NCBI RefSeq assembly: GCF_006716425.1 | Contig: NZ_VFOZ01000001.1 | Coordinates: 4,836,001-4,900,000, forward strand | Origin: Actinoallomurus bryophytorum | GTDB taxonomy: Bacteria > Actinomycetota > Actinomycetes > Streptosporangiales > Streptosporangiaceae | Length of the DNA stretch: 64,000 bases | Reading direction: 5' to 3' | Shown here: positions 1-64,000 of the stretch, piece after piece | Position numbering within the stretch: the first letter of the stretch is position 1 | How the letters are laid out: every line of letters starts with the position of its first letter | The notes under the pieces: generated by a model | What the model saw: the letters and a program-made list of their open reading frames with translations, nothing else | Databases searched by the model: none | Told to the model about the DNA's origin: nothing | Translations under genes and position numbers: made by a program

Positions 1-249
1 GACGGCCGTTCGCAACGGCAGTCCCACGCCCAGGCGGCGCAGCACGAGACACCAGCGCGCGGCGCCGGCCACCGTGGTCACCAGGCCGATCACGAGCGCC
101 GCGAGGACCGCCGGGGCGTCGATCACGCGCAGGCCGTTCAGGAACGCATCGGTGCCCAGCCGCCAGAGGAGCACCGCGAGGATGCCCGCGCCGATGAGAA
201 GCCGCAGCCATGGCCAGACGGCCCGCGTCAGGGAGCGCACGTGGCTCAC
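1..249 (-). CDS. LPG-synthase-type (flippase-like) membrane protein, 3' end beyond window
   Basis: Only the first 83 codons are present; the gene runs off the left edge on the minus strand. The start is a GTG at 249 that overlaps the stop of the upstream methyltransferase gene in a GTGA tetranucleotide. The visible part shows a basic N-terminus (VSHVRSLTRAVWPW) and two hydrophobic helices, the second followed by RWCLVLRRLGV. This resembles the N-terminus of the lysylphosphatidylglycerol-synthase transmembrane-domain family (integral membrane proteins of about 300 residues, function often unknown). It is the last visible gene of the operon starting at 3526, which suggests a role in moving or modifying a lipid or glycan product. 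The assignment rests on a short fragment. Confidence 0.7.
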   Translation of the reverse strand, partial: MSHVRSLTRAVWPWLRLLIGAGILAVLLWRLGTDAFLNGLRVIDAPAVLAALVIGLVTTVAGAARWCLVLRRLGVGLPLRTAV

Positions 250-1058
250 GCTGCCGGCAGCGCGAGGAGGTCGCGGTGCTGGACGACGACGCGCAGCTCA
301 CCCCCGGCACACGCCTCAAGGCGCCGGCGCCGGTAGTCCTCCGCCGGGACGGCCAGGTCCGGTCGCTCGGCGCACGCGGCGTCGACCCAGCCGGAGAGCC
401 ATTCTCGCGTCAGCGCGGACCGGTCCGCGCCGAGGCGCCACGGGCTGGCCTGTTCGCGAACCACCGCGCCATGACGTTCGAACGCCTCGGCCGCGACGGC
501 GGGGGCGTCCGGGCCGAGCAGGCGGCGTCCGCCGGTGACGCGACGCTGGTGCGCGTTGAAGGCGGCGTGGATCTCGGCGTCGAGCGGGTCGGCCGGAGTG
601 AGCTCGACCTCCCCGGCGACGGACAGGGTCAGCAGGGCGGGGATCCCGGCACACGCCGCGGCGAGCCGGTCCACCTCGACGGCCGTGAGCAGGTCCAGCA
701 GCGCCGAGGCCGTCACGAGTGAGGTGCCGGCGAGGTCGTCCCCGCGGAGCCCGGTGATGTCGCGCCGCTCGGTCGCCACTGTGACGGCACGGCCGTCCAC
801 CACGCTCGCGGCGGCATGGGCGAGCAGCACCGGATCGCGGTCGTGCATGATCCAGTGCTGCGGGCCGGGCAGGAGGGGAGCCAGCCAGCGCGCCATCGAC
901 CCGGTGCCGCAGCCCAGATCACGGATGACCGCCCGCCCGACGTCACCCAGGTACGCGCGCAGCGGGGCGACCAGCGCGGTCGCACGGGCCGCGGCGTCGG
1001 CGCCCTCGCGCAGCGCCAGCCACTCCGGCGGGCAGTACGGCGCGGCGGCCATGCTCAT
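246..1058 (-). CDS. class I SAM-dependent methyltransferase
   Basis: A 270-residue protein starting [14 protein letters not shown]. The start ATG at 1058 overlaps the upstream glycosyltransferase stop (ATGA), which decides it over longer in-frame starts. The Rossmann glycine motif is VIRDLGCGTGSMARWL (about residues 45-60), followed by the acidic post-II region HDRDPVLL and a motif IV-like segment (SLVTASALLDLLT). These are the hallmarks of class I methyltransferases using S-adenosylmethionine. The substrate cannot be read from the sequence. Its place between a GT4 glycosyltransferase and an LPG-synthase-type membrane protein suggests methylation of a sugar or lipid intermediate made by the operon. 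Confidence 0.85.
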   Translation of the reverse strand: MSMAAAPYCPPEWLALREGADAAARATALVAPLRAYLGDVGRAVIRDLGCGTGSMARWLAPLLPGPQHWIMHDRDPVLLAHAAASVVDGRAVTVATERRDITGLRGDDLAGTSLVTASALLDLLTAVEVDRLAAACAGIPALLTLSVAGEVELTPADPLDAEIHAAFNAHQRRVTGGRRLLGPDAPAVAAEAFERHGAVVREQASPWRLGADRSALTREWLSGWVDAACAERPDLAVPAEDYRRRRLEACAGGELRVVVQHRDLLALPAA

Positions 1059-2128
1059 GCGCCCGGCTCCCGCCGCAGACGTTCCAGCACGCCGCTCAGC
1101 GCCCGCGATGTCGTCTCCCACCCGTCCAGCTCCTCCCGCCGGCGACGTGCCGCGGCCCTGAACCGGTCGCGCGTCCCGGGCTCGCCGAGCCAGCGGCGCA
1201 GGGCCTCCGCGAGGGCCGATGGGTCTCCGGGAGGCAGCAGGACACCGGGCAGGTCACCGCCCGCGTCGCCCACGGTCTCCGGCACACCGCCCACGGCGGT
1301 CGCCATCACCGGTATCCCGCGTGCCAGCGCCTCCGTCACGACCATGCCGTACGTCTCGGCACGTGAGGCCAGCACCACGAGGTCGGCCCCGGCGTACGCC
1401 GACGCCAGCCGTTCGCCGGTCTGCGGCCCGATCAGCCGTACCCGTTCGTCGAGGCCGAGCCGGGCGATCCGCCGCCGCAACCGCGCGACGTAGGCCGGGG
1501 CACGGCTCAGCGCTCCGGCGCAGACGCAGTTCCAGGCCAGGTCGGTGATGGTCGCGAGGGCCTCCACCAGGACGTCCTGGGACTTGAGGGGGGTCACCGA
1601 GGCGACGCAGAGCAGCTGCGACGCGCCGTCGGTGCCGGGTGCCGTCGGCGCCGGGTCGGTACCCGGCGCGGCGACGTGGACCCGGCCTGCGTCGAGCCCG
1701 TGATGGGCGACGAGCCGGCGCGCGGACCACCGGCTGGTCGTCACGACCGCGCCGACGGCCGTCAGCGTCCGCCGTTCGCGCGCGTCCAGGTCGCCACCCG
1801 GCTCGGCCTCGTCGGCCAGGGGCATGTGCACCAGGACGGCCAGGCGCAGCCGGCGTGCCTGCGGGACGACGACCTCGGGGACGCCGCAGGCGACCAGCCC
1901 GTCCGCGATGACGAGCGAGCCGTCGGGCAGCGCGGCGAGCGACCGGGCGAGTTCTTCGCGTTCGGCGTCCCGGGGGCGCGGCCAGGCGCCCCGTACCGCG
2001 ATCTCGTGCACGGGCCGGTCCACGGCCAGGCCCTGGCACACCCGGCGGTCATAGGTGTTGCCCCCGCTCGGCACGGCCGGGTCGTCGACGTCACCGGGCA
2101 TGACGACGTGGACGGGGGCGCCGCTCAC
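1055..2128 (-). CDS. GT4-family glycosyltransferase
   Basis: A 357-residue GT-B fold glycosyltransferase. The N-terminal acceptor half includes [17 protein letters not shown], with the glycine-rich loop typical of GT4. The C-terminal donor half contains [20 protein letters not shown] and the E-x7-E nucleotide-sugar motif region [18 protein letters not shown] (about residues 265-283). The start is a GTG at 2128 overlapping the stop of the PTPS gene (GTGA). Donor and acceptor are unknown. Translational coupling to the PTPS-like, dehydrogenase and methyltransferase genes argues for one pathway. Confidence 0.88.
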
Positions 2129-2523
2129 AAGGGGCGCTCGAAACCCGCGGACGCGACGTGCGACTCGTGCAGGGTGACCGCGATCTCGGCCACTCCGCGC
2201 GCTCCCTCGCCCAGGGCACCGGCGTGGATGCGCTCGGCGAGCCGGTCGGCGACGACCTTGGCCAGGAACTCCGTCGAGGTGTTGACGCCCTTGAAGTCGG
2301 GCTCGTCGTCGAGGTTGCGGTAGTTGAGCTCCCCGAGCAGGGCGCCGAGCTCCTCGGAGGCGCGTCCGATGTCGACGACGATGTTGTCGGCGTCGAGCTC
2401 GGCGCGGCGGAAGGTCGCGTCCACGACGAACGTCGCGCCGTGCAGGCGCTGCGCCGGGCCGAAGACCTCGCCGCGGAAGCTGTGGGCGACCATCACGTGG
2501 TCGCGAACGGTGACGCTGAACAA
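2125..2523 (-). CDS. 6-pyruvoyl-tetrahydropterin synthase / 6-carboxytetrahydropterin synthase family protein
   Basis: A 132-residue protein of the PTPS/QueD fold. I chose a TTG start at 2523, giving [19 protein letters not shown], because an AGGAGAG ribosome-binding site lies 7 nt upstream; a longer open frame runs into the preceding gene. The family's zinc ligands are usually one His plus an HGH pair. Here the first His (VAHSF) is present, but the pair reads LHGATF, so one ligand position is Ala. This may be a subfamily with altered metal binding or a different substrate. The C-terminus keeps [15 protein letters not shown] role in queuosine synthesis is not supported by any neighbour; the operon is a glycosyltransferase/methyltransferase set. 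Confidence 0.82.
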
Positions 2524-2527
2524 CGGT

Positions 2528-3526
2528 TCACTCTCCTGGGTCGGCTTCTGCCGCGTCATACATGACACGGTGACAAAGCGCCGGAAGTTCACCGGCGGCG
2601 ATACGTGGCATCACATCGGGCAGTTCCTCGAACGCGGACTCGCCCGTGATGAGTGCGTCGAAGGCGGGGTCGGCGAGCAGGTCGAGGGCCAGCGCGAGGC
2701 GGTCGGCGAAGTCACGCCGCGCACGCCGGGCCGGGTGGATCGCGCCGACCTGGCTGCCGCGCACGACGAGACGGCGCGAGTGGAAGAACTCGCCGAGCGG
2801 CAGGCTGACCCGCCGGTCGCCGTACCAGCTCAGCTCGATGACCGTGCCGTCCGGGGTGAGCAGCTCCAGCGACCGGGTCAGGCCCTCTTCCGTGGCGCTG
2901 GCGTGGAAGACCAGGTCGCGGCCCTCCGTGGCCTGCTCGGGCAGCGCGAAACCGACGCCGAGCGCGTCCGCGACGGCCGCTCGTGCGGGATTCGCGTCGA
3001 CCAGCTGGACACGTACGCCGGGCATCCCGGCGAGGATCCTTGCCACGCAGCAGCCGACCATCCCGGCGCCGACGACGGAGACCCGGTCACCGATCAGCGG
3101 TGCCGCGTCCCACAGGGCGTTCACCGCCGTCTCGACGGTCCCCGCCAGCACCGCACGCTCCGGGGCGACTCCGTCCGGGAGAGGCGTCACCGCGGTGGCC
3201 GGCACCACGTAGCGGGTCTGGTGGGGGTACAGGCAGAAGACGGTGCGGCCCAGCAGCGCGGACGGCCCCTGTTCGACCACGCCCACGTTGAGGTAGCCGT
3301 ACTTGACCGGCCCGGGAAAGTCGCCCTCCTGGAACGGCGCGCGCATCAGGTCGTACTGGCTCTCGGGCACGCCACCGCGGAAGACGAGGGTCTCGGTGCC
3401 CCGGCTCACCCCGGAGTACAGGCTGCGTACCAGCACCTCGTCCGGGCCGGGACCCGGCAGGGCCGTCGGCCGGATCTCGCCCTGGCCGGGAGCACGCAGC
3501 CAGAAGGCGCGCGCGGCGTACTCCAT
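2528..3526 (-). CDS. medium-chain dehydrogenase/reductase (zinc-type alcohol dehydrogenase-like)
   Basis: A 332-residue MDR protein, first gene of the minus-strand operon, starting MEYAARAFW at 3526 behind a GGGGAGAA ribosome-binding site. The GroES-like N-terminal half ([11 protein letters not shown]) precedes a Rossmann half with [17 protein letters not shown] (about residues 150-166) and an acidic [11 protein letters not shown] that favours NAD(H). The usual catalytic-zinc Cys and GHE motif are not evident, so zinc dependence is doubtful. It ends 4 nt before the PTPS-like TTG start. The family oxidises alcohols or sugar alcohols; here the substrate is probably an intermediate of the shared, uncharacterised pathway. 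Confidence 0.8.
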
Positions 3527-3632
3527 CGTGTTCTCCCCCGATAGTCGACTTCCAGGATCTTTAGGGCGTCCGGGCTGCCCAGGTACGATACGCGGCACTG
3601 GTTAACTCCATCTTTCTGCTCCGGGAGACCTG

Positions 3633-4364
3633 GTGGTCACACAAGATCTGCGGGTCCCGTTCGGCCGCGCACCGGCCGCAGGACTGGGCGCTCAGCTCAC
3701 CCTGCTGATGCTTCTGTGGGCGGCGGGCGTCTGCCTCGGCTTCGCGGGATGGCTGGCGGGCACCGTGTACGCCGTGGTCATGTGGGCGGTCCTCCGGTCG
3801 GCGCTGCGCAGGTCGCGGACCCGGTCGTTCGGCCCGGCCAACGGTGTGACCCTGGCACGGGCGACACTCGTCGGCTGCGTGACGGCCATCGTGGCGCAGA
3901 CGCTCATGGAGCGGGAGTCGGTCACCACGCTGATCGTCATCGCCGCGGCCGCCCTGGCCCTGGACGCGGTCGACGGTCACGTCGCGCGCCGCACGCGCAC
4001 CGCGTCGCCGCTGGGAGCGCGCTTCGACATGGAGGTCGACGCGTTCCTGATCCTGGTGCTGAGCGTCTTCGTCGCGAACTCCTTCGGCGCGTGGGTGCTG
4101 TCGATCGGGGCTATGAGGTACGCGTTCGTGGCGGCGGGCTGGGCCGTGCCGTGGCTGCGCGCCTCGCTACCGGGCACCAGGGCGGGCAAGACCGTGGCCG
4201 CGATGCAGGGGATCGTGCTGGTCTTCGCCGCGGCGGACGTCGCGCCACGCCCGGTCGCCTACGTCGCCGTCGCGTCGGCGCTGGCCCTCCTGTGCTGGTC
4301 CTTCGGCCGTGACGTCGTGTGGCTCTGGCGGAACCGCCACGCCGAGGTCGTGCCGCCTCGCTGA
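3633..4364 (+). CDS. CDP-alcohol phosphatidyltransferase family membrane protein
   Basis: A 243-residue integral membrane protein with about six hydrophobic helices. The family signature D-x2-D-G-x2-A-R-x8-G-x3-D-x3-D is complete: DAVDGHVARR, then GARFDMEVD (about residues 112-136). Enzymes with this motif transfer a phosphatidyl or similar group from a CDP-alcohol to an alcohol, at the cytoplasmic membrane. The GTG start at 3633 lies behind a GGGAG-like site. It is divergent from the MDR/PTPS/GT4/methyltransferase operon with 106 nt between them, an arrangement consistent with co-regulation. Phosphatidylglycerol, cardiolipin or inositol-lipid synthesis cannot be told apart from the motif alone. 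Confidence 0.88.
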   Translation: MVTQDLRVPFGRAPAAGLGAQLTLLMLLWAAGVCLGFAGWLAGTVYAVVMWAVLRSALRRSRTRSFGPANGVTLARATLVGCVTAIVAQTLMERESVTTLIVIAAAALALDAVDGHVARRTRTASPLGARFDMEVDAFLILVLSVFVANSFGAWVLSIGAMRYAFVAAGWAVPWLRASLPGTRAGKTVAAMQGIVLVFAAADVAPRPVAYVAVASALALLCWSFGRDVVWLWRNRHAEVVPPR

Positions 4365-4403
4365 TCTCCGGCCGTGATGGCGGGGGACTGTCGTGTGACC
4401 CCA

Positions 4404-4436
4404 GATCGTGGAATGCTGTTCTAGAATTCCACGATC
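4404..4436. promoter_or_regulatory. perfect 11-bp inverted repeat, candidate operator
   Basis: The arms GATCGTGGAAT (4404-4414) and ATTCCACGATC (4426-4436) are perfect inverted copies separated by 11 nt, so the half-sites sit 22 bp apart centre to centre, two turns on one DNA face. The site ends 19 nt before the serine hydrolase ATG. The lack of a T-run and the position argue for a dimeric repressor site rather than a terminator. No regulator gene is adjacent. Confidence 0.55.
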
Positions 4437-4455
4437 CGGCTGGGCGGAGGCGGCG

Positions 4456-5685
4456 ATGGGTGAGCTGAAGGTCACGTGCGACCCGGCGGAGGTCGGCTTC
4501 GACGCCGGCCGGTTGCGCCGGATCGAGGCTCATTTCGCGCCCTACGTCGACGACGGACGGCTGCCGGGCTGGCTGGCGCTGGTCAGCCGCCGCGGCGAGA
4601 TCGCGCACCTGTCCACGTACGGCTCGCGTGACCTCGCCTCCGGGGCCCCGGTCGAGACCGACACCCTGTTCCGGATCTACTCGATGTCCAAGCCGGTCAC
4701 CTCGGTCGCGGCGATGATGCTGTACGAGGAGGGCGCGTTCGAGCTCACCGACCCGGTCAGCCGGTTCATCCCCTCCTTCGCCGACATGCGCGTCTACGAG
4801 CAGGGGATCGCGGCGAGTCCCATCACCCGCCCGGCGGCCGAGCCGGTGCGCGTCTGGCACCTCCTGACCCACACGGCCGGCCTGGTCTACGGCTTCCAGC
4901 ACGTCAGCGTCGTCGACGAGATCTACCGGAACGCCGGCTTCGATCGCGGTACGCCGCGCGGCCTCGACCTCGCCGGGGTCGTCGACCGGCTGGCCGGGCT
5001 GCCGCTGCTCTTCGAGCCCGGCTCGCAGTGGAACTACTCCGTCGCCACCGACGTGCTGGGTCGGCTGGTCGAGGTCGTCTCCGGGCAGCCGCTGGACCGG
5101 TTCCTAGACGATCGGATCTTCGGCCCGCTGGGGATGACCGACACCGGCTTCTTCATCGACGAGGACCGCGCGGACCGGATGGCCTCGCTCTACACGCCGG
5201 GCCCGGACGGCCGTGCCGTGCCGGTCGACATGCGCGGCGCCGAGTTCCGCAAGCCCCGCGTCCTGCTCGGCGGGGCCGGGCTGATCTCCAGCGCGGCCGA
5301 CTACCACCGGTTCACCCAGATGCTGCTGCGCGGCGGCGAGCTCGACGGCGTACGCCTGCTGAGCCCGCGCACCGTCGCGTACATGACCCGCAACCACCTG
5401 CCCGGCGACGCCGACCTGGAGGACTTCGGCCGGCCCGTGTTCGCCGAGGTCTCCTACGGTGGCGTCGGCTTCGGGCTCGGCTTCGCGGTCGTACAGGACC
5501 CGGCGAAGACCAAGACACTGAGTTCCGCGGGCGAGTTCAACTGGGGCGGCGCGGCGAGCACGGTCTTCTGGGTGGACCCGGCCGAGCAGGTGACCGCCGT
5601 CTTCCTCACCCAGCTTCTCCCGTCCAGCACGCATCCGATCCGTACGCGGCTGAGGCAGCTCGTCAACCAGGCGCTCATCGACTGA
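4456..5685 (+). CDS. beta-lactamase-family serine hydrolase (class C-like esterase)
   Basis: A 409-residue protein of the class C beta-lactamase / penicillin-binding-protein-like esterase family. The S-x-x-K nucleophile motif is SMSK in FRIYSMSKPVTS (about residue 77). The Tyr motif is WNYSVATDVLG (about residue 192), and WGGAASTVFWVDP near the C-terminus occupies the third-motif position. There is no signal peptide, so it is probably cytoplasmic. Members act as esterases, transesterases or peptidases; true beta-lactamase activity is unlikely without YAN and KTG motifs. The ATG at 4456 is chosen because GGAGG lies 5 nt upstream. It overlaps the 3' end of the convergent gene by 11 bp. Confidence 0.88.
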   Translation: MGELKVTCDPAEVGFDAGRLRRIEAHFAPYVDDGRLPGWLALVSRRGEIAHLSTYGSRDLASGAPVETDTLFRIYSMSKPVTSVAAMMLYEEGAFELTDPVSRFIPSFADMRVYEQGIAASPITRPAAEPVRVWHLLTHTAGLVYGFQHVSVVDEIYRNAGFDRGTPRGLDLAGVVDRLAGLPLLFEPGSQWNYSVATDVLGRLVEVVSGQPLDRFLDDRIFGPLGMTDTGFFIDEDRADRMASLYTPGPDGRAVPVDMRGAEFRKPRVLLGGAGLISSAADYHRFTQMLLRGGELDGVRLLSPRTVAYMTRNHLPGDADLEDFGRPVFAEVSYGGVGFGLGFAVVQDPAKTKTLSSAGEFNWGGAASTVFWVDPAEQVTAVFLTQLLPSSTHPIRTRLRQLVNQALID

Positions 5686-6109
5686 CGCGCGGCTGCTCGC
5701 ACCACCCGGGCGCGTGCGGGCAGAGGAAGTAGCCGGTGCCGGCGCGGAGCGGCGTACGTGAGGCGAACCGATAGGTGATGCCGGTCCCGCCACGCGCGAG
5801 CGTGACCAGGTACGGCGTGGAGTAGGCCCAGCCGCCGTCGTAACCGGTGAAGACGTCGTTCGCCCCGGCCTTGTAGCCGTCGTCGAACGCCGCCTTGGCG
5901 CCGTCGCGTACGCCCGGTGCCAGCGCGCCGACCTCCTGGGATTCGCGGCCCTCCCGCATTCCCTGGGCACGGCCCGCGTCGAGCCCGCGCGCGTACTCGG
6001 CCTTCGGGTCCGGGTGCCGCCCGGCGCTCGCGCGTCCCAGGGTGTAGAGGCCCGCGGCCACGCCGAGGCCGAGCAGGCAGGCCAGCACCCGCACCGTTGT
6101 TCTTCTCAT
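5675..6109 (-). CDS. hypothetical membrane-anchored or secreted protein
   Basis: A 144-residue protein. The start ATG at 6109 gives MRRTTVRVLACLLGLGVAAG, a basic start and one hydrophobic segment that could be a membrane anchor or uncleaved signal. The exported part has two Gly-x3-Gly-like repeats (YARGLDAGRAQGMREGRE and FDDGYKAGANDVFTGYDGGW), then a C-terminal domain with YLVTLARGGTGITYRFASR and a short Cys pair (FLCPHAPGWCEQ). I recognise the pattern from unnamed actinobacterial proteins but know no function. GGAGCG precedes the start. Confidence 0.75.
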   Translation of the reverse strand: MRRTTVRVLACLLGLGVAAGLYTLGRASAGRHPDPKAEYARGLDAGRAQGMREGRESQEVGALAPGVRDGAKAAFDDGYKAGANDVFTGYDGGWAYSTPYLVTLARGGTGITYRFASRTPLRAGTGYFLCPHAPGWCEQPRVSR

Positions 6110-6174
6110 CGCACCGCTCCGAGCCTCGGACATATCGCGTATGTCAGGCTCTCACGCGGGCGGCGCGGGATACC

Positions 6175-6456
6175 TCAGTCGTCCTCGCCGTCGTCCGGTT
6201 CGCTCTGGCGGTGGACGAGGTAGCCGTGGTTGAGGGCGGCCTTCACCGCACCGGCGATGGCGCCCTGCAACGTAGCGGCGATCATCACCTCGGCCCATCC
6301 CCGGTCCAGGTCGCCGGCGTCGGGCGTGTCCTCCTGCCCGGCGACCAGCTTCCAGGTGCGTTTGAAGATCATTCCGGCGATCAGGCCACCGGCCATGCCC
6401 AGTGCCGCCGACACCGGCCTGGAGATCGAGTCGGACTTGCTCGAGCTCTTGCTCAC
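6175..6456 (-). CDS. DUF4235 family membrane protein
   Basis: A 93-residue protein with two hydrophobic segments (VSAALGMAGGLIAGMIFKRTW and MIAATLQGAIAGAVKAAL) around a hydrophilic loop, ending in an acidic tail. This matches DUF4235, a small actinobacterial membrane family of unknown function. The GTG start at 6456 overlaps the upstream stop (GTGA). It is the third gene of an operon with a holin-like protein and a DUF3618 protein, a widely conserved actinobacterial arrangement probably linked to the cell envelope. Confidence 0.85.
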   Translation of the reverse strand: MSKSSSKSDSISRPVSAALGMAGGLIAGMIFKRTWKLVAGQEDTPDAGDLDRGWAEVMIAATLQGAIAGAVKAALNHGYLVHRQSEPDDGEDD

Positions 6457-6845
6457 GGTCGTCTCCCGCCCATCCGCCACATCCACAGCCCGGCCGCGAC
6501 GCACGCTCCGGCCGCGGCGTACAGGACGGCGGGCCGCTCGGTCACGGTGCGGCGGGCCGGCTCGGGAATGACCCGCCCCGCCTTGCTCACCTGGTCGCGC
6601 ACGCCCGGCGCCCGGTCGCGCGCCGTACGGGTCAGCGTGCTGAACTTCCCGCCGATCTGCCCGCGCACCTGGGCGGTCTTGCCGCGGACGCGCGAGGCCA
6701 CGTCGGCCTTTGCCGCCAGCGCCTCCACCGTCTCCGCGAGGTCGTGGCGAGTCTGCTCGATCCCCGCGATGAGCTGCTCCCGGTCATCCTTCGCGTCGGA
6801 TGCCGTCACCTGGCGATCCCCGCCGGGCGTGTCCTGCGCCATCAT
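6453..6845 (-). CDS. DUF3618 family protein
   Basis: A 130-residue protein with the DUF3618 signature near the N-terminus: REQLIAGIEQTRHDLAETVE followed by ALAAKADVASR (about residues 22-52). An amphipathic, charged middle follows, with one predicted transmembrane helix near the C-terminus (VLYAAAGACVAAGLWMW). The start ATG at 6845 overlaps the holin-like stop (ATGA). The function is unknown; the helical layout and membrane anchor suggest an envelope-associated structural or stress protein working with its operon partners. Confidence 0.87.
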   Translation of the reverse strand: MMAQDTPGGDRQVTASDAKDDREQLIAGIEQTRHDLAETVEALAAKADVASRVRGKTAQVRGQIGGKFSTLTRTARDRAPGVRDQVSKAGRVIPEPARRTVTERPAVLYAAAGACVAAGLWMWRMGGRRP

Positions 6846-7294
6846 CGATGCCTCTCACTGAGATGGTCCCTGATCTCGTGAACGTCGGTCTTCACCGAGG
6901 CGGCGGCCTGCTCGGGCATGGGCGGCACCGCGCGGCGCAACTGCTTGCGTCCGGTCAGGGCCAGTATCCCGGCGATGACCAGCAGCGCCACGCCGATGAC
7001 GAGCGCCGCGAGCCAGACCGGCCACACGAGCGAAAGGGCCGCGACCGCGGCGGCGAGGAGTACCGCTCCGCCGTAGACGGCGAAGACTCCGGCGCCGCCG
7101 AACAGCCCGGTGCCGAGTCCGAAGTGCTTGCCCTTGTCGACGAGCTCGGTCTTGGCGAGGTTGAGTTCCTGACGGACGAGATCACTGATCTGGCGGCTCG
7201 CCTGCGCGACGAGCTCACCGGTCGAGGCGCCGTCCGTGGATGATCCATCGTGGGCCACCGCCTGGTACGGACGGGTGTTCGCGGGCTCGCTCAC
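6842..7294 (-). CDS. phage-holin-family membrane protein (actinobacterial holin-X type)
   Basis: A 150-residue protein: a hydrophilic amphipathic N-terminus with QISDLVRQELNLAKTELVDK, then two long hydrophobic segments (GGAVLLAAAVAALSLVW and LAALVIGVALLVIAGILAL), then a charged tail. This is the architecture of the actinobacterial holin-X family, which despite its name is usually chromosomal and not part of a prophage. The GTG at 7294 is preceded by GGAGG and gives VSEPANTRPYQ. It is the first gene of the operon that continues with DUF3618 and DUF4235. No phage genes are nearby. Confidence 0.85.
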   Translation of the reverse strand: MSEPANTRPYQAVAHDGSSTDGASTGELVAQASRQISDLVRQELNLAKTELVDKGKHFGLGTGLFGGAGVFAVYGGAVLLAAAVAALSLVWPVWLAALVIGVALLVIAGILALTGRKQLRRAVPPMPEQAAASVKTDVHEIRDHLSERHR

Positions 7295-7453
7295 CGCGCC
7301 TCCTTCCCCTGCGTTCGTGGTCGGGCCGTTGTTGCCGCCGGTACCCGGCAAGAACGCCCCTAACCCAGCACGTACCCCTTCTGGCCGGGCAGGAGCCCTC
7401 CACCGGTCCCGACTTGCCCCAGACGATCACGCGGCGCCTGGCCGCCCGCGCGG

Positions 7454-7490
7454 TAGACACTGTCTACGTGCGGGTGGTAGACAGTGTCTA
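7454..7490. promoter_or_regulatory. twin 13-bp palindromic operators of the TetR-MFS operon
   Basis: Two nearly identical palindromes, TAGACACTGTCTA (7454-7466) and TAGACAGTGTCTA (7478-7490), lie 24 bp apart centre to centre. The second covers both candidate TetR starts (GTG 7484 and ATG 7490). Their placement directly before a TetR gene suggests autoregulation by that protein. Confidence 0.75.
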
Positions 7491-8104
7491 TGGAAGCTGA
7501 GGGATCTCTCCACGACCGGCTCGTCGACGTCGGAGTGGACCTGGTGATGACCGAGGGATCCGCCGCGCTCGGCCTGCGTGAGATCGCCAGGCGGGCCGGC
7601 GTGTCGCACGGGGCGCCGCGCCGGTACTTTCCGACCCACCACGCCCTGCTCTCCGCGATCGCCCGCCGTGGCTTCGCGGATCTCGGGGCACGGTTCGCGG
7701 CGGCGACCCGCGACGTCTCCTCGCCGCGCGCCCAGCTGGAGGCCCTCGGACGGACCTACGTCGCGTACGCGCTGGAGTGCCGCGGCATGTTCGAGCTGAT
7801 GTTCCGGCACGATCTGCTCGACAGCGAGAAGCACGCCTCGGACCGGCCGCGGCTGCGGGACTCGAGCCTGCCGCTTTTCGAGCTCCTCGTCGGGCTCGTC
7901 GCCCGATGCCGGCCGGAGCGGGCCGGCGCGGTCCCGCCGCCGGCCGTGACGGCCGCCGCGCTCTGGTCGAACCTGCACGGCATCGCCCAGCTGTGGGGAT
8001 GGGGGAGCCTGCGACTCGCCCTGGGCGCGCCACCGGACGGTGACCGGCTCGACCTGCTGGTGGGGGCGGCCCTGGACGCTCACCTCGGCCCCACGGGCTC
8101 GTGA
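7490..8104 (+). CDS. TetR/AcrR-family transcriptional regulator
   Basis: A 204-residue TetR regulator. The N-terminal helix-turn-helix is LGLREIARRAGVSHGAPRRYFPTHHALL without its first residue (about residues 26-53); the C-terminal ligand domain contains the YALECRGMFELMF and LWSNLHGIAQLWGWG segments typical of the WHG-type subgroup. ATG 7490 is preferred over the GTG at 7484, but neither has a clear ribosome-binding site, so the mRNA may be leaderless. It is coupled to the MFS exporter by a GTGA overlap and probably represses both genes through the palindromes at its own start. Confidence 0.88.
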   Translation: MEAEGSLHDRLVDVGVDLVMTEGSAALGLREIARRAGVSHGAPRRYFPTHHALLSAIARRGFADLGARFAAATRDVSSPRAQLEALGRTYVAYALECRGMFELMFRHDLLDSEKHASDRPRLRDSSLPLFELLVGLVARCRPERAGAVPPPAVTAAALWSNLHGIAQLWGWGSLRLALGAPPDGDRLDLLVGAALDAHLGPTGS

Positions 8105-9486
8105 CAGGGGCCGAGACCGTACGGCGACGCGTGGTGCTCCTGGTCAGCGTTGCCGGCGCCATGATCGTCGCGCTGGACGGCACGGTTCTGATCGTCGCGC
8201 AGCCCGGCATGCGCCGTGACCTCGGCGCTAGCGTGGCGCAGGTCCAGTGGACCAGCACCGGCTATCTGCTCGCCGTGGCCGCGCTCCTCGTCATCGCGGG
8301 ACGGCTCGGCGACCGGTACGGGCACACGCGGCTGCTGCTCACCGGCGTGCTCGGGTTCGGCGCCGCCTCGGCCGGCATCGCTCTCGCGCCCGGCGTCGGC
8401 TGGGTGATCGGGCTGCGCGTCGTCCAGGGCGTGTTCGGCGCACTCCTCCAGCCGGCGACGCTCGCGCTCCTGAGGCTCGCCTACCCTGCGGGCCGGCTGG
8501 GTACGGCGGTCGCCATCCGGACCGGCGCGATCGGCGTGGCCGCGGCGGCCGGCCCGGTACTCGGGGGCGCGCTCGTCGCGCACCTGGGTTGGCGAGCCGT
8601 GTTCGTGGTCAACGTCCCGGTGGCGCTCGCGATCGCCGCGCTCACGTTCGCGGTGCGGTCTCCGGCGCCCCCACGTACCGAACCTCGGCGGATCGGCCTC
8701 ACCGGCGCCGCACTGCTCGCGGCCGCGCTCGCGGTCCTGGTCCACACGGTCGTCGGCGTACCGTCGCGCGGGTGGACCGCCGCTCCGACACTGCTCGGGT
8801 CCGGGGCCGTCATCGGCCTCGCGGCAGCGCTCGTCCTGCGCGAACGCCGTACCGCGCATCCGATCGTGCCGCCGGTCGTGGCGCGCTCCGTACCGGTGAT
8901 GGCGTCGATGGCGATCCTGCTGGTCACCACCTGCGGCATGTTCGGCGCGCTGTTCGTGGCCACGTTCTTCCTCCAGGACGTACTCCGGCTCGGCCCGTTC
9001 GCCGCCGGCCTGCGGGTGCTCCCGCTGACCGCGCTCATGGTCCTCGGCGCGCCCGTGGCCGGCGCCGCGCTACGCCGGTACGGCCCGCGCCGCACCGTGG
9101 TCGCGGGCATCCTCCTCGTCGTCCTCGGGATCGTGGGAATGTCCCGGCTCGGCCCGGCGTGGGCCGTCACCGGCGCGACCTTCGCCGTGCTCGGCGCCGG
9201 GTTCGCGACCGTGATGGTCACCACGACCGGGACCGTCGTCGGCGACGCGCCGCCCGGGTACGCCGGCGTCGTGGGCGGGCTGAAGCAGACCGCGATGAAC
9301 ATCGGCCCGGCCTTCGGCATCGCGGTCGCGGCCACCATGATGCCGCTGGGTATGGCCCCGGGGAGAGGGCCTGCCTTGGCGGTCCTGGCCGGACTCACCG
9401 CCCTGGGCCTGCTGCCGGCCGCACTCCTGCCGACCCGGCCGTCACCGGGCGCCCGCCGGAACACCGGTCGTCTTCGCGTCCCGTAG
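8101..9486 (+). CDS. MFS transporter, DHA2-type drug exporter
   Basis: A 461-residue, strongly hydrophobic protein with about 14 predicted helices. The family motifs are visible: LDGTVLIVAQPGM in the first helix (motif D1-like), GRLGDRYGHTRLLL between helices 2 and 3 (motif A), and GPVLGGALVAHLGWRAVFVV minus its end (motif C and the WR signature) near helix 5. DHA2 members export drugs by proton antiport across the cytoplasmic membrane. The GTG start overlaps the TetR stop. Expression is therefore likely to be induced by a compound sensed by the TetR protein. It ends 3 nt from the convergent coiled-coil gene. Confidence 0.9.
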   Translation: MTGAETVRRRVVLLVSVAGAMIVALDGTVLIVAQPGMRRDLGASVAQVQWTSTGYLLAVAALLVIAGRLGDRYGHTRLLLTGVLGFGAASAGIALAPGVGWVIGLRVVQGVFGALLQPATLALLRLAYPAGRLGTAVAIRTGAIGVAAAAGPVLGGALVAHLGWRAVFVVNVPVALAIAALTFAVRSPAPPRTEPRRIGLTGAALLAAALAVLVHTVVGVPSRGWTAAPTLLGSGAVIGLAAALVLRERRTAHPIVPPVVARSVPVMASMAILLVTTCGMFGALFVATFFLQDVLRLGPFAAGLRVLPLTALMVLGAPVAGAALRRYGPRRTVVAGILLVVLGIVGMSRLGPAWAVTGATFAVLGAGFATVMVTTTGTVVGDAPPGYAGVVGGLKQTAMNIGPAFGIAVAATMMPLGMAPGRGPALAVLAGLTALGLLPAALLPTRPSPGARRNTGRLRVP

Positions 9487-9489
9487 CCG

Positions 9490-10677
9490 TCAGGCGGCGG
9501 AGGAGGCGCGGGTCAGGGAGGACAGGTCCACGAATGCGCCCGGGGACCATCGGTTCATCTCGTCGGGCACGGCACTGGGATCGCCCAGGCACCGCTCCAC
9601 GTCGAACGCGCGCATTCCCTCGCGGTCGAGGAGGCCGCAGCCGAACACCTCCCCGTTCCGGGCGATGACCAGGGGACCCAGCAGCGCGAAGGCGGACTCG
9701 GCCTGGGCCAGGCTGAGCAGGATCGAAAAGAACGGGTCGCGTGGGGTCGGCTTGCCGGACTCCTGGGCGGCGGACGTCACGGAATCCTGGAAGGTCCGGA
9801 TCGCCGCGGCACAGTCCTGTTCGAAGGCACCGAGATCGCGCATCCCAACGTAGTAGCGCAGCGTATCCGCGGCGCCCCACTTGAGCCGTACCGTCGCTCC
9901 GCCGGCCTGCACGTACTCCTCGAACAGCAGCACGAGGACGTTCCGCAGTGTCGCGGACTCCACGCGGAGGGCGGCGCGGACCGTCACCTCGCCGGCCGTC
10001 GCCACACGTTCCTCCCGCATCTCCTTCACGCAGGTGAAGGCAGCACCGGCGATCCGCTCGACCGACTCCAGTGCCTGGGCCAGGGAACCGTCCTCGCGTG
10101 CGGTGCGTTCGAGATCGTCGAACCGCTGGCCCAGCCGGTCGCAGGAGCGCTCCACGACGCGGAGCCTGTTCTCCAGTGCGTCCAGGTTCAGCTGCTGTTT
10201 CGTCAGGCCGGCTGCCAGGGCGCCCTCGATCGACCTGCGCAGGACGTCGAGCCTGGACTCGTCGAACGGGGCGGGTATGGCCTTCCAGAGATCACCTAGC
10301 CTGGCCTCCCACCCGTCGATGTGGGCCGCGAGCCTGTCGGCCCGGTCGCGTGACCGCGTGTGTTCGTTCTCGAGATCTCTCAGCTGCTCCGGTACGGCCT
10401 CGACCGCCGACCGTAACGACGAGACGTCCTGCATGACCTCGTCGTGCCGCTGGTCCGCGACCATCTCGGCCGCGGCGAACTGGTCGTCGACCTCGCTCTT
10501 GGGAGCGAGCTCCCAGAGTCGCCGCTCGTGGTCCTGCAGCTCGCCCTCACGCTGTTCGAGCCGGTCCAGGAGCTCCGCGTTCCGCTCCGCCAGATCCCGG
10601 ATGCGCCTCACGGCGAACAGCTCCAGGCCGCCCACGAGAACGCAGGCCAGAAATACGATGAGGATCAGTGCGGTCAC
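9490..10677 (-). CDS. membrane-anchored coiled-coil protein of unknown function
   Basis: About 395 residues. The start is uncertain: GTG 10677 has AGGTGA 5 nt upstream, while GTG 10686 would add three residues. A single hydrophobic helix lies at the N-terminus (ALILIVFLACVLVGGLELF). A long charged coiled coil follows (about residues 22-200, for example LAERNAELLDRLEQREGEL). The C-terminal globular domain of roughly 190 residues contains FTCVKEMREERV, LVLLFEEYVQ and DTLRYYVGMRD. I recognise no family. The layout resembles a membrane-tethered scaffold or signalling protein facing the cytoplasm. It is convergent with the MFS gene and divergent from the AlkZ-like gene. Confidence 0.7.
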   Translation of the reverse strand: MTALILIVFLACVLVGGLELFAVRRIRDLAERNAELLDRLEQREGELQDHERRLWELAPKSEVDDQFAAAEMVADQRHDEVMQDVSSLRSAVEAVPEQLRDLENEHTRSRDRADRLAAHIDGWEARLGDLWKAIPAPFDESRLDVLRRSIEGALAAGLTKQQLNLDALENRLRVVERSCDRLGQRFDDLERTAREDGSLAQALESVERIAGAAFTCVKEMREERVATAGEVTVRAALRVESATLRNVLVLLFEEYVQAGGATVRLKWGAADTLRYYVGMRDLGAFEQDCAAAIRTFQDSVTSAAQESGKPTPRDPFFSILLSLAQAESAFALLGPLVIARNGEVFGCGLLDREGMRAFDVERCLGDPSAVPDEMNRWSPGAFVDLSSLTRASSAA

Positions 10678-10908
10678 GATGCTCACCTTGCGTCGTCCGG
10701 CTCGCCCCACTCGGCGCTCGTCGCCGCCATTGTCCGTCGCCACCCGCGAACGAACAAGGCCGTGCGCACCGCGCGGAAGCACCCGCGTTACGTGCCGGGT
10801 AATCGACCGGGCGACCCGGTCGCGGCGAATCCTGCCGCATGACGACCACGACCCCTCGAACGCCCGGTGAGGACGGAAAGTGACCTGAATTCGTCCTACC
10901 GTGCGGTC

Positions 10909-12063
10909 ATGGGGATCGAATCCGTTCCGCGTCTCTCGTGGAGTGAGGTGTGCGCCCGGCGGCTGGCGCGTCATGGGCTGTCCGCGGCGCATGCCGGGCC
11001 CGCCGCCGCGGTGGCCGCCATGGCCGGCACTCACGCGCAGGTGCTGTCGGCCGCCGAGCTCGCGATCGGACTGCGCACCGCCGATGCCACGCGTGCCGAC
11101 GTCCGTACGGCGCTCTGGGACGAGCACACCCTGGTCAAGACGTTCGGGCCGCGCGGCACCGTGCATGTCCTTCCCACCCGGGACCTGCCGATCTGGGTCG
11201 CCGCACTGTCGGCGGTGCCGGCCTCGCCGAGTCCGTTCCCCGAACACGTACGAATGACGGGGGAGCGGACCGCGCAGGTCATCGAGGCGATCGGTACGGC
11301 GCTGAGCGACGCCGAGCTGACCGTCGACGAGCTGGGCGAGGCCGTGGTCGAGGCCACCGGCCCCTGGGCGGGAGACCTGGTCATGCCCGCCTTCCAGACG
11401 ATGTGGCCGCGCTGGCGCCAGGTCATGCACCTGGCCGGGACACGGGGCGTGCTGTGCTTCGGCCCCAACCGCGGCCGCAAGGTCACCTACACGAGCCCGC
11501 GCCGGTGGCTGCCCGGCTTCGAGCCGGCTCCCGAACGGCCCGCCCTGGCGCGGACGGTGCGGAGCTACCTGCACGCGTACGGCCCGGCCACGCCGCGCAG
11601 GTTCGCGCACTGGCTAGGCGCCCCGGCCCGCTGGGCGGACGATCTCTTCGACTCCCTCGCCGGCGAGCTCCAGCGGGTCGAGGTCGAGGGCCACTCCGCC
11701 TGGGTGGCCGCCGGCGACCTGGACGTGCCGCCCGAGCCGCCCCGGTGCGTACGGTTGCTGCCCTACTTCGACGGCTACGCGTACCGGGTCGGCAACCAGC
11801 CGCCCGAGCTGCTCTATCCCGGTCCCGCCGCCGATCGCGCCCTGCGCGGGAACTTCCAGGTCCTCGTGGTCGACGGCGCCGTCGCCGGGCTGTGGCACCA
11901 GCGGCGCTCGGGCCGCCACGTCGACATCACCGTCGAGCCCCTTGTACGCCTCACCGCGGCGCAGCACGACGAGCTCGGCCACCAGGCAGAACGCGTCGGC
12001 GAGATCCTCGAGGCCAGGGCGCGGCCGGCCATCGGCACGGTGACCGTGGGCGGTCACGCCTGA
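10909..12063 (+). CDS. winged-helix DNA-binding protein, AlkZ/YcaQ-like (HTH_42 family)
   Basis: A 384-residue protein of the HTH_42 family, repeated winged-helix proteins that include the DNA glycosylases AlkZ and YcaQ. It starts MGIESVPRLSWSEVCARRLA. The family QxQ/QxD-type catalytic loop would correspond to GTHAQVLSAAE (about residues 43-53). Later family-like segments are GPRGTVHVLP, GPATPRRFAHWLG and RLLPYFDGYAYR. Relatives excise alkylated or crosslinked bases, but many actinobacterial members are untested. The ATG at 10909 lacks a strong ribosome-binding site; an upstream GTG at 10867 is the alternative. Confidence 0.82.
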   Translation: MGIESVPRLSWSEVCARRLARHGLSAAHAGPAAAVAAMAGTHAQVLSAAELAIGLRTADATRADVRTALWDEHTLVKTFGPRGTVHVLPTRDLPIWVAALSAVPASPSPFPEHVRMTGERTAQVIEAIGTALSDAELTVDELGEAVVEATGPWAGDLVMPAFQTMWPRWRQVMHLAGTRGVLCFGPNRGRKVTYTSPRRWLPGFEPAPERPALARTVRSYLHAYGPATPRRFAHWLGAPARWADDLFDSLAGELQRVEVEGHSAWVAAGDLDVPPEPPRCVRLLPYFDGYAYRVGNQPPELLYPGPAADRALRGNFQVLVVDGAVAGLWHQRRSGRHVDITVEPLVRLTAAQHDELGHQAERVGEILEARARPAIGTVTVGGHA

Positions 12064-12074
12064 CCCCGGCGATG

Positions 12075-12386
12075 TCACGGCCGGATGGTGAGGACCGAGA
12101 TCCGTCCGTCCGCGGTGAACTCGAAGTGGAACGTCAGGCACACCGGGCTGCCCGGGAAGTCACCCGCGATGTCGACGCGCGCCGTCTCCCCGGCTCCGTC
12201 CGGCACGACGTCCTTGATGGCGTACTCCACCGGGGGCACCTCACCGCGCCACGCTCGGATGGCGTCGATGCCCCGGCGCTCCCGGCCCTCGTCCTCGACC
12301 AGCGCGTCCTCGGCGAACTGCGCGAAGTAGGGCGAAAGGTCGGAGGCGACCGCGAGGTCGAAGTAGCGCTGGATGAGCTCGTTCAT
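12075..12386 (-). CDS. nuclear transport factor 2-like (SnoaL-type) small protein
   Basis: A 103-residue protein starting MNELIQRYFDLAVASDL at 12386, with AAGGAG 8 nt upstream. The sequence fits the NTF2/SnoaL cone fold: an N-terminal helix pair, then EGRERRGIDAIRAWRG and C-terminal strands (VCLTFHFEFTADGRISVLTI). Members include isomerases, cyclases and ligand-binding proteins. It follows the SDR gene by 10 nt and is probably co-transcribed from the MerR-controlled promoter, so it may bind or turn over the same small molecule. Confidence 0.82.
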   Translation of the reverse strand: MNELIQRYFDLAVASDLSPYFAQFAEDALVEDEGRERRGIDAIRAWRGEVPPVEYAIKDVVPDGAGETARVDIAGDFPGSPVCLTFHFEFTADGRISVLTIRP

Positions 12387-12396
12387 GACATCTCCT

Positions 12397-13179
12397 TCAG
12401 ATGGTGGGTACGGTGCCGCCGTCGATGACGTGCTCGGCACCGGTGATGGATTTCGCCCGGTCCGAGACCAGGAACGCGACCAGCTCCGCCACCTCGGCGG
12501 GCTCCGCCGGCCGGCCGATGGGGATGCCGCCGAGCGAGTCCATGACCCGCTGCAACGCCGCGTCCCGGCCGATGCCCTCGCCCCGCGCGATGCGGTCCAC
12601 GAGGCCCTCCGCGCCCTCGGTCCGGATGAAGCCGGGAGCCACGGTGTTGACCCGCACGCCCTTCGGCCCGACCTCGTTCGCGAGTCCCTTGCTGTACGCC
12701 GTCAGTGCCGCCTTGGCCGCGGCATAGCCGAGCGTCGCCTCGAACAGGGGCATGCGGCGCTGGATCGAGGACACGTGCACGACCGCGCCCGACCCGGCCT
12801 CGATCATCCCGGGCAGCAGTCCGCGGTCCAGGCGTACGGCCGACAGCAGGTTGAGGTCGAGCTCCTCCTGCCACTGCTCGTCGCTCAGCCGGGCGAAGCC
12901 CCCGGCGCTCGCGTGGGAGCCGCCGACCGTGTTGACCAGGATGTCGAGCGTGCCGAACCGCTCACCCACCCGGTCGATCACGGCACGCGTGCCGTCGGCG
13001 GTGCTGACGTCGGCCGCCACGAACAGGTCCGGATCCGTAGGGCCGCCGGGCACCGTACGGGCCGTGGTCATGACGGTCGCCCCGGCCTCGGCCAGGCGCG
13101 CCGCGATGGCGGCGCCGGAGCCCTTGCTCCCCCCGGTCACGAGCGCGCGCCGCCCGGCGAGCGAGTCGCTGATGGTCAT
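12397..13179 (-). CDS. short-chain dehydrogenase/reductase
   Basis: A 260-residue classical SDR. The cofactor motif is [13 protein letters not shown] (about residues 14-26), the NAG-like motif is NTVGG, and the catalytic set is Ser in VHVSSIQRR plus Y-A-A-A-K (GYAAAKAAL). The C-terminus has the family IDGG motif. It is an NAD(P)-dependent oxidoreductase with unknown substrate. ATG 13179 follows AAAGGGACC. It is divergent from a MerR regulator and shares a control region with mirrored MerR-type promoters, so it is very likely the regulator's target. Confidence 0.9.
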
Positions 13180-13207
13180 TTCGGTCCCTTTCGGCAGATG
13201 AGGCACC

Positions 13208-13274
13208 ACCGTCAGGGCTCCCCCGGGGGGAGGGTCAACCGGCTTGACCCTCCCCCCGGGGGAGGGGCCAGAGT
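13208..13274. promoter_or_regulatory. divergent MerR-type promoters with mirrored operators
   Basis: A plus-strand promoter has -35 TTGACC (13244-13249) and -10 CAGAGT (13269-13274) with a 19-bp spacer. A minus-strand copy has TTGACC (13238-13233) and GACGGT (13213-13208), also with 19 bp. Each spacer carries the same CCCTCCCCCCGGGGGAG dyad. Over-long 19-bp spacers spanned by a dyad are the classic MerR-activated design. The plus transcript would begin next to the MerR ATG. Confidence 0.75.
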
Positions 13275-13281
13275 GTGAGGT

Positions 13282-14100
13282 ATGCGCAAGGGCCTCACGA
13301 TCGGTGACTTCTCCCAGATCACGCACCTCAGCGTGAAGACACTGCGTCGCTACCACGAGGCCGGGCTGCTCGAACCGGACGAGGTCGACCCGCACACCGG
13401 CTACCGCTACTACTCGACGGCGCAGGTGCCCGAGGCGCAGGTGATCCGCCGGTTCCGTGACCTCGGGATGCCCGTACGCGAGATCGGCGCGGTGCTCGCG
13501 ACCGGCGACCCGGACGCCAGAAGCGCGCTCATAGCCGGTCATCTCGCGCGGCTGGAGGAGCAGCTCGACCAGACGAGGTCCGCGGTGACGTCGCTGCGCC
13601 GGCTGCTACGGCCGGCGCGGCCGCCGATCGAGGTCGAGCTGCGGGCGGCGCCGCCGATGACGGTCGCCGCGATCCGCTCGACCGTCGACCTCGGCGAGGT
13701 GCTCGGCTGGTACGACGGCGCGATGACCGAGCTCGAGCAGGTCCTGCGAGGGCTCCACCTGGAGCCCTCCGGGCCCGGTGGCGGACTGTACGACAACGCG
13801 CTGTTCACCGATGAGCGCGGTGAGGCGGTGGTGTTCGTCCCGGTGGCCGAGCCACCGGCGGCCGGCCGCGTCCACCCGTTCGTCGTCCCGGCGGCGGAGC
13901 TGGCCGTGACCGTGCACCGCGGGCCGCACGACGACATCGACATTTCTTACGGCGCCCTCGGCACGTACGTCGCCGAGCACGCGCTCGCGGTCGCCGGGCC
14001 CGTACGTGAGTACTACCTGGTCGGCCCCAGAGACACCGGCGACGCCGCCGCGTGGCGGACCGAGATCGGCTGGCCGGTCTTCCGCACCTCGGCCGGCTGA
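13282..14100 (+). CDS. MerR-family regulator with GyrI-like effector domain
   Basis: A 272-residue protein. The N-terminal MerR winged helix reads [20 protein letters not shown] then [20 protein letters not shown] (about residues 5-44), followed by a coiled-coil dimerisation helix ([20 protein letters not shown]) and a GyrI/BmrR-like ligand-binding domain (about residues 115-270). Such proteins bind hydrophobic drugs or metabolites and activate promoters with 19-bp spacers. The predicted transcription start falls at or next to ATG 13282, so the mRNA is probably leaderless. It is divergent from the SDR/NTF2-like pair, its probable targets. Confidence 0.9.
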
Positions 14101-14119
14101 GACCGGGAGCGGGGACTAC

Positions 14120-14161
14120 CCGGCGGTGGGTACGGGCCGGGAAGCCGTTACCCACCGCCGG
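14120..14161. terminator. bidirectional stem-loop terminator
   Basis: Perfect 13-bp arms CCGGCGGTGGGTA (14120-14132) and TACCCACCGCCGG (14149-14161) with a 16-nt loop lie between the convergent MerR and chitosanase genes. No T-run is present, as is usual in high-GC actinobacteria. Confidence 0.7.
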
Positions 14162-14167
14162 AGTCTC

Positions 14168-15016
14168 CTACTTGCTGATCGTGTACGCGTCGCCGTAGAC
14201 GTGCCAGCTCAGCGGTGGGGTGAAGTCGAGGTTTCCGTTGTTGAGGAATACCCGCTGCTCGGTGTCGACACGGCTGGTGTCGCTGTGCGCCTCTTCGCGT
14301 TTCATGGCGGCCTTCCGAGCGTCGAGGAACGCGTTCAGATAGGTCGTCTCATTGCCGCCCTGCGCCGGGGGCTTGGCCTTCGCGATGGCGGCCTTGCGGA
14401 TTCCGCCGAAGCTGGAGGCGTCGTTTCCGGGGCCGTGCATGACAATGGCGTCGTAGTAGATGAATTGACCGAGCGCGCGCAGGCCGTCGCTCTTCGCCTG
14501 CTGGACCGCGGGGTTGAAGTACACCGAGTCGCGCTCGTTGTCCTGGGCCTGCTGGAACACCGTGTCCGTGGCGGCCTTGCGCCAGTCGGCGGGGAAGTTC
14601 GGGTCGAGCCCGGAGTGGGAGTCGGTGCCGTTCACCTTGCGCAGCGCGGGCAGGTACTTGGCGAGGACGTTGCCGGGCTCCGCGTCCGTGTACGCCTGGA
14701 CGACCTCGAGCATGTCACCCGTACCGGAGCAGAACCCGATGATGCCGGCCGTGTAGCCGCGGCCGTCACCGATGTCCTCGATGTACTTGTACTGCGCCTT
14801 CCAGTCGAGCGAGGAGTTCTCGGCGCTGGACACCACCTGCATGGCGATGTCCTTCTCGTGGGGGTCGGTGAGGTCGACGGCCGCGGCCTTGGTGTTCGCG
14901 AGGAGCGACACGGAGGTGCCGGAGGTGTGCTGGTGGGAGCCGAACGCGATGGGGGCCGCTCCCACGGCGAGGGCGAGAACAGCGGGGATCGTCCACCGAA
15001 CGGATTTCCGGGGCAT
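14168..15016 (-). CDS. csnA: secreted GH46 chitosanase
   Basis: A 282-residue preprotein. The N-terminus MPRKSVRWTIPAVLALAVGA is a signal peptide, so the enzyme is secreted. The mature part closely follows Streptomyces GH46 chitosanases: SSAENSSLDW carries the catalytic acid Glu, YIEDIGDGRGYTAG carries the catalytic base Asp, and FCSGTGDMLEVVQAY and YDAIVMHGPGND are conserved. It hydrolyses beta-1,4 links in chitosan, with inversion, to oligosaccharides. A CsnR-like palindrome lies about 115 bp upstream of the start. No ROK-family repressor or chitosan-oligosaccharide transporter is in the window, so the regulator is encoded elsewhere. Confidence 0.95.
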   Translation of the reverse strand: MPRKSVRWTIPAVLALAVGAAPIAFGSHQHTSGTSVSLLANTKAAAVDLTDPHEKDIAMQVVSSAENSSLDWKAQYKYIEDIGDGRGYTAGIIGFCSGTGDMLEVVQAYTDAEPGNVLAKYLPALRKVNGTDSHSGLDPNFPADWRKAATDTVFQQAQDNERDSVYFNPAVQQAKSDGLRALGQFIYYDAIVMHGPGNDASSFGGIRKAAIAKAKPPAQGGNETTYLNAFLDARKAAMKREEAHSDTSRVDTEQRVFLNNGNLDFTPPLSWHVYGDAYTISK

Positions 15017-15129
15017 TGAGAGTCACCGTTCCTGTCGGTCTGTGCAGGCGTGAACCGCGTGCGTACAACGCACGCGGTTACCGCAGACGGAATGAGTGGC
15101 GGCGGGGGGTGCGGAGGGTGTCGCCATTC

Positions 15130-15148
15130 GTTAGGTAAGTTTCCTAAC
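15130..15148. promoter_or_regulatory. CsnR-type operator of the chitosanase gene
   Basis: GTTAGGTAAGTTTCCTAAC is a 19-nt palindrome with one mismatched pair. It resembles the operator bound by the ROK repressor CsnR upstream of Streptomyces chitosanase genes (AGGAAA/TTTCCT core, from memory of the literature). Its position upstream of csnA on the minus strand fits repression relieved by glucosamine oligosaccharides. Confidence 0.7.
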
Positions 15149-15205
15149 GAGCTGGATGAAAACATGTCCTTGTCGAGCTGTCAACACTCGCGTGAAGGCA
15201 GACAG

Positions 15206-15236
15206 AATAGCGCCAGGCCGCTGACCTGGCGCTATT
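15206..15236. terminator. stem-loop terminator downstream of the DinB gene
   Basis: Perfect 12-bp arms AATAGCGCCAGG (15206-15217) and CCTGGCGCTATT (15225-15236) with a 7-nt loop. It lies 114 nt after the DinB stop on the minus strand and insulates it from the chitosanase promoter. Confidence 0.7.
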
Positions 15237-15349
15237 TCGATTCACTTGGAGATGTGTTCTGGTCGGCGACCTTAAGAGAGCCTTATGCCAGACCTAAGAA
15301 AGGTTGTTGGGTGCCGTCCTATTACCCGGCGCGCGTCGCCGGGGGAGCC

Positions 15350-15865
15350 TCAAGCGCCGGCGCGCCCGAGGATGACGCCACGGACGAACGCCGCCTGCCC
15401 GACGTGCTGGGTGTCGTCGTCGATGACGCTCACGAGCCGGACGCCCAGCGTCACCGGGGGGTTCCACGCGTGGTCCACGACGCGGTCGAGGTCGGCTTCG
15501 GTGAGGCCGCGGACGTAGTCGATGGTCCGCTCGTGCACCTCGTCGTAGTACCCGGTGAGCAGGTCCGCAGAGTCGACGCGTACCGCGGCGACGTGCTCGG
15601 AGTCGTGCCCGTACCCCGTGGAGGTGACGGGCAGCGGCAGCCCGAACCGGTCGCTCCACCCGCGCGCGGTCCAGATCTGCTCGGCCCCGGCGACCTCGGA
15701 GATGTGGTCGTCCTGCACGCGGGTGAGGTGCCAGATGAGCCACACGATGGAGTTCGCGTCGTCGACGCGGGCGCCGAGCTGCTCCGGGGTCAGCCCCTCG
15801 ACGACGTCGTGCACGTTCTCGCGCACGCGGCCGAAGGCGTCGGTCAGCAGGTCCACCGTGTTCAT
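15350..15865 (-). CDS. DinB-family / mycothiol-dependent transferase-like protein
   Basis: A 171-residue four-helix-bundle protein of the DinB superfamily, starting MNTVDLLTDAFGRVRENVHD. The metal-binding His residues are visible in NSIVWLIWHLTRVQDDHI and near the C-terminus in DDDTQHVGQAAF. Actinobacterial members of this type are often mycothiol S-transferases or maleylpyruvate-isomerase-like enzymes that attach mycothiol to electrophiles. Detoxification is therefore likely, but the substrate is unknown. ATG 15865 is preceded by a weak AGGGAC site. Confidence 0.85.
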   Translation of the reverse strand: MNTVDLLTDAFGRVRENVHDVVEGLTPEQLGARVDDANSIVWLIWHLTRVQDDHISEVAGAEQIWTARGWSDRFGLPLPVTSTGYGHDSEHVAAVRVDSADLLTGYYDEVHERTIDYVRGLTEADLDRVVDHAWNPPVTLGVRLVSVIDDDTQHVGQAAFVRGVILGRAGA

Positions 15866-16102
15866 CTCAGTCCCTTCCTCGCCCGGTGGCCGCGTCCTTG
15901 ATCCGGTCGGCGGCCGCCGACATCGGTCCACTGGCCGCCAGGATGCCAGGCTCGGGCGTGCGGCGGAGGCGTGGGCCGCGCGCGTGTCTCCTCGTGCTTG
16001 GACTGGAGGCGCCGCGCTATGCCGGACGGCCTGCGGCGCATGACACCGGGGACCGCGGGTAGGCGCTCTCGTGTGACGAACGGCAATGATCAAGGGGAGT
16101 CC

Positions 16103-17116
16103 ATGGGCACGGAGCGAGTCGTGGTGGTCACCGGCGCGAGTGGAGGCATCGGCCGGGCGACGGCCCGGCTGTTCGGTGCCCAGGGGGCGAAGGTCGCCCT
16201 GCTGGCGCGCGGGGAGGCCGGGCTGAACGCCGCCGCCGACGAGGTACGCGCGGCCGGCGGCGAGGCGCTGTCGATCCCCACCGACATGGCCGACTACGAG
16301 CAGGTACGCGCCGCCGCCGAGCGTACGGAGGCCGTGCTGGGCCCGATCGACGTGTGGGTCAACGTCGCGTTCAGCTCGGTGTTCTCCGAGTTCGTGGACA
16401 TCGAGCCCGCGGAGTTCAAGCGGACCACCGAGGTGACCTACCTCGGCTTCGTCTACGGCACCAGGGTGGCGCTGGACCGCATGCTGCCGCGCGACCACGG
16501 CACCATCGTGCAGACCGGGTCGGCCCTGGCCAAGCGCGGCATCCCGCTGCAGTCGGCGTACTGCGGCGCGAAGCACGCCGTACAGGGCTTCCACGAGTCG
16601 CTGCGCACCGAACTGCTGCACCGGCACAGCAACGTACGGACGACGATCGTGCACATGCCCGCGGTCAACACCCCGCAGTTCGACTGGGTGGAGTCCCGCC
16701 TGCCCAACCACGCGCAGCCCGTACCCCCGATCTACCAGCCGGAGGTGGCCGCGCGCGCCCTGGTCTACGCCGCCGATCATCCGGGGCGCCGTGAGTACTG
16801 GGTCGGCGGCAGCACGGTCGCGACTCTTCTGGCCAACCGCGTCATCCCCGGCCTGCTGGACCGCTACCTCGCCCGCACCGGGTTCAAGTCGCAGCAGACC
16901 GACAGCCCGCGCGACCCGGACCAGCCGGCGAACCTCTGGGAGCCCGCGGACGGCAAGAACGGCCACGACTTCGGCGCCCACGGGAGGTTCGACGACCGCT
17001 CCCACTCGCGCAGCTACCAGCTGTGGGCCGCGGAGCACCGGGGCAGCCTGACCATGGCCGCCGGGGCGGCGCTGGGCCTGACCGGCCTGGGTCTCCTGCG
17101 CGGCCGTCTCCGGTGA
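16103..17116 (+). CDS. SDR-family oxidoreductase with C-terminal membrane segment
   Basis: A 337-residue protein. The first 250 residues are a classical SDR: VVVTGASGGIGRATARLF (about residues 6-23), a Ser in IVQTGSALAKRG, and the Y-x3-K pair in SAYCGAKHAV. The extra C-terminal 90 residues end in a hydrophobic stretch (MAAGAALGLTGLGLL) that could tether it to the membrane. The NAG motif reads NVAFSS, slightly unusual. The ATG at 16103 follows AAGGGGAG. It is coupled by GTGA to a small membrane protein. Substrate unknown. Confidence 0.88.
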   Translation: MGTERVVVVTGASGGIGRATARLFGAQGAKVALLARGEAGLNAAADEVRAAGGEALSIPTDMADYEQVRAAAERTEAVLGPIDVWVNVAFSSVFSEFVDIEPAEFKRTTEVTYLGFVYGTRVALDRMLPRDHGTIVQTGSALAKRGIPLQSAYCGAKHAVQGFHESLRTELLHRHSNVRTTIVHMPAVNTPQFDWVESRLPNHAQPVPPIYQPEVAARALVYAADHPGRREYWVGGSTVATLLANRVIPGLLDRYLARTGFKSQQTDSPRDPDQPANLWEPADGKNGHDFGAHGRFDDRSHSRSYQLWAAEHRGSLTMAAGAALGLTGLGLLRGRLR

Positions 17117-17463
17117 ACCTCATGCCGATGGCCCGCCTGGCCTGGGGCGGCGTGCTCACCGTGATGCCCGGCCGGGTGGTGGGGACTCTCACGGGCCGCC
17201 CGGCGACGCGGTCACAGGTAGGGGTGCTGCGCGTGCTCGGCACCCGCCATCTGCTCCAGGGCGGCCTCGAGCTGGCCCGCCCGACGCGCGGCGCCCTGCG
17301 AGCGGGTGCGGTCGTCGACCTGCTGCACGCGTCGACCTGTGCCGGTGCGGTCGCCCTCCTGCCCGGCTGGCGGCGTGTCGCGCTCGTCGACGGGACGGGC
17401 GCGGTGGCCTTCGCCACGGGCGGCCTGGCCCGCGCCCGCGGACGCCGTACGGATGGGGCCTGA
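17113..17463 (+). CDS. small hypothetical membrane protein
   Basis: A 116-residue protein starting at GTG 17113, overlapping the SDR stop (GTGA), giving MNLMPMARLAWGGVLTVMPG. Three moderately hydrophobic stretches and a basic end (RARGRRTDGA) suggest an inner-membrane protein. I do not recognise a family. Tight coupling implies that it works with, or anchors, the SDR enzyme. Confidence 0.7.
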   Translation: MNLMPMARLAWGGVLTVMPGRVVGTLTGRPATRSQVGVLRVLGTRHLLQGGLELARPTRGALRAGAVVDLLHASTCAGAVALLPGWRRVALVDGTGAVAFATGGLARARGRRTDGA

Positions 17464-17504
17464 CGGGGCACGCCGCGACCTGCGGCACGGGACGCCGTCA
17501 GGCC
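17457..17504 (+). terminator. inverted repeat, probable terminator
   Basis: Arms GGCCTGACGG (17457-17466) and CCGTCAGGCC (17495-17504) are perfect 10-bp inverted copies around a GC-rich 28-nt loop. The left arm covers the stop codon of the small membrane protein gene, a common terminator position. Confidence 0.55.
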
Positions 17505-17544
17505 GCGCCGCCGTTCCGGGAGGCGCGGCCCGAGGGGGAGCTCG

Positions 17545-17802
17545 TCAGTGGTGGCGCAGGGCCTTGACCAGCTGGGCCTTGGTCATCGTGGACCTGCCTC
17601 TGATCCCGATCTCGCGCGCCCGCTTGACCAGGTCCTCCTTGCTCCACTCGGAGTAGGGCGAGCTCTCGCCGCCCTTCCTGCCGACGGCGGAGCGTGAGCC
17701 GCCCGCCGCCGCGTTGGCGATCCGCGCGGACTTCTCCTTGCTTTCGCCCTGCTCGCGGAGCTTCTGGTAGGTCTTCTCGTCCTTGATCTGTGACCTGGGC
17801 AC
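17545..17802 (-). CDS. DUF7218-type small protein with Rho-N/SAP-like motif
   Basis: An 85-residue, very basic and hydrophilic protein starting MPRSQIKDEKTYQKLREQG. The N-terminal half resembles small stress proteins annotated as DUF7218; the C-terminal WSKEDLVKRAREIGIRGRS plus TKAQLVKALR is the helix-extended-loop-helix pattern of Rho N-terminal/SAP nucleic-acid-binding motifs. It may bind DNA or RNA. The function is unknown. The stress-type sigma gene is divergent, 169 bp away. Confidence 0.8.
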   Translation of the reverse strand: MPRSQIKDEKTYQKLREQGESKEKSARIANAAAGGSRSAVGRKGGESSPYSEWSKEDLVKRAREIGIRGRSTMTKAQLVKALRHH

Positions 17803-17909
17803 GATGTCTCCTTCGTCGCCGGAAGTCGATGAAGACGCACTACCCGACCGGGACGTCTCACACTCGGCGCCCGATACTCAGAGTAATTGCGACCGTACGC
17901 AGGGTGATA

Positions 17910-17939
17910 TTGACTGCCGTTTGGCAACTGTTGCATGCT
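17910..17939 (+). promoter_or_regulatory. possible promoter of the sigma-factor gene
   Basis: TTGACT (17910-17915) and CATGCT (17934-17939) are separated by 18 bp and lie 32 bp before the GTG start. Within it is an 11-bp palindrome GCAACTGTTGC (17923-17933) that could be an operator. The -10 match is weak. Confidence 0.3.
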
Positions 17940-17971
17940 GACAATGCTTTACCCGCCCGAAGGATGTGCCC

Positions 17972-18739
17972 GTGCAACATGACCTTGACGACGGCCGAGC
18001 CGAGGAGCTGCTCAACGAGCTGTCCCGGCTGGAGCCGCAGGACCGGAGACGTGAGGAGATCCGCTCCGAGCTCGTCGTGATGCATGTCCCGCTCGCCCGC
18101 TACATCGCCGGCCGCTACGCGCGCCGCGGTGAGCCGCAGGAGGACATCGAGCAGGCCGCCATGCTGGGCCTGGTCAAGGCCATCAACCGCTTCGACCCCG
18201 AGGTCGGCCAGCGCTTCGTGGCGTACGCCGCCCCCACGATGACCGGCGAGGTGAAGCGGCACTTCCGTGACCGTACCTGGACCATGCGGATGCCGCGCCA
18301 GCTGCAGGAGCTCCGGCTCGCGCTGCGGGGCGCCCGCCAGGAGTTCCTGCGGGAGCACGGCCGGGCCCCGACGGTGGCGGAGGTGGCCCAGCTCCTCGGT
18401 GTCTCCGAGGAGGAGGCCATCGAGGTGATCGGCGCCTCCGACGCGTACCGTCCGGTGTCACTCGACTCCCCGGTGAGCGACGAGGACGGTGGCGAGACGC
18501 TCGGCGACCTGATCGGCGACGAGGACCCGGAGATCGAGCTGGTCGTCGATCGCAACGCCCTGCGCCCGATGATCGAGAAGCTGCCCGACCGGGAGCGCAC
18601 GATCCTGCTGTACCGGTACTTCGGCAACAAGACGCAGACCGAGATCGCCGAGCTGATGGACATCTCCCAGATGCACGTCTCCCGCCTGATCAGCCGCAGC
18701 CTCGCCGACCTCAAGACGATGCTCCTCGAAGAGGAGTGA
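17972..18739 (+). CDS. SigB/SigF/SigG-type stress sigma factor
   Basis: A 255-residue group 3 sigma-70 factor. Region 2 shows LARYIAGRYARRGEPQEDIE then QAAMLGLVKAINRFDPE; region 3 has GRAPTVAEVAQLLGVSEEEA; region 4 has LPDRERTILLYRYFGNKTQT and MDISQMHVSRLISRSLADLK. This is the pattern of the SigB/SigF family of stress and development sigma factors. GTG 17972 is chosen because GAAGGA lies 7 nt upstream; GTG 17966 is too close to that site. No anti-sigma or anti-anti-sigma gene flanks it, so the partner switch is encoded elsewhere. It ends 6 nt from the convergent phosphatase gene. Confidence 0.93.
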   Translation: MQHDLDDGRAEELLNELSRLEPQDRRREEIRSELVVMHVPLARYIAGRYARRGEPQEDIEQAAMLGLVKAINRFDPEVGQRFVAYAAPTMTGEVKRHFRDRTWTMRMPRQLQELRLALRGARQEFLREHGRAPTVAEVAQLLGVSEEEAIEVIGASDAYRPVSLDSPVSDEDGGETLGDLIGDEDPEIELVVDRNALRPMIEKLPDRERTILLYRYFGNKTQTEIAELMDISQMHVSRLISRSLADLKTMLLEEE

Positions 18740-18745
18740 GTGACG

Positions 18746-19771
18746 CTACCGGGAAGAACCGGGGAACATCGCGGTCAGCAGGTCGCCGTGGCGGTGCGCG
18801 CCGAACGACCTCTGGACGAGTCCGCTGAGGTCGTCGGCCACCGGAGCCGGCATCGCGCGCATCCGGCGGGCCGCGATGCCCTCGCGCAGCGCCCAGGGGC
18901 ACACCTCCACGGTCTCGAGGCGAAGGGTCGTCATGAGGGCCTCGGCGACGATCGCGCCGGCCAGGATCTGGTGGGCACGTGACCTCGAGACGCCCTTCAG
19001 CCTCGCCCGGTGCCGGTCGTCGGCCTTGGCGAGCACCGGGATCTGGGCGCGCAGCAGGTCGCGGCGCAGTGTGCGGGCCACGTATGGACCGGCATTGGTC
19101 CGCGGTGCGCCGGTCAGCCGGGCGAGCTGCTTGAAGGTCTTCGAGGTGGCGGCCACCCGGCGCGGGGCCGGCAGGGCGCGGACCTCGCCGCAGACGGTGG
19201 CCAGGCGTTCGTAGACGTGACGGCGTAACCGGCGCACGTCCTTGCCGCGCGGAGGGTCCCCGGGAAGGTGGTCGCGGGTCAGCCGCCCGGCGCCCAGCGG
19301 CAGCGAAAGGGCCAGCGCGGGTTCTTCGCCGTCGCCGTAGGCGATCTCCATCGAGCCGCCGCCGATGTCCAGCAGCAGCATCGGCCCCGCGGACCAGCCG
19401 TACCAGTCGCGCGCGGCCAGGAACGTCAGCCGCGCCTCGTCACGTCCCGACAGGTATCCAAGCCGTACGCCCGTCTCGACCGCCACGCGAGCGAGGATCG
19501 GCTCGCGGTTCGCGGCGTCGCGGACCGTCGAGGTGGCGAACGCGATCAGCTCGTCGACCTGCTCGCCGTCGGCCGACCCGGCGGCCGCGGCGACGGCCGA
19601 GACCAGCCGGTCGACCGCCGGCGGACGGATCCGTCCGTCGGGATTGATGGCCTCGGCCAGCAGCGTCGGGTGCTTCACCGATGCGACGGGACGCGGAGGC
19701 TCGCCGGGTCGCAGGTCCACGATCTCCAGATGGGCGGAGTTCGAGCCGACGTCGAGTACACCGATTCGCAT
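18746..19771 (-). CDS. Ppx/GppA-family phosphatase (exopolyphosphatase)
   Basis: A 341-residue ASKHA-fold protein. The phosphate-1 motif is GVLDVGSNSAHLEIVD (residues 4-19), phosphate-2 is LLLDIGGGSMEIAYGDG (about 131-147), and AATSKTFKQLARL matches a third conserved block. Members release phosphate from polyphosphate or convert pppGpp to ppGpp. The length is that of the short actinobacterial forms that lack the C-terminal HD domain. ATG 19771 is the first start. Convergence with the sigma gene may couple it to stress physiology, but only by proximity. Confidence 0.9.
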   Translation of the reverse strand: MRIGVLDVGSNSAHLEIVDLRPGEPPRPVASVKHPTLLAEAINPDGRIRPPAVDRLVSAVAAAAGSADGEQVDELIAFATSTVRDAANREPILARVAVETGVRLGYLSGRDEARLTFLAARDWYGWSAGPMLLLDIGGGSMEIAYGDGEEPALALSLPLGAGRLTRDHLPGDPPRGKDVRRLRRHVYERLATVCGEVRALPAPRRVAATSKTFKQLARLTGAPRTNAGPYVARTLRRDLLRAQIPVLAKADDRHRARLKGVSRSRAHQILAGAIVAEALMTTLRLETVEVCPWALREGIAARRMRAMPAPVADDLSGLVQRSFGAHRHGDLLTAMFPGSSR

Positions 19772-20024
19772 GGGGAGGCCGTACCCCCCGGGTGAGGCTT
19801 TGACGCGCAGGTCACCCGGTCACACGCGGCCGGTCACGGCCGCAGCGCGTCCCATTCGTCCGGTTGGCCGCGCTTGGGTATCGCACCTGGCTGCTGGAGG
19901 CGCCCCACGATCCGGCCGCCCCGCCGACCCTCTCGTACCGTCCGTCCCGGGTCGGAAAATCAGTGATCGACAAATGTGCATACAAGGCTTTACCGGGGGT
20001 ACACGCGGGCCGGGAGGTTGAAAA

Positions 20025-20195
20025 ATGATTCCTTTGGTACTCGTTCTGCTACTCGTGCTCATCCTGTTCGGTGCGGGGTTCGCCCTGAAGGCTCTGTGGT
20101 GGATCGCCATCATCCTGCTCGTGCTCTGGCTGCTCGGCTTCGTGTTCCGCGGCGCCGGCGCGTCCGGGAGCCGTGGCCGCTGGTATCGCTGGTGA
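20025..20195 (+). CDS. small hydrophobic membrane protein (56 aa)
   Basis: A 56-residue protein beginning MIPLVLVLLLVLILFGAG, with two hydrophobic helices and the basic aromatic tail GSRGRWYRW. GGGAGG (20012-20017) is the ribosome-binding site. It matches small proteins annotated only as hydrophobic protein across actinobacteria. A GGGTAC hexamer at 19997-20002 resembles the -10 of SigB/SigF-type promoters; the matching -35 is weak. The stress sigma gene 2 kb upstream could drive it, but that is inference. Confidence 0.8.
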   Translation: MIPLVLVLLLVLILFGAGFALKALWWIAIILLVLWLLGFVFRGAGASGSRGRWYRW

Positions 20196-20223
20196 GCTGA
20201 AACACCTTTGTCCCCGCCCAACG

Positions 20224-20251
20224 TGGGCCCGTCCCGTAAGGGGCGGGCCCA
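20224..20251. terminator. bidirectional stem-loop terminator
   Basis: TGGGCCCGTCCC (20224-20235) and GGGGCGGGCCCA (20240-20251) pair over 12 bp with one G-U type mismatch around a GTAA loop, between the convergent hydrophobic-protein and GT2 genes. Confidence 0.7.
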
Positions 20252-20254
20252 TGC

Positions 20255-20878
20255 TCAGTTCCCGAGCGTGGTGAGCAGGTGGCCGAAGCCGTACGGCGCC
20301 CGGTAGTGGGTGCGCGCCGAGGTGATCACGCTGACGCGCGGGGTGCGCAGCACGCGATGCCCGGTGCGCTCCATCGCGGTGACGAGCGCGCGGTCCTCTC
20401 CGGTGGAGACCGACGGGAAGCCGCCGGCCGCCACGTACGCGCGCGCGGTGAAGCCGAGGTTGGCGCCGTGCACGGGGGAGCGGTCGTTCGCGTAGTGGTG
20501 GGTGTACGCGGCGGGCCGCCGGGGCGGATGCCCCTTCCAGTCGGTGACCGTGACCGTGCCCGCCACGGCGTCCCATCCCCGCGCCGCGTACCGCAGGTGG
20601 GAGTCCAGCCAGCCGGGCGGGACCAACGTGTCGGCGTCGGTGGTGGCCACCCACGACGCTCCGCGCCGCAGCAGCTCGCGCACCCCCGCCGCACGCGCCG
20701 CCCCGACACTGCGGGCGGAGATCTCGAGGACGGTGGCGCCGTGGCGCCGGGCGACCTCGGCCGTACGGTCGGTGCAGGCGTCGGCGACGACGACGACCAC
20801 GGCTCCGCCGAGGGTGGCCAGGCAGGCGGGCAGCAGTTCCTGTTCGTTGTGCGCGGGCACGACCACGCCTGCGATCAC
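20255..20878 (-). CDS. GT2-family glycosyltransferase
   Basis: A 207-residue GT-A fold protein. The N-terminus VVVPAHNEQELLPACL is the classic GT2 opening, VADACTDRTAEVA binds the nucleotide, WVATTDADTLVPPGWL carries the DxD-like metal motif (about residues 76-91), and STGEDRALV is the ED acceptor motif. It is short and soluble, without membrane helices. The GTG start overlaps the methyltransferase stop (GTGA). It is the last gene of a four-gene operon (acyl-CoA dehydrogenase-like, PIG-L, methyltransferase, GT2), so it probably adds a sugar to the same product. Confidence 0.9.
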   Translation of the reverse strand: MIAGVVVPAHNEQELLPACLATLGGAVVVVVADACTDRTAEVARRHGATVLEISARSVGAARAAGVRELLRRGASWVATTDADTLVPPGWLDSHLRYAARGWDAVAGTVTVTDWKGHPPRRPAAYTHHYANDRSPVHGANLGFTARAYVAAGGFPSVSTGEDRALVTAMERTGHRVLRTPRVSVITSARTHYRAPYGFGHLLTTLGN

Positions 20879-21465
20879 GTGAGGCCCTCGGCGGTGGCCA
20901 CCGAGACCGGGGCACCGTTCACGTAGACCTCGGCGATGAAGTCGGCCTCCCGGTGTTCGGCGAGCCGGGACAGGCCGGTGCCCGCGAGGGCGGCGTGCAC
21001 CTCGTCACCGGTCAGCGGGTAGTCCGCGACGGGATGCCGCCAGTGCACCGCAAGCAGGGTGCCGTCCGGCGCCAGCGACCCGGCGGCCAGCCGGAGCACA
21101 CGGCTGAGGTCTTCTGGGCCCAGGTAGTACAGCACCTCGGAGAAGACGATCAGGTCGAAGGAACCCGGCGGCCAGTCGCCCGGGATCGCCGCCCGCTCCA
21201 CCCGGGCGCCGGGGACACGTTCCCGCGCCTGCCGTACGGCCTCGGGAGAGACGTCCCAGGACAGCAGCCGGTCACAGCGGGGGGCCAGCAGCGCGGTCAG
21301 GACACCGATCGAGCAGCCCGGCTCGAACGCCTCCGTATAGCGGCGCCGTGGCAGCATCGCCAGGCTCAGCGCGTACTTGCGTTCCTCGTACCAGCGGCTC
21401 GTGAAGCCCCACGGGTCCTCGGACGAGGCGTAGACCTTCTCGAAGTACTCAGGGCCGAGCGTCAA
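20875..21465 (-). CDS. NodS-like class I SAM methyltransferase
   Basis: A 196-residue methyltransferase starting at TTG 21465, which overlaps the PIG-L stop as TTGA, with GGAGGTGC 7-10 nt upstream. It begins LTLGPEYFEKVYASSEDPWG, a NodS-like opening, and has EAFEPGCSIGVLTALLA (SAM motif I, about residues 45-61), LLSWDVSPEAVRQAR and FDLIVFSEVLYYLG. NodS methylates the amine of a deacetylated chitooligosaccharide; here a PIG-L deacetylase is directly upstream, which would expose such an amine. In many actinobacteria the two occur fused; here they are split with a translational overlap. Confidence 0.88.
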   Translation of the reverse strand: MTLGPEYFEKVYASSEDPWGFTSRWYEERKYALSLAMLPRRRYTEAFEPGCSIGVLTALLAPRCDRLLSWDVSPEAVRQARERVPGARVERAAIPGDWPPGSFDLIVFSEVLYYLGPEDLSRVLRLAAGSLAPDGTLLAVHWRHPVADYPLTGDEVHAALAGTGLSRLAEHREADFIAEVYVNGAPVSVATAEGLT

Positions 21466-22139
21466 CGGAAGAGCACCTCCTGATCGCGTGCGAAGTGTGC
21501 GAGGACCCCGGGCGGCAGAATCGGTTCCGGTTCCTCGAACTGGCTGGTGAAACAGCCGATCGCCGCCTGCTTGCGTTCGGCGACGGCCGGCGGCAGCGGC
21601 ACGCGTACGGCCCGGTCCCACGGCAGCCGCGGATCGCCGGGCCATGCCCAGTGCCAGGTCCAGATGGGGAACTGCCACACCGGGACACCGCATGCCGAGG
21701 CGGCACGCCCGACGGCCTCGTGGTCGGGGTGCACGTCCTTCTCCCACGGCGCCAGGCACGCGTCGAAGCCCTCGACGAGTCCGGGCAGCCGTCGCATGAG
21801 CTCGTCGTCACGTACGCCGCTGTCGGGCAGTCCGAGCCGTACGGTCTCGCAGGCACCGACGTGCGCCAGCGCGGCGGCCGACTCGGCGATCCGCCGCGCC
21901 GCGATCTCCTGTCCCGGATGGGACGCCTCGCCGTCGGTGACGGCGACCAGCCGCAGCCGTACGCCGCGGTCGGCGAGCAGGGCCATCAGACCGCCGACGC
22001 CGAGCACCTCGTCGTCGGGGTGGGCGGCGAGCACCACCACGCTGCGCCATCCCGACGGATCGAGCACCGGCAGCTCGCGCAACCCGTCCCAGGCCCGCCA
22101 CTCGTCCTCGGCGGTGCCGGGCGCGTCGATCGGGTTCAC
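21462..22139 (-). CDS. PIG-L family deacetylase
   Basis: A 225-residue PIG-L/LmbE-like protein. The zinc and catalytic motif is VLAAHPDDEVLGVGGLMALL (about residues 37-56), and the second ligand block is DVHPDHEAVGRAA. The family removes N-acetyl groups from GlcNAc-type substrates such as GlcNAc-inositol (MshB) or antibiotic sugars. The GTG at 22139 is preferred to the one at 22142 because it gives a GTGA overlap with the upstream stop and 5 nt from GGGGAG. Its neighbours point to a modified amino-sugar product. Confidence 0.9.
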   Translation of the reverse strand: MNPIDAPGTAEDEWRAWDGLRELPVLDPSGWRSVVVLAAHPDDEVLGVGGLMALLADRGVRLRLVAVTDGEASHPGQEIAARRIAESAAALAHVGACETVRLGLPDSGVRDDELMRRLPGLVEGFDACLAPWEKDVHPDHEAVGRAASACGVPVWQFPIWTWHWAWPGDPRLPWDRAVRVPLPPAVAERKQAAIGCFTSQFEEPEPILPPGVLAHFARDQEVLFR

Positions 22140-23029
22140 CACGTCTCCCCGGTGACCAGTCCGCCCAGGGCCGCCAGATCGCGTTCGGCGTGGTGCTGGC
22201 GGATGTAGACCGTCAGGTCCGCGACCCTGCGGGAGTGCGCCTCGTCACGGGAGAGCGGCCCCGCGCCCAGCGCACGGCCCGTACGGTCCAGCACCTCGGC
22301 CGCGACCTCGGCGACCAGGGATCGTACCCGCAGCGCCCGCGCGGCCGCCCGCTGCTTGCGGTCGAGCGGGTCCTCGTCGATCTCGGCGGCCGCGCGCTCC
22401 AGCGCCTCGCGCGCGGACGTCAGCGCGATCTCCACCGCCCCCAGGTGTGCGAGCGCGTGGGGTTCGCCGGTGCCGAGCAGGGCCTGGGCGACCGCACGCG
22501 CGCCGCCGTACCAGACCGCCGCGACACCGATCCCGCCGTGGTGGAAGCCGGGGCGGCCCGTGTATCCCCCCGGCGGCCCGACCTCCTGGGCGTTCGCGTC
22601 GTCGAAGCGGACGTCGAGGCTGTCGCTGGCGGCCATCCCCGTCGCCGGCCACGTCCCCTCGACGGGCTCGCCGGGATCGACGGCGAACAACCGGTCGCCC
22701 GCCGTGACGAGTGCGCGCGTGCAGACACGAGCTCCCGAGCAGTACGGCTTCACTCCGCGGATCCGGTCGCCCGCGACCTCCAGGCCGGCCGGCTTGGCGG
22801 CCCACACGGCCCAGAGCTCACCGGCGGCGGGCTCGGGACCGTGCAGCTCGTCGAGGATCGCGAGCGCGTCGAAGTGACCCTCGCTCAGCCGCGCCAGGGA
22901 CAGATCCTCCCCGGCCAGCCGGGCGAACACCGACCATCTCTCACGCGTCGAACCGCCGCCCGGCAGCGGCACGCTCAGCCCGCTGACCTCGGCGAATCGA
23001 CGCTCAACCTGCTGTCGCCATGAACACAT
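22136..23029 (-). CDS. acyl-CoA dehydrogenase-like protein
   Basis: A 297-residue protein, shorter than the usual 380 residues of acyl-CoA dehydrogenases. The middle beta-domain and C-terminal helical domain are recognisable (LWAVWAAKPAGLEV, FHHGGIGVAAVWYGGARAV), but the N-terminal helical domain looks reduced and no clear catalytic Glu can be placed. It may act on an atypical substrate or be a flavin-binding protein. It is the first gene of the operon; ATG 23029 gives MCSWRQQVERRFAEV. There is no strong ribosome-binding site, so a shorter start is possible. Confidence 0.75.
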   Translation of the reverse strand: MCSWRQQVERRFAEVSGLSVPLPGGGSTRERWSVFARLAGEDLSLARLSEGHFDALAILDELHGPEPAAGELWAVWAAKPAGLEVAGDRIRGVKPYCSGARVCTRALVTAGDRLFAVDPGEPVEGTWPATGMAASDSLDVRFDDANAQEVGPPGGYTGRPGFHHGGIGVAAVWYGGARAVAQALLGTGEPHALAHLGAVEIALTSAREALERAAAEIDEDPLDRKQRAAARALRVRSLVAEVAAEVLDRTGRALGAGPLSRDEAHSRRVADLTVYIRQHHAERDLAALGGLVTGETW

Positions 23030-23089
23030 GGCGCCCTACTACCCCCGCTGCCGGGGTTCTAGCACCGCTGCTTCGCGTCCTGCGGCCGG

Positions 23090-23965
23090 TCAGTCGTGCG
23101 CGAAGACCAGGTCGAGCCGGTCGAGGCGTTCGGGGTCGGCGAGGATGTTGAGCTCGGTGATCCTGCCGTCGATGATCGTGAAGCCCATGACCGCGGCCGG
23201 CCGGCCACGAGGGGCCGTGACGAGACCGAACTCCCCGTTGACCATCGCGAGCCGGGCGAAGCGCGCGAGGCGCTCGAAGGAAAGTGCCTGCCGGGCCACG
23301 TTGCGGGCGCCGCGGATGATCGTCGTGACCGGCGAGGCACCGGCGTCGGAGCGCAGCATGATCTCGGGGTCGAGCAGCGCGACCAGTGCCTCGAAGTCTC
23401 CGCCGCGCGAGGCGGCGAGGAACGCCTCGACCACCTCGCGCTGGCGGACCAGGTCGGTCTCGGGGGCGGGCGCCGTACCCTTGACCCGGCGGCGTGCGCG
23501 GCTGGCGAGCTGCCGCGCCGCGGCCGGAGAACGCTCGACGATGGGAGCGATGTCCTCGAACGGCACGGCGAACATGTCGTGCAGCACGAACGCCAGCCGC
23601 TCGGCCGGCGTCAGCGTCTGCAACACCACCAGCAGTGCGAGGCCGACGGAGTCGGCCAGCAGTGCCTCGTGCTCGGGATCGGGCTCGCCGACGCTCACGA
23701 CGGGGTCCGGTACGTGCACGTCAAGAGAGTCCTCACGCCGCGAGCCGCGTGAGCGCAGCATGTTCAGGCACACCCGGGCGACGATGGTCGTGAGCCATCC
23801 GCCGAGGTTCTCCACGCCGTCGGTGCCCGAGCGGCTGAGCCGCAGCCACGCCTCCTGTACGGCGTCGTCGGCCTCGCTCAGGGAGCCCAGCATGCGGTAC
23901 GCCACGGCCCGCAGATGTGTTCTGTTCTCCTCGAACCGCTCGGCCAGCAGCAGGTCCTCGTCCAT
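23090..23965 (-). CDS. ECF sigma factor with C-terminal SnoaL-like domain (SigJ/ECF41 type)
   Basis: A 291-residue protein. Region 2 is LRAVAYRMLGSLSEADDAVQ plus EAWLRLS, region 4 is LTPAERLAFVLHDMFAVPFE with ERSPAAARQLASRARR, and the last 110 residues form a SnoaL-like domain (VVEAFLAASRGGDFEALVAL). In SigJ/ECF41-type factors this extension replaces a separate anti-sigma factor and tunes activity. A terminal ADPERL segment resembles the NPDKL motif of ECF41. The usual oxidoreductase or decarboxylase partner of ECF41 is not adjacent. ATG 23965 has GGAGGA 5 nt upstream. Confidence 0.92.
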   Translation of the reverse strand: MDEDLLLAERFEENRTHLRAVAYRMLGSLSEADDAVQEAWLRLSRSGTDGVENLGGWLTTIVARVCLNMLRSRGSRREDSLDVHVPDPVVSVGEPDPEHEALLADSVGLALLVVLQTLTPAERLAFVLHDMFAVPFEDIAPIVERSPAAARQLASRARRRVKGTAPAPETDLVRQREVVEAFLAASRGGDFEALVALLDPEIMLRSDAGASPVTTIIRGARNVARQALSFERLARFARLAMVNGEFGLVTAPRGRPAAVMGFTIIDGRITELNILADPERLDRLDLVFAHD

Positions 23966-24040
23966 CACATTCCTCCGTCGTCGTCCGTCACAGTGATGAC
24001 CGATGCGAGACGGCCGATGTGACGGCGCCGCCGGCCTCCC

Positions 24041-24547
24041 TCACGGCACCACGGTCACCGGCCATCGGCCGGAGCGGACGAGGCGGGAGGCGACCGAGCC
24101 GATGAGCCGGTGCCCGGCCTGCTCGGAGGCGCCCACCACGACCATGTCCGCGTGGATCTCGGTCGCCGCGTCGCGCAGCTCCACGAACGCGTCACCCCGG
24201 CGGACCGCGAAGGTGACGGGTACCTGGATCTCCGCGGCGCGTTCCTGGATCTGGGTGCGCAGGTCGGTGATCAGCTCGTCGAACAGCTGCTCCTGCGCGG
24301 CCGCGGCGGGACCGGGCGACATCCCCGCCCACAGCGACGGCGCGGCCACGTAGACGAGCACGAGCCGGGAGTGCTGGCGGCGGGCGAGCCCCGCGGCGTA
24401 CGCACCGGCTCGCATGGCCGTCGGAGAGCCGTCCACCCCGGCAAGGATCACCAGCGGACCGTCGGTGCCCCGTTCGAAGACACCCGGTGACCACGCTGGA
24501 CCGTACTCCTCGACCAACTGGAACGAACCGGTCTCGTCGGCGCTCAC
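24041..24547 (-). CDS. universal stress protein (UspA family)
   Basis: About 168 residues with one Usp domain. It opens with VILAGVDGSPTAMRAGAYAA (strand 1 and the Asp that contacts ATP) and ends with ADMVVVGASEQAGHRLIGSV then RLVRSGRWPVTVVP, which holds the G-x2-G-x9-G-S/T ATP-loop pattern in an altered form. Such proteins bind ATP or adenosine and support stress survival. GTG 24547 is chosen because the codons before it have low third-position GC; GTG 24568 is the alternative. It is divergent from the Ddn-like gene. Confidence 0.9.
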   Translation of the reverse strand: MSADETGSFQLVEEYGPAWSPGVFERGTDGPLVILAGVDGSPTAMRAGAYAAGLARRQHSRLVLVYVAAPSLWAGMSPGPAAAAQEQLFDELITDLRTQIQERAAEIQVPVTFAVRRGDAFVELRDAATEIHADMVVVGASEQAGHRLIGSVASRLVRSGRWPVTVVP

Positions 24548-24651
24548 GAGGCCAGTATCGGCGATCACCTGCCGCGCGGGGAACGCAAGGGAAGGATCTT
24601 CACCGCTGAACGGTTGTAACGAGAAGATCCCAGACCAGTAGAGGTGATGAC

Positions 24652-25053
24652 ATGTTGTACGGTCGCGAGCACGTCGAGCGCTATCGGGAGACCGATGGTG
24701 CTGAGGGGCACGAGTGGCAGGGCACGGTGACGCTGCTTCTCACGACGACCGGCAGGAAGAGCGGTCAGCAGCACACGACCCCGCTGATCTACCAGCAGCA
24801 CGGTGACGACTACCTGATCGTCGCCTCCAAGGGCGGAGCCGACGAGCCGCCCCAGTGGTTCCACAACATCGAGGCCGACCCCAACGTCGAGGTCCAGGTG
24901 CTGGGTGACCGGTTCAAGGCCCACGCTCGCAAGGCCTCGCCGGAGGAGAAGCCGGAGATGTGGAAGACCATGACGAAGACCTGGCCTCAGTACGACGAGT
25001 ACCAGAAGAAGACCGACCGCGAGATTCCGGTCGTCGTGCTCGAACGCGTATAG
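24652..25053 (+). CDS. F420-dependent Ddn-like nitroreductase/oxidoreductase
   Basis: A 133-residue split-beta-barrel protein of the deazaflavin-dependent nitroreductase family (Ddn-like). Family features are LLLTTTGRKSGQQHTTPLIY (about residues 27-46), DDYLIVASKGGADEPPQWFH and NIEADPNVEVQ. These proteins use reduced F420 to reduce nitro groups, quinones or other electrophiles. AGAGGTGAT precedes ATG 24652. Pairing with a divergent universal stress protein fits an oxidative or hypoxic stress role. A strong hairpin follows the stop. Confidence 0.93.
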   Translation: MLYGREHVERYRETDGAEGHEWQGTVTLLLTTTGRKSGQQHTTPLIYQQHGDDYLIVASKGGADEPPQWFHNIEADPNVEVQVLGDRFKAHARKASPEEKPEMWKTMTKTWPQYDEYQKKTDREIPVVVLERV

Positions 25054-25060
25054 CCGTTTC

Positions 25061-25085
25061 CCCGGCGCCGCTCGCCGGCGCCGGG
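25061..25085 (+). terminator. stem-loop terminator
   Basis: CCCGGCGCCG (25061-25070) and CGGCGCCGGG (25076-25085) form a perfect 10-bp stem with a 5-nt loop, starting 8 nt after the Ddn-like stop codon. Confidence 0.75.
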
Positions 25086-25176
25086 CACGGACGCGTGGCG
25101 GGAGCTAATTCGGTTGCCTCGCAGGTGGGGTGCCTGTTGTAATTCCGGCGACGAGCGTCGAACCAGGGAGAAGCAA

Positions 25177-25287
25177 ATGCGCGGAACGTTCATGTCCACA
25201 CAGAAAGGGATATTCGCCTACGCGGAGGACATGACACGCAGTGCGCACGTTGAACCTGGGGATTTTGGCGCATGTAGACGCCGGTAA
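25177..25287 (+). CDS. putative 36-aa leader peptide of the ribosomal protection gene
   Basis: A short ORF starts at ATG 25177 behind a strong GGGAGA site, reads MRGTFMSTQKGIFAYAEDMT and ends at 25287 in a different frame inside the resistance gene, overlapping it by 47 nt. The resistance gene has only a distant GGAGG (12 nt from its GTG). Leader peptides with attenuation or translational coupling are known for tet(M)-type genes and other ribosome-targeted resistance genes; here that role is inferred from position and the strength of the ribosome-binding site. Confidence 0.45.
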   Translation: MRGTFMSTQKGIFAYAEDMTRSAHVEPGDFGACRRR

Positions 25288-27232
25288 GACCAGCCTGACC
25301 GAGCGGCTGCTGTTCGCCGCCGGTGTCATCGACGAGATCGGCAGCGTCGATGACGGGAGTACCCAGACCGATTCTCTGGCGCTCGAACGGCAACGCGGCA
25401 TCACGATCAAGTCCGCCGTCGTGTCGTTCGTGGTCGGCGACGTCACGGTCAACCTCATCGACACGCCCGGTCACCCGGACTTCATCGCCGAGGTCGAACG
25501 CGCGCTCGGCGTGCTCGACGGTGCCGTGCTGGTGATCTCCGCGGTCGAGGGCGTGCAGGCGCAGACCCGTGTCCTGATGCGTACGCTGCGGCGGCTGCGC
25601 ATCCCCACGCTGATCTTCGTGAACAAGATCGACCGCGGTGGCGCCCGCTGTGACGCTGTACTCCGCGGCATCGCCGGGAGGCTGACGCCCGCGATCATCG
25701 CGATGGGTTCGGTGCGCGGCCTCGGCACCCACGGCGCGGCGTCCACGCCGTACGGCCCGGCCGACGCGGCGTTCACGACCGGGCTCGCCGACCTGCTCGC
25801 CGACCACGACGACGATCTCCTGGCCGCCTATGTGGACGACGGGACGGTCTCCTCCTCACGCCTGAGACGAGCGCTCGCGGCGCAGGTCGGGCGGGGTCTG
25901 GTGCATCCGGTGTATTTCGGATCGGCGATCACGGGCGCGGGCGTGGACGCGCTGACCGCCGGCATCGCGGAGCTGCTGCCCGCCGCCGAGGGCGACGCGT
26001 GCGCTCCCGTCTCGGGCACCGTCTTCAAGGTCGATCGCGGGCCGGCCGGGGAGAAGGTGGCTTATGTCCGCATGGTCACCGGGACCGTACGCGTACGGGA
26101 GCGATTGTGCTTCGGCACGGACGACGAGGCCAAGGTCACCGCGATCGACGTCTTCGACCGCGGCTCGGTCGTCCGGCGCCCGTCCGTCGAGGCGGGACGG
26201 ATCGGGATGCTCTGGGGACTCGCCGACGTACGGATCGGCGACACGATCGGGGCGTCGCCCGCCGCCGAGGCGGACCACCATTTCGCGCCGCCCACTCTGG
26301 AGACGGTCGTCGTCCCCCGCGACATGGCCGACAAGGGCAGGCTGCACGCCGCACTGGCCCGGCTCGCCGAGCAGGATCCGCTGATCGACCTGCGGCAGGA
26401 CGACATCCGCCAGGAGATCTCCGTCTCGCTCTACGGTGAGGTGCAGAAGGAGGTCATCCAGGCGACGCTGGCGAACGATTTCGGCGTCGATGCCGGATTC
26501 CGCGAGACGACGACCATCTGCGTCGAACGGCCGAACGGCTCCGGTGCGGCCTTCGAGGTGATCGACAAGGATCCCAACCCGTTTCTCGCCACGGTCGGGC
26601 TGCGCGTCGACCGGGCCGCCATCGGATCCGGTGTGCGGTTCCGGCTGGAAGCGGAGCTCGGGTCGCTGCCGTACTCCTTCGTCAAGGCGGTCGAGGAGAC
26701 CGTCCACGAGACGCTCCGGCAGGGAGTCCACGGCTGGCAGGTCACCGACTGCACCGTCACCATGACGCACTCGGGATACTGGCCGCGGCAGAGCCACTCC
26801 CATGGCACCTTCGACGGCAGCATGTCGAGCACCGCCGGTGACTTCCGCAACCTGACGCCCCTGGTCCTGATGGACGCGCTGCGGCGGGCGGGCACCACGG
26901 TGTACGAGCCGCTGCAGCGGTTCCGTCTGGAGATCCCCGGCGACACGTACGGCGCGTTGGTGCCGGTGCTGCTCGGGCTGCGCGCCGTGCCGCGCACCAC
27001 GGAGGTCGGCGGGTCGGTGTGCGTGGTGGAGGGGGAGATCCCGGCCGCGCGCGTCCACGACCTGGAGCGGAGGCTGCCGGCACTGACCCGCGGCGAGGGC
27101 CTGCTGGAGTGCGATTTCGACCGGTACGAGCCGGTGCGCGGCGTGGTTCCGTGCCGGCCGCGCACCGACCACAATCCGCTCGATCGCAAGGAGTACCTGC
27201 TGCGCGTCGAGCGGCGCGTCACCGGCGCCTGA
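25241..27232 (+). CDS. tetracycline-type ribosomal protection protein (EF-G-like GTPase)
   Basis: A 663-residue translational GTPase of the Tet(M)/Otr(A) ribosomal-protection group. G1 is LAHVDAGKTSLTERLL (residues 9-24), G2 contains ERQRGITIKSAVVSF, G3 is DTPGHPDF and G4 is NKID. The C-terminal half has TVTMTHSGYWPRQSHSHGTF and DFRNLTPLVLMDALRRAGTT, matching the loops that displace tetracycline. It binds the ribosome and releases the drug using GTP. The length and domain order suit the family (about 640-665). The GTG at 25241 lies within an overlapping leader ORF. It may also protect against other ribosome-targeting metabolites. No tetracycline biosynthetic genes are nearby. Confidence 0.92.
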   Translation: MRTLNLGILAHVDAGKTSLTERLLFAAGVIDEIGSVDDGSTQTDSLALERQRGITIKSAVVSFVVGDVTVNLIDTPGHPDFIAEVERALGVLDGAVLVISAVEGVQAQTRVLMRTLRRLRIPTLIFVNKIDRGGARCDAVLRGIAGRLTPAIIAMGSVRGLGTHGAASTPYGPADAAFTTGLADLLADHDDDLLAAYVDDGTVSSSRLRRALAAQVGRGLVHPVYFGSAITGAGVDALTAGIAELLPAAEGDACAPVSGTVFKVDRGPAGEKVAYVRMVTGTVRVRERLCFGTDDEAKVTAIDVFDRGSVVRRPSVEAGRIGMLWGLADVRIGDTIGASPAAEADHHFAPPTLETVVVPRDMADKGRLHAALARLAEQDPLIDLRQDDIRQEISVSLYGEVQKEVIQATLANDFGVDAGFRETTTICVERPNGSGAAFEVIDKDPNPFLATVGLRVDRAAIGSGVRFRLEAELGSLPYSFVKAVEETVHETLRQGVHGWQVTDCTVTMTHSGYWPRQSHSHGTFDGSMSSTAGDFRNLTPLVLMDALRRAGTTVYEPLQRFRLEIPGDTYGALVPVLLGLRAVPRTTEVGGSVCVVEGEIPAARVHDLERRLPALTRGEGLLECDFDRYEPVRGVVPCRPRTDHNPLDRKEYLLRVERRVTGA

Positions 27233-27242
27233 GCCGGTACGG

Positions 27243-29939
27243 TCAGCGGTCCGCGAGGTGCGGACCGGCCATGGAGGCCAGCTCGGTCCGGTTGGTGACG
27301 CCGAGCTTGGCGTAGACGTGGGAGAGATGCGTCTTGACCGTGCTGCGGCTCATGAACAGCCGCGCCCCGATGTCCGGATTGCTGAGTCCTTCGGCGGCCA
27401 GGCGCACGACATTCTGCTCGGTCGGGGTGAGGCTCGCCCACCCGCTCGACGGCCGGGCCCGCCTGCCACGGGCACGGCGCGCGTAGTCGACCGCCTCGCG
27501 CAGGCCGAGCGTACGGCCCTCTGCCCACGCGTCGTCGTACGCCGTGGTTCCCGCCCTCTCGCGCGATGAGGCGTCCGCGCCGGCCCGCGGACGGCCCATC
27601 TCCTCGCGGGCCCGGTCGCAGGCGCCGAGCAGCCGTGCCGCCTCGGTGTACGCATCGGACCGTGCGGCGAGTGCCGCCAGGGCCTCCAGCCCGTCGACGC
27701 AGGAGAACCACAGGCCGTGGCCGGCACGCAGGGCCAGTGCCTCATGGTGCAGGCCCTCGGCGCGTACGGGATCCGCCGATGCCACGAGGAGGGCACTCTG
27801 CTCGAGCGCGTCCGCCACCACCCGTGGCATCCCGATCCTCCGGGCCGCGGCCAGCGCCCGCTCGCACGCGGCGGTCGCCCGCTCCGGCTCGCCGGTGGCC
27901 CGCAGCGCCGCGGCGAGCCCGGTCAGCGTCTGGGGCGCCAGGTACGTCATGACGTCACCGTCGAGCCAGTTCGTCTCGCGTTCGAACCAGGTGACCGCCT
28001 CGCCGGGCCGGCCCGACCGTACGAGCAGCTCGCCCATGGCACGCCCCAGCCCGGGGACGAACGGCGGCGATTCGGCGCCCTCCACCAGCCGGATCATCGG
28101 GCCCAGGGCCGCACGCGCGTCATCGAGCCGGCCCGCGGCCAGCTCCACGGTGGCCAGCACGCTTCCGGCCGACCCGACGCGGTGGTGGTCGGCGAGCGGC
28201 CTGGCCGTACGCACGGCGTCGAGGGCGAGTTCGCGGGCGCCGGCGACGTCGCCGGTGTACAGCGCGCTGCACGCCATGAACCCGATCGCCGTCGAGGCGA
28301 CACCGCGGTCGGCCCGCCGCACGAGCCCCTCGACGGCGGCCCCCAGGAGGGCGGCGGCGTCCCCGTGCTCGTCGCGCATGTGCAGGATGATCCCCATCAG
28401 CGCGGTGGCACCGTCGGCCACGAAGCCGTCGCCGATCTCCCGCGCCTGCTCGCGCGCCGCCTCGGCCAGCGACCAGGCGGTCTCGAAGTCCAGGTAGAAC
28501 ACCCCGACCGCGCTGAGGAGACGGGCGAGGCACGCGCTGGACACGTCGCCGACCTCGGTGGCGATCTCGAGCGCGGCCTGCGACGCGTCGTACTCCAGCC
28601 CGACGGGATGGGTGGTGTCGGCGATGAGCGCCAGCCCGGTCAGCAACCGGGCCTGCAGCTCCGTACGGTCGTCCGCCCCACGGGCGATGGCACGGTGGAA
28701 CAGGGCGAGCCCCTCGTGGCCGCGCCCGTTCAGGTGCCACAGCCAGGGCAGGCCCGCCGCGAGCCGGCGGCCGTACTCGGGGTCCTCGGCCGCCAGGCCC
28801 CACTCGACGGCGGCACGGAGGTTCTCGCGCTCGGCGCCGATCCCGGCGCGCCAGGCGTCCTTGTCCCGCGTCAGCAGCGGCGCGGCCTCCTCGGTGAGGG
28901 CGAGGTACGTCGCGAGGTGCCGGTCGCGGACCTGGTCCGGCTCGCCGGAGGCGTCGAGCCGGGCCACGGCGTACGCCCGGATCGTCTCCAGCATCCGGTA
29001 ACGCGCCGTGCTGCCCTGGGTGTCCGCGACGACGAGTGACTTGTCGACCAGACGGCGCAGCCCGGCCGGTACCGCGGCCCGGTCGAGGCCGCCGAACGCG
29101 CACACGCCGCGTACCGCCTCCAGGGTCGCTCCGTCATGGAAGACCCCCAGCCGGCGGAACAGGACGCGGTCGGCCTCCTCCAGCAGGTCATGGCTCCAGG
29201 CCATCGACGCGGCGAGGGTCTGGTGGCGCGCCGCCACCCCGCGCGGGCCCTGGACGAGCAGCGAGAACCGGTCGTCCAGTCCCTGCAGGATCTCCTGGGC
29301 GGACAGCGTGCCGGACCACGCGGCGGCGAGCTCGATCGCCAGCGGGATGCCGTCCAGCCGGGCGCATGCCGTACGGACGGCGGCGCGTGCCTGGTCGGAC
29401 GCGGGGGAGTGCTCCGCCCGTTCGTGGAAGAGGGCGATCGCGTCCTGGCCGCTGAGCGGCGGCACGCGCCACACGACCTCGCCCGCGACACCCAGAGGTT
29501 CACGGCTCGTCGCCAGCACCGTCACTCCCGGACAGGTGCGTACGAGCTCGACCACCAGCTCCGCCGCCGCGGCGACGACATGCTCGCAGTTGTCCAGGCA
29601 CAGGAGCATCCGGCGGTCCCCGAGCTGGCGTGCGAGCGAGGAGGCCGCGCCCTGGTCCGTGGCCAGGAGGACGCCGGCCGCGCTCGCCAGCAGCTCGGGT
29701 ACGACCAGCGGGTCGGCGGTGCCGGTCAGGTCGGCCCACCAGACCCCGTCGGGCCGGTGCGCGGCCGCCCGCCTGGCGGCCTCGGCCGCCAGCCGGGTCT
29801 TGCCGCAGCCACCCGGGCCGACGACGGTGACCAGCCGCGCGTCGCGCAGCGCGCCGGCGATCGCGTCGAGCTCCGCCTCGCGGCCGATGAAGCTGGTCAG
29901 CGGCGCCGGGAGATTGTGGTGAGCCTGATCGGAGGACAT
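27243..29939 (-). CDS. large LuxR-family regulator with NB-ARC-like ATPase and TPR region
   Basis: An 898-residue regulator. An AAA/NB-ARC-type domain lies at the N-terminus: Walker A VGPGGCGKTRLAAEA (about residues 41-55), Walker B MLLCLDNCEH and the sensor ATSREPLG. Helical repeats resembling TPRs fill residues 360-800. The C-terminus is a LuxR helix-turn-helix (LTPTEQNVVRLAAEGLSNPD then SRSTVKTHLSHVYAKLGV). Such proteins integrate a ligand signal with nucleotide state. It is divergent from a RibD-like reductase gene with a 22-bp palindrome between them, so autoregulation and control of the reductase are likely. Confidence 0.92.
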   Translation of the reverse strand: MSSDQAHHNLPAPLTSFIGREAELDAIAGALRDARLVTVVGPGGCGKTRLAAEAARRAAAHRPDGVWWADLTGTADPLVVPELLASAAGVLLATDQGAASSLARQLGDRRMLLCLDNCEHVVAAAAELVVELVRTCPGVTVLATSREPLGVAGEVVWRVPPLSGQDAIALFHERAEHSPASDQARAAVRTACARLDGIPLAIELAAAWSGTLSAQEILQGLDDRFSLLVQGPRGVAARHQTLAASMAWSHDLLEEADRVLFRRLGVFHDGATLEAVRGVCAFGGLDRAAVPAGLRRLVDKSLVVADTQGSTARYRMLETIRAYAVARLDASGEPDQVRDRHLATYLALTEEAAPLLTRDKDAWRAGIGAERENLRAAVEWGLAAEDPEYGRRLAAGLPWLWHLNGRGHEGLALFHRAIARGADDRTELQARLLTGLALIADTTHPVGLEYDASQAALEIATEVGDVSSACLARLLSAVGVFYLDFETAWSLAEAAREQAREIGDGFVADGATALMGIILHMRDEHGDAAALLGAAVEGLVRRADRGVASTAIGFMACSALYTGDVAGARELALDAVRTARPLADHHRVGSAGSVLATVELAAGRLDDARAALGPMIRLVEGAESPPFVPGLGRAMGELLVRSGRPGEAVTWFERETNWLDGDVMTYLAPQTLTGLAAALRATGEPERATAACERALAAARRIGMPRVVADALEQSALLVASADPVRAEGLHHEALALRAGHGLWFSCVDGLEALAALAARSDAYTEAARLLGACDRAREEMGRPRAGADASSRERAGTTAYDDAWAEGRTLGLREAVDYARRARGRRARPSSGWASLTPTEQNVVRLAAEGLSNPDIGARLFMSRSTVKTHLSHVYAKLGVTNRTELASMAGPHLADR

Positions 29940-29983
29940 CGCGGCTCAGTCTGCCAGCAAGGGGTCGGCCAGGGGCGAAGCCG

Positions 29984-30005
29984 ACATCGGCCGGCTGGCC
30001 GATGT
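29984..30005. promoter_or_regulatory. 22-bp palindrome between LuxR regulator and reductase
   Basis: ACATCGGCC (29984-29992) and GGCCGATGT (29997-30005) are perfect 9-bp inverted half-sites with a 4-bp spacer in the divergent intergenic region. This is a candidate binding site for the adjacent LuxR-type regulator, or for another dimeric factor. Confidence 0.55.
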
Positions 30006-30058
30006 TCCGCGGCGCCGCAGGCCCGAGTCTGGGGGCAACGACGAAAAAGGAGATCGAA

Positions 30059-30646
30059 ATGAACAAGGTCATCGCCAACATGTCGATGTCGCTGGACGGA
30101 TTCATCGCCGACACCGCCGACGGGATCGACCAGCTGTTCGGCTGGATGGGCAGCGGGGACGTCGAGGTCCCCACCGCGGTGGACTGGGCGACGTTCCGGG
30201 TGTCGCCGGCCAGCGCGGACTACATGAGTGAGGCCATGGCCGGAGTGGGCGCGCTGATCGCCGGCCGTCACCTGTTCGACATCACGCAGGGCTGGGGCGG
30301 CACGCACCCGCTGGGCGTCCCGATCATCGTGGTCACCCACGAGCCGCCCGCCGACTGGCCGCACACCGAGACCTTCACCTTCGCCGACTCGGTGGAGACC
30401 GCGGTGGAACTCGCCAGGAAGGCCGCCGGTGACAAGAACGTCGTGGTCGCCAGCTCGAAGATCGCCCAGCAGTGCCTGGACGCCGGTCTGCTCGACGCCA
30501 TCAACGTCGACCTCGTACCGGTCCTGCTCGGCACCGGGATCCGCTGGTTCGAGAACCTCGCGAAGGCGCCGGTCCGGCTGGAGGGCCCGGCCGTCGTCGA
30601 GGGCAACGGGGTGACCCACCTGGCGTACACGGTCCACAAGGCCTGA
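30059..30646 (+). CDS. RibD C-terminal / dihydrofolate-reductase-like family protein
   Basis: A 195-residue protein with the RibD/DHFR-like fold: MNKVIANMSMSLDGFIADTA at the N-terminus, VGALIAGRHLFDI in the middle, and VVVASSKIAQQCLDAGLLDA followed by INVDLVPVLLGTGIRWF, the family's nicotinamide-binding C-terminal block. Actinobacteria carry many such paralogues with unknown substrates; a true folate or riboflavin role is not indicated. AAAAGGAGAT precedes ATG 30059. It is divergent from, and probably controlled by, the LuxR-type regulator. Confidence 0.9.
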   Translation: MNKVIANMSMSLDGFIADTADGIDQLFGWMGSGDVEVPTAVDWATFRVSPASADYMSEAMAGVGALIAGRHLFDITQGWGGTHPLGVPIIVVTHEPPADWPHTETFTFADSVETAVELARKAAGDKNVVVASSKIAQQCLDAGLLDAINVDLVPVLLGTGIRWFENLAKAPVRLEGPAVVEGNGVTHLAYTVHKA

Positions 30647-30681
30647 GGCCGTCCCCCGTACCGGCTGCCGCCGCCGGTGCC

Positions 30682-30718
30682 CGGAAGGCCTGGCCGCGTC
30701 CCGCGTCCGGGCCTTCCG
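30682..30718. terminator. bidirectional stem-loop terminator
   Basis: CGGAAGGCC (30682-30690) and GGCCTTCCG (30710-30718) are perfect inverted arms with a 19-nt loop between the convergent reductase and glgC genes; it ends immediately before the glgC stop. Confidence 0.6.
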
Positions 30719-30719
30719 A

Positions 30720-31955
30720 TCAGCCCTCGATGATCTGGTTCTTCTCGATCACCCGGACGCCGGTCGGGGTGATCGTGAAGCGTTCCCGGTCCTGCTCGAG
30801 GTCGACGCCGATCCGGGCGCCGTCGGGGACCACGACGTTCTTGTCGATGATCGCGTGTCGGACGACGGCGCCGTGCCCGATGCGTACGCCGTCCATGAGG
30901 ACCGAGTCGCAGACCGCGGCGCCGGAGTCCAGGTGGACGCCGGGGGACAGGATGGAGCGCTCGGCGGTGCCCCCGGACAGGATCGCGCCGGGGGAGACCA
31001 TCGAGTCGGTCGCGTACCCGCGCCGCCCTTCCTCGTTGAAGACGAACTTGGCCGGCGGCAGCGGGTCGTGCCCCGTGTAGATCGGCCACTGCCGGTTGTA
31101 GAGGTTGAAGATCGGGTGCACGGAGATGAGGTCCATGTGCGCCTCGTAGAAGGCGTCCAGCGTGCCGACGTCGCGCCAGTAGCCGCGGTCGCGGTCGGTG
31201 GAGCCGGGCACCAGGTTGTCGGCGAAGTCGTAGACGTTCGCCTTTCCGGCGCTGACCAGCTTGGGGATGATGTCCCCGCCGACGTCGTGCCGGCTCGACG
31301 TGTCGGCCGCGTCCTGTCTCACGATGTCGACGAGCACGCGGCGGTCGAAGACGTAGTTGCCCATCGACGCGTAGATCTGGTCGGGCGCGTCCGGCAGCCC
31401 CGCCGCGTCTTTCGGCTTCTCGCGGAACGCCGAGACGCTGATGCCGTCCGGGCCTGTCTCGATGACACCGAACTGGTCGGCGAGGGCCAGGGGCTGGCGG
31501 ATCGCCGCGATGGTGACGCCGGCGCCGGACTGCACGTGCTGGTCGACCATCTGCCGCGGGTCCATGCGGTAGATGTGGTCCGCGCCGAAGACCACGACGT
31601 GGTCGGGGCCCTCGTCCTCGATCAGATTGAGGTTCTGCAGGATGGCGTCGGCCGAGCCGGCGAACCAGTGCGGGCCCAGGCGCTGCTGGGCCGGAACGGG
31701 CGTGACGTAGTTGCCGAGCAGCGTCGACATGCGCCACGTACGGGAGACGTGGCGGTCGAGGCTGTGGCTCTTGTACTGCGTCAGCACCACGATCTTGAGG
31801 TAGCCGGCGTTGGCGAGATTGGAGAGCACGAAGTCGATGAGCCGGTACATGCCACCGAAGGGCACGGCCGGTTTGGCGCGGTCGGCCGTGAGCGGCAGGA
31901 GTCGCTTGCCCTCGCCACCGGCCAGCACCATCGACAGGACCTGAGGCGTCGCCAT
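30720..31955 (-). CDS. glgC: glucose-1-phosphate adenylyltransferase
   Basis: A 411-residue ADP-glucose pyrophosphorylase. The nucleotidyltransferase motif is [20 protein letters not shown] (about residues 11-30), with [27 protein letters not shown] (metal-binding Asp) and [19 protein letters not shown]. The C-terminal left-handed beta-helix includes [18 protein letters not shown]. It makes ADP-glucose from ATP and glucose-1-phosphate for glycogen and, in actinobacteria, maltose-1-phosphate synthesis. It is divergent from glgA, the same arrangement as Rv1213/Rv1212c of Mycobacterium tuberculosis. Confidence 0.97.
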
Positions 31956-31993
31956 GACGTGACGATAGCCGCTAGAGTGACCCCAGGAACAGA

Positions 31994-32010
31994 CGAAACG
32001 GGATGTTTCG
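31994..32010. promoter_or_regulatory. inverted repeat in the glgC-glgA intergenic region
   Basis: CGAAAC (31994-31999) and GTTTCG (32005-32010) form a 6-bp dyad with a 5-nt spacer, 15 nt before the glgA start. It could be an operator serving both genes or a 5'-UTR hairpin. Confidence 0.35.
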
Positions 32011-32025
32011 CTCTACGCTACGAAC

Positions 32026-33201
32026 ATGCGCGTTGATCTGCTCAGCCGTGAGTACCCACCCGAGGTCTACGGCGGGGCGGGGGTCCACGTGGAGTACCTC
32101 GCCCGCGAGCTGCGCGCGATCTGCGACGTCCGCGTACACGCCTTCGGCGCCGAGCGGGGCGAGCCGGGCGTGGCCGGCTACCGCGTACCCGGCGGCCTGG
32201 AGACGGCGAACGCCGCGCTGCAGGTGCTGGGCGTCGACCTGGAGATGGCCGCCGCGTGCGCGGGGGCGGACCTCGTGCACAGCCACACCTGGTACGCCAA
32301 CCTGGCCGGGCACGTCGCCAAACTGCTGCACGGCATCCCGCACGTGGTCACGACGCACAGTCTCGAGCCGCTGCGGCCGTGGAAGGCCGAACAGCTGGGC
32401 GGCGGCTACGCCATCTCCTCCTGGGCCGAGCGCACCGCGATCCTGGCGGCCGACGCCGTCGTCTCCGTGTCCGAGGGCATGCGCCGCGACGTGCTCGCCT
32501 GCTATCCCGAGGTCGACCCGTCACGCGTGACGGTCCTGCACAACGGGATCGACACGGTGGAGTACGCGCCCGACCACGGCACCGACGTGCTCACCCGCTT
32601 CGGCGTCGACCCGGACCGCCCGTCCGTGGTGTTCGTGGGGCGGATCACGCGTCAGAAGGGGCTGCCCTATCTCCTGCGGGCGGCTCGGTCGTTCGACCCC
32701 GCGGTGCAGCTCGTGCTGTGCGCCGGGGCGCCGGACACGCCGGAGATCGCCGCCGAGGTCAAGGAACTGGTCGACGGGCTGCGGCGCGAACGCGACGGCG
32801 TCATCTGGATCGCGCAGATGCTGCCGCGCCCCGAGGTCGTCCAGCTGCTGAGCCATGCGGCCGTCTTCGTGTGCCCGTCGATCTACGAGCCGATGGGAAT
32901 CGTCAACCTGGAGGCGATGGCCTGCGAGGCCCCGGTCGTGGCGACGGCCACCGGAGGCATCCCCGAGGTGGTCGCGGACGGCGAGACGGGCCTGCTGGTG
33001 CCGGTGGAGCAGCTCGCCGACGGCACCCCGGTCGATCCTGGCCGTTTCGTCGCCGACCTGGCCGAACGGATCACCGCCCTGATCGCCGACCCGTCCCGAG
33101 CGACCACGATGGGCCTAGCCGGGCGGCAGCGTACGGTCGACCACTTCTCCTGGCCACGAATCGCCGCCCGCACCCGCGACCTGTACGGGAGCCTCCTCTG
33201 A
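32026..33201 (+). CDS. glgA: GlgA/GlgM-type glycosyltransferase using ADP-glucose
   Basis: A 391-residue GT4-type enzyme annotated as glycogen synthase in actinobacteria. It starts MRVDLLSREYPPEVYGGAGV, with the donor-loop YGGAGVHVEYLA, LHNGIDTVEYAP and the E-x7-E motif in PSIYEPMGIVNLEAMACEAP (about residues 285-304). The Mycobacterium orthologue (GlgM, Rv1212c) makes alpha-maltose-1-phosphate from ADP-glucose and glucose-1-phosphate for the GlgE pathway, so this may be GlgM rather than a chain-elongating synthase. Its length is closer to GlgM than to the 480-residue classical GlgA. It is divergent from glgC, its ADP-glucose supplier. Confidence 0.92.
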   Translation: MRVDLLSREYPPEVYGGAGVHVEYLARELRAICDVRVHAFGAERGEPGVAGYRVPGGLETANAALQVLGVDLEMAAACAGADLVHSHTWYANLAGHVAKLLHGIPHVVTTHSLEPLRPWKAEQLGGGYAISSWAERTAILAADAVVSVSEGMRRDVLACYPEVDPSRVTVLHNGIDTVEYAPDHGTDVLTRFGVDPDRPSVVFVGRITRQKGLPYLLRAARSFDPAVQLVLCAGAPDTPEIAAEVKELVDGLRRERDGVIWIAQMLPRPEVVQLLSHAAVFVCPSIYEPMGIVNLEAMACEAPVVATATGGIPEVVADGETGLLVPVEQLADGTPVDPGRFVADLAERITALIADPSRATTMGLAGRQRTVDHFSWPRIAARTRDLYGSLL

Positions 33202-33214
33202 ACCAAGCCGCCCC

Positions 33215-33262
33215 CGTGGTGGTCCCCGCCCGTGGTGGTCCCCGCCCGTGGTGGTCCCCGCC
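33215..33262 (+). repeat. three perfect 16-bp tandem repeats
   Basis: The unit CGTGGTGGTCCCCGCC occurs three times head to tail (33215-33230, 33231-33246, 33247-33262), starting 14 nt after the glgA stop codon. It has no obvious coding role and could form a G-rich structure or mark slippage. The rest of 33263-33420 shows no gene. Confidence 0.85.
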
Positions 33263-33420
33263 CGCCCTGGGGGCGCCAGCCCACTCCTATCCTTCTGGCC
33301 TGCGTATTTCCGTGGCAAGAGGGCGCTGAGGCTGTGGAAAACCTGGCTGGCCTAGCGTGCACCGGCACGTGAGTCGATCCTCTTCCCCTGTGACACACGT
33401 CACCCACTCCTTTGCGGAAT

Positions 33421-33470
33421 TGATTGACCGGGCGACCAGTTACAACCAAATGATTGACCGTCCGGCCAGT
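33421..33470. promoter_or_regulatory. paired direct repeats, candidate TetR operators
   Basis: Two 20-bp direct repeats (33421-33440 and 33451-33470) share TGATTGACCG at the start and CCAGT at the end, with three mismatches. Each contains an imperfect TGACCG-NN-CGGTCA palindrome. They sit 30 bp apart, just before the SPW gene and upstream of a TetR gene, which is their likely reader. Confidence 0.5.
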
Positions 33471-33494
33471 CAAGTGAGATGGAGGTGGGCATTC

Positions 33495-33854
33495 ATGAAA
33501 GCCTGGACTCGATGGCAGGACTGGGTGGCGTTGGTCGCTGGGCTGTACGCGGCCCTATCCCCGATCTGGGTCAGCACCACGCACGAAGGCGGCGCCGTCG
33601 CCTCGCTGATCATTCTCGGCGTGCTCCTCGTGGTCATGAGCCTCGCCTCCCTCGCCCGGCCGGCCCTCAGCGCGGCTCCCTACCTGGCCGCTCTCTGGGG
33701 CGTGCTCCTCTTCGTCGCCCCCTGGGTGATCTCCTACACCGGCCTCAGCGGCGCGGCGTGGACCTCCTGGATCGTCGGCGTCGTCGCCGTGCTGGCGGGC
33801 CTCAGTGTCAGCCTCACCGGCGACCTGGTGCATCGCCGGGCCATCCCGCACTGA
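33495..33854 (+). CDS. SPW-repeat family membrane protein
   Basis: A 119-residue protein with four hydrophobic helices starting MKAWTRWQDWVALVAGLYAA. The two family signatures are SPIW in LYAALSPIWVS and the second, APWVISYTG, in the later half, so the protein is an internal duplication. SPW-repeat proteins are small membrane proteins of unknown function. GGAGGTG precedes ATG 33495. It is followed by a strong hairpin and then a TetR regulator, and preceded by paired TetR-like operators. Confidence 0.85.
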   Translation: MKAWTRWQDWVALVAGLYAALSPIWVSTTHEGGAVASLIILGVLLVVMSLASLARPALSAAPYLAALWGVLLFVAPWVISYTGLSGAAWTSWIVGVVAVLAGLSVSLTGDLVHRRAIPH

Positions 33855-33870
33855 CGAACCGTAGGCTGAC

Positions 33871-33899
33871 GAGGGGCCGGGCAGGCAGCCCGGCCCCTC
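33871..33899 (+). terminator. stem-loop terminator
   Basis: GAGGGGCCGGGC (33871-33882) and GCCCGGCCCCTC (33888-33899) form a perfect 12-bp stem with a 5-nt loop, 16 nt after the SPW stop codon and 23 nt before the TetR start. It would end most SPW transcripts or reduce read-through into the regulator. Confidence 0.75.
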
Positions 33900-33922
33900 G
33901 GCGCGTCGCGAAAGAGGGATCC

Positions 33923-34546
33923 ATGCCTGGCACCTCACGTGTTCGGTCGGCGGAGGACAGCCGGGCCCGCATCCTCGACGCCGCGCAGGCCCTCTTCGCC
34001 GAGGAGGGGTACGACGCCACCCCCACGTCGCGGATCGCCGAGCGCGCCGGCGTCTACAAGGGCCTCGTCTTCCACTACTTCTCCCGGAAGATCGACATCC
34101 TGCTGGCCCTGGTCGAACGCGTCCCCGTCGATGAGATCGCGTCCCTGGAGGCCGAGGTCGTCCCCGGCGACGTCGCCGCGACCCTCATGAACGTCGCCGC
34201 GGACTTCGACGTCTGGTACTCCCGGTCCTCCGGTTCCCGCCTCATCCTGTTCCGCGAGGCGGCCACGCATCCGGAGGTCAGCGGCGCCCTGGCCGAGATG
34301 AACTCCCGGCTCATCGGCCTGATCCGCCAGGCCGTCGACGGCGCCCTCGACGACCCCGCCGTACCCGAGCGGCGCCGTACGGCCGCCGCGACGACGTTCG
34401 CGGCGGCCCTGCTCAACCACGCGTACTGGCGCGACGTCGGACTGCCCACGTTCGAGCTCCCCGAGATCGCCGACCTCCTCGGCGCGGGTCTCGGCGCGGC
34501 CGTTCAGCCGGACGCTGGACGACAATCACTCACCGGTAAGGGTTAG
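33923..34546 (+). CDS. TetR/AcrR-family transcriptional regulator
   Basis: A 207-residue TetR protein. The DNA-binding domain is ARILDAAQALFAEEGYDATP then TSRIAERAGVYKGLVFHYFS (about residues 14-53). The C-terminal domain has FDVWYSRSSGSRLILFREAA and is of unknown ligand specificity. AGAGGGAT precedes ATG 33923. Its stop codon lies inside the iron box of the next gene. It probably controls the SPW gene through the direct repeats upstream. Confidence 0.9.
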   Translation: MPGTSRVRSAEDSRARILDAAQALFAEEGYDATPTSRIAERAGVYKGLVFHYFSRKIDILLALVERVPVDEIASLEAEVVPGDVAATLMNVAADFDVWYSRSSGSRLILFREAATHPEVSGALAEMNSRLIGLIRQAVDGALDDPAVPERRRTAAATTFAAALLNHAYWRDVGLPTFELPEIADLLGAGLGAAVQPDAGRQSLTGKG

Positions 34547-34556
34547 GTTTACCTAA
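34538..34556. promoter_or_regulatory. iron box (IdeR/DmdR-type operator)
   Basis: AAGGGTTAGGTTTACCTAA matches 14 of 19 positions of the iron-box consensus TTAGGTTAGGCTCACCTAA. It lies 21 nt before the siderophore-interacting protein start and overlaps the TetR stop codon, so the reductase is probably repressed by iron-loaded IdeR/DmdR. Confidence 0.75.
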
Positions 34557-34576
34557 GTACCCCTGAGGAGTGATCA

Positions 34577-35416
34577 ATGGCGAACGAAAAGCCTCGCAAG
34601 AAGAGGAAAGTGACCCGGGCGCAGGTTCTGCGAGTTCAGTGGATCACCCCGCACATGATCCGCGTGGTGATCGGCGGTGAGGGTCTGGCCGGCTTCGGCG
34701 CCGGTGACTTCACCGACCACTACGTCAAGCTGCTGTTCCGGGTACCGGGTGTCACTTATCCGGACCCGTTCGACATGGACGTCGTCCACCGTGACCTGCC
34801 ACGCGAGCACTGGCCGCGACAGCGCTCCTACACCGTGCGCACCTGGGACCCGCACGCGCTCGAGATGAGCATCGACTTCGTCTACCACGGCGACGAGGGG
34901 CTGGCCGGACCGTGGGCCGCGGGCTCCCAGCCGGGCGACGAGGTGCTGTTCATGGGCCCCGGCGGTGCGTACGCACCCAGTGAGAACGCGGACTGGCACC
35001 TGTTCGTCGGGGACGAGAGCGCGCTGCCGGCCATCGCGGCATCGCTGGAGGCCCTCCCGGAGGGTGCCCCGGCCCGCGTCTTCGTCGAGGTATCGGGACC
35101 GGGCGAGGAGCAGGAGCTCATCACCGCCGGCGACGCGAAGCTCGTCTGGCTGCACCGCGGAGAGGCCCCGGCCGGCGAGGCGCTGGTCGAGGCCGTACAG
35201 GAGCTGGAGTTCCCGTCCGGGACCGTGCACGCCTTCGTCCACGGCGAGGCGGGCTTCGTCAAGCGCCTGCGCCGCCACCTGCGGGTTGAGCGCGGCATCC
35301 CGCTGGAGCAGCTGTCCATCTCCGGCTACTGGCGCCTCGGCGCCGACGACGAGGGCTGGCGCGCAAGCAAGGCCGAGTGGAACCGCGAGGTCGAGGCCGC
35401 CGAGGCCACCGCGTGA
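34577..35416 (+). CDS. siderophore-interacting protein (NAD(P)H-dependent ferric-siderophore reductase)
   Basis: A 279-residue flavoprotein of the SIP family. The FAD-binding motif is R-x-Y-T/S in PRQRSYTVRTWDP (about residues 75-87), followed by VYHGDEGLAGPWAAGSQPGD, a conserved SIP segment, then the HLFVGDESALPAIAASLEAL NADPH-domain block. It reduces the iron of imported ferric siderophores in the cytoplasm to release Fe2+. A good iron box upstream predicts induction under iron starvation. No siderophore synthesis or uptake genes are adjacent, so it probably serves systems elsewhere. Confidence 0.93.
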   Translation: MANEKPRKKRKVTRAQVLRVQWITPHMIRVVIGGEGLAGFGAGDFTDHYVKLLFRVPGVTYPDPFDMDVVHRDLPREHWPRQRSYTVRTWDPHALEMSIDFVYHGDEGLAGPWAAGSQPGDEVLFMGPGGAYAPSENADWHLFVGDESALPAIAASLEALPEGAPARVFVEVSGPGEEQELITAGDAKLVWLHRGEAPAGEALVEAVQELEFPSGTVHAFVHGEAGFVKRLRRHLRVERGIPLEQLSISGYWRLGADDEGWRASKAEWNREVEAAEATA

Positions 35417-35426
35417 CCCGCACGGC

Positions 35427-36428
35427 TCACAGCACGAAACCGTTCGGGAGCGGGTCGGCCGGGTCGAGCAGGTAGTTCGCCGTGCCGGTGATCCAGGCGC
35501 GGCCGGAGAACTCCGGGACCACGGCCGGCACGCCGCCGGTCGTGGTCGTCTCGAGGAGGCGTCCGGTGAAGCGGGTGCCGATGAAGGACTCGTTCACGAA
35601 CTCGGTGTTCAGCGGCAGCTCACCGCGCGAGTGCAGCTGCGCCATCCGGGCCGACGTCCCGGTGCCGCACGGGGAGCGGTCGAACCAGCCCGGATGGATG
35701 GCCATCGCGTTGCGGGAGTGTCGTGCGTCCGAGCCCGGGGCCAGGAACTGCACGTGCTTGCAGCCGCCGATCAGGGGGTCGGCCGGATGGCGCGGCGGGT
35801 CCTGCTCGTTGATCGCCGCCATGATGGCCAGGCCCGCCTTCAGGATGTCGTCCTTGTGGGCGCGGTCGAAGGGCAGGCCGATCGAGTCCAGCGCCACGAT
35901 GGCGTAGAAGTTCCCGCCGTACGCCATGTCGTAGCCGACCTCGCCGAGGCCGGGCACCTTCACGGTCAGGTCGTGGCCCAGCGCGAACGACGCGACGTTG
36001 CGCAGGGTGACCCGCTCGGCGTGGCCGTCGCGGACCTCGACCCGCGCCTCGACCACGCCGGCCGGGGTGTCGAGGCGTACGACCGTCTCCGGCGAGGTCA
36101 CCTCGACCATCCCGGTCTCCACCAGGACCGTCGCCACCCCGATCGTGCCGTGGCCGCACATCGGCAGGAAGCCGCTCACCTCGATGTAGACCACACCCCA
36201 GTCGGCGTCGGGGGAGAGCGGCGGCTGGAGCAGAGCCCCGCTCATCGCCGAATGCCCGCGCGGCTCGTCGACCAGGAACCTCCGCAGGTCATCGAGATGC
36301 TCCACGGCGTATCGGCGGCGTTCGGCCATGGTGGCGCCCGGGATCGGCGCGACGCCGCCGGTGACGACACGCGTCGGCATGCCCTCGGTGTGCGAGTCGA
36401 CGGCACTGATCGTACGGACGGACCTCAC
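35427..36428 (-). CDS. 4-hydroxyproline 2-epimerase (proline racemase family)
   Basis: A 333-residue proline-racemase-fold enzyme. Both catalytic cysteines are present: SGFLPMCGHGTIGVAT (about residues 95-110) and RSPCGTGTSARMAQLHSRGE (about 256-275). Two Cys mark racemases or epimerases; trans-3-hydroxyproline dehydratases replace the second with Thr. It would convert trans-4-hydroxy-L-proline to cis-4-hydroxy-D-proline in the cytoplasm. GTG 36428 overlaps the DapA-family stop (GTGA). As the last gene of the operon it supplies the D-epimer to the flavin dehydrogenase encoded upstream. Confidence 0.92.
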   Translation of the reverse strand: MRSVRTISAVDSHTEGMPTRVVTGGVAPIPGATMAERRRYAVEHLDDLRRFLVDEPRGHSAMSGALLQPPLSPDADWGVVYIEVSGFLPMCGHGTIGVATVLVETGMVEVTSPETVVRLDTPAGVVEARVEVRDGHAERVTLRNVASFALGHDLTVKVPGLGEVGYDMAYGGNFYAIVALDSIGLPFDRAHKDDILKAGLAIMAAINEQDPPRHPADPLIGGCKHVQFLAPGSDARHSRNAMAIHPGWFDRSPCGTGTSARMAQLHSRGELPLNTEFVNESFIGTRFTGRLLETTTTGGVPAVVPEFSGRAWITGTANYLLDPADPLPNGFVL

Positions 36429-37345
36429 GGGGACACCCGCCTTTCCTCCAGTGCCGCGACCGCGCGGGCCATGTCGGCGGTCACCTGGGCGCGGTGTTCG
36501 TCGCTGAGCGGGCCGCGCGGGGGACGGCACGGGCCGCCGTACCGGCCGATCTGGTCCATGCCCAGCTTGATGGCCTGCACGAACTGCGTACGCGAGTCCC
36601 AGCGGAACGCCGCGACCAGCGGCTCGTACAGCGCACGCGCCTCCTCCAGCCGCCCCGCGAGGCCCAGCTCGTACAGCAGCGCCGACTCGGCGGGGAAGAC
36701 GTTCGGGAAGCCGGCGAACCAGCCGGTCGCCCCCATCAGCAGCGCTTCGAGCGTCACGTCGTCCGCGCCGGCGACGACGGCCAGGTTCGGCGCCTTCTCC
36801 CGGATCTCCAGGACCCGGCGTACGTCCCCGGAGAACTCCTTCACCGCGACGATGTTGTCGATCTGCGCGATCTCCCCGAGCAGGTCCGGTGTCAGGTCGA
36901 CCTTGGTGTCGATCGGGTTGTTGTAGACCATGACCGGCAGGCCGACCGAGGCGACCGCCTCGAAGTGCGCCAGGACGTCCGCGCGGCTCGCCCGGTACAT
37001 CGTGGGAGGCAGGCAGAGCACCCCGTCCGCCCCGTCCTCGGCGGCCAGCTCCGCCCAGTGCCGCGCCTGGTGTGAACCGGGCCCGTGCACGCCGACCACG
37101 ACGACACCGGACCCGCCGACCGCCTCGATCGCGGTACGCGCGACGCGGCGCCGTTCCTCGTCCGTCAGCGAGGAGTACTCCCCGAGTGAGCCGTTCGGGC
37201 CGACGCCGCGGCAGCCGTTCTCGACCAGCCAGCGACAGTGCTCGGCGTACCGGTCGTAGTCGACCGCCAGCCCGGCGGGCGCCGAGGAGTCCTGCCGGTA
37301 CGGGAGCGCGGTGGCCACGATGACCCCGCCGAGCTGGGTGTTCAC
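36425..37345 (-). CDS. DapA-family enzyme, probable pyrroline-4-hydroxy-2-carboxylate deaminase
   Basis: A 306-residue TIM-barrel lyase of the dihydrodipicolinate synthase family. The Schiff-base Lys lies in NIVAVKEFSGD (about residue 168), the Tyr in LPVMVYNNP, and the substrate-loop GVGPNGSLGEYSSLTDEER is typical. In hydroxyproline operons such a protein deaminates delta-1-pyrroline-4-hydroxy-2-carboxylate to alpha-ketoglutarate semialdehyde. That role is assigned from its neighbours; the sequence alone fits several aldolases. GTG 37345 overlaps the flavoprotein stop (GTGA). Confidence 0.88.
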   Translation of the reverse strand: MNTQLGGVIVATALPYRQDSSAPAGLAVDYDRYAEHCRWLVENGCRGVGPNGSLGEYSSLTDEERRRVARTAIEAVGGSGVVVVGVHGPGSHQARHWAELAAEDGADGVLCLPPTMYRASRADVLAHFEAVASVGLPVMVYNNPIDTKVDLTPDLLGEIAQIDNIVAVKEFSGDVRRVLEIREKAPNLAVVAGADDVTLEALLMGATGWFAGFPNVFPAESALLYELGLAGRLEEARALYEPLVAAFRWDSRTQFVQAIKLGMDQIGRYGGPCRPPRGPLSDEHRAQVTADMARAVAALEERRVSP

Positions 37346-38682
37346 GGAGTGCTCTCCTTTTCTGCGGCTTCGCTTCGGGCCGCGAGTTCGCCGAGCCGGA
37401 TCGGCTGGGCGATCGGACGGTGGTGCGGGTCCGGGGACTCTGGGCTGAGCTCGGCCACGGTCGGGCCGCAGATCCGGGCCTGGCAGGGGCCCAGGCCGGC
37501 GCGGGAGGCGAGCCTCACGGCGCGGGCCGCGGGGTTCTCGGATGCCGCGCGGCACAGGCTCTCGTAGCTGGTCTCCTCGCAGCGGCACACGACGGTGTCC
37601 GGCCGCAGCCAGCCGGGCCAGCCCTGGCCGATGGGATGCGCGGCGGCCAGCCGCAGGCCGAAGGCGCGTGCGCGGTCCCGGCGGCGGCGTGTCAGGCGGA
37701 GCTCCGAGGGCGGCCCGCCGGCCGCGGTCCACCCGGCCACCAGCCCCTCGGCGCGTGCGGCCGGAGCGCCGGCGATCCCGGTGACCTCACCCGCCGCGTA
37801 CACCCCTGGGCTGCTGGTCGCCTGGTCGCCGTCGACCAGCACGAACCCGTCCCGCAGGACACAGCCCGCGGCGACGGGGAGTTCGAGCTGCGGGGTGAAG
37901 CCGTGGGTGACGCTCACCGCGTCCACGCTCAAGGTCCGCTCCGTGCCGGGAACCACCGACCAGTCGGCGCGGAGGCGTGCGGTCACCGCCTCCTCCACGC
38001 GCCCGTCGCCGCGCGCCTCGATGACGGCGCGTCCCGTGCGGTACGGCACGCGGTGGCGGGCGAGCCGGGCGGCGTACGCGGCGAGCTCGGCGGCCTTGTC
38101 CGGCTGGGCGGCGAGCTCCCACGGCCGGCGGCCCCAGCCGCGGAGCACGGTACGGGGCGGGTTCGCCTCGAGGACCTCACGGACCCGTGTGCCCGCCTCC
38201 AGCAGAGAGGCGGCGACGGGCAGCAGGAACGGTCCGGAGCCGGCGACCAGCACCTGGTCGCCGACGACGACGCGTTCGCCCTTGACCAGCGCCTGCGCGG
38301 CTCCCGCGGTGAAGACGCCCGGCAGGTCCCAGCCGGGGAACGGCAGCGTACGGTCGTGCGCGCCGGGGGCGAGAACGAGCGCGTCGGGATCGAGGAAGCG
38401 GCGCCGTCTTCCGTCGCCGTCGGCGGGACCGGTCAGGACGTGGACGCGAGGCGGACGGCGCTCGTCGTGACGCTCCAGCGACCACACGCTGCTCTCGGGC
38501 CACCAGTCGCAGCGGTCGAGGACACGGAAGGGCCTGTAGGTGTCGGGTGGCATCCGGTGGTACTGACCGCCGGCCTGGTCGGCCGCGTCGATCAGCGTCA
38601 CCTCGGCACCGGCGCGCAGGGCCGCGGACGCGGCGGCGAGCCCGGCCGGCCCGGCACCGACGATCACGACGTGCCGGCTCAC
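37342..38682 (-). CDS. FAD/NAD(P)-binding oxidoreductase, D-hydroxyproline dehydrogenase alpha-type subunit
   Basis: A 446-residue protein. It begins with the Rossmann motif HVVIVGAGPAGLAAASAALR, has a second dinucleotide site (QVLVAGSGPFLLPVAASLLE) and the FAD motif GVYAAGEVTGI. Near the C-terminus C-R-C-E (VVCRCEET) and a later C-x4-C (GPCQARIC) bind a 2Fe-2S cluster, as in HcnB-type and SoxA-like subunits. It would pass electrons from the DAO-type subunit. The GTG start at 38682 has GGAGG upstream. No aldehyde dehydrogenase for the last pathway step is in the operon. Confidence 0.88.
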   Translation of the reverse strand: MSRHVVIVGAGPAGLAAASAALRAGAEVTLIDAADQAGGQYHRMPPDTYRPFRVLDRCDWWPESSVWSLERHDERRPPRVHVLTGPADGDGRRRRFLDPDALVLAPGAHDRTLPFPGWDLPGVFTAGAAQALVKGERVVVGDQVLVAGSGPFLLPVAASLLEAGTRVREVLEANPPRTVLRGWGRRPWELAAQPDKAAELAAYAARLARHRVPYRTGRAVIEARGDGRVEEAVTARLRADWSVVPGTERTLSVDAVSVTHGFTPQLELPVAAGCVLRDGFVLVDGDQATSSPGVYAAGEVTGIAGAPAARAEGLVAGWTAAGGPPSELRLTRRRRDRARAFGLRLAAAHPIGQGWPGWLRPDTVVCRCEETSYESLCRAASENPAARAVRLASRAGLGPCQARICGPTVAELSPESPDPHHRPIAQPIRLGELAARSEAAEKESTP

Positions 38683-38728
38683 CTGCCCTCCTTCGCCGGG
38701 GGACTGTGCCTGCCCTGGCTTCGCCCGG

Positions 38729-38980
38729 TCACGGCGCCTCCGTACGGGACTGGGTGGTCACGATGTCGCCCTCCTGCGCCCGGCGGCGGCAGGCGCGCAC
38801 GTCGCGTACGCCGTTGACGATGACGAGGCAGTCGAAGCAGACGCCGATGCCGCAGAAGACGCCGCGCGGAGCACCGGACGGCGCCCGGCGCCACGACCGG
38901 CGGCCGGCGGCGAGGAGTACGCCCGCGATGGTCTGCCCCGCCTCGCCGGCGAGGGTCTCTCCGTCCACGGTGATCCTCAT
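38729..38980 (-). CDS. (2Fe-2S)-binding protein, gamma-type subunit of the hydroxyproline dehydrogenase
   Basis: An 83-residue ferredoxin-like protein starting MRITVDGETLAGEAGQTIAG. The cluster ligands are in FCGIGVCFDCLV plus VRACRRR (C-x4-C-x2-C and a later Cys), the HcnA-type 2Fe-2S pattern. It links the two flavin subunits. ATG 38980 overlaps the upstream DAO stop (ATGA), and its own stop is 46 nt before the next start. Together with its neighbours it forms the alpha-beta-gamma dehydrogenase set. Confidence 0.9.
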   Translation of the reverse strand: MRITVDGETLAGEAGQTIAGVLLAAGRRSWRRAPSGAPRGVFCGIGVCFDCLVIVNGVRDVRACRRRAQEGDIVTTQSRTEAP

Positions 38981-40110
38981 CGGTCCCCTCCGACGGCGGG
39001 CCGGTCCACGCGGAACGGCCTGGCGTCGATCTCCGGTGTCCGTCCCGTGACCAGGTCGGCGAGCAGGCGTCCCGTACCGGTCGACAGGCCGATCCCGGCC
39101 CCTTCGTGACCGGTCGCGTGCCACAGACCGGGCCGGCGGTGATCGGCGCCGATGACCGGAAGATGGTCCGCGACGAACGGCCGGAAGCCCCCGTACGCCC
39201 GCATCACCGGGACACCGGCCAGCCCGGGGAACAGCCGCAGCGCACGTGCGGCGATGGCCGAGAGCACCTCGGTCCGCAGCCGGTCGTCGAACCCGACGAG
39301 GCGGCGCGAGGAGCCGAGCAGGATCGTCCCGGCGCGGGTGGACTCCACCACGGCGGATGCCTGGAGCTCTTCGGCGTCGCTGCCGATCGCCCCCACGTAG
39401 TCGGCGTCGTACACCTTGTGGAAGACGGTCGGCGGCAGGGGCGCGGTCACCAGGATCTCGCCGCGCCGGGGCCGTACGCCGACCGGGGCGCCGAGCCTGC
39501 GGCTCAGCTCGCCCGCCCAGGGGCCGGCGGCGTTGACGAAGACGTCCGCCTCCAGCGTCCCGGCGGATGTACGGATCGCGGTGATCCGTCCCTTGCCGGT
39601 GACCGCGCCGCGTACCTCGCAGCCGGTACGGACGACGGCCCCGGCCCGCTGTGCGGCGGTGAGCAGGGCGGTCGCCGCGCCGATCGGCTGGACCTGGGCG
39701 TCCTCCGGGTAGTGGACGGCCGCGGTGACGTCGCGGGTGAGGTGGGGTTCGGCGGCGGCGAGCGCGGTCGCGTCCAGCTCTTCGGCCCGTACGCCGGCGT
39801 CCCGCTGGGCGGCGGCGAAGGCCAGGAGGCCGCGGGCACCGGCGTCGGTGGTGGCGACCACGATGCCGCCCTTGGGCTCCCATTCGGCGGCCTCGTCCGC
39901 CAGCGCGGGCCACAGGCGCCGGGACAGCTGGGCGAGCCGGAGTTCGGGTCCGGGACCCTTGTCGGAGAGCAGGATGTTGCCCTCACCGTGCGCGGTGGTC
40001 GCCGCCGCGGCACCGCCCCGGTCGACGATCGTCACGTCGGCACCGGCCAGTGCCAGCTCACGGGCGCACGCGATGCCGATGATCCCGGCGCCCATGACGA
40101 CGGCCCGCAT
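38977..40110 (-). CDS. FAD-dependent D-amino-acid/D-hydroxyproline oxidoreductase (DAO family, beta-type subunit)
   Basis: A 377-residue DAO-fold flavoprotein. The FAD-binding motif is VVMGAGIIGIACARELALAG (residues 4-23), with VFVNAAGPWAGEL in the middle and GLWHATGHEGAGIGLSTGTG at the C-terminus. It would oxidise cis-4-hydroxy-D-proline to the pyrroline, handing electrons to the 2Fe-2S and alpha-type subunits. It is the first gene of a five-gene operon. A GTTCG-N6-CGAAC operator lies 15 nt upstream of its ATG, matching the one before the divergent XRE regulator. Confidence 0.9.
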   Translation of the reverse strand: MRAVVMGAGIIGIACARELALAGADVTIVDRGGAAAATTAHGEGNILLSDKGPGPELRLAQLSRRLWPALADEAAEWEPKGGIVVATTDAGARGLLAFAAAQRDAGVRAEELDATALAAAEPHLTRDVTAAVHYPEDAQVQPIGAATALLTAAQRAGAVVRTGCEVRGAVTGKGRITAIRTSAGTLEADVFVNAAGPWAGELSRRLGAPVGVRPRRGEILVTAPLPPTVFHKVYDADYVGAIGSDAEELQASAVVESTRAGTILLGSSRRLVGFDDRLRTEVLSAIAARALRLFPGLAGVPVMRAYGGFRPFVADHLPVIGADHRRPGLWHATGHEGAGIGLSTGTGRLLADLVTGRTPEIDARPFRVDRPAVGGDR

Positions 40111-40124
40111 GTCCCACCCGCCTC

Positions 40125-40204
40125 GTTCGATGACCCGAACGCTATGTACGGATTTGTGGAGGTGTCAACGGTTCTGGTCGTTATGGTGGTTCGATACATC
40201 GAAC
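40125..40204. promoter_or_regulatory. paired operators between the hydroxyproline operon and its XRE regulator
   Basis: GTTCGAT-AC-ATCGAAC (40189-40204) is a perfect palindrome 15 nt before the XRE GTG. GTTCGATGACCCGAAC (40125-40140) is a near copy 15 nt before the DAO ATG. The shared GTTCGA/CGAAC halves and symmetrical positions indicate one regulator acting on both genes. Confidence 0.7.
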
Positions 40205-40219
40205 GAGAGGCCGGGCGTC

Positions 40220-40807
40220 GTGACGGATGAGTCGGTGCGAGAGCTGCTTGCCGCCAACCTCCGGCACGCCCGTACGCGGCGGAATCTGTCGCTGTCCGAG
40301 CTGTCACGCCTCTCGAAGATCGGCAAGGCGACGCTCTCGCAGCTGGAGGCCGGCGCGGGCAACCCCACGATCGAGACGGTCTTCAGCCTGTCCCGTGCGC
40401 TGGAGGTGCCGATCTCGGACCTGCTCGACCAGCGCCGGGGCAACGGCCTGACGGTCGTACGTGCCGCCGAGGTCGAGGCGCTGAGCGGCGAGGGCGTCGA
40501 CCTGCACCCGCTGCGCAGCATCGTGACCGGCGACACGGTCTTCGAGGTGTACGACCAGGTGGTCCGGTCGCGGCAGGACTCCCTCGGCCACCTGGGAACC
40601 GAACACACGATCGTGCAGGCGGGCCGGCTGGGCGTCCGGGTCGACGGCCGCGAGGTGGAACTGGGCCCGGGCGACTACGTCGGCTTCGACGCGCTGCTGC
40701 CACACGGCTACACGGCCCTGGACGGCCCCGTACGCTCGGTGCTCCTCCTGCAGTACCGCTCCGACCAGCGCCTGCACTCCACCCCGGGCTGCTCGGCCGG
40801 GTCCTGA
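40220..40807 (+). CDS. XRE-family regulator with cupin sensor domain
   Basis: A 195-residue protein. The N-terminal helix-turn-helix is LAANLRHARTRRNLSLSELS plus KIGKATLSQLEAGAGNPTIE (about residues 9-54); the C-terminal half is a cupin_2 barrel (EVELGPGDYVGFDALLPHGY). This combination is common in regulators of amino-acid catabolism, where the cupin binds the inducer. GTG 40220 is preceded by GAGAGG. It is divergent from the hydroxyproline operon and shares paired operators with it, so it is probably a hydroxyproline-responsive repressor. Confidence 0.92.
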   Translation: MTDESVRELLAANLRHARTRRNLSLSELSRLSKIGKATLSQLEAGAGNPTIETVFSLSRALEVPISDLLDQRRGNGLTVVRAAEVEALSGEGVDLHPLRSIVTGDTVFEVYDQVVRSRQDSLGHLGTEHTIVQAGRLGVRVDGREVELGPGDYVGFDALLPHGYTALDGPVRSVLLLQYRSDQRLHSTPGCSAGS

Positions 40808-40840
40808 CCAGGCCGTCGGCGCGATGGCCGGCCGTCCGTC

Positions 40841-42562
40841 TCAGATGGGTACGGGAGAGAAGTCGACGTCGAGCCGGCGGCGCTGCAGGAACAGGGAGAC
40901 GGCGGGATGCTGCTCGCCGAGCGACCGCTGGTAGCGGACGAGGGTGTCGGCGCGCAGAGTCGCCGCCTCCTCCTCACCGCCGAGATCCGACAGGACCAGA
41001 CTGAGGTTCCCCGCACAGGCGAGCGTGTGGGGATGGTCGGGGCCGAGCGTTCGCCGCAGCCCGTCGAGCGCTTCGCGTCCGACGTCCAGCGCGGCCTGCG
41101 GATCGCCGAGATCCGCGAGTGCGCCGGCATGGGTGATCATTGCGATGAGCGTGAAGTGGTGGTCGTCACCGAGGGCGCCGCGGAGCCCGGTCAGCGCACT
41201 CTCGATCAGTCCGGTCGCCGCCGCCGGCGCACCGTCCTGACGCCGGGTGGCCGCCAGGCTCGCCCCGCAGGCGTGGGTGTACGGGTGGTCGGCACCCAGC
41301 TTCGACTCATAACGCCGTACCGCGTCCGTGAGGACGTCCAGAGCGTCCGAATAACGGCCGGCACCCCGCAGGATGCTTCCCAGCGTCATGGCCGTGGCGA
41401 GCGTCTGCGGGTGGTCCACGCCCAGGATCCGCCAGCATCGGTTGTGGACGTCGGATGCCAGCGAGAGGGCATTCGTGCCCCCCGCGTCTCTGCGTGCCGC
41501 CGCGAGGTCGTTTCCATGGACCAGGACCCACGGGTGGTCCTCCCTGAGGATCCTGCGGCGGATGAGCGAGCGATATCCCTCATAGACCTGTCCGGCCGAC
41601 TCGAGCGCCTCGCGATAGTGACCCGCGTGCCGCATGCTCCGCGCCATCGCGTTCTGGTAGACGAGCACGGCGGGGTGGTCATTGCGGCCGTAGAAGGTCA
41701 GACAGTCGCGGTAGACCTTCTCGTCTTCTTGGACGGCCTTGCCGTACCGGCCGTTGAGGGCGTGGTCGACGGCGAGATTGTTGGTCGCCATGAAGGTCTG
41801 CGGGTGATCGCGCCCGAAGATGCGTGTATGGGCGTCCACGGAGGCTTCGTCGGCTTCGAGCGCCTTCGCGAAATCTCCTTTCCAGCGCAGCTCGACCCCG
41901 GTCGACCTGCCGAGGATGACGGTGTCCGGGTTCTCGTCACCCGATCTGGCCTCCAGAGAGGACCGGCTGAGCGCGAACGCCTCTTCGTACTCGCCGAGGG
42001 CGACCAGGGCATCCACCTTGGACCGGTTGATGGCCAGGTTCATGGCGAGCGCCTCCGCGTCGCCGGAGTCCGTGGTCGGCCACCGGTCGAGTGCCCGGTC
42101 CGCGAGGGTCTGGGCGGCCACGGGCTCACCGACGACGCGCAGGTAGCGGACCATGTTGAGGACCAGCCGCCGTACGGTCACGTGCCGGCAGCCCTCCGCG
42201 TCGGACGGGTCCATGTGGCCGCGGAGCTCCTCGTACCGTGGCCAGTTGTCGAAGTCGTCCGGGTCGCCGGGATCGGCCGCGGCGAGGAGCAGATGAACGT
42301 CATGCCGTGACCGCTCCGCGTCCGCCTCGGACATTCCGTCGCGTACGACGCCCTGCACGAGGCGGTGGATCTGGATGGTCCGGCTCACCGGATTCACCCG
42401 GACGAGGGCCGTACGTCCCAGCGCGCCGATGGCCCGGCTTCTCAGAATCGGATCGAGGAGCGTGGTGTGCAGCGCCGACTCGGGGAAGTAGCGTCCGCGC
42501 TCGAGCGACTCGAGCGGGATGGGGCCGGCGCCGAAGAACGCACAGCACCGGAGGAGGTCCAT
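40841..42562 (-). pseudogene. 5'-truncated FxsT-like TPR protein
   Basis: A 573-codon open frame (ATG 42562) equivalent to the C-terminal two thirds of the intact FxsT gene at 43414-45963. The match begins abruptly at MDLLRCCAFFGAGPIPLESL, equivalent to ELLRCLAFFGPDPVPRDIL in FxsT, and continues through the TPR region (GRDHPQTFMATNNLAVDHAL and several GDDHHF- or GPDHPH-type repeats) to RRLDVDFSPVPI. The whole N-terminal nucleotide-binding domain, with Walker A, is missing and no remnant is recognisable upstream. It may be a decayed duplicate; the long open frame means a shortened protein could still be made. Confidence 0.7.
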
Positions 42563-42939
42563 CGCGGCGGGGGCCTCGGCCGGGGCGTCGTGAGTCCCAT
42601 TACCGACGGCCAATTTTTGGCTTTTCGGATACCGGTGTACGCCTGGTTCAGCAACATGAGGATGAGGCCTTTCCCTATCTGGCTCTGATCCCAGCAAACG
42701 AGAACGAGCCCCGATAGAGCAAGATCTAAAAGCAACGTCGGAGGACCAGGGCGCCATCCGGACGATCGCGCAATAACCAGAACGACAGAGTCCTCCGGCT
42801 TTCGCGCTCAGTCCGGAAAGCACCGGACAGGTGCCGTGCCTCCGAGTTTGGGTGGATCGTCCGGAGAAGAGCGAATTAGTCCGGGCGCGAGCCGTCAGCC
42901 TCCTCGCCCCCTGGCGGCCCGGCGGTGACCACCCCTGGC
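42563..42939. other. intergenic stretch without a supported gene
   Basis: This 377-nt stretch separates the FxsA-like precursor from the truncated FxsT copy. It holds a locally AT-richer patch (about 42605-42730). A plus-strand frame ending at 42717 reads PIFGFSDTGVRLVQQ and then PYLALIPANENEPR, which looks protein-like but has no start or domain that I can support. The missing 5' part of the truncated fxsT copy is not found here. Confidence 0.5.
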
Positions 42940-43110
42940 TCACATGCGATTCTGGAAGCCCGCAGACGCTCCGCTCGTGGCTTTGTCTTCCTCGAGTATG
43001 CGGCTCAGAGCTAGGTCAAGCGGACTCTCAGTGGCTCGGCGCAGCTCGCGAAGAGACCTGCCGGCGAGGTAGGGCAGATCACGAGTGGCCAGTGGGGCAT
43101 CGTCGCTCAT
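42940..43110 (-). CDS. fxsA: FxSxx-COOH-type RiPP precursor with variant core (F-Q-N-R-M)
   Basis: A 56-residue peptide starting MSDDAPLATRDLPYLAGRSL and ending AGFQNRM-COOH. The leader (RDLPYLAGRSLRELRR and SPLDLALSRILEE) matches FxSxx-COOH precursors, which normally end F-x-S-x-x. Here the third core residue is Asn, giving F-x-N-x-x. FxsB-type radical SAM enzymes are thought to link the Phe ring to the third residue as a three-residue cyclophane, and F-x-N motifs are used by related enzymes, so the variant could still be modified. AAAGGGACC precedes ATG 43110. It is divergent from fxsT and 3.3 kb from fxsB. Confidence 0.75.
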   Translation of the reverse strand: MSDDAPLATRDLPYLAGRSLRELRRATESPLDLALSRILEEDKATSGASAGFQNRM

Positions 43111-43413
43111 TTGGTCCCTTTTGTGGTGTCTGGAACTGGTGAGCCTCATGATACCGGGGCCCCACTTAGCGCAGTTCACCGGCGTGGTGGCTACTGGCCC
43201 GCCGCCGAGCCCGCGATCGGTGGAAAGATTTCGGGGTGTCCGATTTTCGTAAAAGGCGGCTTTCGTCCAGCCTCGAAGTGTCTCGCGACTTCGCGGCATA
43301 CCGATTGGGGCGGTAGATCCTACCGGACAAGGAATTGCTGGTCATGGCCCGTATGGCGTATTCGCCTATGATGGCCGCATAATCGAACCAGCGGCCCAGG
43401 CGGAGGTACAGGC
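43111..43413. other. divergent fxsA-fxsT intergenic region
   Basis: A 303-nt region between the divergent precursor and fxsT starts, presumably holding both promoters. Base composition is lower in GC than the flanks. No clear -35/-10 pair, palindrome or extra gene is visible. Confidence 0.5.
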
Positions 43414-45963
43414 GTGACCATTTCCAGTGAGCGTGGTCGACCGCCGGAGATCTGGGGCGGAGTACCCGCTCAGAACAAGAACTTCACCGGACGATCCGAG
43501 CTCCTCGAACTCCTCCGGGCGCGCATCGGTGACGCGGCGACGGCGGTCCTGCCCAGTTCCGAGAGGCAAATCGGCGAGACGACCTCCCACGCGCTTCAGG
43601 GCATGGGAGGTGTGGGCAAGACCCAGGTGGCCGTTGAGTACGTCTATCGGTACGGCTCCAAGTACGACCTCGTCTGGTGGATCCCCGCTGACCAGCCGGC
43701 GCTCGTGCGCTCGTCTCTTGCCTCGCTCGCGCCCCGGCTCGGGTTGCCGCCTTCCTCTGTCAGCGGCACCAACGAGGCGGCGCAGGCCGTGCTCGACGCG
43801 CTGAGCAAAGGAGACCCCTATGATCGCTGGCTGCTCGTCTTCGACAACGCGATCGAACCAGAGGATCTGACGGGCCTGATACCTACCGGTCCCGGGCATG
43901 TGCTCCTCACGACGCGCAACTACAGCTGGCGCGACCGGGTCAAGACGCTGGAGATCGACGTGTTCCGGCGCGAAGAGAGCGTGGAGTTCCTCCGGAGGCG
44001 TGTCCCCAACGCGATCACGGAGTCGGAGGCCGAGCGCCTCGCCGCCGCTCTGGGCGACCTGCCTCTCGCCCTGGAGCAGGCCGCCGCGCTGAAAGCCGAG
44101 ACGGGAATGTCGGTCGACGAGTACCTCGGTCTGCTGAGTGAGCGGTCGAGGGAGCTCATGGACGAGAATCGGCCGGCCGATTACCCCAACTCCATGTCCG
44201 CCGCATGGAGTCTGTCGGTCGCGACACTGGAGTCCCGGCTTCCCGAGGCGGTCGAGCTGCTGCGCTGTCTGGCCTTCTTCGGCCCGGACCCGGTCCCGCG
44301 CGACATCCTGAGCCGTTCCAGCGGGCTGACCCGCCCTCTGCTGAGCTCAGTGCTCGCGGACCCGATCATGCTGACCCGGGCCGTGGGCGAGCTGAGCCGT
44401 TTCGCGCTCGCCAGGGTGAGCTCGGAGAGCCGGACCATCCAGGTTCACCGGCTGGTCCAGGCGCTGCTCCGTGAGCAGGTAGGTGCGGCCGACCAGGCGT
44501 CATTACGCCATGACGTGCACATCCTGCTCGTACGGGGCGCCCCGCCGAGAGCCGATGAGGGCGGGCAGTGGCCGCGCTTCGGCGAGCTGGTGCCTCATCT
44601 GGAGCCGGCCCGGGTCATCGAAAGCGACGACCGTTCGGTGCGAGATTTCGTCCTCAAAGTAGTGAGGTACCTCTACCAGTCCGGCAACCGTCAGGCGGCA
44701 CAGTCGATGGTGGAGGACTTCCTACGCCGCTGGCAAGACAAAACGGGAGAAGGCAACGACCGTCTGCTCCTGACCGCACAGAGTCATCGGGCCGACATCC
44801 TTCGCGAGCTCGGGGACTACGCCCAGGCGGCAGAGACCGACGAAGCGGCGCTGGCCCAGGCGCAGGAGATCTTCGGCGAGGATGACGAGGTCACGCTGAC
44901 GATCGCGCGCGGTTTCGGAGCCGACCTGCGCGCCCTCGGACGGTTCGCCGAAGCCGTCGAACGAGATGAGGACACGCGCGACCGGCACGTGCGGGTCTTC
45001 GGTGAACAGAATCCATGGACGCTCCGCAGCATCAACAACTTGGCCCTGGACTTCGGCCTCGTTGGCCGGTACCGGGAGGCCAGAGAGCTTCATATGGCCG
45101 TCTACATGCAACAGCGCGAGCCGTCCTCCGGAGCGAGCAAGGTCGAAATTCTCAGCTCGTGGAATGGCCTCGCTCGCGTGATCCGGCAGCACGGCGAATA
45201 CACGGTCGCTCGTGATCTCGGTGAGGACGCGCTGGAATATGGGCGCCAGGAGCTGGGAGCGGAGCATTTCTGGACTCTTCGCACCCAAAGAGACCTCTCC
45301 ATCGCGCTGCGGCGGGCGGGTGCGTTCGAGCAGGCCCTGGAGATGGCCCGCGAGGTCCATGAGCGGTCCAGGCGATTGTTCGGCCTCGACAACCCCGACA
45401 CTCTGGCCGCCGCGACCTGCCTGGCCAACGCCGAGCGAAGCGCGGGGCTCGTCGACGAGGCATTCGCTCGGGCCATGGACACGACGCGTCGTTACGCCCC
45501 GGTCTACGGATCCCACCACCCCTACACCCTTGCCTGCGATGGAAACGTCGCGTTGCTCCATCGCATGAAGAATGACGTGGACGCGGCGCGTGAACTCGAC
45601 GAAAGGAGCCTGGCCGGGCTCGAGGACAAACTCGGGCCTGACCACCACTACTCACTCAACGTCGCGATCAACCTGGCGAGTGACCTGGCGGCGCTCGGTG
45701 ATCTCGAGGGAGCCCGCGCTCGTGGGACCGAGACGCTGGGACGCGTGCGTTTCATGCTGGGGGAGGAGCATCCGGTCGCGTTGGGATGTGCTGCCAACCT
45801 GATCGCCGATCTCCGGGCCCTGGGCGAGGACGAAGAAGCGGCGGCCCTCACCGAGGTGACCTTCCCCATCTATGAGCGGGTGCTGTATCCCGACCATCCG
45901 GATGTGCGGACCGCCAAGGCAGGGCGGCACCTTGACTTCGACTTCGACCCGCCGCTGATCTGA
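43414..45963 (+). CDS. fxsT: FxSxx-COOH system NB-ARC/tetratricopeptide-repeat protein
   Basis: An 849-residue STAND-type protein. It begins PPEIWGGVPAQNKNFTGRSE, the family opening. Walker A is ALQGMGGVGKTQVAVEYVYR (about residues 65-84), with WLLVFDNAIEPEDL as Walker B and HVLLTTRNYSW as a sensor. From about residue 290 the winged-helix part (VELLRCLAFFGPDPVPRDIL) leads into many TPRs with E-D-x-x-T/H-x-x-L signatures. It is named in this system by association; its role is unknown. GGAGG lies before GTG 43414. It is divergent from fxsA and convergent with the broken HExxH gene and fxsB. Confidence 0.93.
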   Translation: MTISSERGRPPEIWGGVPAQNKNFTGRSELLELLRARIGDAATAVLPSSERQIGETTSHALQGMGGVGKTQVAVEYVYRYGSKYDLVWWIPADQPALVRSSLASLAPRLGLPPSSVSGTNEAAQAVLDALSKGDPYDRWLLVFDNAIEPEDLTGLIPTGPGHVLLTTRNYSWRDRVKTLEIDVFRREESVEFLRRRVPNAITESEAERLAAALGDLPLALEQAAALKAETGMSVDEYLGLLSERSRELMDENRPADYPNSMSAAWSLSVATLESRLPEAVELLRCLAFFGPDPVPRDILSRSSGLTRPLLSSVLADPIMLTRAVGELSRFALARVSSESRTIQVHRLVQALLREQVGAADQASLRHDVHILLVRGAPPRADEGGQWPRFGELVPHLEPARVIESDDRSVRDFVLKVVRYLYQSGNRQAAQSMVEDFLRRWQDKTGEGNDRLLLTAQSHRADILRELGDYAQAAETDEAALAQAQEIFGEDDEVTLTIARGFGADLRALGRFAEAVERDEDTRDRHVRVFGEQNPWTLRSINNLALDFGLVGRYREARELHMAVYMQQREPSSGASKVEILSSWNGLARVIRQHGEYTVARDLGEDALEYGRQELGAEHFWTLRTQRDLSIALRRAGAFEQALEMAREVHERSRRLFGLDNPDTLAAATCLANAERSAGLVDEAFARAMDTTRRYAPVYGSHHPYTLACDGNVALLHRMKNDVDAARELDERSLAGLEDKLGPDHHYSLNVAINLASDLAALGDLEGARARGTETLGRVRFMLGEEHPVALGCAANLIADLRALGEDEEAAALTEVTFPIYERVLYPDHPDVRTAKAGRHLDFDFDPPLI

Positions 45964-45971
45964 GGGTGCCG

Positions 45972-46421
45972 TCAGCGGGCGGGTACGGGAATTTCGCCAG
46001 TTCGCCGTCGCCACGATGTCCGGTGTCGTTCGTTCTCGCGCCGCGCCTGGTCCAGCGCCTCCGCCGGGACCGGGTCGTGCTGCCAGCCGAGCAGGGTCGT
46101 GTGCACGCCAGAGACGAACTCATCGCCGGCGTCGTCAGGCGGCCGCTGGCCGGGAGTGTCTCGGCGCCCAGGCAGGCCGACTCGCGCCAGCGGGCGACTC
46201 GCTGTCCGCGTGGCCCGTCGCGCCGCTTGCGCGTTCGCGACGCCGGAAGGCGGTTACTGCCAGAAGGCGTAGACGCCCTGCAGCAGACCGCTCGCCGGAC
46301 GCGGGTCGTCGCGCCAGGTGCGCAGTAGCGCGAGCCGTTGTCCGGCCGCGACAACTGCACGATGTCGAGAATTCCGGTCAGCTTCGTGCTCGCGGGGCAG
46401 CTGGTGGAAGTCGACGCTCAT
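45972..46421 (-). pseudogene. decayed HExxH-type peptide-modification gene of the FxSxx system
   Basis: The start ATG (46421) overlaps the fxsB stop (ATGA) and gives MSVDFHQLPREHEA, the expected opening of the HExxH-motif putative peptide-modification protein that follows FxsB. A later block TWRDDPRPASGLLQGVYAF matches the region after the HExxH site, but the frame stops at 46254. The C-terminal block FVSGVHTTLLGWQHDPVPAE and ARRENERHRTSW lies in another frame and stops at 45972. About 270 residues, including the HExxH motif itself, are missing. At about 450 nt this is a remnant of a gene of more than 1.2 kb. Confidence 0.75.
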
Positions 46422-47629
46422 GCGTTCCCATTCGCGCGTGCGGACAGATCGGTGGTGAGGACGTTCGATACGTGGGAGATCAGCCGGAACAGGTCCGGGC
46501 TGTAGACCGAGGGGTTGGCGAAACCCGAGCCCGGACGGTACCGGTGCGCGTACAGGCCGGCGCCGCAGACGCGGTGTACCGCGCAGCGGCGGCACTCGTC
46601 CGCCAGGGCGAGCTCACCGACCTGCCGCGCCGCGACGAAGGGCAGCATGAGCGCGGTGTCGAAGGGGTCGTGCGCGACGTGCAGGCCGGTCTCGGGCGCA
46701 CCCGAATACGCCGACTTGAGCATGTCCGACTGCTCGATGCTTCCGTCGGTCTCGATGACGATGACCGTTACAGGGGAGAGCCCGATCGCCTCGCTGGCCG
46801 ACGCCCCGCCGAGCAGTAGGTGAATGATCTCGCTGAACAGGCGGACCCGGGTCTCCTGCCGTGGGGCGGCGTACCAGCGGTCGAAGATCTCGATCAGCCA
46901 GTCGGCGTACGGTGTCGCGGCCGAGCCCGGGACGCGGCCGGGCGGTGGCTCGGACCAGTTGCCGTGCGGCAGCAGGAAGTCGATGGCCGGTGGATCGAAC
47001 TCCAGCAGCGCCTCGTACGTCGCGAGCGGCGGGTTGGCCACGTCGATCGCGCACAGCAGCCCGCCGAACAGGTGCCGGAAGCGCGTGGACAGCAGCCGCA
47101 GGCCGGCCGCGACCGCGTCGTAGCTGCTTCCGCCGTGCGGATACCGGCGGTGCCGGTCGTTGGCCACGGCGTCGCCGTCGATGCTGACCCCCACCCGCAC
47201 GTCCAGCTTGTCCAGCAGGTCGAGGTAGGACGCGAGCCGTACGCCGTTGGTCTGCAGGCTCAGCCGGACGTCCACCTCCGGCCCGGCGCTGGAGCGGATC
47301 GTCGTGACGATGTCGGTGATGAGGTCATGGCTCGCGAGCAGTGGCTCGCCGCCGTGCAGGACGACCTCGATCGAGGTGAGGCCATGGTCGCGGGCGTGTT
47401 CCGCTATCCGGGCGGCCGTGTTCGCGACCACGTCGGCCGACATGTGGCGCGGCCGGCCGCGCCAGCTCTGGTCGGCCATCTCGTACATGTAGCAGTAGTC
47501 GCACGCGAGGTCGCAGCGGCTGTGGATCTTGAGGACGAACTCACGGAACGGGGTGGGACTCCAGCCGTCCGCGATCTGTTTCGCGACGTCGAGTGAGGCG
47601 GGCCACTCTGCCGTGGGCTCAGCCGGCAC
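46418..47629 (-). CDS. fxsB: FxsB-family radical SAM/SPASM cyclophane maturase
   Basis: A 403-residue radical SAM enzyme. The 4Fe-4S motif is C-x3-C-x2-C in KIHSRCDLACDYCYMYE (about residues 35-51). The core has VVLHGGEPLL and VGVSIDGDAVANDRHRRYPH. The C-terminal SPASM region holds C-x2-C-x5-C (DECRRCAVHRVCGAG) followed by NPSVYSPDLFRLISHV, the FxsB tail. It would cross-link the C-terminal aromatic motif of the FxsA precursor using SAM-derived radicals. GTG 47629 gives MPAEPTAEW. It is translationally coupled to the decayed HExxH gene. The precursor is 3.3 kb away rather than adjacent. Confidence 0.93.
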   Translation of the reverse strand: MPAEPTAEWPASLDVAKQIADGWSPTPFREFVLKIHSRCDLACDYCYMYEMADQSWRGRPRHMSADVVANTAARIAEHARDHGLTSIEVVLHGGEPLLASHDLITDIVTTIRSSAGPEVDVRLSLQTNGVRLASYLDLLDKLDVRVGVSIDGDAVANDRHRRYPHGGSSYDAVAAGLRLLSTRFRHLFGGLLCAIDVANPPLATYEALLEFDPPAIDFLLPHGNWSEPPPGRVPGSAATPYADWLIEIFDRWYAAPRQETRVRLFSEIIHLLLGGASASEAIGLSPVTVIVIETDGSIEQSDMLKSAYSGAPETGLHVAHDPFDTALMLPFVAARQVGELALADECRRCAVHRVCGAGLYAHRYRPGSGFANPSVYSPDLFRLISHVSNVLTTDLSARANGNA

Positions 47630-47909
47630 GTCGTATCAGCCCTTCGGAGAATGTGTGCGGCCCACGCCACCCGTGCGCCTGATGCCGCCGCGCGCGAGCC
47701 GGGGTGCTTGGCGGAACGCCCTCAACCTAATGGTCTTCGCGTCTCCCGCGTGGGAGAGCGGGGCGATCTGGAGGCGAGTTGGGGCCGAATATCCGAATTT
47801 GGGGCTCACCGCAGAAGAGGGTGTGCCGGTTCTCGAGGTCGCCGGCACGGATTTTCACGCTCGGCCGCACTCCTGTCCGGGCGGGACGAGACGTGCGCCG
47901 GGGGGCGGG

Positions 47910-48368
47910 CTATGCGCCGCCGTCGCCGTCGCCGTCGCGCAGGGAATGGATCATGCTCTGCAGGATCCGGAACGCGCCTGACTGCTCGGTCTCGGTCATG
48001 CCGGCCAGCATCCTGACCTCGACGGACCGGACCGCTACGGTCGCCTTCTCCAGGCTCCGCCGCCCGCGAGGCGTGAGCCGTGTCGGAAGAACCTTCCCGA
48101 CGGGTGCCTCCGCGGGCCTGGTCACGTAGCCCTCTCGCTCCAGGGCCTGGAGCAGCACGTTCATCGACTGGCGTGTCACGAACGCGCCCCGCGCGAGCTC
48201 GGAGTTCGACAAGCCCGGTCGTTGAGCCAGCAGTTCGAGGCAGGAGTAGCGCGTCACGTTCATCCCGAGCGGCCGCAGCACCTCCTCCATGGCGGCTCGC
48301 AGAGCGCTCGACGCCTCCTTCAGCAGGTAGCCCAGTGACGTCTCCAGGTCGACACCGACTTGATTCAT
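47910..48368 (-). CDS. MarR-family transcriptional regulator
   Basis: A 152-residue winged-helix regulator starting MNQVGVDLETSLGYLLKEAS. The recognition region is LAQRPGLSNSELARGAFVTR plus QSMNVLLQALEREGYVTRP (about residues 45-83), and the wing has KVLPTRLTPRGRR. MarR proteins usually respond to phenolic or oxidising compounds. Its start codon lies within the first of two TGTCAG-N4-CTGACA operators. It is divergent from a VOC-family gene, the probable target. Confidence 0.92.
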   Translation of the reverse strand: MNQVGVDLETSLGYLLKEASSALRAAMEEVLRPLGMNVTRYSCLELLAQRPGLSNSELARGAFVTRQSMNVLLQALEREGYVTRPAEAPVGKVLPTRLTPRGRRSLEKATVAVRSVEVRMLAGMTETEQSGAFRILQSMIHSLRDGDGDGGA

Positions 48369-48411
48369 GTCAGCATTCTGACATAGATTGAGCTGTGTCA
48401 GAAAACTGACA
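48368..48411. promoter_or_regulatory. paired operators of the MarR/VOC divergon
   Basis: TGTCAG-CATT-CTGACA (48368-48383) and TGTCAG-AAAA-CTGACA (48396-48411) are perfect 6-bp dyads with 4-bp spacers, 28 bp apart centre to centre. One covers the MarR start; the other ends 18 nt before the VOC start. They are strong candidate sites for the MarR dimer. Confidence 0.75.
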
Positions 48412-48429
48412 CGAATAAGGAGCATCATC

Positions 48430-48798
48430 ATGCCCGCGACCGGCCCCGATTTCATCTCGCTCCAAGCGCGCGACCTCGACACTTCGCAGGCGTTCTACGA
48501 GCAGTACCTGGGCCTCGTCCGCTCTCAGGCCGGGCCTCCGCATGCCGTCGTCTTCGAGACGAAGCCGATCGCGTTCGCGCTCCGCGACGTCATTCCCGGC
48601 ACCGATCTCGCATCCGTCGCCCAGCCCGGCATCGGTGCCGCGATCTGGCTCCACGCCACAGACGTCCAGGCCATACACGATGCTCTCGCCGCCGACGGCC
48701 ACACCATCGTCTCCGCACCGATCGACGGCCCCTTCGGCCGGACGTTCACCTTCGCCGACCCCGACGGCTACCAGGTCACTCTCCACGACCGCACCTGA
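48430..48798 (+). CDS. VOC-family (glyoxalase/dioxygenase-like) protein
   Basis: A 122-residue protein with the paired beta-alpha-beta-beta-beta modules of the vicinal oxygen chelate superfamily. It opens DFISLQARDLDTSQAFYEQY and closes GRTFTFADPDGYQVTLHD, with the terminal FxDPDG motif. Members are glyoxalases, extradiol dioxygenases or drug-binding resistance proteins; metal ligands are not clear here. AAGGAG precedes ATG 48430. Control by the divergent MarR protein suggests detoxification. Confidence 0.9.
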   Translation: MPATGPDFISLQARDLDTSQAFYEQYLGLVRSQAGPPHAVVFETKPIAFALRDVIPGTDLASVAQPGIGAAIWLHATDVQAIHDALAADGHTIVSAPIDGPFGRTFTFADPDGYQVTLHDRT

Positions 48799-48821
48799 TC
48801 GGCCGGACGCCCCACCGGACG

Positions 48822-48863
48822 ATCAACGATCCCCGAGACCGCGGTTGCCCCCGGATCGTTGAT
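48822..48863. terminator. inverted repeat after the VOC gene
   Basis: ATCAACGATCC (48822-48832) and GGATCGTTGAT (48853-48863) are perfect 11-bp arms with a 20-nt loop, 23 nt after the VOC stop and 13 nt from the 3' end of the IS relic. It is probably a terminator; it could also be a remnant of an IS end. Confidence 0.5.
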
Positions 48864-48876
48864 GGGGATGGGTCGG

Positions 48877-49755
48877 TCAGTGGTCGTAGGCGATCAGTGA
48901 TCGTTTGATGGGTGCGTCGATGAGCCGGTTGTGCCAGATGGCTACGTTGAGGGCGAGGATCCGCTGGGATGCCCGTGTCCAGTGGCCTTCGGTGGTGCGC
49001 GCGGCGTGGCGTTCGAGGCCGACTTGGTCCTTCAAGGTTCGCTTCGATTTGTTGGCATAGCCAGGCCGGGAAGACGTTGAACTGGGGTGGCTCGCCATCC
49101 CGGGGCGCGGATGAGCGGATGTCCCAGGTCGGCTTTCCGATCCCTGCTCCGGCAAAACCCTTGTCACACACGATCGGGCAGTCGCCGGCGGCGATCTGGT
49201 GGACGTGGAGCAGATGCAGGGCCTGTTCGCGTTCGCCCGGGTTCTTTGGGGTGGGCCAGGCTGAACGCGGTCACCGTCCCGTCCGCCATGGTGATGAGCA
49301 TCAGTTTGGTGCTCCAGTAGAAAGCCTGCTGGAGGCATCATGCCCGTAGCCGGCCATCTCCCCCATCTGCGAGCGGTTCACCATGGCGCGTGAGGCGCCG
49401 GAGCGCACCAGCGCGCCATCCATCAACCGCAACCGGCCAGCATCGCCCTGCCCGCCTGCCCGCCTGCGCCCGCGCGCCCGCGCGCCCGGCCCCAACCCGA
49501 ACCCGAACAGCGTGAGCGTCGTGCCAGCTGGGAGTTGCTCTGGCCGGCCACAACGCGACCAAAACCAGAACCTGAGCCAGAGCGCGCGACTGGCGGTTGT
49601 ATTCGGACTGGCCCGGCAGACGCGGGAACCAATGCCCGATCCGCCCGGGCGCTACGCGCATCCACCGGCGCTCTGAATCACAACCCGGCAGGACCAGAGC
49701 GGTGGCGACACAGACCAGCTCGGCGTCGAGCCGAACGGCCGGGCGGGTCGCAGGG
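48877..49755 (-). mobile_element. degenerate IS982-like transposase relic
   Basis: Pieces of one transposase occur in order on the minus strand but in different frames. They are RLDAELVCVATALVLPG and FPRLPGQSEYNRQSRA (about 49600-49740), SGASRAMVNRSQMGEMAGYG (about 49330-49400), MLITMADGTVTAFSLAHPK (about 49250-49310), CDKGFAGAGIGKPTWD, and the C-terminal LERHAARTTEGHWTRASQRI to RSLIAYDH ending at 48877. The order and motifs fit actinobacterial IS982-family transposases of about 290 residues. Multiple frameshifts make it inactive. I could not define terminal inverted repeats. The 49440-49500 part is low-complexity GC-rich. Confidence 0.75.
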
Positions 49756-49848
49756 GCGGTGCCGGTCACGGTGGACGCCGAGGCGGGATACGGCATGCGG
49801 CCGCGTGAACTGGTGGACCGGTTGCTGGACATCGGCGCGGTCGGGTGC
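49756..49848 (+). pseudogene. fragment of an isocitrate lyase/PEP mutase family gene
   Basis: A 31-codon stretch on the plus strand reads AVPVTVDAEAGYG then MRPRELVDRLLDIGAVGC, a close match to the family core with the metal-binding DAEAGYG motif. There is no N-terminus (the IS relic replaces it) and the frame is lost after GAVGC. It is an isolated fragment, so the IS insertion or a linked deletion probably destroyed the gene. The remaining 49849-49923 holds no recognisable feature. Confidence 0.65.
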
Positions 49849-49923
49849 AAATTCGGGCGCCCGGGAAAGGGCCGGCCCCGCGACCGTGGCGGTCGCGGGG
49901 CCGGGACGTGCGTGGGGAAAGCG

Positions 49924-51507
49924 TCAGTGGATCGGGAGCGGCATCTCGGCAGGGGCCTCGTCGGCGGACGTGGCGTCCGGGGTGCGGCGTGGGAGGAACA
50001 GTGCCGGGATGAACGCCAGGGTGAGCAGGCCCACGGCGTACCAGTAGGTGTGCTGGAACGCGTCCGCCATCGGGCCGGCGATCTTCTGGATGACCTGGGG
50101 CGTGACGTGCTGGGTGGCCGACAGGCCACCACCCGACGGTGTGCCGAGCTTGTCGGCCAGGCTGGTGGCCAGCAGCACCGACATCAGCGCCGTGCCCACG
50201 GACGCCGACACCTGCTGGAAGATGTTCAGCATCGTGCTGGCCCGCGGCACCTCGTCGTGGACCAGCGTCTGGATCGCGGCGGCCATCGTGGGCATCATCG
50301 TCAGGCCCATGCCCAGGCCCATGACGAACAGGATCGATCCGAGGATCCAGTACGACGTGTCCGCCTGGAGGAATCCGGTGAAGGTCGCCACCGAGGCGAT
50401 CACGATGACCAGGCCCAGCAGGACGACCCGGCCCGGGCCGACGCGGTCGGTGAGCTTGCCGCCGATCGGCATCGTGACCATCGCGCCGAAGCCCTGCGGG
50501 GCGAGCAGCAGGCCCGAGGCCAGGGCGCTCTCCTGCCGCACCACCTGGTAGTAGAGCGGGAGCAGGAGCATCGCGCCCATGAACGCGCACATGAACAGCA
50601 CCATCGTGCCCAGCGCCGCGGCGACCGAGCGGCGCTTGAGCAGGCGCAGGTCGATCAGCGGGTTGGTCGCCATCAGTGCGCGGATCGTGAAGAGCACGAC
50701 CAGCACCGCTCCGGTGATCGTGGTGACCAGGACCTCGGTCGAGCTGAAGTCGCTGTGCTGGGCGCCCGTGGCCAGGCCGTAGATCAGCAGGGCGAGGCCG
50801 GGTGACAGCAGCAGGAGGCCGAGGAGGTCGAGACGCTCGCCCGGCTTGGGGGTGTCACGCTTGAGGATCCGGGCGGACAGGAACAGCGCGACGATGCCGA
50901 TCGGCAGGTTGATGAAGAAGATCCAGCGCCACGAGACGTCGTCGACCAGGTAGCCGCCGAGGATCGGGCCGCAGATCGGGCCGAGCAGCATCGGGACGCC
51001 GACGATGCTCATCACCTGGCCGACCCGCTTCGGGCCGGCGGCCTGGGTGAGGATCGTCATGCCGGCCGGCATGATCATCCCGCCGCCCAGGCCCTGCAGG
51101 ACCCGGAAGACGATCAGGGACTCGGCGGACCAGGCCATGCCGGCCAGCGCCGAGCCGCACACGAAGAGTGCGATGGAGATCATGTAGAGACGTTTGGTGC
51201 CGAACCTGGACGAGGCCCAGCCGGTGACCGGGATGACCGTGGCCAGGGCCAGCGTGTAGCCCGTGGCCACCCACTGGATCGTGGACAGCGGGGAGTCGAA
51301 CTCCGTGGCCAGCCGGTTGATGGCGACGTTGACGACCGTCACGTCCAAGATCGACATGATGGCGCCGAGGACGACGACCATGGCGACCGCGAGCACGCCC
51401 CGATCGAGCCCTCCCGATGTCGCCTTCGGTGGGCCGTCCGCCACCTGGGGTGATGAGAGCGCGCTCAATTCCGTGTTCCAATCGTGAGATTTCGCCCGAT
51501 AGTGCAC
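49924..51507 (-). CDS. MFS transporter, DHA2/EmrB-QacA type
   Basis: A 527-residue multidrug-exporter-type MFS protein with about 14 helices. Signature segments are MSILDVTVVNVAINRLATEF (motif D1), WASSRFGTKRLYMISIALF (motif A), RVLQGLGGGMIMPAGMTIL and GPILGGYLVDDVSWRWIFFI (motif C and WRW). It exports drugs or metabolites by proton antiport. The open frame from GTG 51507 adds a polar N-terminal tail; a start closer to the first helix is possible. The family's usual TetR partner is not adjacent. It is divergent from an amidohydrolase gene. Confidence 0.92.
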   Translation of the reverse strand: MHYRAKSHDWNTELSALSSPQVADGPPKATSGGLDRGVLAVAMVVVLGAIMSILDVTVVNVAINRLATEFDSPLSTIQWVATGYTLALATVIPVTGWASSRFGTKRLYMISIALFVCGSALAGMAWSAESLIVFRVLQGLGGGMIMPAGMTILTQAAGPKRVGQVMSIVGVPMLLGPICGPILGGYLVDDVSWRWIFFINLPIGIVALFLSARILKRDTPKPGERLDLLGLLLLSPGLALLIYGLATGAQHSDFSSTEVLVTTITGAVLVVLFTIRALMATNPLIDLRLLKRRSVAAALGTMVLFMCAFMGAMLLLPLYYQVVRQESALASGLLLAPQGFGAMVTMPIGGKLTDRVGPGRVVLLGLVIVIASVATFTGFLQADTSYWILGSILFVMGLGMGLTMMPTMAAAIQTLVHDEVPRASTMLNIFQQVSASVGTALMSVLLATSLADKLGTPSGGGLSATQHVTPQVIQKIAGPMADAFQHTYWYAVGLLTLAFIPALFLPRRTPDATSADEAPAEMPLPIH

Positions 51508-51654
51508 TTATGTGCAGCTTTAGCTAGCACAACACATGATGGCCGAGGGCACCGACAGTTTGGCAAACCAATTAGGGGCCCCGCGCCGCCCCCATCCCGC
51601 CGATGGACGATGGGAGTACCCGGACAGGTCCCCGACAGGACGAGGAGAACGCCG

Positions 51655-53301
51655 ATGGACGCCGCCGACCTGGTCTTCACCGGTGGTCCGGTGCACACCG
51701 CCGACGCCGCGCGTAGCCGCGCCACGGCCGTCGCCGTACGGGGGGACCGGATCGTCGCGGTCGGCCATGACGACGTACGGGAGCTGATCGGGCCGCGCAC
51801 CGAGGTGATCGATCTGGCCGGGCGGCTGCTCGTGCCCGGCTTCCAGGACGCCCACGTCCACCCGGTCGGCGGCGGCATGGAGCTGGGCCAGTGCGACCTC
51901 ACCGGGGCGGTGACCCTGGAGGAGTACCGGGGGCGGATCCGGGCGTACGCCGACGCGAACCCGGGCCTGCCCTGGATCACCGGCGGCGGATGGTCCCTGG
52001 AGGCGTTCCCCGGCGGCACCCCGGTCCGCGAGCAGCTCGACGACCTCGTCCCGGACCGGCCCGCCTACCTCGTCAACCGCGACCACCACGGCGCCTGGGT
52101 CAACACCCGTGCCCTGGAACTCGCCGGGCTGACCGCCGCCACCACGGACCCGGGGGACGGCCGCGTCGAGCGCGACGCGGACGGCCGCCCGGCCGGGATG
52201 CTCCAGGAGGGCGCGATGCGGCTGGTCGGCGACCTCGTGCCGCGTCCTGCCGCCGCCGACCTCGTCGCCGCGCTGCTGCGGGCCCAGGCACTGCTGCACT
52301 CGTACGGCATCACCGCCTGGCAGGACGCCATCGTCGGCGGCAACCCGCTGACCGCCGACGCGACGCCGGCCTACCTCACGGCGGAACGCGAGGGACTGCT
52401 CACCGCACGCGTCGTCGGCGCCCTGTGGTGGGACCGCGAGCGCGGCGCGGAGCAGATCCCCGAGCTGCTCGAACGGCGCGAACGGCTGAGCGGCGGCCGG
52501 ATGCGCGCCACCAGCGTGAAGATCATGCAGGACGGCATCGCGGAGAACCACACCGCCGCGATGCTCGGCCCGTACCTCGACGGGCACGGCCGTGCCTCCG
52601 GCAACTCCGGCATCTCGTTCGTGGCGCCCGAAGCCCTGTGCGACCACGTCACCCGACTCGACGCGCACGGCTTTCAGGTGCACTTCCACGCTCTGGGCGA
52701 CCGTGCGGTACGCGAGGCGCTCGACGCCGTCGAGGCGGCACGGCGCGCCAACGGCTGGACGGGCACCCGGCCCCACCTCGCGCATCTGCAGGTCGTCCAC
52801 CCCGACGACGTGCCGAGGTTCCGCGTGCTCGGTGCGACCGCCAACCTGCAGCCGCTCTGGGCGGTGCACGAGCCGCAGATGGACGAGCTCACCATCCCGT
52901 TCCTGAGCTCTGAGCGCGCGGCACGGCAGTACCCGTTCGGCGACCTGCTCCGGGCGGGCGCCACCCTCGCGGCCGGCAGCGACTGGCCGGTCAGCAGCGC
53001 CGACCCGATCAAGGGTATGCACGTCGCGGTGAACCGAAGGGCCCCCGGCGCCGACGGGAGCACCCCGGCGTTCCTACCGGAACAGCGGCTCGACCTCGGC
53101 ACCGTTCTCGCCGCGTACACCGCGGGCAGCGCGTACGTGAACCATCTCGACGACACCGGCACGATCGAGCCGGGCAAGCTGGCGGACCTGGTGGTCCTCG
53201 ACCGCGATCCGTTCGCCAGCCCGCCTGAGGAGATCGGCGCGACGCGCGTACTCCAGACCTACGTCGGCGGCGACCGCGTCCACGCCGCCCCCGGCGCCTG
53301 A
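51655..53301 (+). CDS. amidohydrolase family protein (YtcJ-like, amidohydrolase 3)
   Basis: A 548-residue metal-dependent hydrolase. The metal-binding H-x-H is in LVPGFQDAHVHPVGGG (about residues 59-74); SVKIMQDGIAENHTAAML, FQVHFHALGDRAVREALDAV (metal His) and TLAAGSDWPVSSADP (catalytic Asp, about 440-454) follow, and the C-terminal beta-sandwich reads GTIEPGKLADLVVLDRDPF. This is the YtcJ-like subgroup, whose substrates are mostly unknown. GAGGAG precedes ATG 51655. It is cytoplasmic, without a signal peptide. A perfect 14-bp hairpin follows the stop. Confidence 0.92.
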   Translation: MDAADLVFTGGPVHTADAARSRATAVAVRGDRIVAVGHDDVRELIGPRTEVIDLAGRLLVPGFQDAHVHPVGGGMELGQCDLTGAVTLEEYRGRIRAYADANPGLPWITGGGWSLEAFPGGTPVREQLDDLVPDRPAYLVNRDHHGAWVNTRALELAGLTAATTDPGDGRVERDADGRPAGMLQEGAMRLVGDLVPRPAAADLVAALLRAQALLHSYGITAWQDAIVGGNPLTADATPAYLTAEREGLLTARVVGALWWDRERGAEQIPELLERRERLSGGRMRATSVKIMQDGIAENHTAAMLGPYLDGHGRASGNSGISFVAPEALCDHVTRLDAHGFQVHFHALGDRAVREALDAVEAARRANGWTGTRPHLAHLQVVHPDDVPRFRVLGATANLQPLWAVHEPQMDELTIPFLSSERAARQYPFGDLLRAGATLAAGSDWPVSSADPIKGMHVAVNRRAPGADGSTPAFLPEQRLDLGTVLAAYTAGSAYVNHLDDTGTIEPGKLADLVVLDRDPFASPPEEIGATRVLQTYVGGDRVHAAPGA

Positions 53302-53312
53302 GTGAAAGAAGG

Positions 53313-53352
53313 GGGCCGGCCGGGCCCGTACGGATCCAGGCCCGGCCGGCCC
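53313..53352. terminator. bidirectional stem-loop terminator
   Basis: GGGCCGGCCGGGCC (53313-53326) and GGCCCGGCCGGCCC (53339-53352) form a perfect 14-bp stem with a 12-nt loop between the convergent amidohydrolase and crotonyl-CoA carboxylase/reductase genes. Confidence 0.75.
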
Positions 53353-53416
53353 GCCGGGCGGCGGGCCGGTGGCCCCGCGCGCCCGGCGAATCCGCCGTCG
53401 GCGGAAGGTCTCCCGC

Positions 53417-54754
53417 TCACCGGCCGATCGGGTGTCCGGCGCGGCGGAAGACGCCGAGCCGCTCCTCGCCGATCCGGCGGCGGAGCTCGGGGTCCGCGAC
53501 GCCGAGCCCGTCCGACGGCGCGAGGCACCGCACGCCGACCTTGCCGACGTGCTCGTTGAGCTGAACGGCGCGCAGGGCGTCCGGCGCGTCCTCCAGCGCG
53601 TACGTCCTCGACAGCGTCGGCGTGACCATACCCAGCTCGATCAGCCGGTTGGTCTGGACGGCCTCGTGGTAGGTGCAGCCGTGACTGCCGATGATCCGCT
53701 TGACCTTCATCCACAGATGCCGGTTGTCGTACTCGTGCCAGTACCCGGTGCTCGACCCGCAGGTGACGATGGAGCCGCCCCGCGCGGCCAGCCAGACCGA
53801 CGCCGTGAACGTCTCCCGGCCGAGGTAGTCGAAGACGATGTCGGGATCCCGGCCGGCCAGGCCCCGGACCAGGCCGCCGATCGCCCGCCACGCCGCGGGG
53901 TCGCGAAGACCCTGCTCGCCGAGGCCGAGCGTGCTGCGGTCGATGACGTATTCGGCACCGAGCGCGCGGACGAGTTCGGCCTTCTCCTCCGAGCCGACCA
54001 CGCAGACCGGGACCCCGCCGCCGTTGCGCACGAACTGCACCCCGTACCCGCCCAGGCCGCCCGTGGCGCCCCAGATCAGCACCACGTCGCCCTGCTTCAT
54101 CCGCGCGCCGTGCCCGCCGACCAGCATCCGGTACGCCGTCCCGGCGCACAGCGTGTTCGCCGCGGCCTCCTCCCAGGTCAGGCACTCGGGCTTGCGGATG
54201 AGCTGGTTGCCCTTGACGATCGCGAACTCGGCCATGCCGCCGAAGTTGGTCTCATACCCCCAGGCGAGCGGCTCGGCGGCCAGGAGCCCGTCGTCCTGCG
54301 ACGCGGGGTCGCCCGGGTCGATGACCCCGGGGAAGACGACCACGCGGTCGCCGGCCGACCAGTGCCGTACGGCCGCGCCGGTACGGACCACGACGCCGGC
54401 GGCGTCCGAGCCGATGACGTGGTAGGGCAGGTCGTGCCGCGCTCCCCACCGCCCCTCGCGCGCACGGCGGTGCAGGAACGCGAACGTCGGGACCGGCTCG
54501 AAGACCGCCGTCCAGACGCTGTTGAAGTTGACGGACGAGGCCATCACCGCGACGACCACCTCGTCCGGGGCGAGCTCGGGCATCTCGACCGAGCCCACGT
54601 GGACCGAGCGGCGTACGTCCTTGTCGGACTCGCCGGCGAAGATTCCTGTCTCGTCCCTGAGCGTGTAGGCGGCGCGGAACCAGCTGGGCAGCTCGCAGGC
54701 GAGCAGCTCGGCGGGTTCGGCCCCGGCGAGGACCGCTTGTGTCAGATCGGACAT
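53417..54754 (-). CDS. ccr: crotonyl-CoA carboxylase/reductase
   Basis: A 445-residue MDR enzyme of the CCR family. Family-specific segments are MASSVNFNSVWTAVFEPVPT, HVIGSDAAGVVVRTG, WGYETNFGGMAEFAIVKGNQ (the Phe/Glu pair near the CO2 pocket), LIWGATGGLGGYGVQFVRNG (NADPH site) and IGSHGCTYHEAVQTNRLI. CCRs reductively carboxylate crotonyl-CoA or longer 2-enoyl-CoAs to ethylmalonyl- or alkylmalonyl-CoA. The start lies 27 nt after the PKS stop on the same strand behind GGGAAGG, so the two are probably co-transcribed. It would supply the PKS extender unit; no other ethylmalonyl-CoA pathway genes are adjacent. Confidence 0.95.
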   Translation of the reverse strand: MSDLTQAVLAGAEPAELLACELPSWFRAAYTLRDETGIFAGESDKDVRRSVHVGSVEMPELAPDEVVVAVMASSVNFNSVWTAVFEPVPTFAFLHRRAREGRWGARHDLPYHVIGSDAAGVVVRTGAAVRHWSAGDRVVVFPGVIDPGDPASQDDGLLAAEPLAWGYETNFGGMAEFAIVKGNQLIRKPECLTWEEAAANTLCAGTAYRMLVGGHGARMKQGDVVLIWGATGGLGGYGVQFVRNGGGVPVCVVGSEEKAELVRALGAEYVIDRSTLGLGEQGLRDPAAWRAIGGLVRGLAGRDPDIVFDYLGRETFTASVWLAARGGSIVTCGSSTGYWHEYDNRHLWMKVKRIIGSHGCTYHEAVQTNRLIELGMVTPTLSRTYALEDAPDALRAVQLNEHVGKVGVRCLAPSDGLGVADPELRRRIGEERLGVFRRAGHPIGR

Positions 54755-54781
54755 CGATGGCCTTCCCGTATCACTGACTGA

Positions 54782-57700
54782 TCACGCGGGCTCGGTCCGC
54801 GGCGCCCTGAGCACTTCGCCCAGGTGATCGGCGATGATCCGCACCGCCGGTGGATCGAGCAGGTTCAGATGGTGGGCACCCGGGATCGGGACGATCTCCA
54901 GGTCCGGGCACAGCTCGCCGAAGCCGTTCGCCTCGTCGAGGTCGTAGCGCGCGTCGTGGACCGCCCACGGCGTCGGCTCGGTCGAGCGGTAGAGGACGAC
55001 CCGTCCGTAGTAGGGACCCGGCCGGTACCGCTCGAGCGCCCGGGTGTCCTGGTGTGAGGTGAACTGGTGTACCGCCACGGCCGGCGGCAGCTGCTCCATG
55101 ACCGGCTTCGTACGCTCCATGACCAGCGCGAGCTGCTGGTCCTCCCCGAGCGCGGCGAGTTCCTCGAACCCGAGCCTGACCGAGACCCCGTACGTCGAGG
55201 TGAGGTACTCGCCGAAGTCGGCGTAGCGGCGCGCGGTGGTCTCGATGGGGTTCTCCACCTTCTTGGGTACGCCCGCGTCGATCAGCGCGACCAGCTCGAC
55301 GCCGCCGATCCGGCGGGCGATCTCGTAGGCGAGCACACCGCCGAAGGACCAGCCGCCGAGCCGGTACGGCCCCTGGGGCTGGACCGCGCGGATCATCGCG
55401 ATGTACCGGTCGGCGCGCTCCTCGACCTCGGGCGCGTCCCGGAACCGGTCCAGCCCCAGGAACGGCAGGTCCTCGCCGAGCAGCGTCGCGAGCTGCCGGT
55501 AGACCCCGGTGTCGCCACCGGCCGGGTGCAGGCAGAAGAAGGGCGGCAGCTTCGGTTCGGCGGAAGGCCGGTGCGCCGCGCCGGTGATGGGCCGCACGAC
55601 GTGGCGGAGCGCGATCGGGTCGGCGGCGGTCTCCGGCAGGCCGAGCCGGCGGCAGAGGTCGTCCTGCAGATCCTCCAGGCTCCGGCCGCTCAGCAGGTCC
55701 GAGGCGGCCACCGTGACGCCGAGGTCGTGCTCCAGAGTGCTCTTGATCCGGACCGCCACGAGAGAGTCCAGCCCCAGCTCGGTCAGGGGCCGGGAGGGAT
55801 CGGGCGGGAAGCCCAGGACCGCCGAGACCCGGGCCCGTACCCGGCCGTTCACGAGCCGCCGCGCGGTCGGCCCGTCGGCGTCGCGCAGCGCCTCCGGCCC
55901 GGGCCAGTCGTCATCGGCGGGAGCGCCGGCGGCGGCGCCGACCAGCGCGGCGAAGTAGGGCCGGTGCCGGATCTCGGGGAACGCCGCGAGGGCACGGACC
56001 ACGTTGAAACGGATCACCCCGGTGGCGGTCCGGTCATGGGCCAGCAGCGCCTCCAGGGCGTCACCGCCCTCCTCCGGCGTGATCGGGTCCAGCGCGGCGA
56101 CGGTCAGGCCGGCGACGCCGCCGACCTCCGCCCACGGACCCCAGTTGATCGTCCCGCCGGTCAGGCCGTGTGCCCGGCGCCAGTCCACGAACGCGTCCGT
56201 GCGTGCGTTGGCCGCCGCGTACGCCGCCTGGCCCGGTGAGCCCAGCAGCGCGGCGGCCGAGGAGTACACGAGCCACCAGTCCAGGTGGAACCGCCTGGTC
56301 GCCTCGTGCAGCCGGACCGCGCCGTCGACCTTCGGTGACCAGACGCGGCGCAGGTCCTCGGGGCCGAGCTCGTTCACGAGCCGGTCGTCCAGTACCCCGG
56401 CGGCGTGCACGACCCCGCGCAGCCGCAGCCCGTTCCGGCGGGCGGCGGCGACCATCCGCTCGGCCACGCCCGGTGCCGCGATGTCACCGAGCACGATCGC
56501 GACCTCGGTGCCGAACGCGCGGAGCTCCTCGATGGTCTGCTGGGCGGCGGGGCCCGGCCCGGACCGGCCGGAGAGCACCAGGCGCCCGGCCCCGCGCTCG
56601 GCCAGGCGCCGGGCGGCGACCAGGCCGAGCCCTCCGTATCCGCCGCTGATCAGGTACGCGCCTCCGTGGCGTACCGGTTCCAGCACCGGAGTGCCGCCCA
56701 GCCGTACGGTGCGGAGCCGTGACGTGTACCGGACGCCGTCACGCCAGGCGACCTCGGTGTCGGCGTCGCCGCCGAGCAGCTCGGCGAGCGCCGAGGCCGG
56801 ATCGTCCACGTCGAGGAAGGTCGCCCGCAGGGCGGAGTGCTCGAACGCGAGCACACGCGTCAGGGAACGGACGAAGGACTGCCCCGGCTCACCGGCCTCG
56901 CCGTCGCGTACCGCGGCCGTCCGCCGGGTGAGGATCCACAGCCGGTTCACCGGCGGCAGCGTCCGGACCAGCCCGGACAGGGCGAGCAGGAGAGCCTCGT
57001 CGCCCAGTCTGGCGGGCACGACGACCACCACGTCCAGCGAACCGGTCTCGCGGAACTCCTCCTCCAGACGCCGGCGGATGACGTACCGGCCGGCGTCGCC
57101 CAGTCCGTCGGCGATCGCCGCGGCGTCCGCGTCCTCCAGGTCGGAGAGCACCAGCCAGGCCGCGTTCCCGTCCGGCGGCCGCGGCGCCGGCGCCGGTGCC
57201 GGCTCCCAGGCGGCCTCGACGAGCTTGGCCGACAACGGCACCGGCACGGCGCCCGCCGGGATCCGGCGCAGCTCGACGTCTCGTGCCTCCAGCAGCACCG
57301 TTCCGGCCTCGTTCACGAGCCGCAGGGCCGCCACGGCCGAGCCGTCGGCTCTGGGCCGCGGCGTCTCGAACTCACAAGACCCGCCGTCACCCGTCGCGCC
57401 CGGCACCCGCAGCCGCCCGATCGCGACGGTGGTCCACTCGGCGCCGAACGAGGCCAGGCACCGGTCCAGGACGATCGGGTGCACCCGGAAACGCCGGTCA
57501 CCGCGCTCGGCCGGGAGGATCGCGGTGCGGCCGGTGTACGTCCGGCCGGCCGTCTCCCCGGCCACCGAGGTCACGGTCGCGGTGGCGAGCGGTGTCCAGC
57601 CCCCGGCGATGGTACGAGTCTGGATCTCGATCCGGCACTTGGACGTGGCGACGCCCATGGGCGTGCACGTCGTGGTGATCGTCGAATCGTCGTCCAGGGG

Positions 57701-60700
57701 GAGAAGCCGTTCGAGCCGCAGACCGGTCAGGACCGGCGCCTCGGTACCCAGGGCCGCGGCGCCGGCCGCGAGCGCGATCTCGGCGTACGCGGCGGCCGGC
57801 AGCATGGACGTGCCGTGCAGAGTGAGCCAGGGCAGCCGGTCGCCGCCGACGTTCGCGCTCCAGGCGTGCCGGTGGCTCGGCAGTTCGACGTGTGCGCCGA
57901 GCAGCGGGTGATGCCCGGCCGGCCGCGTCGCACGGGCCCGCGTCCAGTGGTGTTCGTGCCGCCAGGGCGGGGACGGGACGTCGCGGACCTGGCCGTCGGC
58001 GGGCGGCTGGACGGGGAGCCCGCTGATCCTGAGGGCGGCGAGCTGCGTGTGGAAGGTGACGGTGTCGTCGGCGGCCTCTTCGCCCTCCGGGCCCCGCCGC
58101 AGAGTCGGCAGGATGAGTGCGTCCTCGGCGGTGTCGGCGAGCGCGTGCGCGAGCAGCGGATGGGCCGAGACCTCCACGAAGGTACGGTGGCCGTCGGCCA
58201 CCGCCGCGCCCACGGCGCCGGCCAGCCGGACCGGGTTCCGCAGGTTCGCCGCCCAGTAGTTCCGGTCGAAGACGGGCACCTGCCAGGGGTCGCCGAGTGT
58301 GGTCGTGTAGAACGCGACGCGGGGCGTCGTGGGGTGGATGTCCTCGAGGCGCTGCCGCAGCGGGTCGAGGAGAGGTTCGACCTGAGGGGAGTGGCCGGCG
58401 CCCTCGGCCCGCACCCGGCGGGCGAGCAGCCCGCGCCGCTCCGCGCGGCCGATCACGGCGGCGATCTGCTCGGCGGCACCGGTGATGACCGTCTGCCGCG
58501 GTGACGCGAGCACGGCCACGTACACGTCCGGGCAGCCGGCGCACAGCTGGGCGATCTCCTCACCCGGCACGCCGAGCACCGCCATGGCACCCCCGCCCGT
58601 GATGCCCGCCAGCAGCTGGGCCCTGACCGTGATGACCTTGACGCCGTCGCGCAAGGACAGGGCACCGGCCATGACCGCGGCCGCGACCTCGCCACTGGAG
58701 TGACCGATGACGGCGGCGGGCTCGACGCCGTACGCCTGCCAGAGCCGCGCCAGCCCGACCTGGACGGCGAACAGCGTGATCATGGTCTCGGCGGGGCCCT
58801 GCTCGCCGGCCCCGTCCAGGGCCTCCCAAACGGAGAAGCCGGCCTCGGCCTGGACCAGGGGCTCCAGCAGCTCGATCGCGGCGCCGAACGCGGGTTCGTC
58901 GGTGAGCAGCGTCCGCGCCATACCCGGCCGCTGCGCGCCGTACCCGGAGAAGACCCATACCGGTGCCCCGTCGCCGGCGGCCACCCCGGTCACGACGGCG
59001 GGGTGTGCCCGGCCCGCCGCGAGTGCCCGCAGGCCCTCGGTGAGAGCGGCGCTCGCACGCCCGACCACGGCGGCCCCGAACCGTCCGCGACCGTAGCGGC
59101 GGGCGAGGGTGTGCGCGGCCTCCGCGGGATCGTCCGGCCCGTCGGCGAGCCGGCCGGCGTACTCGGTGACCCGGTCGGGGGACACGTCGGAGAGCAGGAG
59201 CGTGTGCACCGGATGCGTCGCGCGTACGGTCCACGGCGCGGCGGGCGCCGCCGCGAGGACGACGTGGGCGTTCGCGCCACCGAAGCCGAAGGCGGAGACC
59301 CCGGCCCGGCCGGGCCCAGGCGGCCAGGGCGTCTGCTCGGCAACGACCTTCAGGCCCAGTCCCTCGAAGTCGATGTGCGGGTTCGGCCGGTGGTAGTGCA
59401 GGCTCGGCGGGATGGTCCGGTGCCAGAGCGCGAGCACGGTCTTGATCAGCGAGGCCACTCCCGAGGCGGGCTCCAGGTGCCCCAGGTTGCTCTTGACCGA
59501 GCCGATCAGCAGTGGTGTCGCGCGGTCACGGCCCAGCACCGTCCCGAGCGCGTGCGCCTCGATCGGGTCGCCGAGCAGGGTGCCGGTACCGTGCGCCTCG
59601 ACGTAGTCCGGCGCCTCCAGGCCCGAGTAGACCTCCCGCAGCAGGGCCTCCTGGGCCTCGGGGTTCGGGGCGACGAGTCCGTTGGAACGGCCGTCGGAGT
59701 TGATGCCGGTGTCGCGGATGACGGCGAGGACCCGGTCGCCGTCGCGGTGGGCGTCGCCGAGCCGTTTGAGGACCACCACGCCGCAGCCCTCACTGCGGAC
59801 CATGCCGTTCGCGGAGGCGTCGAACGCCTTGCACCGGCCGTCCGGCGCCGTCCCTCCCGCCTGCTCGAACGTCAGGGTGATCATCGGCGAGAGCAGCACG
59901 TTGACACCGCCGACGATGGCCAGGTCGCTCTCGCCCGCTCCCAGGGACCGTACGGCCAGATGGGTCGCGACCAGGGAGGACGAACACGCGGTGTCGATGC
60001 TCATCGACGGCCCGCGCAGGTCGAGCAGGTACGACAGCCGGTTGGCGGCGATGCTCAGCGCGCCGCCCGTCGTCGTCCAGGGCGACACCTCCGAACCCGG
60101 CGCGGCCGTCAGGAAGGCGTACTCCGGAACCGAGATGCCCGCGAACACGCTTGTACGGCTGCCGTGCAGCGACGCGGGGGCGATGCCCGCGTGCTCGAGC
60201 GCCTCCCAGGCGACCTCCAGCAGCAGTCGCTGCTGCGGGTCCATGGCGTCGGCCTCGTCCGGAGTGATTCCGAAGAACCGCGAGTCGAACCCCGCGACGT
60301 CGTCGAGGAACCCGCCGAGCCGGCTCGCCGGCTCGTACCCGTCCTCCCATCGGTCGTCCGGCACCTCGCGGATCGCGTCTCCGCGTTCGAGCAGAAAATC
60401 CCAGTACGCCCCCGGCCCGGCGATGCCGCCAGGTAAGCGGCAGCCCAGCCCCACGACCGCGATCTCGCAGCGGTCCGGCCCGGACCGCACGGCCGTCGTC
60501 TCGCCGGGAGGTGCGGCCAGCTCACGGGCCAGCGCGGTGATCGTCGGGTACTCGTAGAGCAGGATCGTCGGGAGCGCACGGCCGACGAGATCCTCGAGTT
60601 CGCCCACGATCGCCACCGAGTCGCGTGAGGTCATTCCGAGCTCGGCGAGCGGGCGGTCGGGGTCGATCTCTCCGGCGGCGACGTGGCAGCGTGCGGCGAT

Positions 60701-60763
60701 GCTTTCGGTCAGGAAACGCGCGATCTCGTCGCGTCCGGCGTCATGGCGATCGGCAGTCGGCAT
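54782..60763 (-). CDS. single-module type I PKS: ACP-KS-AT-DH-KR-ACP-TE
   Basis: A 1993-residue polyketide synthase. The N-terminal ACP (8-85) has its Ppant Ser at about 46 (ELGMTSRDS). The KS (98-520) has DTACSSS (Cys260), HGTGT (His391) and KSNLGH (His429). The AT (600-900) has GHSSGE (Ser689) and the specificity box GAGH (788-791). The DH-like region (948-1175) is degenerate. The KR (1360-1545) has SGGYGGLG, LDD (B-type) and YAAAN. The second ACP has ELGLDS (Ser1667), and the TE has GWSFGG (Ser1806) and GAHH. There is no ER. A free N-terminal ACP suits loading by the FAAL gene upstream. ATG 60763 follows GGGGGTAC. The likely product is a 2-alkyl-3-hydroxy fatty acid. Confidence 0.95.
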   Translation of the reverse strand: MPTADRHDAGRDEIARFLTESIAARCHVAAGEIDPDRPLAELGMTSRDSVAIVGELEDLVGRALPTILLYEYPTITALARELAAPPGETTAVRSGPDRCEIAVVGLGCRLPGGIAGPGAYWDFLLERGDAIREVPDDRWEDGYEPASRLGGFLDDVAGFDSRFFGITPDEADAMDPQQRLLLEVAWEALEHAGIAPASLHGSRTSVFAGISVPEYAFLTAAPGSEVSPWTTTGGALSIAANRLSYLLDLRGPSMSIDTACSSSLVATHLAVRSLGAGESDLAIVGGVNVLLSPMITLTFEQAGGTAPDGRCKAFDASANGMVRSEGCGVVVLKRLGDAHRDGDRVLAVIRDTGINSDGRSNGLVAPNPEAQEALLREVYSGLEAPDYVEAHGTGTLLGDPIEAHALGTVLGRDRATPLLIGSVKSNLGHLEPASGVASLIKTVLALWHRTIPPSLHYHRPNPHIDFEGLGLKVVAEQTPWPPGPGRAGVSAFGFGGANAHVVLAAAPAAPWTVRATHPVHTLLLSDVSPDRVTEYAGRLADGPDDPAEAAHTLARRYGRGRFGAAVVGRASAALTEGLRALAAGRAHPAVVTGVAAGDGAPVWVFSGYGAQRPGMARTLLTDEPAFGAAIELLEPLVQAEAGFSVWEALDGAGEQGPAETMITLFAVQVGLARLWQAYGVEPAAVIGHSSGEVAAAVMAGALSLRDGVKVITVRAQLLAGITGGGAMAVLGVPGEEIAQLCAGCPDVYVAVLASPRQTVITGAAEQIAAVIGRAERRGLLARRVRAEGAGHSPQVEPLLDPLRQRLEDIHPTTPRVAFYTTTLGDPWQVPVFDRNYWAANLRNPVRLAGAVGAAVADGHRTFVEVSAHPLLAHALADTAEDALILPTLRRGPEGEEAADDTVTFHTQLAALRISGLPVQPPADGQVRDVPSPPWRHEHHWTRARATRPAGHHPLLGAHVELPSHRHAWSANVGGDRLPWLTLHGTSMLPAAAYAEIALAAGAAALGTEAPVLTGLRLERLLPLDDDSTITTTCTPMGVATSKCRIEIQTRTIAGGWTPLATATVTSVAGETAGRTYTGRTAILPAERGDRRFRVHPIVLDRCLASFGAEWTTVAIGRLRVPGATGDGGSCEFETPRPRADGSAVAALRLVNEAGTVLLEARDVELRRIPAGAVPVPLSAKLVEAAWEPAPAPAPRPPDGNAAWLVLSDLEDADAAAIADGLGDAGRYVIRRRLEEEFRETGSLDVVVVVPARLGDEALLLALSGLVRTLPPVNRLWILTRRTAAVRDGEAGEPGQSFVRSLTRVLAFEHSALRATFLDVDDPASALAELLGGDADTEVAWRDGVRYTSRLRTVRLGGTPVLEPVRHGGAYLISGGYGGLGLVAARRLAERGAGRLVLSGRSGPGPAAQQTIEELRAFGTEVAIVLGDIAAPGVAERMVAAARRNGLRLRGVVHAAGVLDDRLVNELGPEDLRRVWSPKVDGAVRLHEATRRFHLDWWLVYSSAAALLGSPGQAAYAAANARTDAFVDWRRAHGLTGGTINWGPWAEVGGVAGLTVAALDPITPEEGGDALEALLAHDRTATGVIRFNVVRALAAFPEIRHRPYFAALVGAAAGAPADDDWPGPEALRDADGPTARRLVNGRVRARVSAVLGFPPDPSRPLTELGLDSLVAVRIKSTLEHDLGVTVAASDLLSGRSLEDLQDDLCRRLGLPETAADPIALRHVVRPITGAAHRPSAEPKLPPFFCLHPAGGDTGVYRQLATLLGEDLPFLGLDRFRDAPEVEERADRYIAMIRAVQPQGPYRLGGWSFGGVLAYEIARRIGGVELVALIDAGVPKKVENPIETTARRYADFGEYLTSTYGVSVRLGFEELAALGEDQQLALVMERTKPVMEQLPPAVAVHQFTSHQDTRALERYRPGPYYGRVVLYRSTEPTPWAVHDARYDLDEANGFGELCPDLEIVPIPGAHHLNLLDPPAVRIIADHLGEVLRAPRTEPA

Positions 60764-61028
60764 CTTCGTACCCCCCACGGCGGGGCCCGGCATGACGGGG
60801 GCCCCTGAAAGCGGTTCCACGCGGAGCCGCGACCGGTGGCCGGCTGACGCACGGGCCGCTCACACCAGGGTGGTGAGCCGCTACCGCCTACCTTGTGGGG
60901 GGAAGGGAGCTGAGGTTCCATGCGTGCCGGGTGTTGTCACATCGGACACGGCTTGCGTTCGTTCGATCGCCCTCAGTAGAGCACCGTGCGGGAGACGCCG
61001 TCTATTACCTACCAGTAGGGATTTGCGA
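60764..61028. promoter_or_regulatory. PKS upstream region with a 12-bp palindrome
   Basis: This non-coding stretch precedes the PKS and follows the FAAL terminator, so it should contain the PKS promoter on the minus strand. CCTAC-CA-GTAGG (61008-61019) is a perfect palindrome and a candidate operator. I could not place a convincing -35/-10 pair. Confidence 0.4.
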
Positions 61029-61059
61029 ACCCCCGGCCGCACCAGGTGGGGCCGGGGGT
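61029..61059 (-). terminator. stem-loop terminator after the FAAL gene
   Basis: ACCCCCGGCC (61029-61038) and GGCCGGGGGT (61050-61059) form a perfect 10-bp stem with an 11-nt loop, beginning 5 nt after the acyl-AMP ligase stop. It implies that FAAL and PKS are separate transcripts. Confidence 0.75.
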
Positions 61060-61064
61060 CACGT

Positions 61065-62819
61065 TTACGCCATGGGGAGGTCACCGGACAGGTAGCGCTC
61101 CCGGCACGCGCTACGGGCCACCTTGCCGCTGGAGGTACGGGGTACGCCCCCGGGCCGCACGAGGACCAGGTCGTGCAGCGGAACGTCGTGGACGGCGGCG
61201 ACCGCGGTGCGGATGACCCGGCGCACCTCGTCCGGATCGGGCGCGTCGGCCCCGCCGGTCTGGGCGCGGCGCGACCGCTCCGCGACGACGACGAGGTGTT
61301 CGGTATCCGGCCCGGGGATCGAGAACGCGGCCACGTGGTCCGGGCGGATGGCCGGGTGCGCCTCCTGCACGGTGACCTCGATGTCCTGCGGGAAGTGGTT
61401 GCGGCCGTCGACGATGATCAGGTCCTTGAGCCGGCCGGTGACGTACAGCTCACCCTCGTGGACCGCGCCGAGGTCGCCGGTGCGCAGCCACGGCCCGGCC
61501 GGAACGCCGGTGGCCGGTCCGGAGAGCCATCCGCCGAAGGTCGCGGAGCTGTGCTCGGGCTTGCGCCAGTATCCGCGCGCGACGTTCGGCCCGCGTACCC
61601 AGATCTCGCCGACACGGTCGTCGGGCAGCTCACAGCAGCTGTCCGGGTCGACGACCGCGACGTACTGCCCGGTCGGCGTCCCGCACGAGACCAGGCCCGC
61701 GACGCGCTCGTCGCCCGAGGCGGCGAGCCGCAGGACGCCTTCGGACAGCCTCTGGGGATCGACGGTGATCACCTTCGGCGGGGTGTCGCCGTGCGCGGCG
61801 GTGACGAAGACGGTCGCCTCGGCGAGCCCGTAGCAGGGCGTCGACGCCTCGGGCCGCAGCCCGGCCGCGGCGAAGGTGGTGGAGAAACGGTGCAGCGTGC
61901 TCTCGCGTACGGGTTCGGCGCCGTTGAGACACCAGCGCAGCCCCCGCAGGTCCAGCCCCTCCGCGGCGGCGGAACGGCCGAGGGAGTACTCGTAGGCGAA
62001 GTTGGGTGCCGCGGTGAAGACCTCCTCGTTGCGGTGGACGGAGATCATCGCCAGCCAGCGGGAGGGGTTGCGGATGAACGACATCGGGTCGGTGAACCGC
62101 GCCTGCACGCCGTGCACGATCGGCGCCGCGAGGGTGGCGACCAGGCCCATGTCGTGGAAGAGCGGCAGCCAGCTGACGATCGCCACCGGGCGCCGCGCGC
62201 CGACCCCGAAGTGCGCCCACAGCTGGCGCGCGTTGACCGTGATGTTGCGATGGCTGATCTGCACACCGGCCGGGTCGCGGGTCGAGCCGGAGGTGTACTG
62301 GAGGTAGGCGAGCTCGTCGGGCGGCACCGGCTCCGGCTCCCAGTCCGTCGGCTCGATCGTGTCGGCCGTCACCAGGTCGCGCGGCGGCGGGGCGCCGTCG
62401 AGGAAGGCCTGGACGGCGGGCAGCGCCTCGGTGACGGTCACCACGATCGCCGGGTCGGCGTCGGTGTACGCGCGGATCAGGCGTTCGTGCTGGCCGGGCA
62501 GCTCGGGGGAGAACAGCGGGACCGCGATGACACGTGCGTAGAAGGCGCCGAGCATCGTGGTCAGGTAGTCCAGGCCCGACGGCAGCAGCAGCGCCACGCG
62601 GTCGCCGGGATTCGCCGACCGGCGCAGCCGCGCCGCCGTCCAGCACGCTCGGCGGTGCACCTCGGACCAGGTCAGCGTCGTGCTCCGCCCCTCGCGAACG
62701 GTGCCGTAGTCCACGAAGGTGTAGGCGGGTGTGTCCGGCTTTCGCTCGGCCCACCGGGTGACTCGCTCGATCAGGGTCTCCCCGTCCGAGAATTCGCCAC
62801 AACGATCCTCCAGCGCCAT
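61065..62819 (-). CDS. fatty acyl-AMP ligase (FAAL)
   Basis: A 584-residue member of the adenylate-forming family. The P-loop is LQYTSGSTRDPAGVQISHRN (about residues 174-193), with SWLPLFHDMGLVATL (the FAAL/FACL HDMGL motif), WCLNGAEPV, CYGLAEAT and the hinge TGRLKDLIIVDGRNHFPQDI (about 490-509). FAALs activate fatty acids as acyl-adenylates and hand them to ACP domains of PKSs instead of CoA, as FadD32 does for Pks13. The start ATG 62819 is preceded by GGGGGTG; GTG 62825 is the alternative. It lies upstream of the PKS with the N-terminal ACP and is divergent from the Ag85-like gene. Confidence 0.94.
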   Translation of the reverse strand: MALEDRCGEFSDGETLIERVTRWAERKPDTPAYTFVDYGTVREGRSTTLTWSEVHRRACWTAARLRRSANPGDRVALLLPSGLDYLTTMLGAFYARVIAVPLFSPELPGQHERLIRAYTDADPAIVVTVTEALPAVQAFLDGAPPPRDLVTADTIEPTDWEPEPVPPDELAYLQYTSGSTRDPAGVQISHRNITVNARQLWAHFGVGARRPVAIVSWLPLFHDMGLVATLAAPIVHGVQARFTDPMSFIRNPSRWLAMISVHRNEEVFTAAPNFAYEYSLGRSAAAEGLDLRGLRWCLNGAEPVRESTLHRFSTTFAAAGLRPEASTPCYGLAEATVFVTAAHGDTPPKVITVDPQRLSEGVLRLAASGDERVAGLVSCGTPTGQYVAVVDPDSCCELPDDRVGEIWVRGPNVARGYWRKPEHSSATFGGWLSGPATGVPAGPWLRTGDLGAVHEGELYVTGRLKDLIIVDGRNHFPQDIEVTVQEAHPAIRPDHVAAFSIPGPDTEHLVVVAERSRRAQTGGADAPDPDEVRRVIRTAVAAVHDVPLHDLVLVRPGGVPRTSSGKVARSACRERYLSGDLPMA

Positions 62820-63101
62820 GCACACCCCCGTGTTACTTGCGCGACTTCGCTATGAAATGACGATCAGTATCTGGCCTCTGATTTTGTGTCGCGGCTGATG
62901 GCCCTCCGAGGATAAGCGGGCGGTGACGTCCCCGGAAGATACATTCCTCATCCTCGTTGTTGGGTACCTAATTGTCCGTTCATTATTCCGATTAACTGTG
63001 GCAAAACACACCTATTCGGTCTGGCCGGTTCTGTGGTTTCGCCATTTCACGATACGGTTCTCTGCCTTGTGGTGAAACTGACTAAGGTAATGGAGTCGAA
63101 T
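62820..63101. promoter_or_regulatory. divergent promoter region of FAAL and Ag85-like genes
   Basis: A 282-nt region between the divergent starts, clearly lower in GC than its surroundings around 62950-63060, as expected for a regulated divergent promoter. I saw no strong palindrome or consensus hexamer pair that I can defend. Confidence 0.45.
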
Positions 63102-64000
63102 GTGCGTGCCTTGTGTGGCCGGTTTTTCATGCGCGGATTCGCAAGTGTGGGTGTCGTTATCATCGTGATGGCCGTGGTCTCCGGCGCCGCGGGCCGTGCG
63201 CTCGCCGCCGTACCGGCCGCCACGGCCGACGGCGCGAGGGTCACGGGGGAGCGGTGGCTCGGCGGTCGCGAGGTCGACCTGACGGTGTCCTCGCCCGCAC
63301 TGGGCACGACGGCGCCGGTCCGCGTGCTCCTGCCGCGCGGCTGGTCACGGTCGGCGACCCGCACCTGGCCGGTCGTCTACGCCTACCACGGAGGCCGCGA
63401 CACATACGTCTCCTGGACACGAAGTACGGACATCGCCAGCCTCGCCGCCGAATACGGGGTCATGGTCGTCATGCCCGACACCGGCTATTCCGGCTGGTTC
63501 ACCGATTGGCGCAACCACGGCGCTTTCGGCCCCCCGAAATGGGAGACATTCCATACGCGCGAGCTGACGCGGCTGATGGAACGCGACTATCACGCGAGCA
63601 CCGCGCGCGCCGCGATGGGCATCTCCTCGAGTGGTTACGGCGCGATCAAGTATGCGGCCCGCCATCCGGGCATGTTCCGGTACGCGGTCTCACTCAGCGG
63701 AATACTCCACCTCACCCAGACGGGTATCCCGCCCTTGATCCTGCTGGAGGCGAGCGAACGCTACGACCCCTTCCGTATCTGGGGCGACCCGACTCTCGAC
63801 CGCGCGAACTGGGAGGCGAACGACCCTTATGTCCAGGCCCCTCATCTCCGCGGGACGGGGATGTACATCGCCAGCGGCCTGACGGGCCGCCCGGGCCCGT
63901 ACGACCACCCGGCGCCGGGCAACGACGGCATCGAGGCCCAGGAGATCCTCTGCGGCGCCACGACGGTGTCCTTCGTCAAGCGGCTGAAGCGGCTGGGCAT
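63102..64000 (+). CDS. secreted antigen-85-like esterase/mycolyltransferase family protein, 3' end beyond window
   Basis: About 299 codons are present, open at the right edge. GTG 63102 has GGAG 6 nt upstream; ATG 63090 is an alternative. The N-terminus (VGVVIIVMAVVSGAAGRALA) is a signal peptide. The alpha/beta-hydrolase core follows antigen 85: VVYAYHGGRDTYVSW, PKWETFHTRELTRLM (Ag85: YKWETFLTSEL), AAMGISSSGYGAIKYAARHP with nucleophile Ser near 175 (Ag85: GLSMAG), YAVSLSGILH, and IWGDPTLDRANWEANDP (Ag85: MWGPSSDPAWERNDP). Ag85 proteins transfer mycolates to trehalose or arabinogalactan. Divergence from the FAAL gene suggests that it handles the PKS product outside the membrane. The catalytic His lies beyond the window. 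Confidence 0.88.
   Translation, partial: MRALCGRFFMRGFASVGVVIIVMAVVSGAAGRALAAVPAATADGARVTGERWLGGREVDLTVSSPALGTTAPVRVLLPRGWSRSATRTWPVVYAYHGGRDTYVSWTRSTDIASLAAEYGVMVVMPDTGYSGWFTDWRNHGAFGPPKWETFHTRELTRLMERDYHASTARAAMGISSSGYGAIKYAARHPGMFRYAVSLSGILHLTQTGIPPLILLEASERYDPFRIWGDPTLDRANWEANDPYVQAPHLRGTGMYIASGLTGRPGPYDHPAPGNDGIEAQEILCGATTVSFVKRLKRLG

Follow-up and report, generated by a model that had tools for sequence, protein, structure and literature searches.

A putative mycolate-type condensation pathway outside the Mycobacteriales, encoded by FAAL, PKS, CCR and Ag85-like genes in Actinoallomurus bryophytorum

The window, by which we mean the whole 64,000-nt stretch of DNA analysed here (C1:4836001-4900000 of the 9.47 Mb genome of Actinoallomurus bryophytorum), carries consecutive minus-strand genes for a fatty acyl-AMP ligase (FAAL), a one-module PKS and a CCR and, divergent from them on the plus strand, a gene for a secreted Ag85-like protein that ends at genome position 4900133, 133 bases beyond the window (Table 1). 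The PKS could alternatively start at a GTG at position 60820, which gives a 2012-aa reading. A first-pass annotation had already proposed this combination of four genes, and it was confirmed by Pfam, NCBIfam, TIGR01751 and PF00756; its view of the Ag85-like protein as secreted and divergent from the FAAL also holds, based on the strand and on an N-terminus that, by eye, resembles a signal peptide. The PKS layout given at the same time, ACP-KS-AT-KR-ACP-TE, is right in the domains it lists but incomplete, as it overlooked a degenerate DH detected by Pfam.

Table 1. Positions in the window of the genes and PKS domains discussed in the text.
Feature	Position	Strand	Basis
FAAL (fatty acyl-AMP ligase), 584 aa	61065-62819	-	Pfam, NCBIfam, PDB match, tree
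One-module PKS, 2003 aa, ACP-KS-AT-DH(degenerate)-KR-ACP-TE	54782-60793	-	Pfam
PKS N-terminal ACP (limits approximate), motif GMTSRDSV	60536-60748	-	motif
PKS KS domain, DTACSS	59393-60466	-	Pfam, motif
PKS AT domain, GHSSGE and GAGH motifs	58025-58960	-	Pfam, motif
PKS DH domain, degenerate	57248-57910	-	Pfam, alignment; aa 971-1191 of the 2012-aa reading
PKS KR domain, GGYGGLG, LDD, S-Y-N intact	56126-56662	-	Pfam, motif
PKS C-terminal ACP	55667-55843	-	Pfam (two PP-binding stretches in the PKS)
PKS TE domain, GGWSFGG	54821-55543	-	Pfam, motif
CCR, 445 aa, CinF-type pocket (GSHG, LCAGTAYRML)	53417-54754	-	TIGR01751, PDB match, motifs
Secreted Ag85/mycoloyltransferase-like protein	~63090-64000, on to genome 4900133	+	PF00756, profile

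The locus is real and conserved, and its distribution is wider than the first-pass annotation could tell. In a genome of another genus (G155), one locus holds counterparts of all four genes in the order FAAL-PKS-CCR-MFS-Ag85, with identities of 70% for the FAAL, 67% for the PKS, 73% for the CCR and 67% for the Ag85-like protein, and because the four stand together in another genus, chance or an assembly artefact is excluded as the cause. A search of 341 genomes of the Streptosporangiaceae found the FAAL in 196 (E-value limit 1e-60), the Ag85-like protein in 143 (1e-50) and the CCR in 144 (1e-100). Linkage was counted among the matches listed, which comprised 150 FAAL rows, 150 Ag85 rows and, out of 117 CCR rows with at least 60% identity, 116; the one left out is that of G176 (63%), a genome with no FAAL row among those listed. 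On this basis, 75 of the 116 CCR rows had a FAAL row within 30 kb, where about 1 would be expected, and for 36 of the 150 FAAL rows the distance to an Ag85 row was 15 kb or less (expected: 0.8); FAAL, Ag85 and CCR all fell within 30 kb in at least 22 genomes; the remaining 41 CCR rows had no FAAL row within 30 kb among the matches listed, a figure to which contig ends contribute. These counts, with the G155 locus, rule out chance clustering of the four genes, and the refuting condition set at first pass, that the Ag85-like gene is never linked, fails, as its linkage recurs in G155 and many other loci.

Arrangements vary among relatives. Loci of the Actinomadura/Spirillospora type read FAAL-MMPL-Ag85, with GT and MFS genes on the opposite strand, then PKS-CCR; the Nonomuraea-type genome G185 has Ag85, a PKS with a KR, and CCR; and in G007, which belongs to the same genus as the window, FAAL-MMPL-Ag85 lies about 50 kb from PKS-CCR. 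The relatives' genes were predicted with a simple codon-based caller, which missed at least one of them (the Ag85-like gene of locus L057). Two further genes of the window were rejected as pathway members: an MFS gene at 49924-51507 showed no conserved linkage, the MFS of G155 being a different one (28% identical), and an amidohydrolase gene at 51655-53301 has no amidohydrolase match at the G155 locus.

The FAAL has an AMP-binding Pfam match of 218 bits. Its top NCBIfam matches are FAAL subfamilies, none above its own cut-off, and its top PDB match is the FadD32-type structure 5d6j (441 bits), so that by both measures it lies nearest the fatty acyl-AMP ligases rather than the CoA ligases. It is alone of its kind in its own genome, where it matches itself at 1346 bits and the next protein at 72.5 bits. 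It does not, however, belong to FadD32: its score of 530.7 bits falls below the cut-off of 975 (NF038339), and in a tree built by a quick method it is sister to the G155 FAAL (support 100) and falls with the 25 non-Mycobacteriales FAALs that accompany a PKS and an Ag85 relative (support 95), on a side that also holds one other FAAL and six ungrouped rows, with the FadD32 rows across the branch.

Membership of Pks13 was likewise rejected for the PKS. Some of its motifs do recall that family, as the GMTSRDSV of the N-terminal ACP resembles the G[LM][SA]SRDA[VI] of genuine Pks13, and the AT motif GAGH conforms to the GA[G/S]H of Pks13. Its score, however, is 1108.3 bits against a cut-off of 2100 (NF040607); DH and KR domains are present where the Pks13 layout, ACP-KS-AT-ACP-TE, has neither; and it lies outside the clade formed by seven Mycobacteriales Pks13 rows (support 100) in a quick-method KS-AT tree whose deep clade order is unresolved, and in which L070 groups with A. 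physcomitrii (support 100). By a quick-method tree it is sister to the G155 PKS (support 99), and its top PDB match is MAS (957 bits). Within the reducing part of the module, the DH lacks its catalytic His, which is lost in a 3-residue gap of the alignment, and its second motif, DRCLA, has no Q/H, so an active DH was discarded as a possibility; the KR keeps its nucleotide motif, LDD and S-Y-N intact (L057 has LAD for LDD). With the DH His lost and the KR residues intact, the 3-hydroxyl should be both made and kept in this pathway. The same His is missing in 7 of the 19 KR-bearing PKSs compared (the window, L057, L070, L071, L106, L108 and L109) and kept in the other 12, from Pseudonocardiaceae, Actinopolyspora and Frankia, and since the DH is intact in these 12, their PKSs may yield another product.

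The window CCR is the only one found in its genome: it matches itself at 1016.5 bits, and the next protein in the 9.47 Mb reaches 53.8 bits at 34% identity. It exceeds the TIGR01751 cut-off (474.9 against 378.55 bits), and its top PDB match is CinF, an octenoyl-CoA carboxylase/reductase, at 556 bits, with a crotonyl CCR at 488 bits. Its pocket motifs, GSHG and LCAGTAYRML, are those of CinF; the corresponding motifs in the crotonyl CCRs 3hzz and 6owe are GSHF and LVNSTAYRQL. GSHG was present in all 11 FAAL-linked CCRs read; of eight unlinked control CCRs, five were readable at the site and had GSHF (two), GSHV (two) and GSHG (one, L164), with LCAGTAYRML in two of the five. In CinF the residue at the GSHG position sets chain length, and it is Gly there as in the window CCR. 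A chain-length mutant, V350G, has been described in AntE, a protein outside the alignment used here (PMC6117356). The window CCR is accordingly best described as a predicted maker of long-chain alkylmalonyl-CoA. As for the AT, its GAGH occupies the site of YASH in methylmalonyl ATs and HAFH in malonyl ATs (PMC6164871), and AntD, which accepts many alkylmalonyl units, carries MPAAAH (PMC6117356); the window AT is predicted to accept a bulky alkylmalonyl unit, its motif being common to genuine Pks13.

A wider comparison links this motif to the gene that supplies the extender. Among 80 named FAAL loci (the best 80 of at least 585 confirmed), 52 have a FAAL, a PKS and an Ag85 relative in the fetched span, 20 of them in Mycobacteriales and 32 elsewhere. 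An AccD-type carboxylase stands beside the Pks13 position in every one of the 20 Mycobacteriales loci (the carboxylase query itself matches PF01039 at 606 bits); the 32 others have an AccD4-type carboxylase in 18 cases, a CCR in 6 (all Streptomyces), neither in 8 and both in none. Over the 52 loci, therefore, AccD alone occurs in 38, CCR alone in 6, neither in 8 and both in 0, where independence would give 38 x 6 / 52 = 4.4 loci with both, a value that ignores kinship, the six CCR loci being one Streptomyces group. The AT motif is [GA]A[GS]H in all 44 loci with AccD or CCR: GAGH in the 18 non-Mycobacteriales AccD loci, GAGH in four and AAGH in two of the CCR loci, and GAGH in 11 and GASH in 9 of the Mycobacteriales. 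Of the eight loci with neither gene, the six readable ones with an uncut PKS have VASH, VAGH, VAGH, TAGH, VAAH and AAAH, none of which fits that pattern; L081 has GAGH but ends before the expected place of a CCR, and in L085 the PKS is cut before the motif. No AccD4-type carboxylase matched at threshold in the window or in 20 kb beyond it, and in the Streptosporangiaceae stretches read a CCR was present and AccD was not found. As CCR and AccD were never seen in one locus and the AT motif tracks the supply gene, the CCR appears to take the place of AccD4. Cutinase relatives (PF01083) were also seen in several Streptomyces, Kibdelosporangium and Amycolatopsis loci.

Against PF00756, the Ag85-like protein scores highest in its genome (107.5 bits). 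A profile of 13 such sequences finds PS1/MytA at 4.7e-73, Cmt1 at 7.7e-43 and Ag85A at 6.6e-36, against 2.8e-26 for the best other esterase, which places it nearer the mycoloyltransferases than other esterases. S176, E282 and H313 are invariant in the 13, and we take them, by analogy, to be a Ser-Glu-His triad. In a quick-method tree the protein groups with its counterpart in G155 and an orphan copy in G007 (support 99); a branch with support 92 has 21 Mycobacteriales rows to one side, and two of five own-genome paralogues were included. No MMPL or GT gene lies at the window locus; the nearest MMPL of the genome (52%) is elsewhere, at C1:669480, and was rejected as a pathway part, being remote, with three stops in the match and no pathway gene in the 20 kb around it. 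The arabinosyltransferase family PF04602 has no match in the genome (the control was positive only in C. glutamicum), and for this reason the acceptor would not be arabinogalactan.

The gene set of the window probably makes a branched fatty acid akin to a mycolic acid and attaches it outside the cell, in a bacterium whose group is not known for mycolic acids. In our interpretation of the genes, domains, motifs and linkage observed, the FAAL would adenylate a fatty acid and load it on the N-terminal ACP of the PKS; the CCR, judging from its pocket residues and from the absence of any locus with both CCR and AccD, would turn a 2-enoyl-CoA of medium or long chain into an alkylmalonyl-CoA by reductive carboxylation, a supply step that falls to AccD4 in mycolate makers; the AT would load this bulky unit and the KS join the two chains; the KR would set a 3-hydroxyl that the dead DH leaves in place; the TE would release the 2-alkyl-3-hydroxy acid or hand it to a carrier sugar; and, after export, the secreted Ag85-like enzyme would pass the acyl group on to an acceptor outside the cell. 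We hold with moderate confidence that this is a mycolate-type condensation pathway outside the Mycobacteriales, in which a 2-alkyl-3-hydroxy acid is transferred by an Ag85-like enzyme to an acceptor other than arabinogalactan. The same chain of steps had been drawn at first pass, and each now finds sequence or comparative support, in the Pks13-like N-terminal ACP and AT motifs, the lost DH His, the intact KR, the CinF-type pocket and the mycoloyltransferase type of the Ag85-like protein. The likeness to mycolate synthesis claimed with it stands for the gene logic, but not for kinship, as the FAAL and PKS are below the FadD32 and Pks13 cut-offs and outside both clades; the locus would thus work like the mycolate pathway without belonging to either family.

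Other readings of the locus have to be weighed. The FAAL, PKS and CCR could form one pathway to which the divergent Ag85-like gene, encoding a general esterase or merely lying next to it, does not belong: it is on the opposite strand, the family has many Ag85 paralogues (143 of 341 genomes), and G007 and G008 each have, besides a linked copy, a 65-67% orthologue that does not adjoin a FAAL, so that the Ag85 clade of the window protein can exist apart. Given the linkage in G155 and many other loci, and a profile that is mycoloyltransferase-like and not esterase-like, we consider this unlikely. It is improbable, too, that the CCR supplies ethylmalonyl-CoA to an ordinary one-module polyketide giving a 2-ethyl-3-hydroxy acid, since the GSHG/LCAG pocket is that of CinF and not the GSHF/LVNS of crotonyl CCRs, and the AT motif is GAGH, even though the cut-off passed by the CCR is that of a family named for crotonyl-CoA carboxylase/reductase.

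The product might instead be a secreted glycolipid and not an envelope lipid, in which a 2-alkyl-3-hydroxy acid carries a glycosyl group and is ester-bound to the 6-OH of a sugar, with the Ag85-like protein as a sugar esterase or transferase. Glucolypsin, from Nocardia and Streptomyces, is such a compound, a glucoside dimer of a 2-methyl-3-hydroxy iso-C18 acid with ester bonds via glucose C6 (PMC4365757), and a UGT/GT28-type glycosyltransferase occurs in the Actinomadura-type loci. There is, however, no GT in the stretches read of the window locus and of G155, and the CCR pocket and AT motif suggest a branch longer than methyl, which leave this a rather doubtful reading. We know of no glucolypsin genes, and no glucolypsin gene cluster was seen.

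The mycolate-type reading is best judged against the systems already described. Mycolate makers use FadD32 to load the N-terminal ACP of Pks13, AccD4 to carboxylate the alpha-branch and Ag85 for the transfer of mycolates (PMC13324839). The accD4-pks13-fadD32 locus of Mycobacteriales, with Ag85, shares with the window a neighbourhood of FAAL, N-ACP PKS with TE and Ag85 relatives, the GA[G/S]H motif and, through the window's sister loci, an AccD-type supply gene; the window differs in having a CCR for AccD and a DH-KR inside the PKS, in lying outside the Pks13 and FadD32 clades, and in a genome without the arabinosyltransferase. PpsA/MAS-type PKSs with FadD23/FadD28 are also FAAL-loaded and KR-bearing, and MAS is the top PDB match, but their AT motif is VASH/VAPH (L128, L130), their FAALs form a separate clade, and no linked CCR or Ag85 was seen at those loci. 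The alkylmalonyl PKSs served by CinF-type CCRs (cinnabaramide, antimycin, reveromycin) have in common with the window the type of CCR and a small-residue AT motif (compare AntD, PMC6117356); they are, however, assembly lines, whereas the window PKS consists of one FAAL-primed module and is accompanied by an Ag85-like protein. The chemically nearest known compound is glucolypsin, in which a 2-alkyl-3-hydroxy acid is likewise ester-linked to a sugar (PMC4365757). A search of the open-access literature, with most subscription journals outside it, turned up no description of such loci outside Mycobacteriales, and a study of the Pks13 cluster deals with Nocardia alone (PMC7413640). This agrees with the first-pass statement that no described locus with this combination was known; the combination is not limited to the window locus, however, and is part of a wide family of loci.

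More tentatively, we suggest that FAAL-PKS-Ag85 cassettes with an AccD4-type carboxylase or a CinF-type CCR may be an overlooked, widespread family of mycolate-type pathways in non-mycolate actinomycetes, of which the mycolate locus of Mycobacteriales would form one branch and the window locus another, with a CCR replacing AccD4 and the reductase inside the synthase. Mycolic acids have been described as restricted to Corynebacteriales, and how the mycomembrane arose has been called a mystery (PMC6194230). Related gene sets in non-mycolate actinomycetes offer a new way into the question of how mycolic acids originated. The pathway proposed here would show two interchangeable routes to the alpha-branch, carboxylation or reductive carboxylation, and would give Ag85 relatives with an acceptor other than arabinogalactan; loci in Streptomyces, Amycolatopsis, Actinomadura and Nonomuraea make the origin of mycolates and of the mycomembrane testable in harmless organisms through lipid analysis and phylogeny.

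In ten Streptomyces-type loci (L094, L098, L100, L103, L110, L112, L116, L117, L119 and L144; L-numbers denote stretches around FAAL, Ag85-like or CCR matches in other genomes), an AccD-type carboxylase gene lies directly ahead of the FAAL, and is followed by the FAAL, a PKS and an Ag85-like gene, together with genes for a regulator of the PucR type and for a relative of cutinases; these are the same kinds of genes as those of the mycolate locus. Six Streptomyces operons combine FAAL, PKS, Ag85-like and CCR genes; their PKSs have no KR, which is the Pks13 layout, and AccD was not found within the span of each locus.

The Ag85-like gene of the window has an orphan orthologue in two genomes of the window's own genus; in each it adjoins an SDR gene, and no FAAL or PKS match was found in either stretch (L167 and L168). 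The second CCR of G155, the other-genus genome carrying a counterpart of the window locus, is located about 50 kb away from that counterpart.

Features observed in relatives (coordinates local to each L stretch) and elsewhere in the window
Feature	Location	Remark
Second CCR of G155 (L164)	G155:C95:300000-301400	GSHG-type
Streptomyces operons	L095, L096, L102, L111, L113, L120: 10001 to about 19500	
Orphan Ag85-like orthologue	L167:11807-12805	about 65%
Orphan Ag85-like orthologue	L168:7998-8996	about 65%
Protein resembling FxsB-type radical SAM enzyme	window 46418-47629	by eye
Region with two large NB-ARC/TPR-like genes near the FxsB-like protein	window 40841-47629	by eye
Actinomadura-type PKS	L070:12668-19348	additional ACP-like stretch ahead of TE
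Actinomadura-type PKS	L071:5344-11796	additional ACP-like stretch ahead of TE

Read by eye, the extra ACP-like stretch of the Actinomadura-type PKSs seems to have its phosphopantetheine serine replaced. The DH histidine, lost in the window PKS, is retained in Pseudonocardiaceae members of the same PKS family (L092, L101, L107, L115, L125, L137 and others), and because of this retention the product of these enzymes may be a 2-alkyl-2-enoate.
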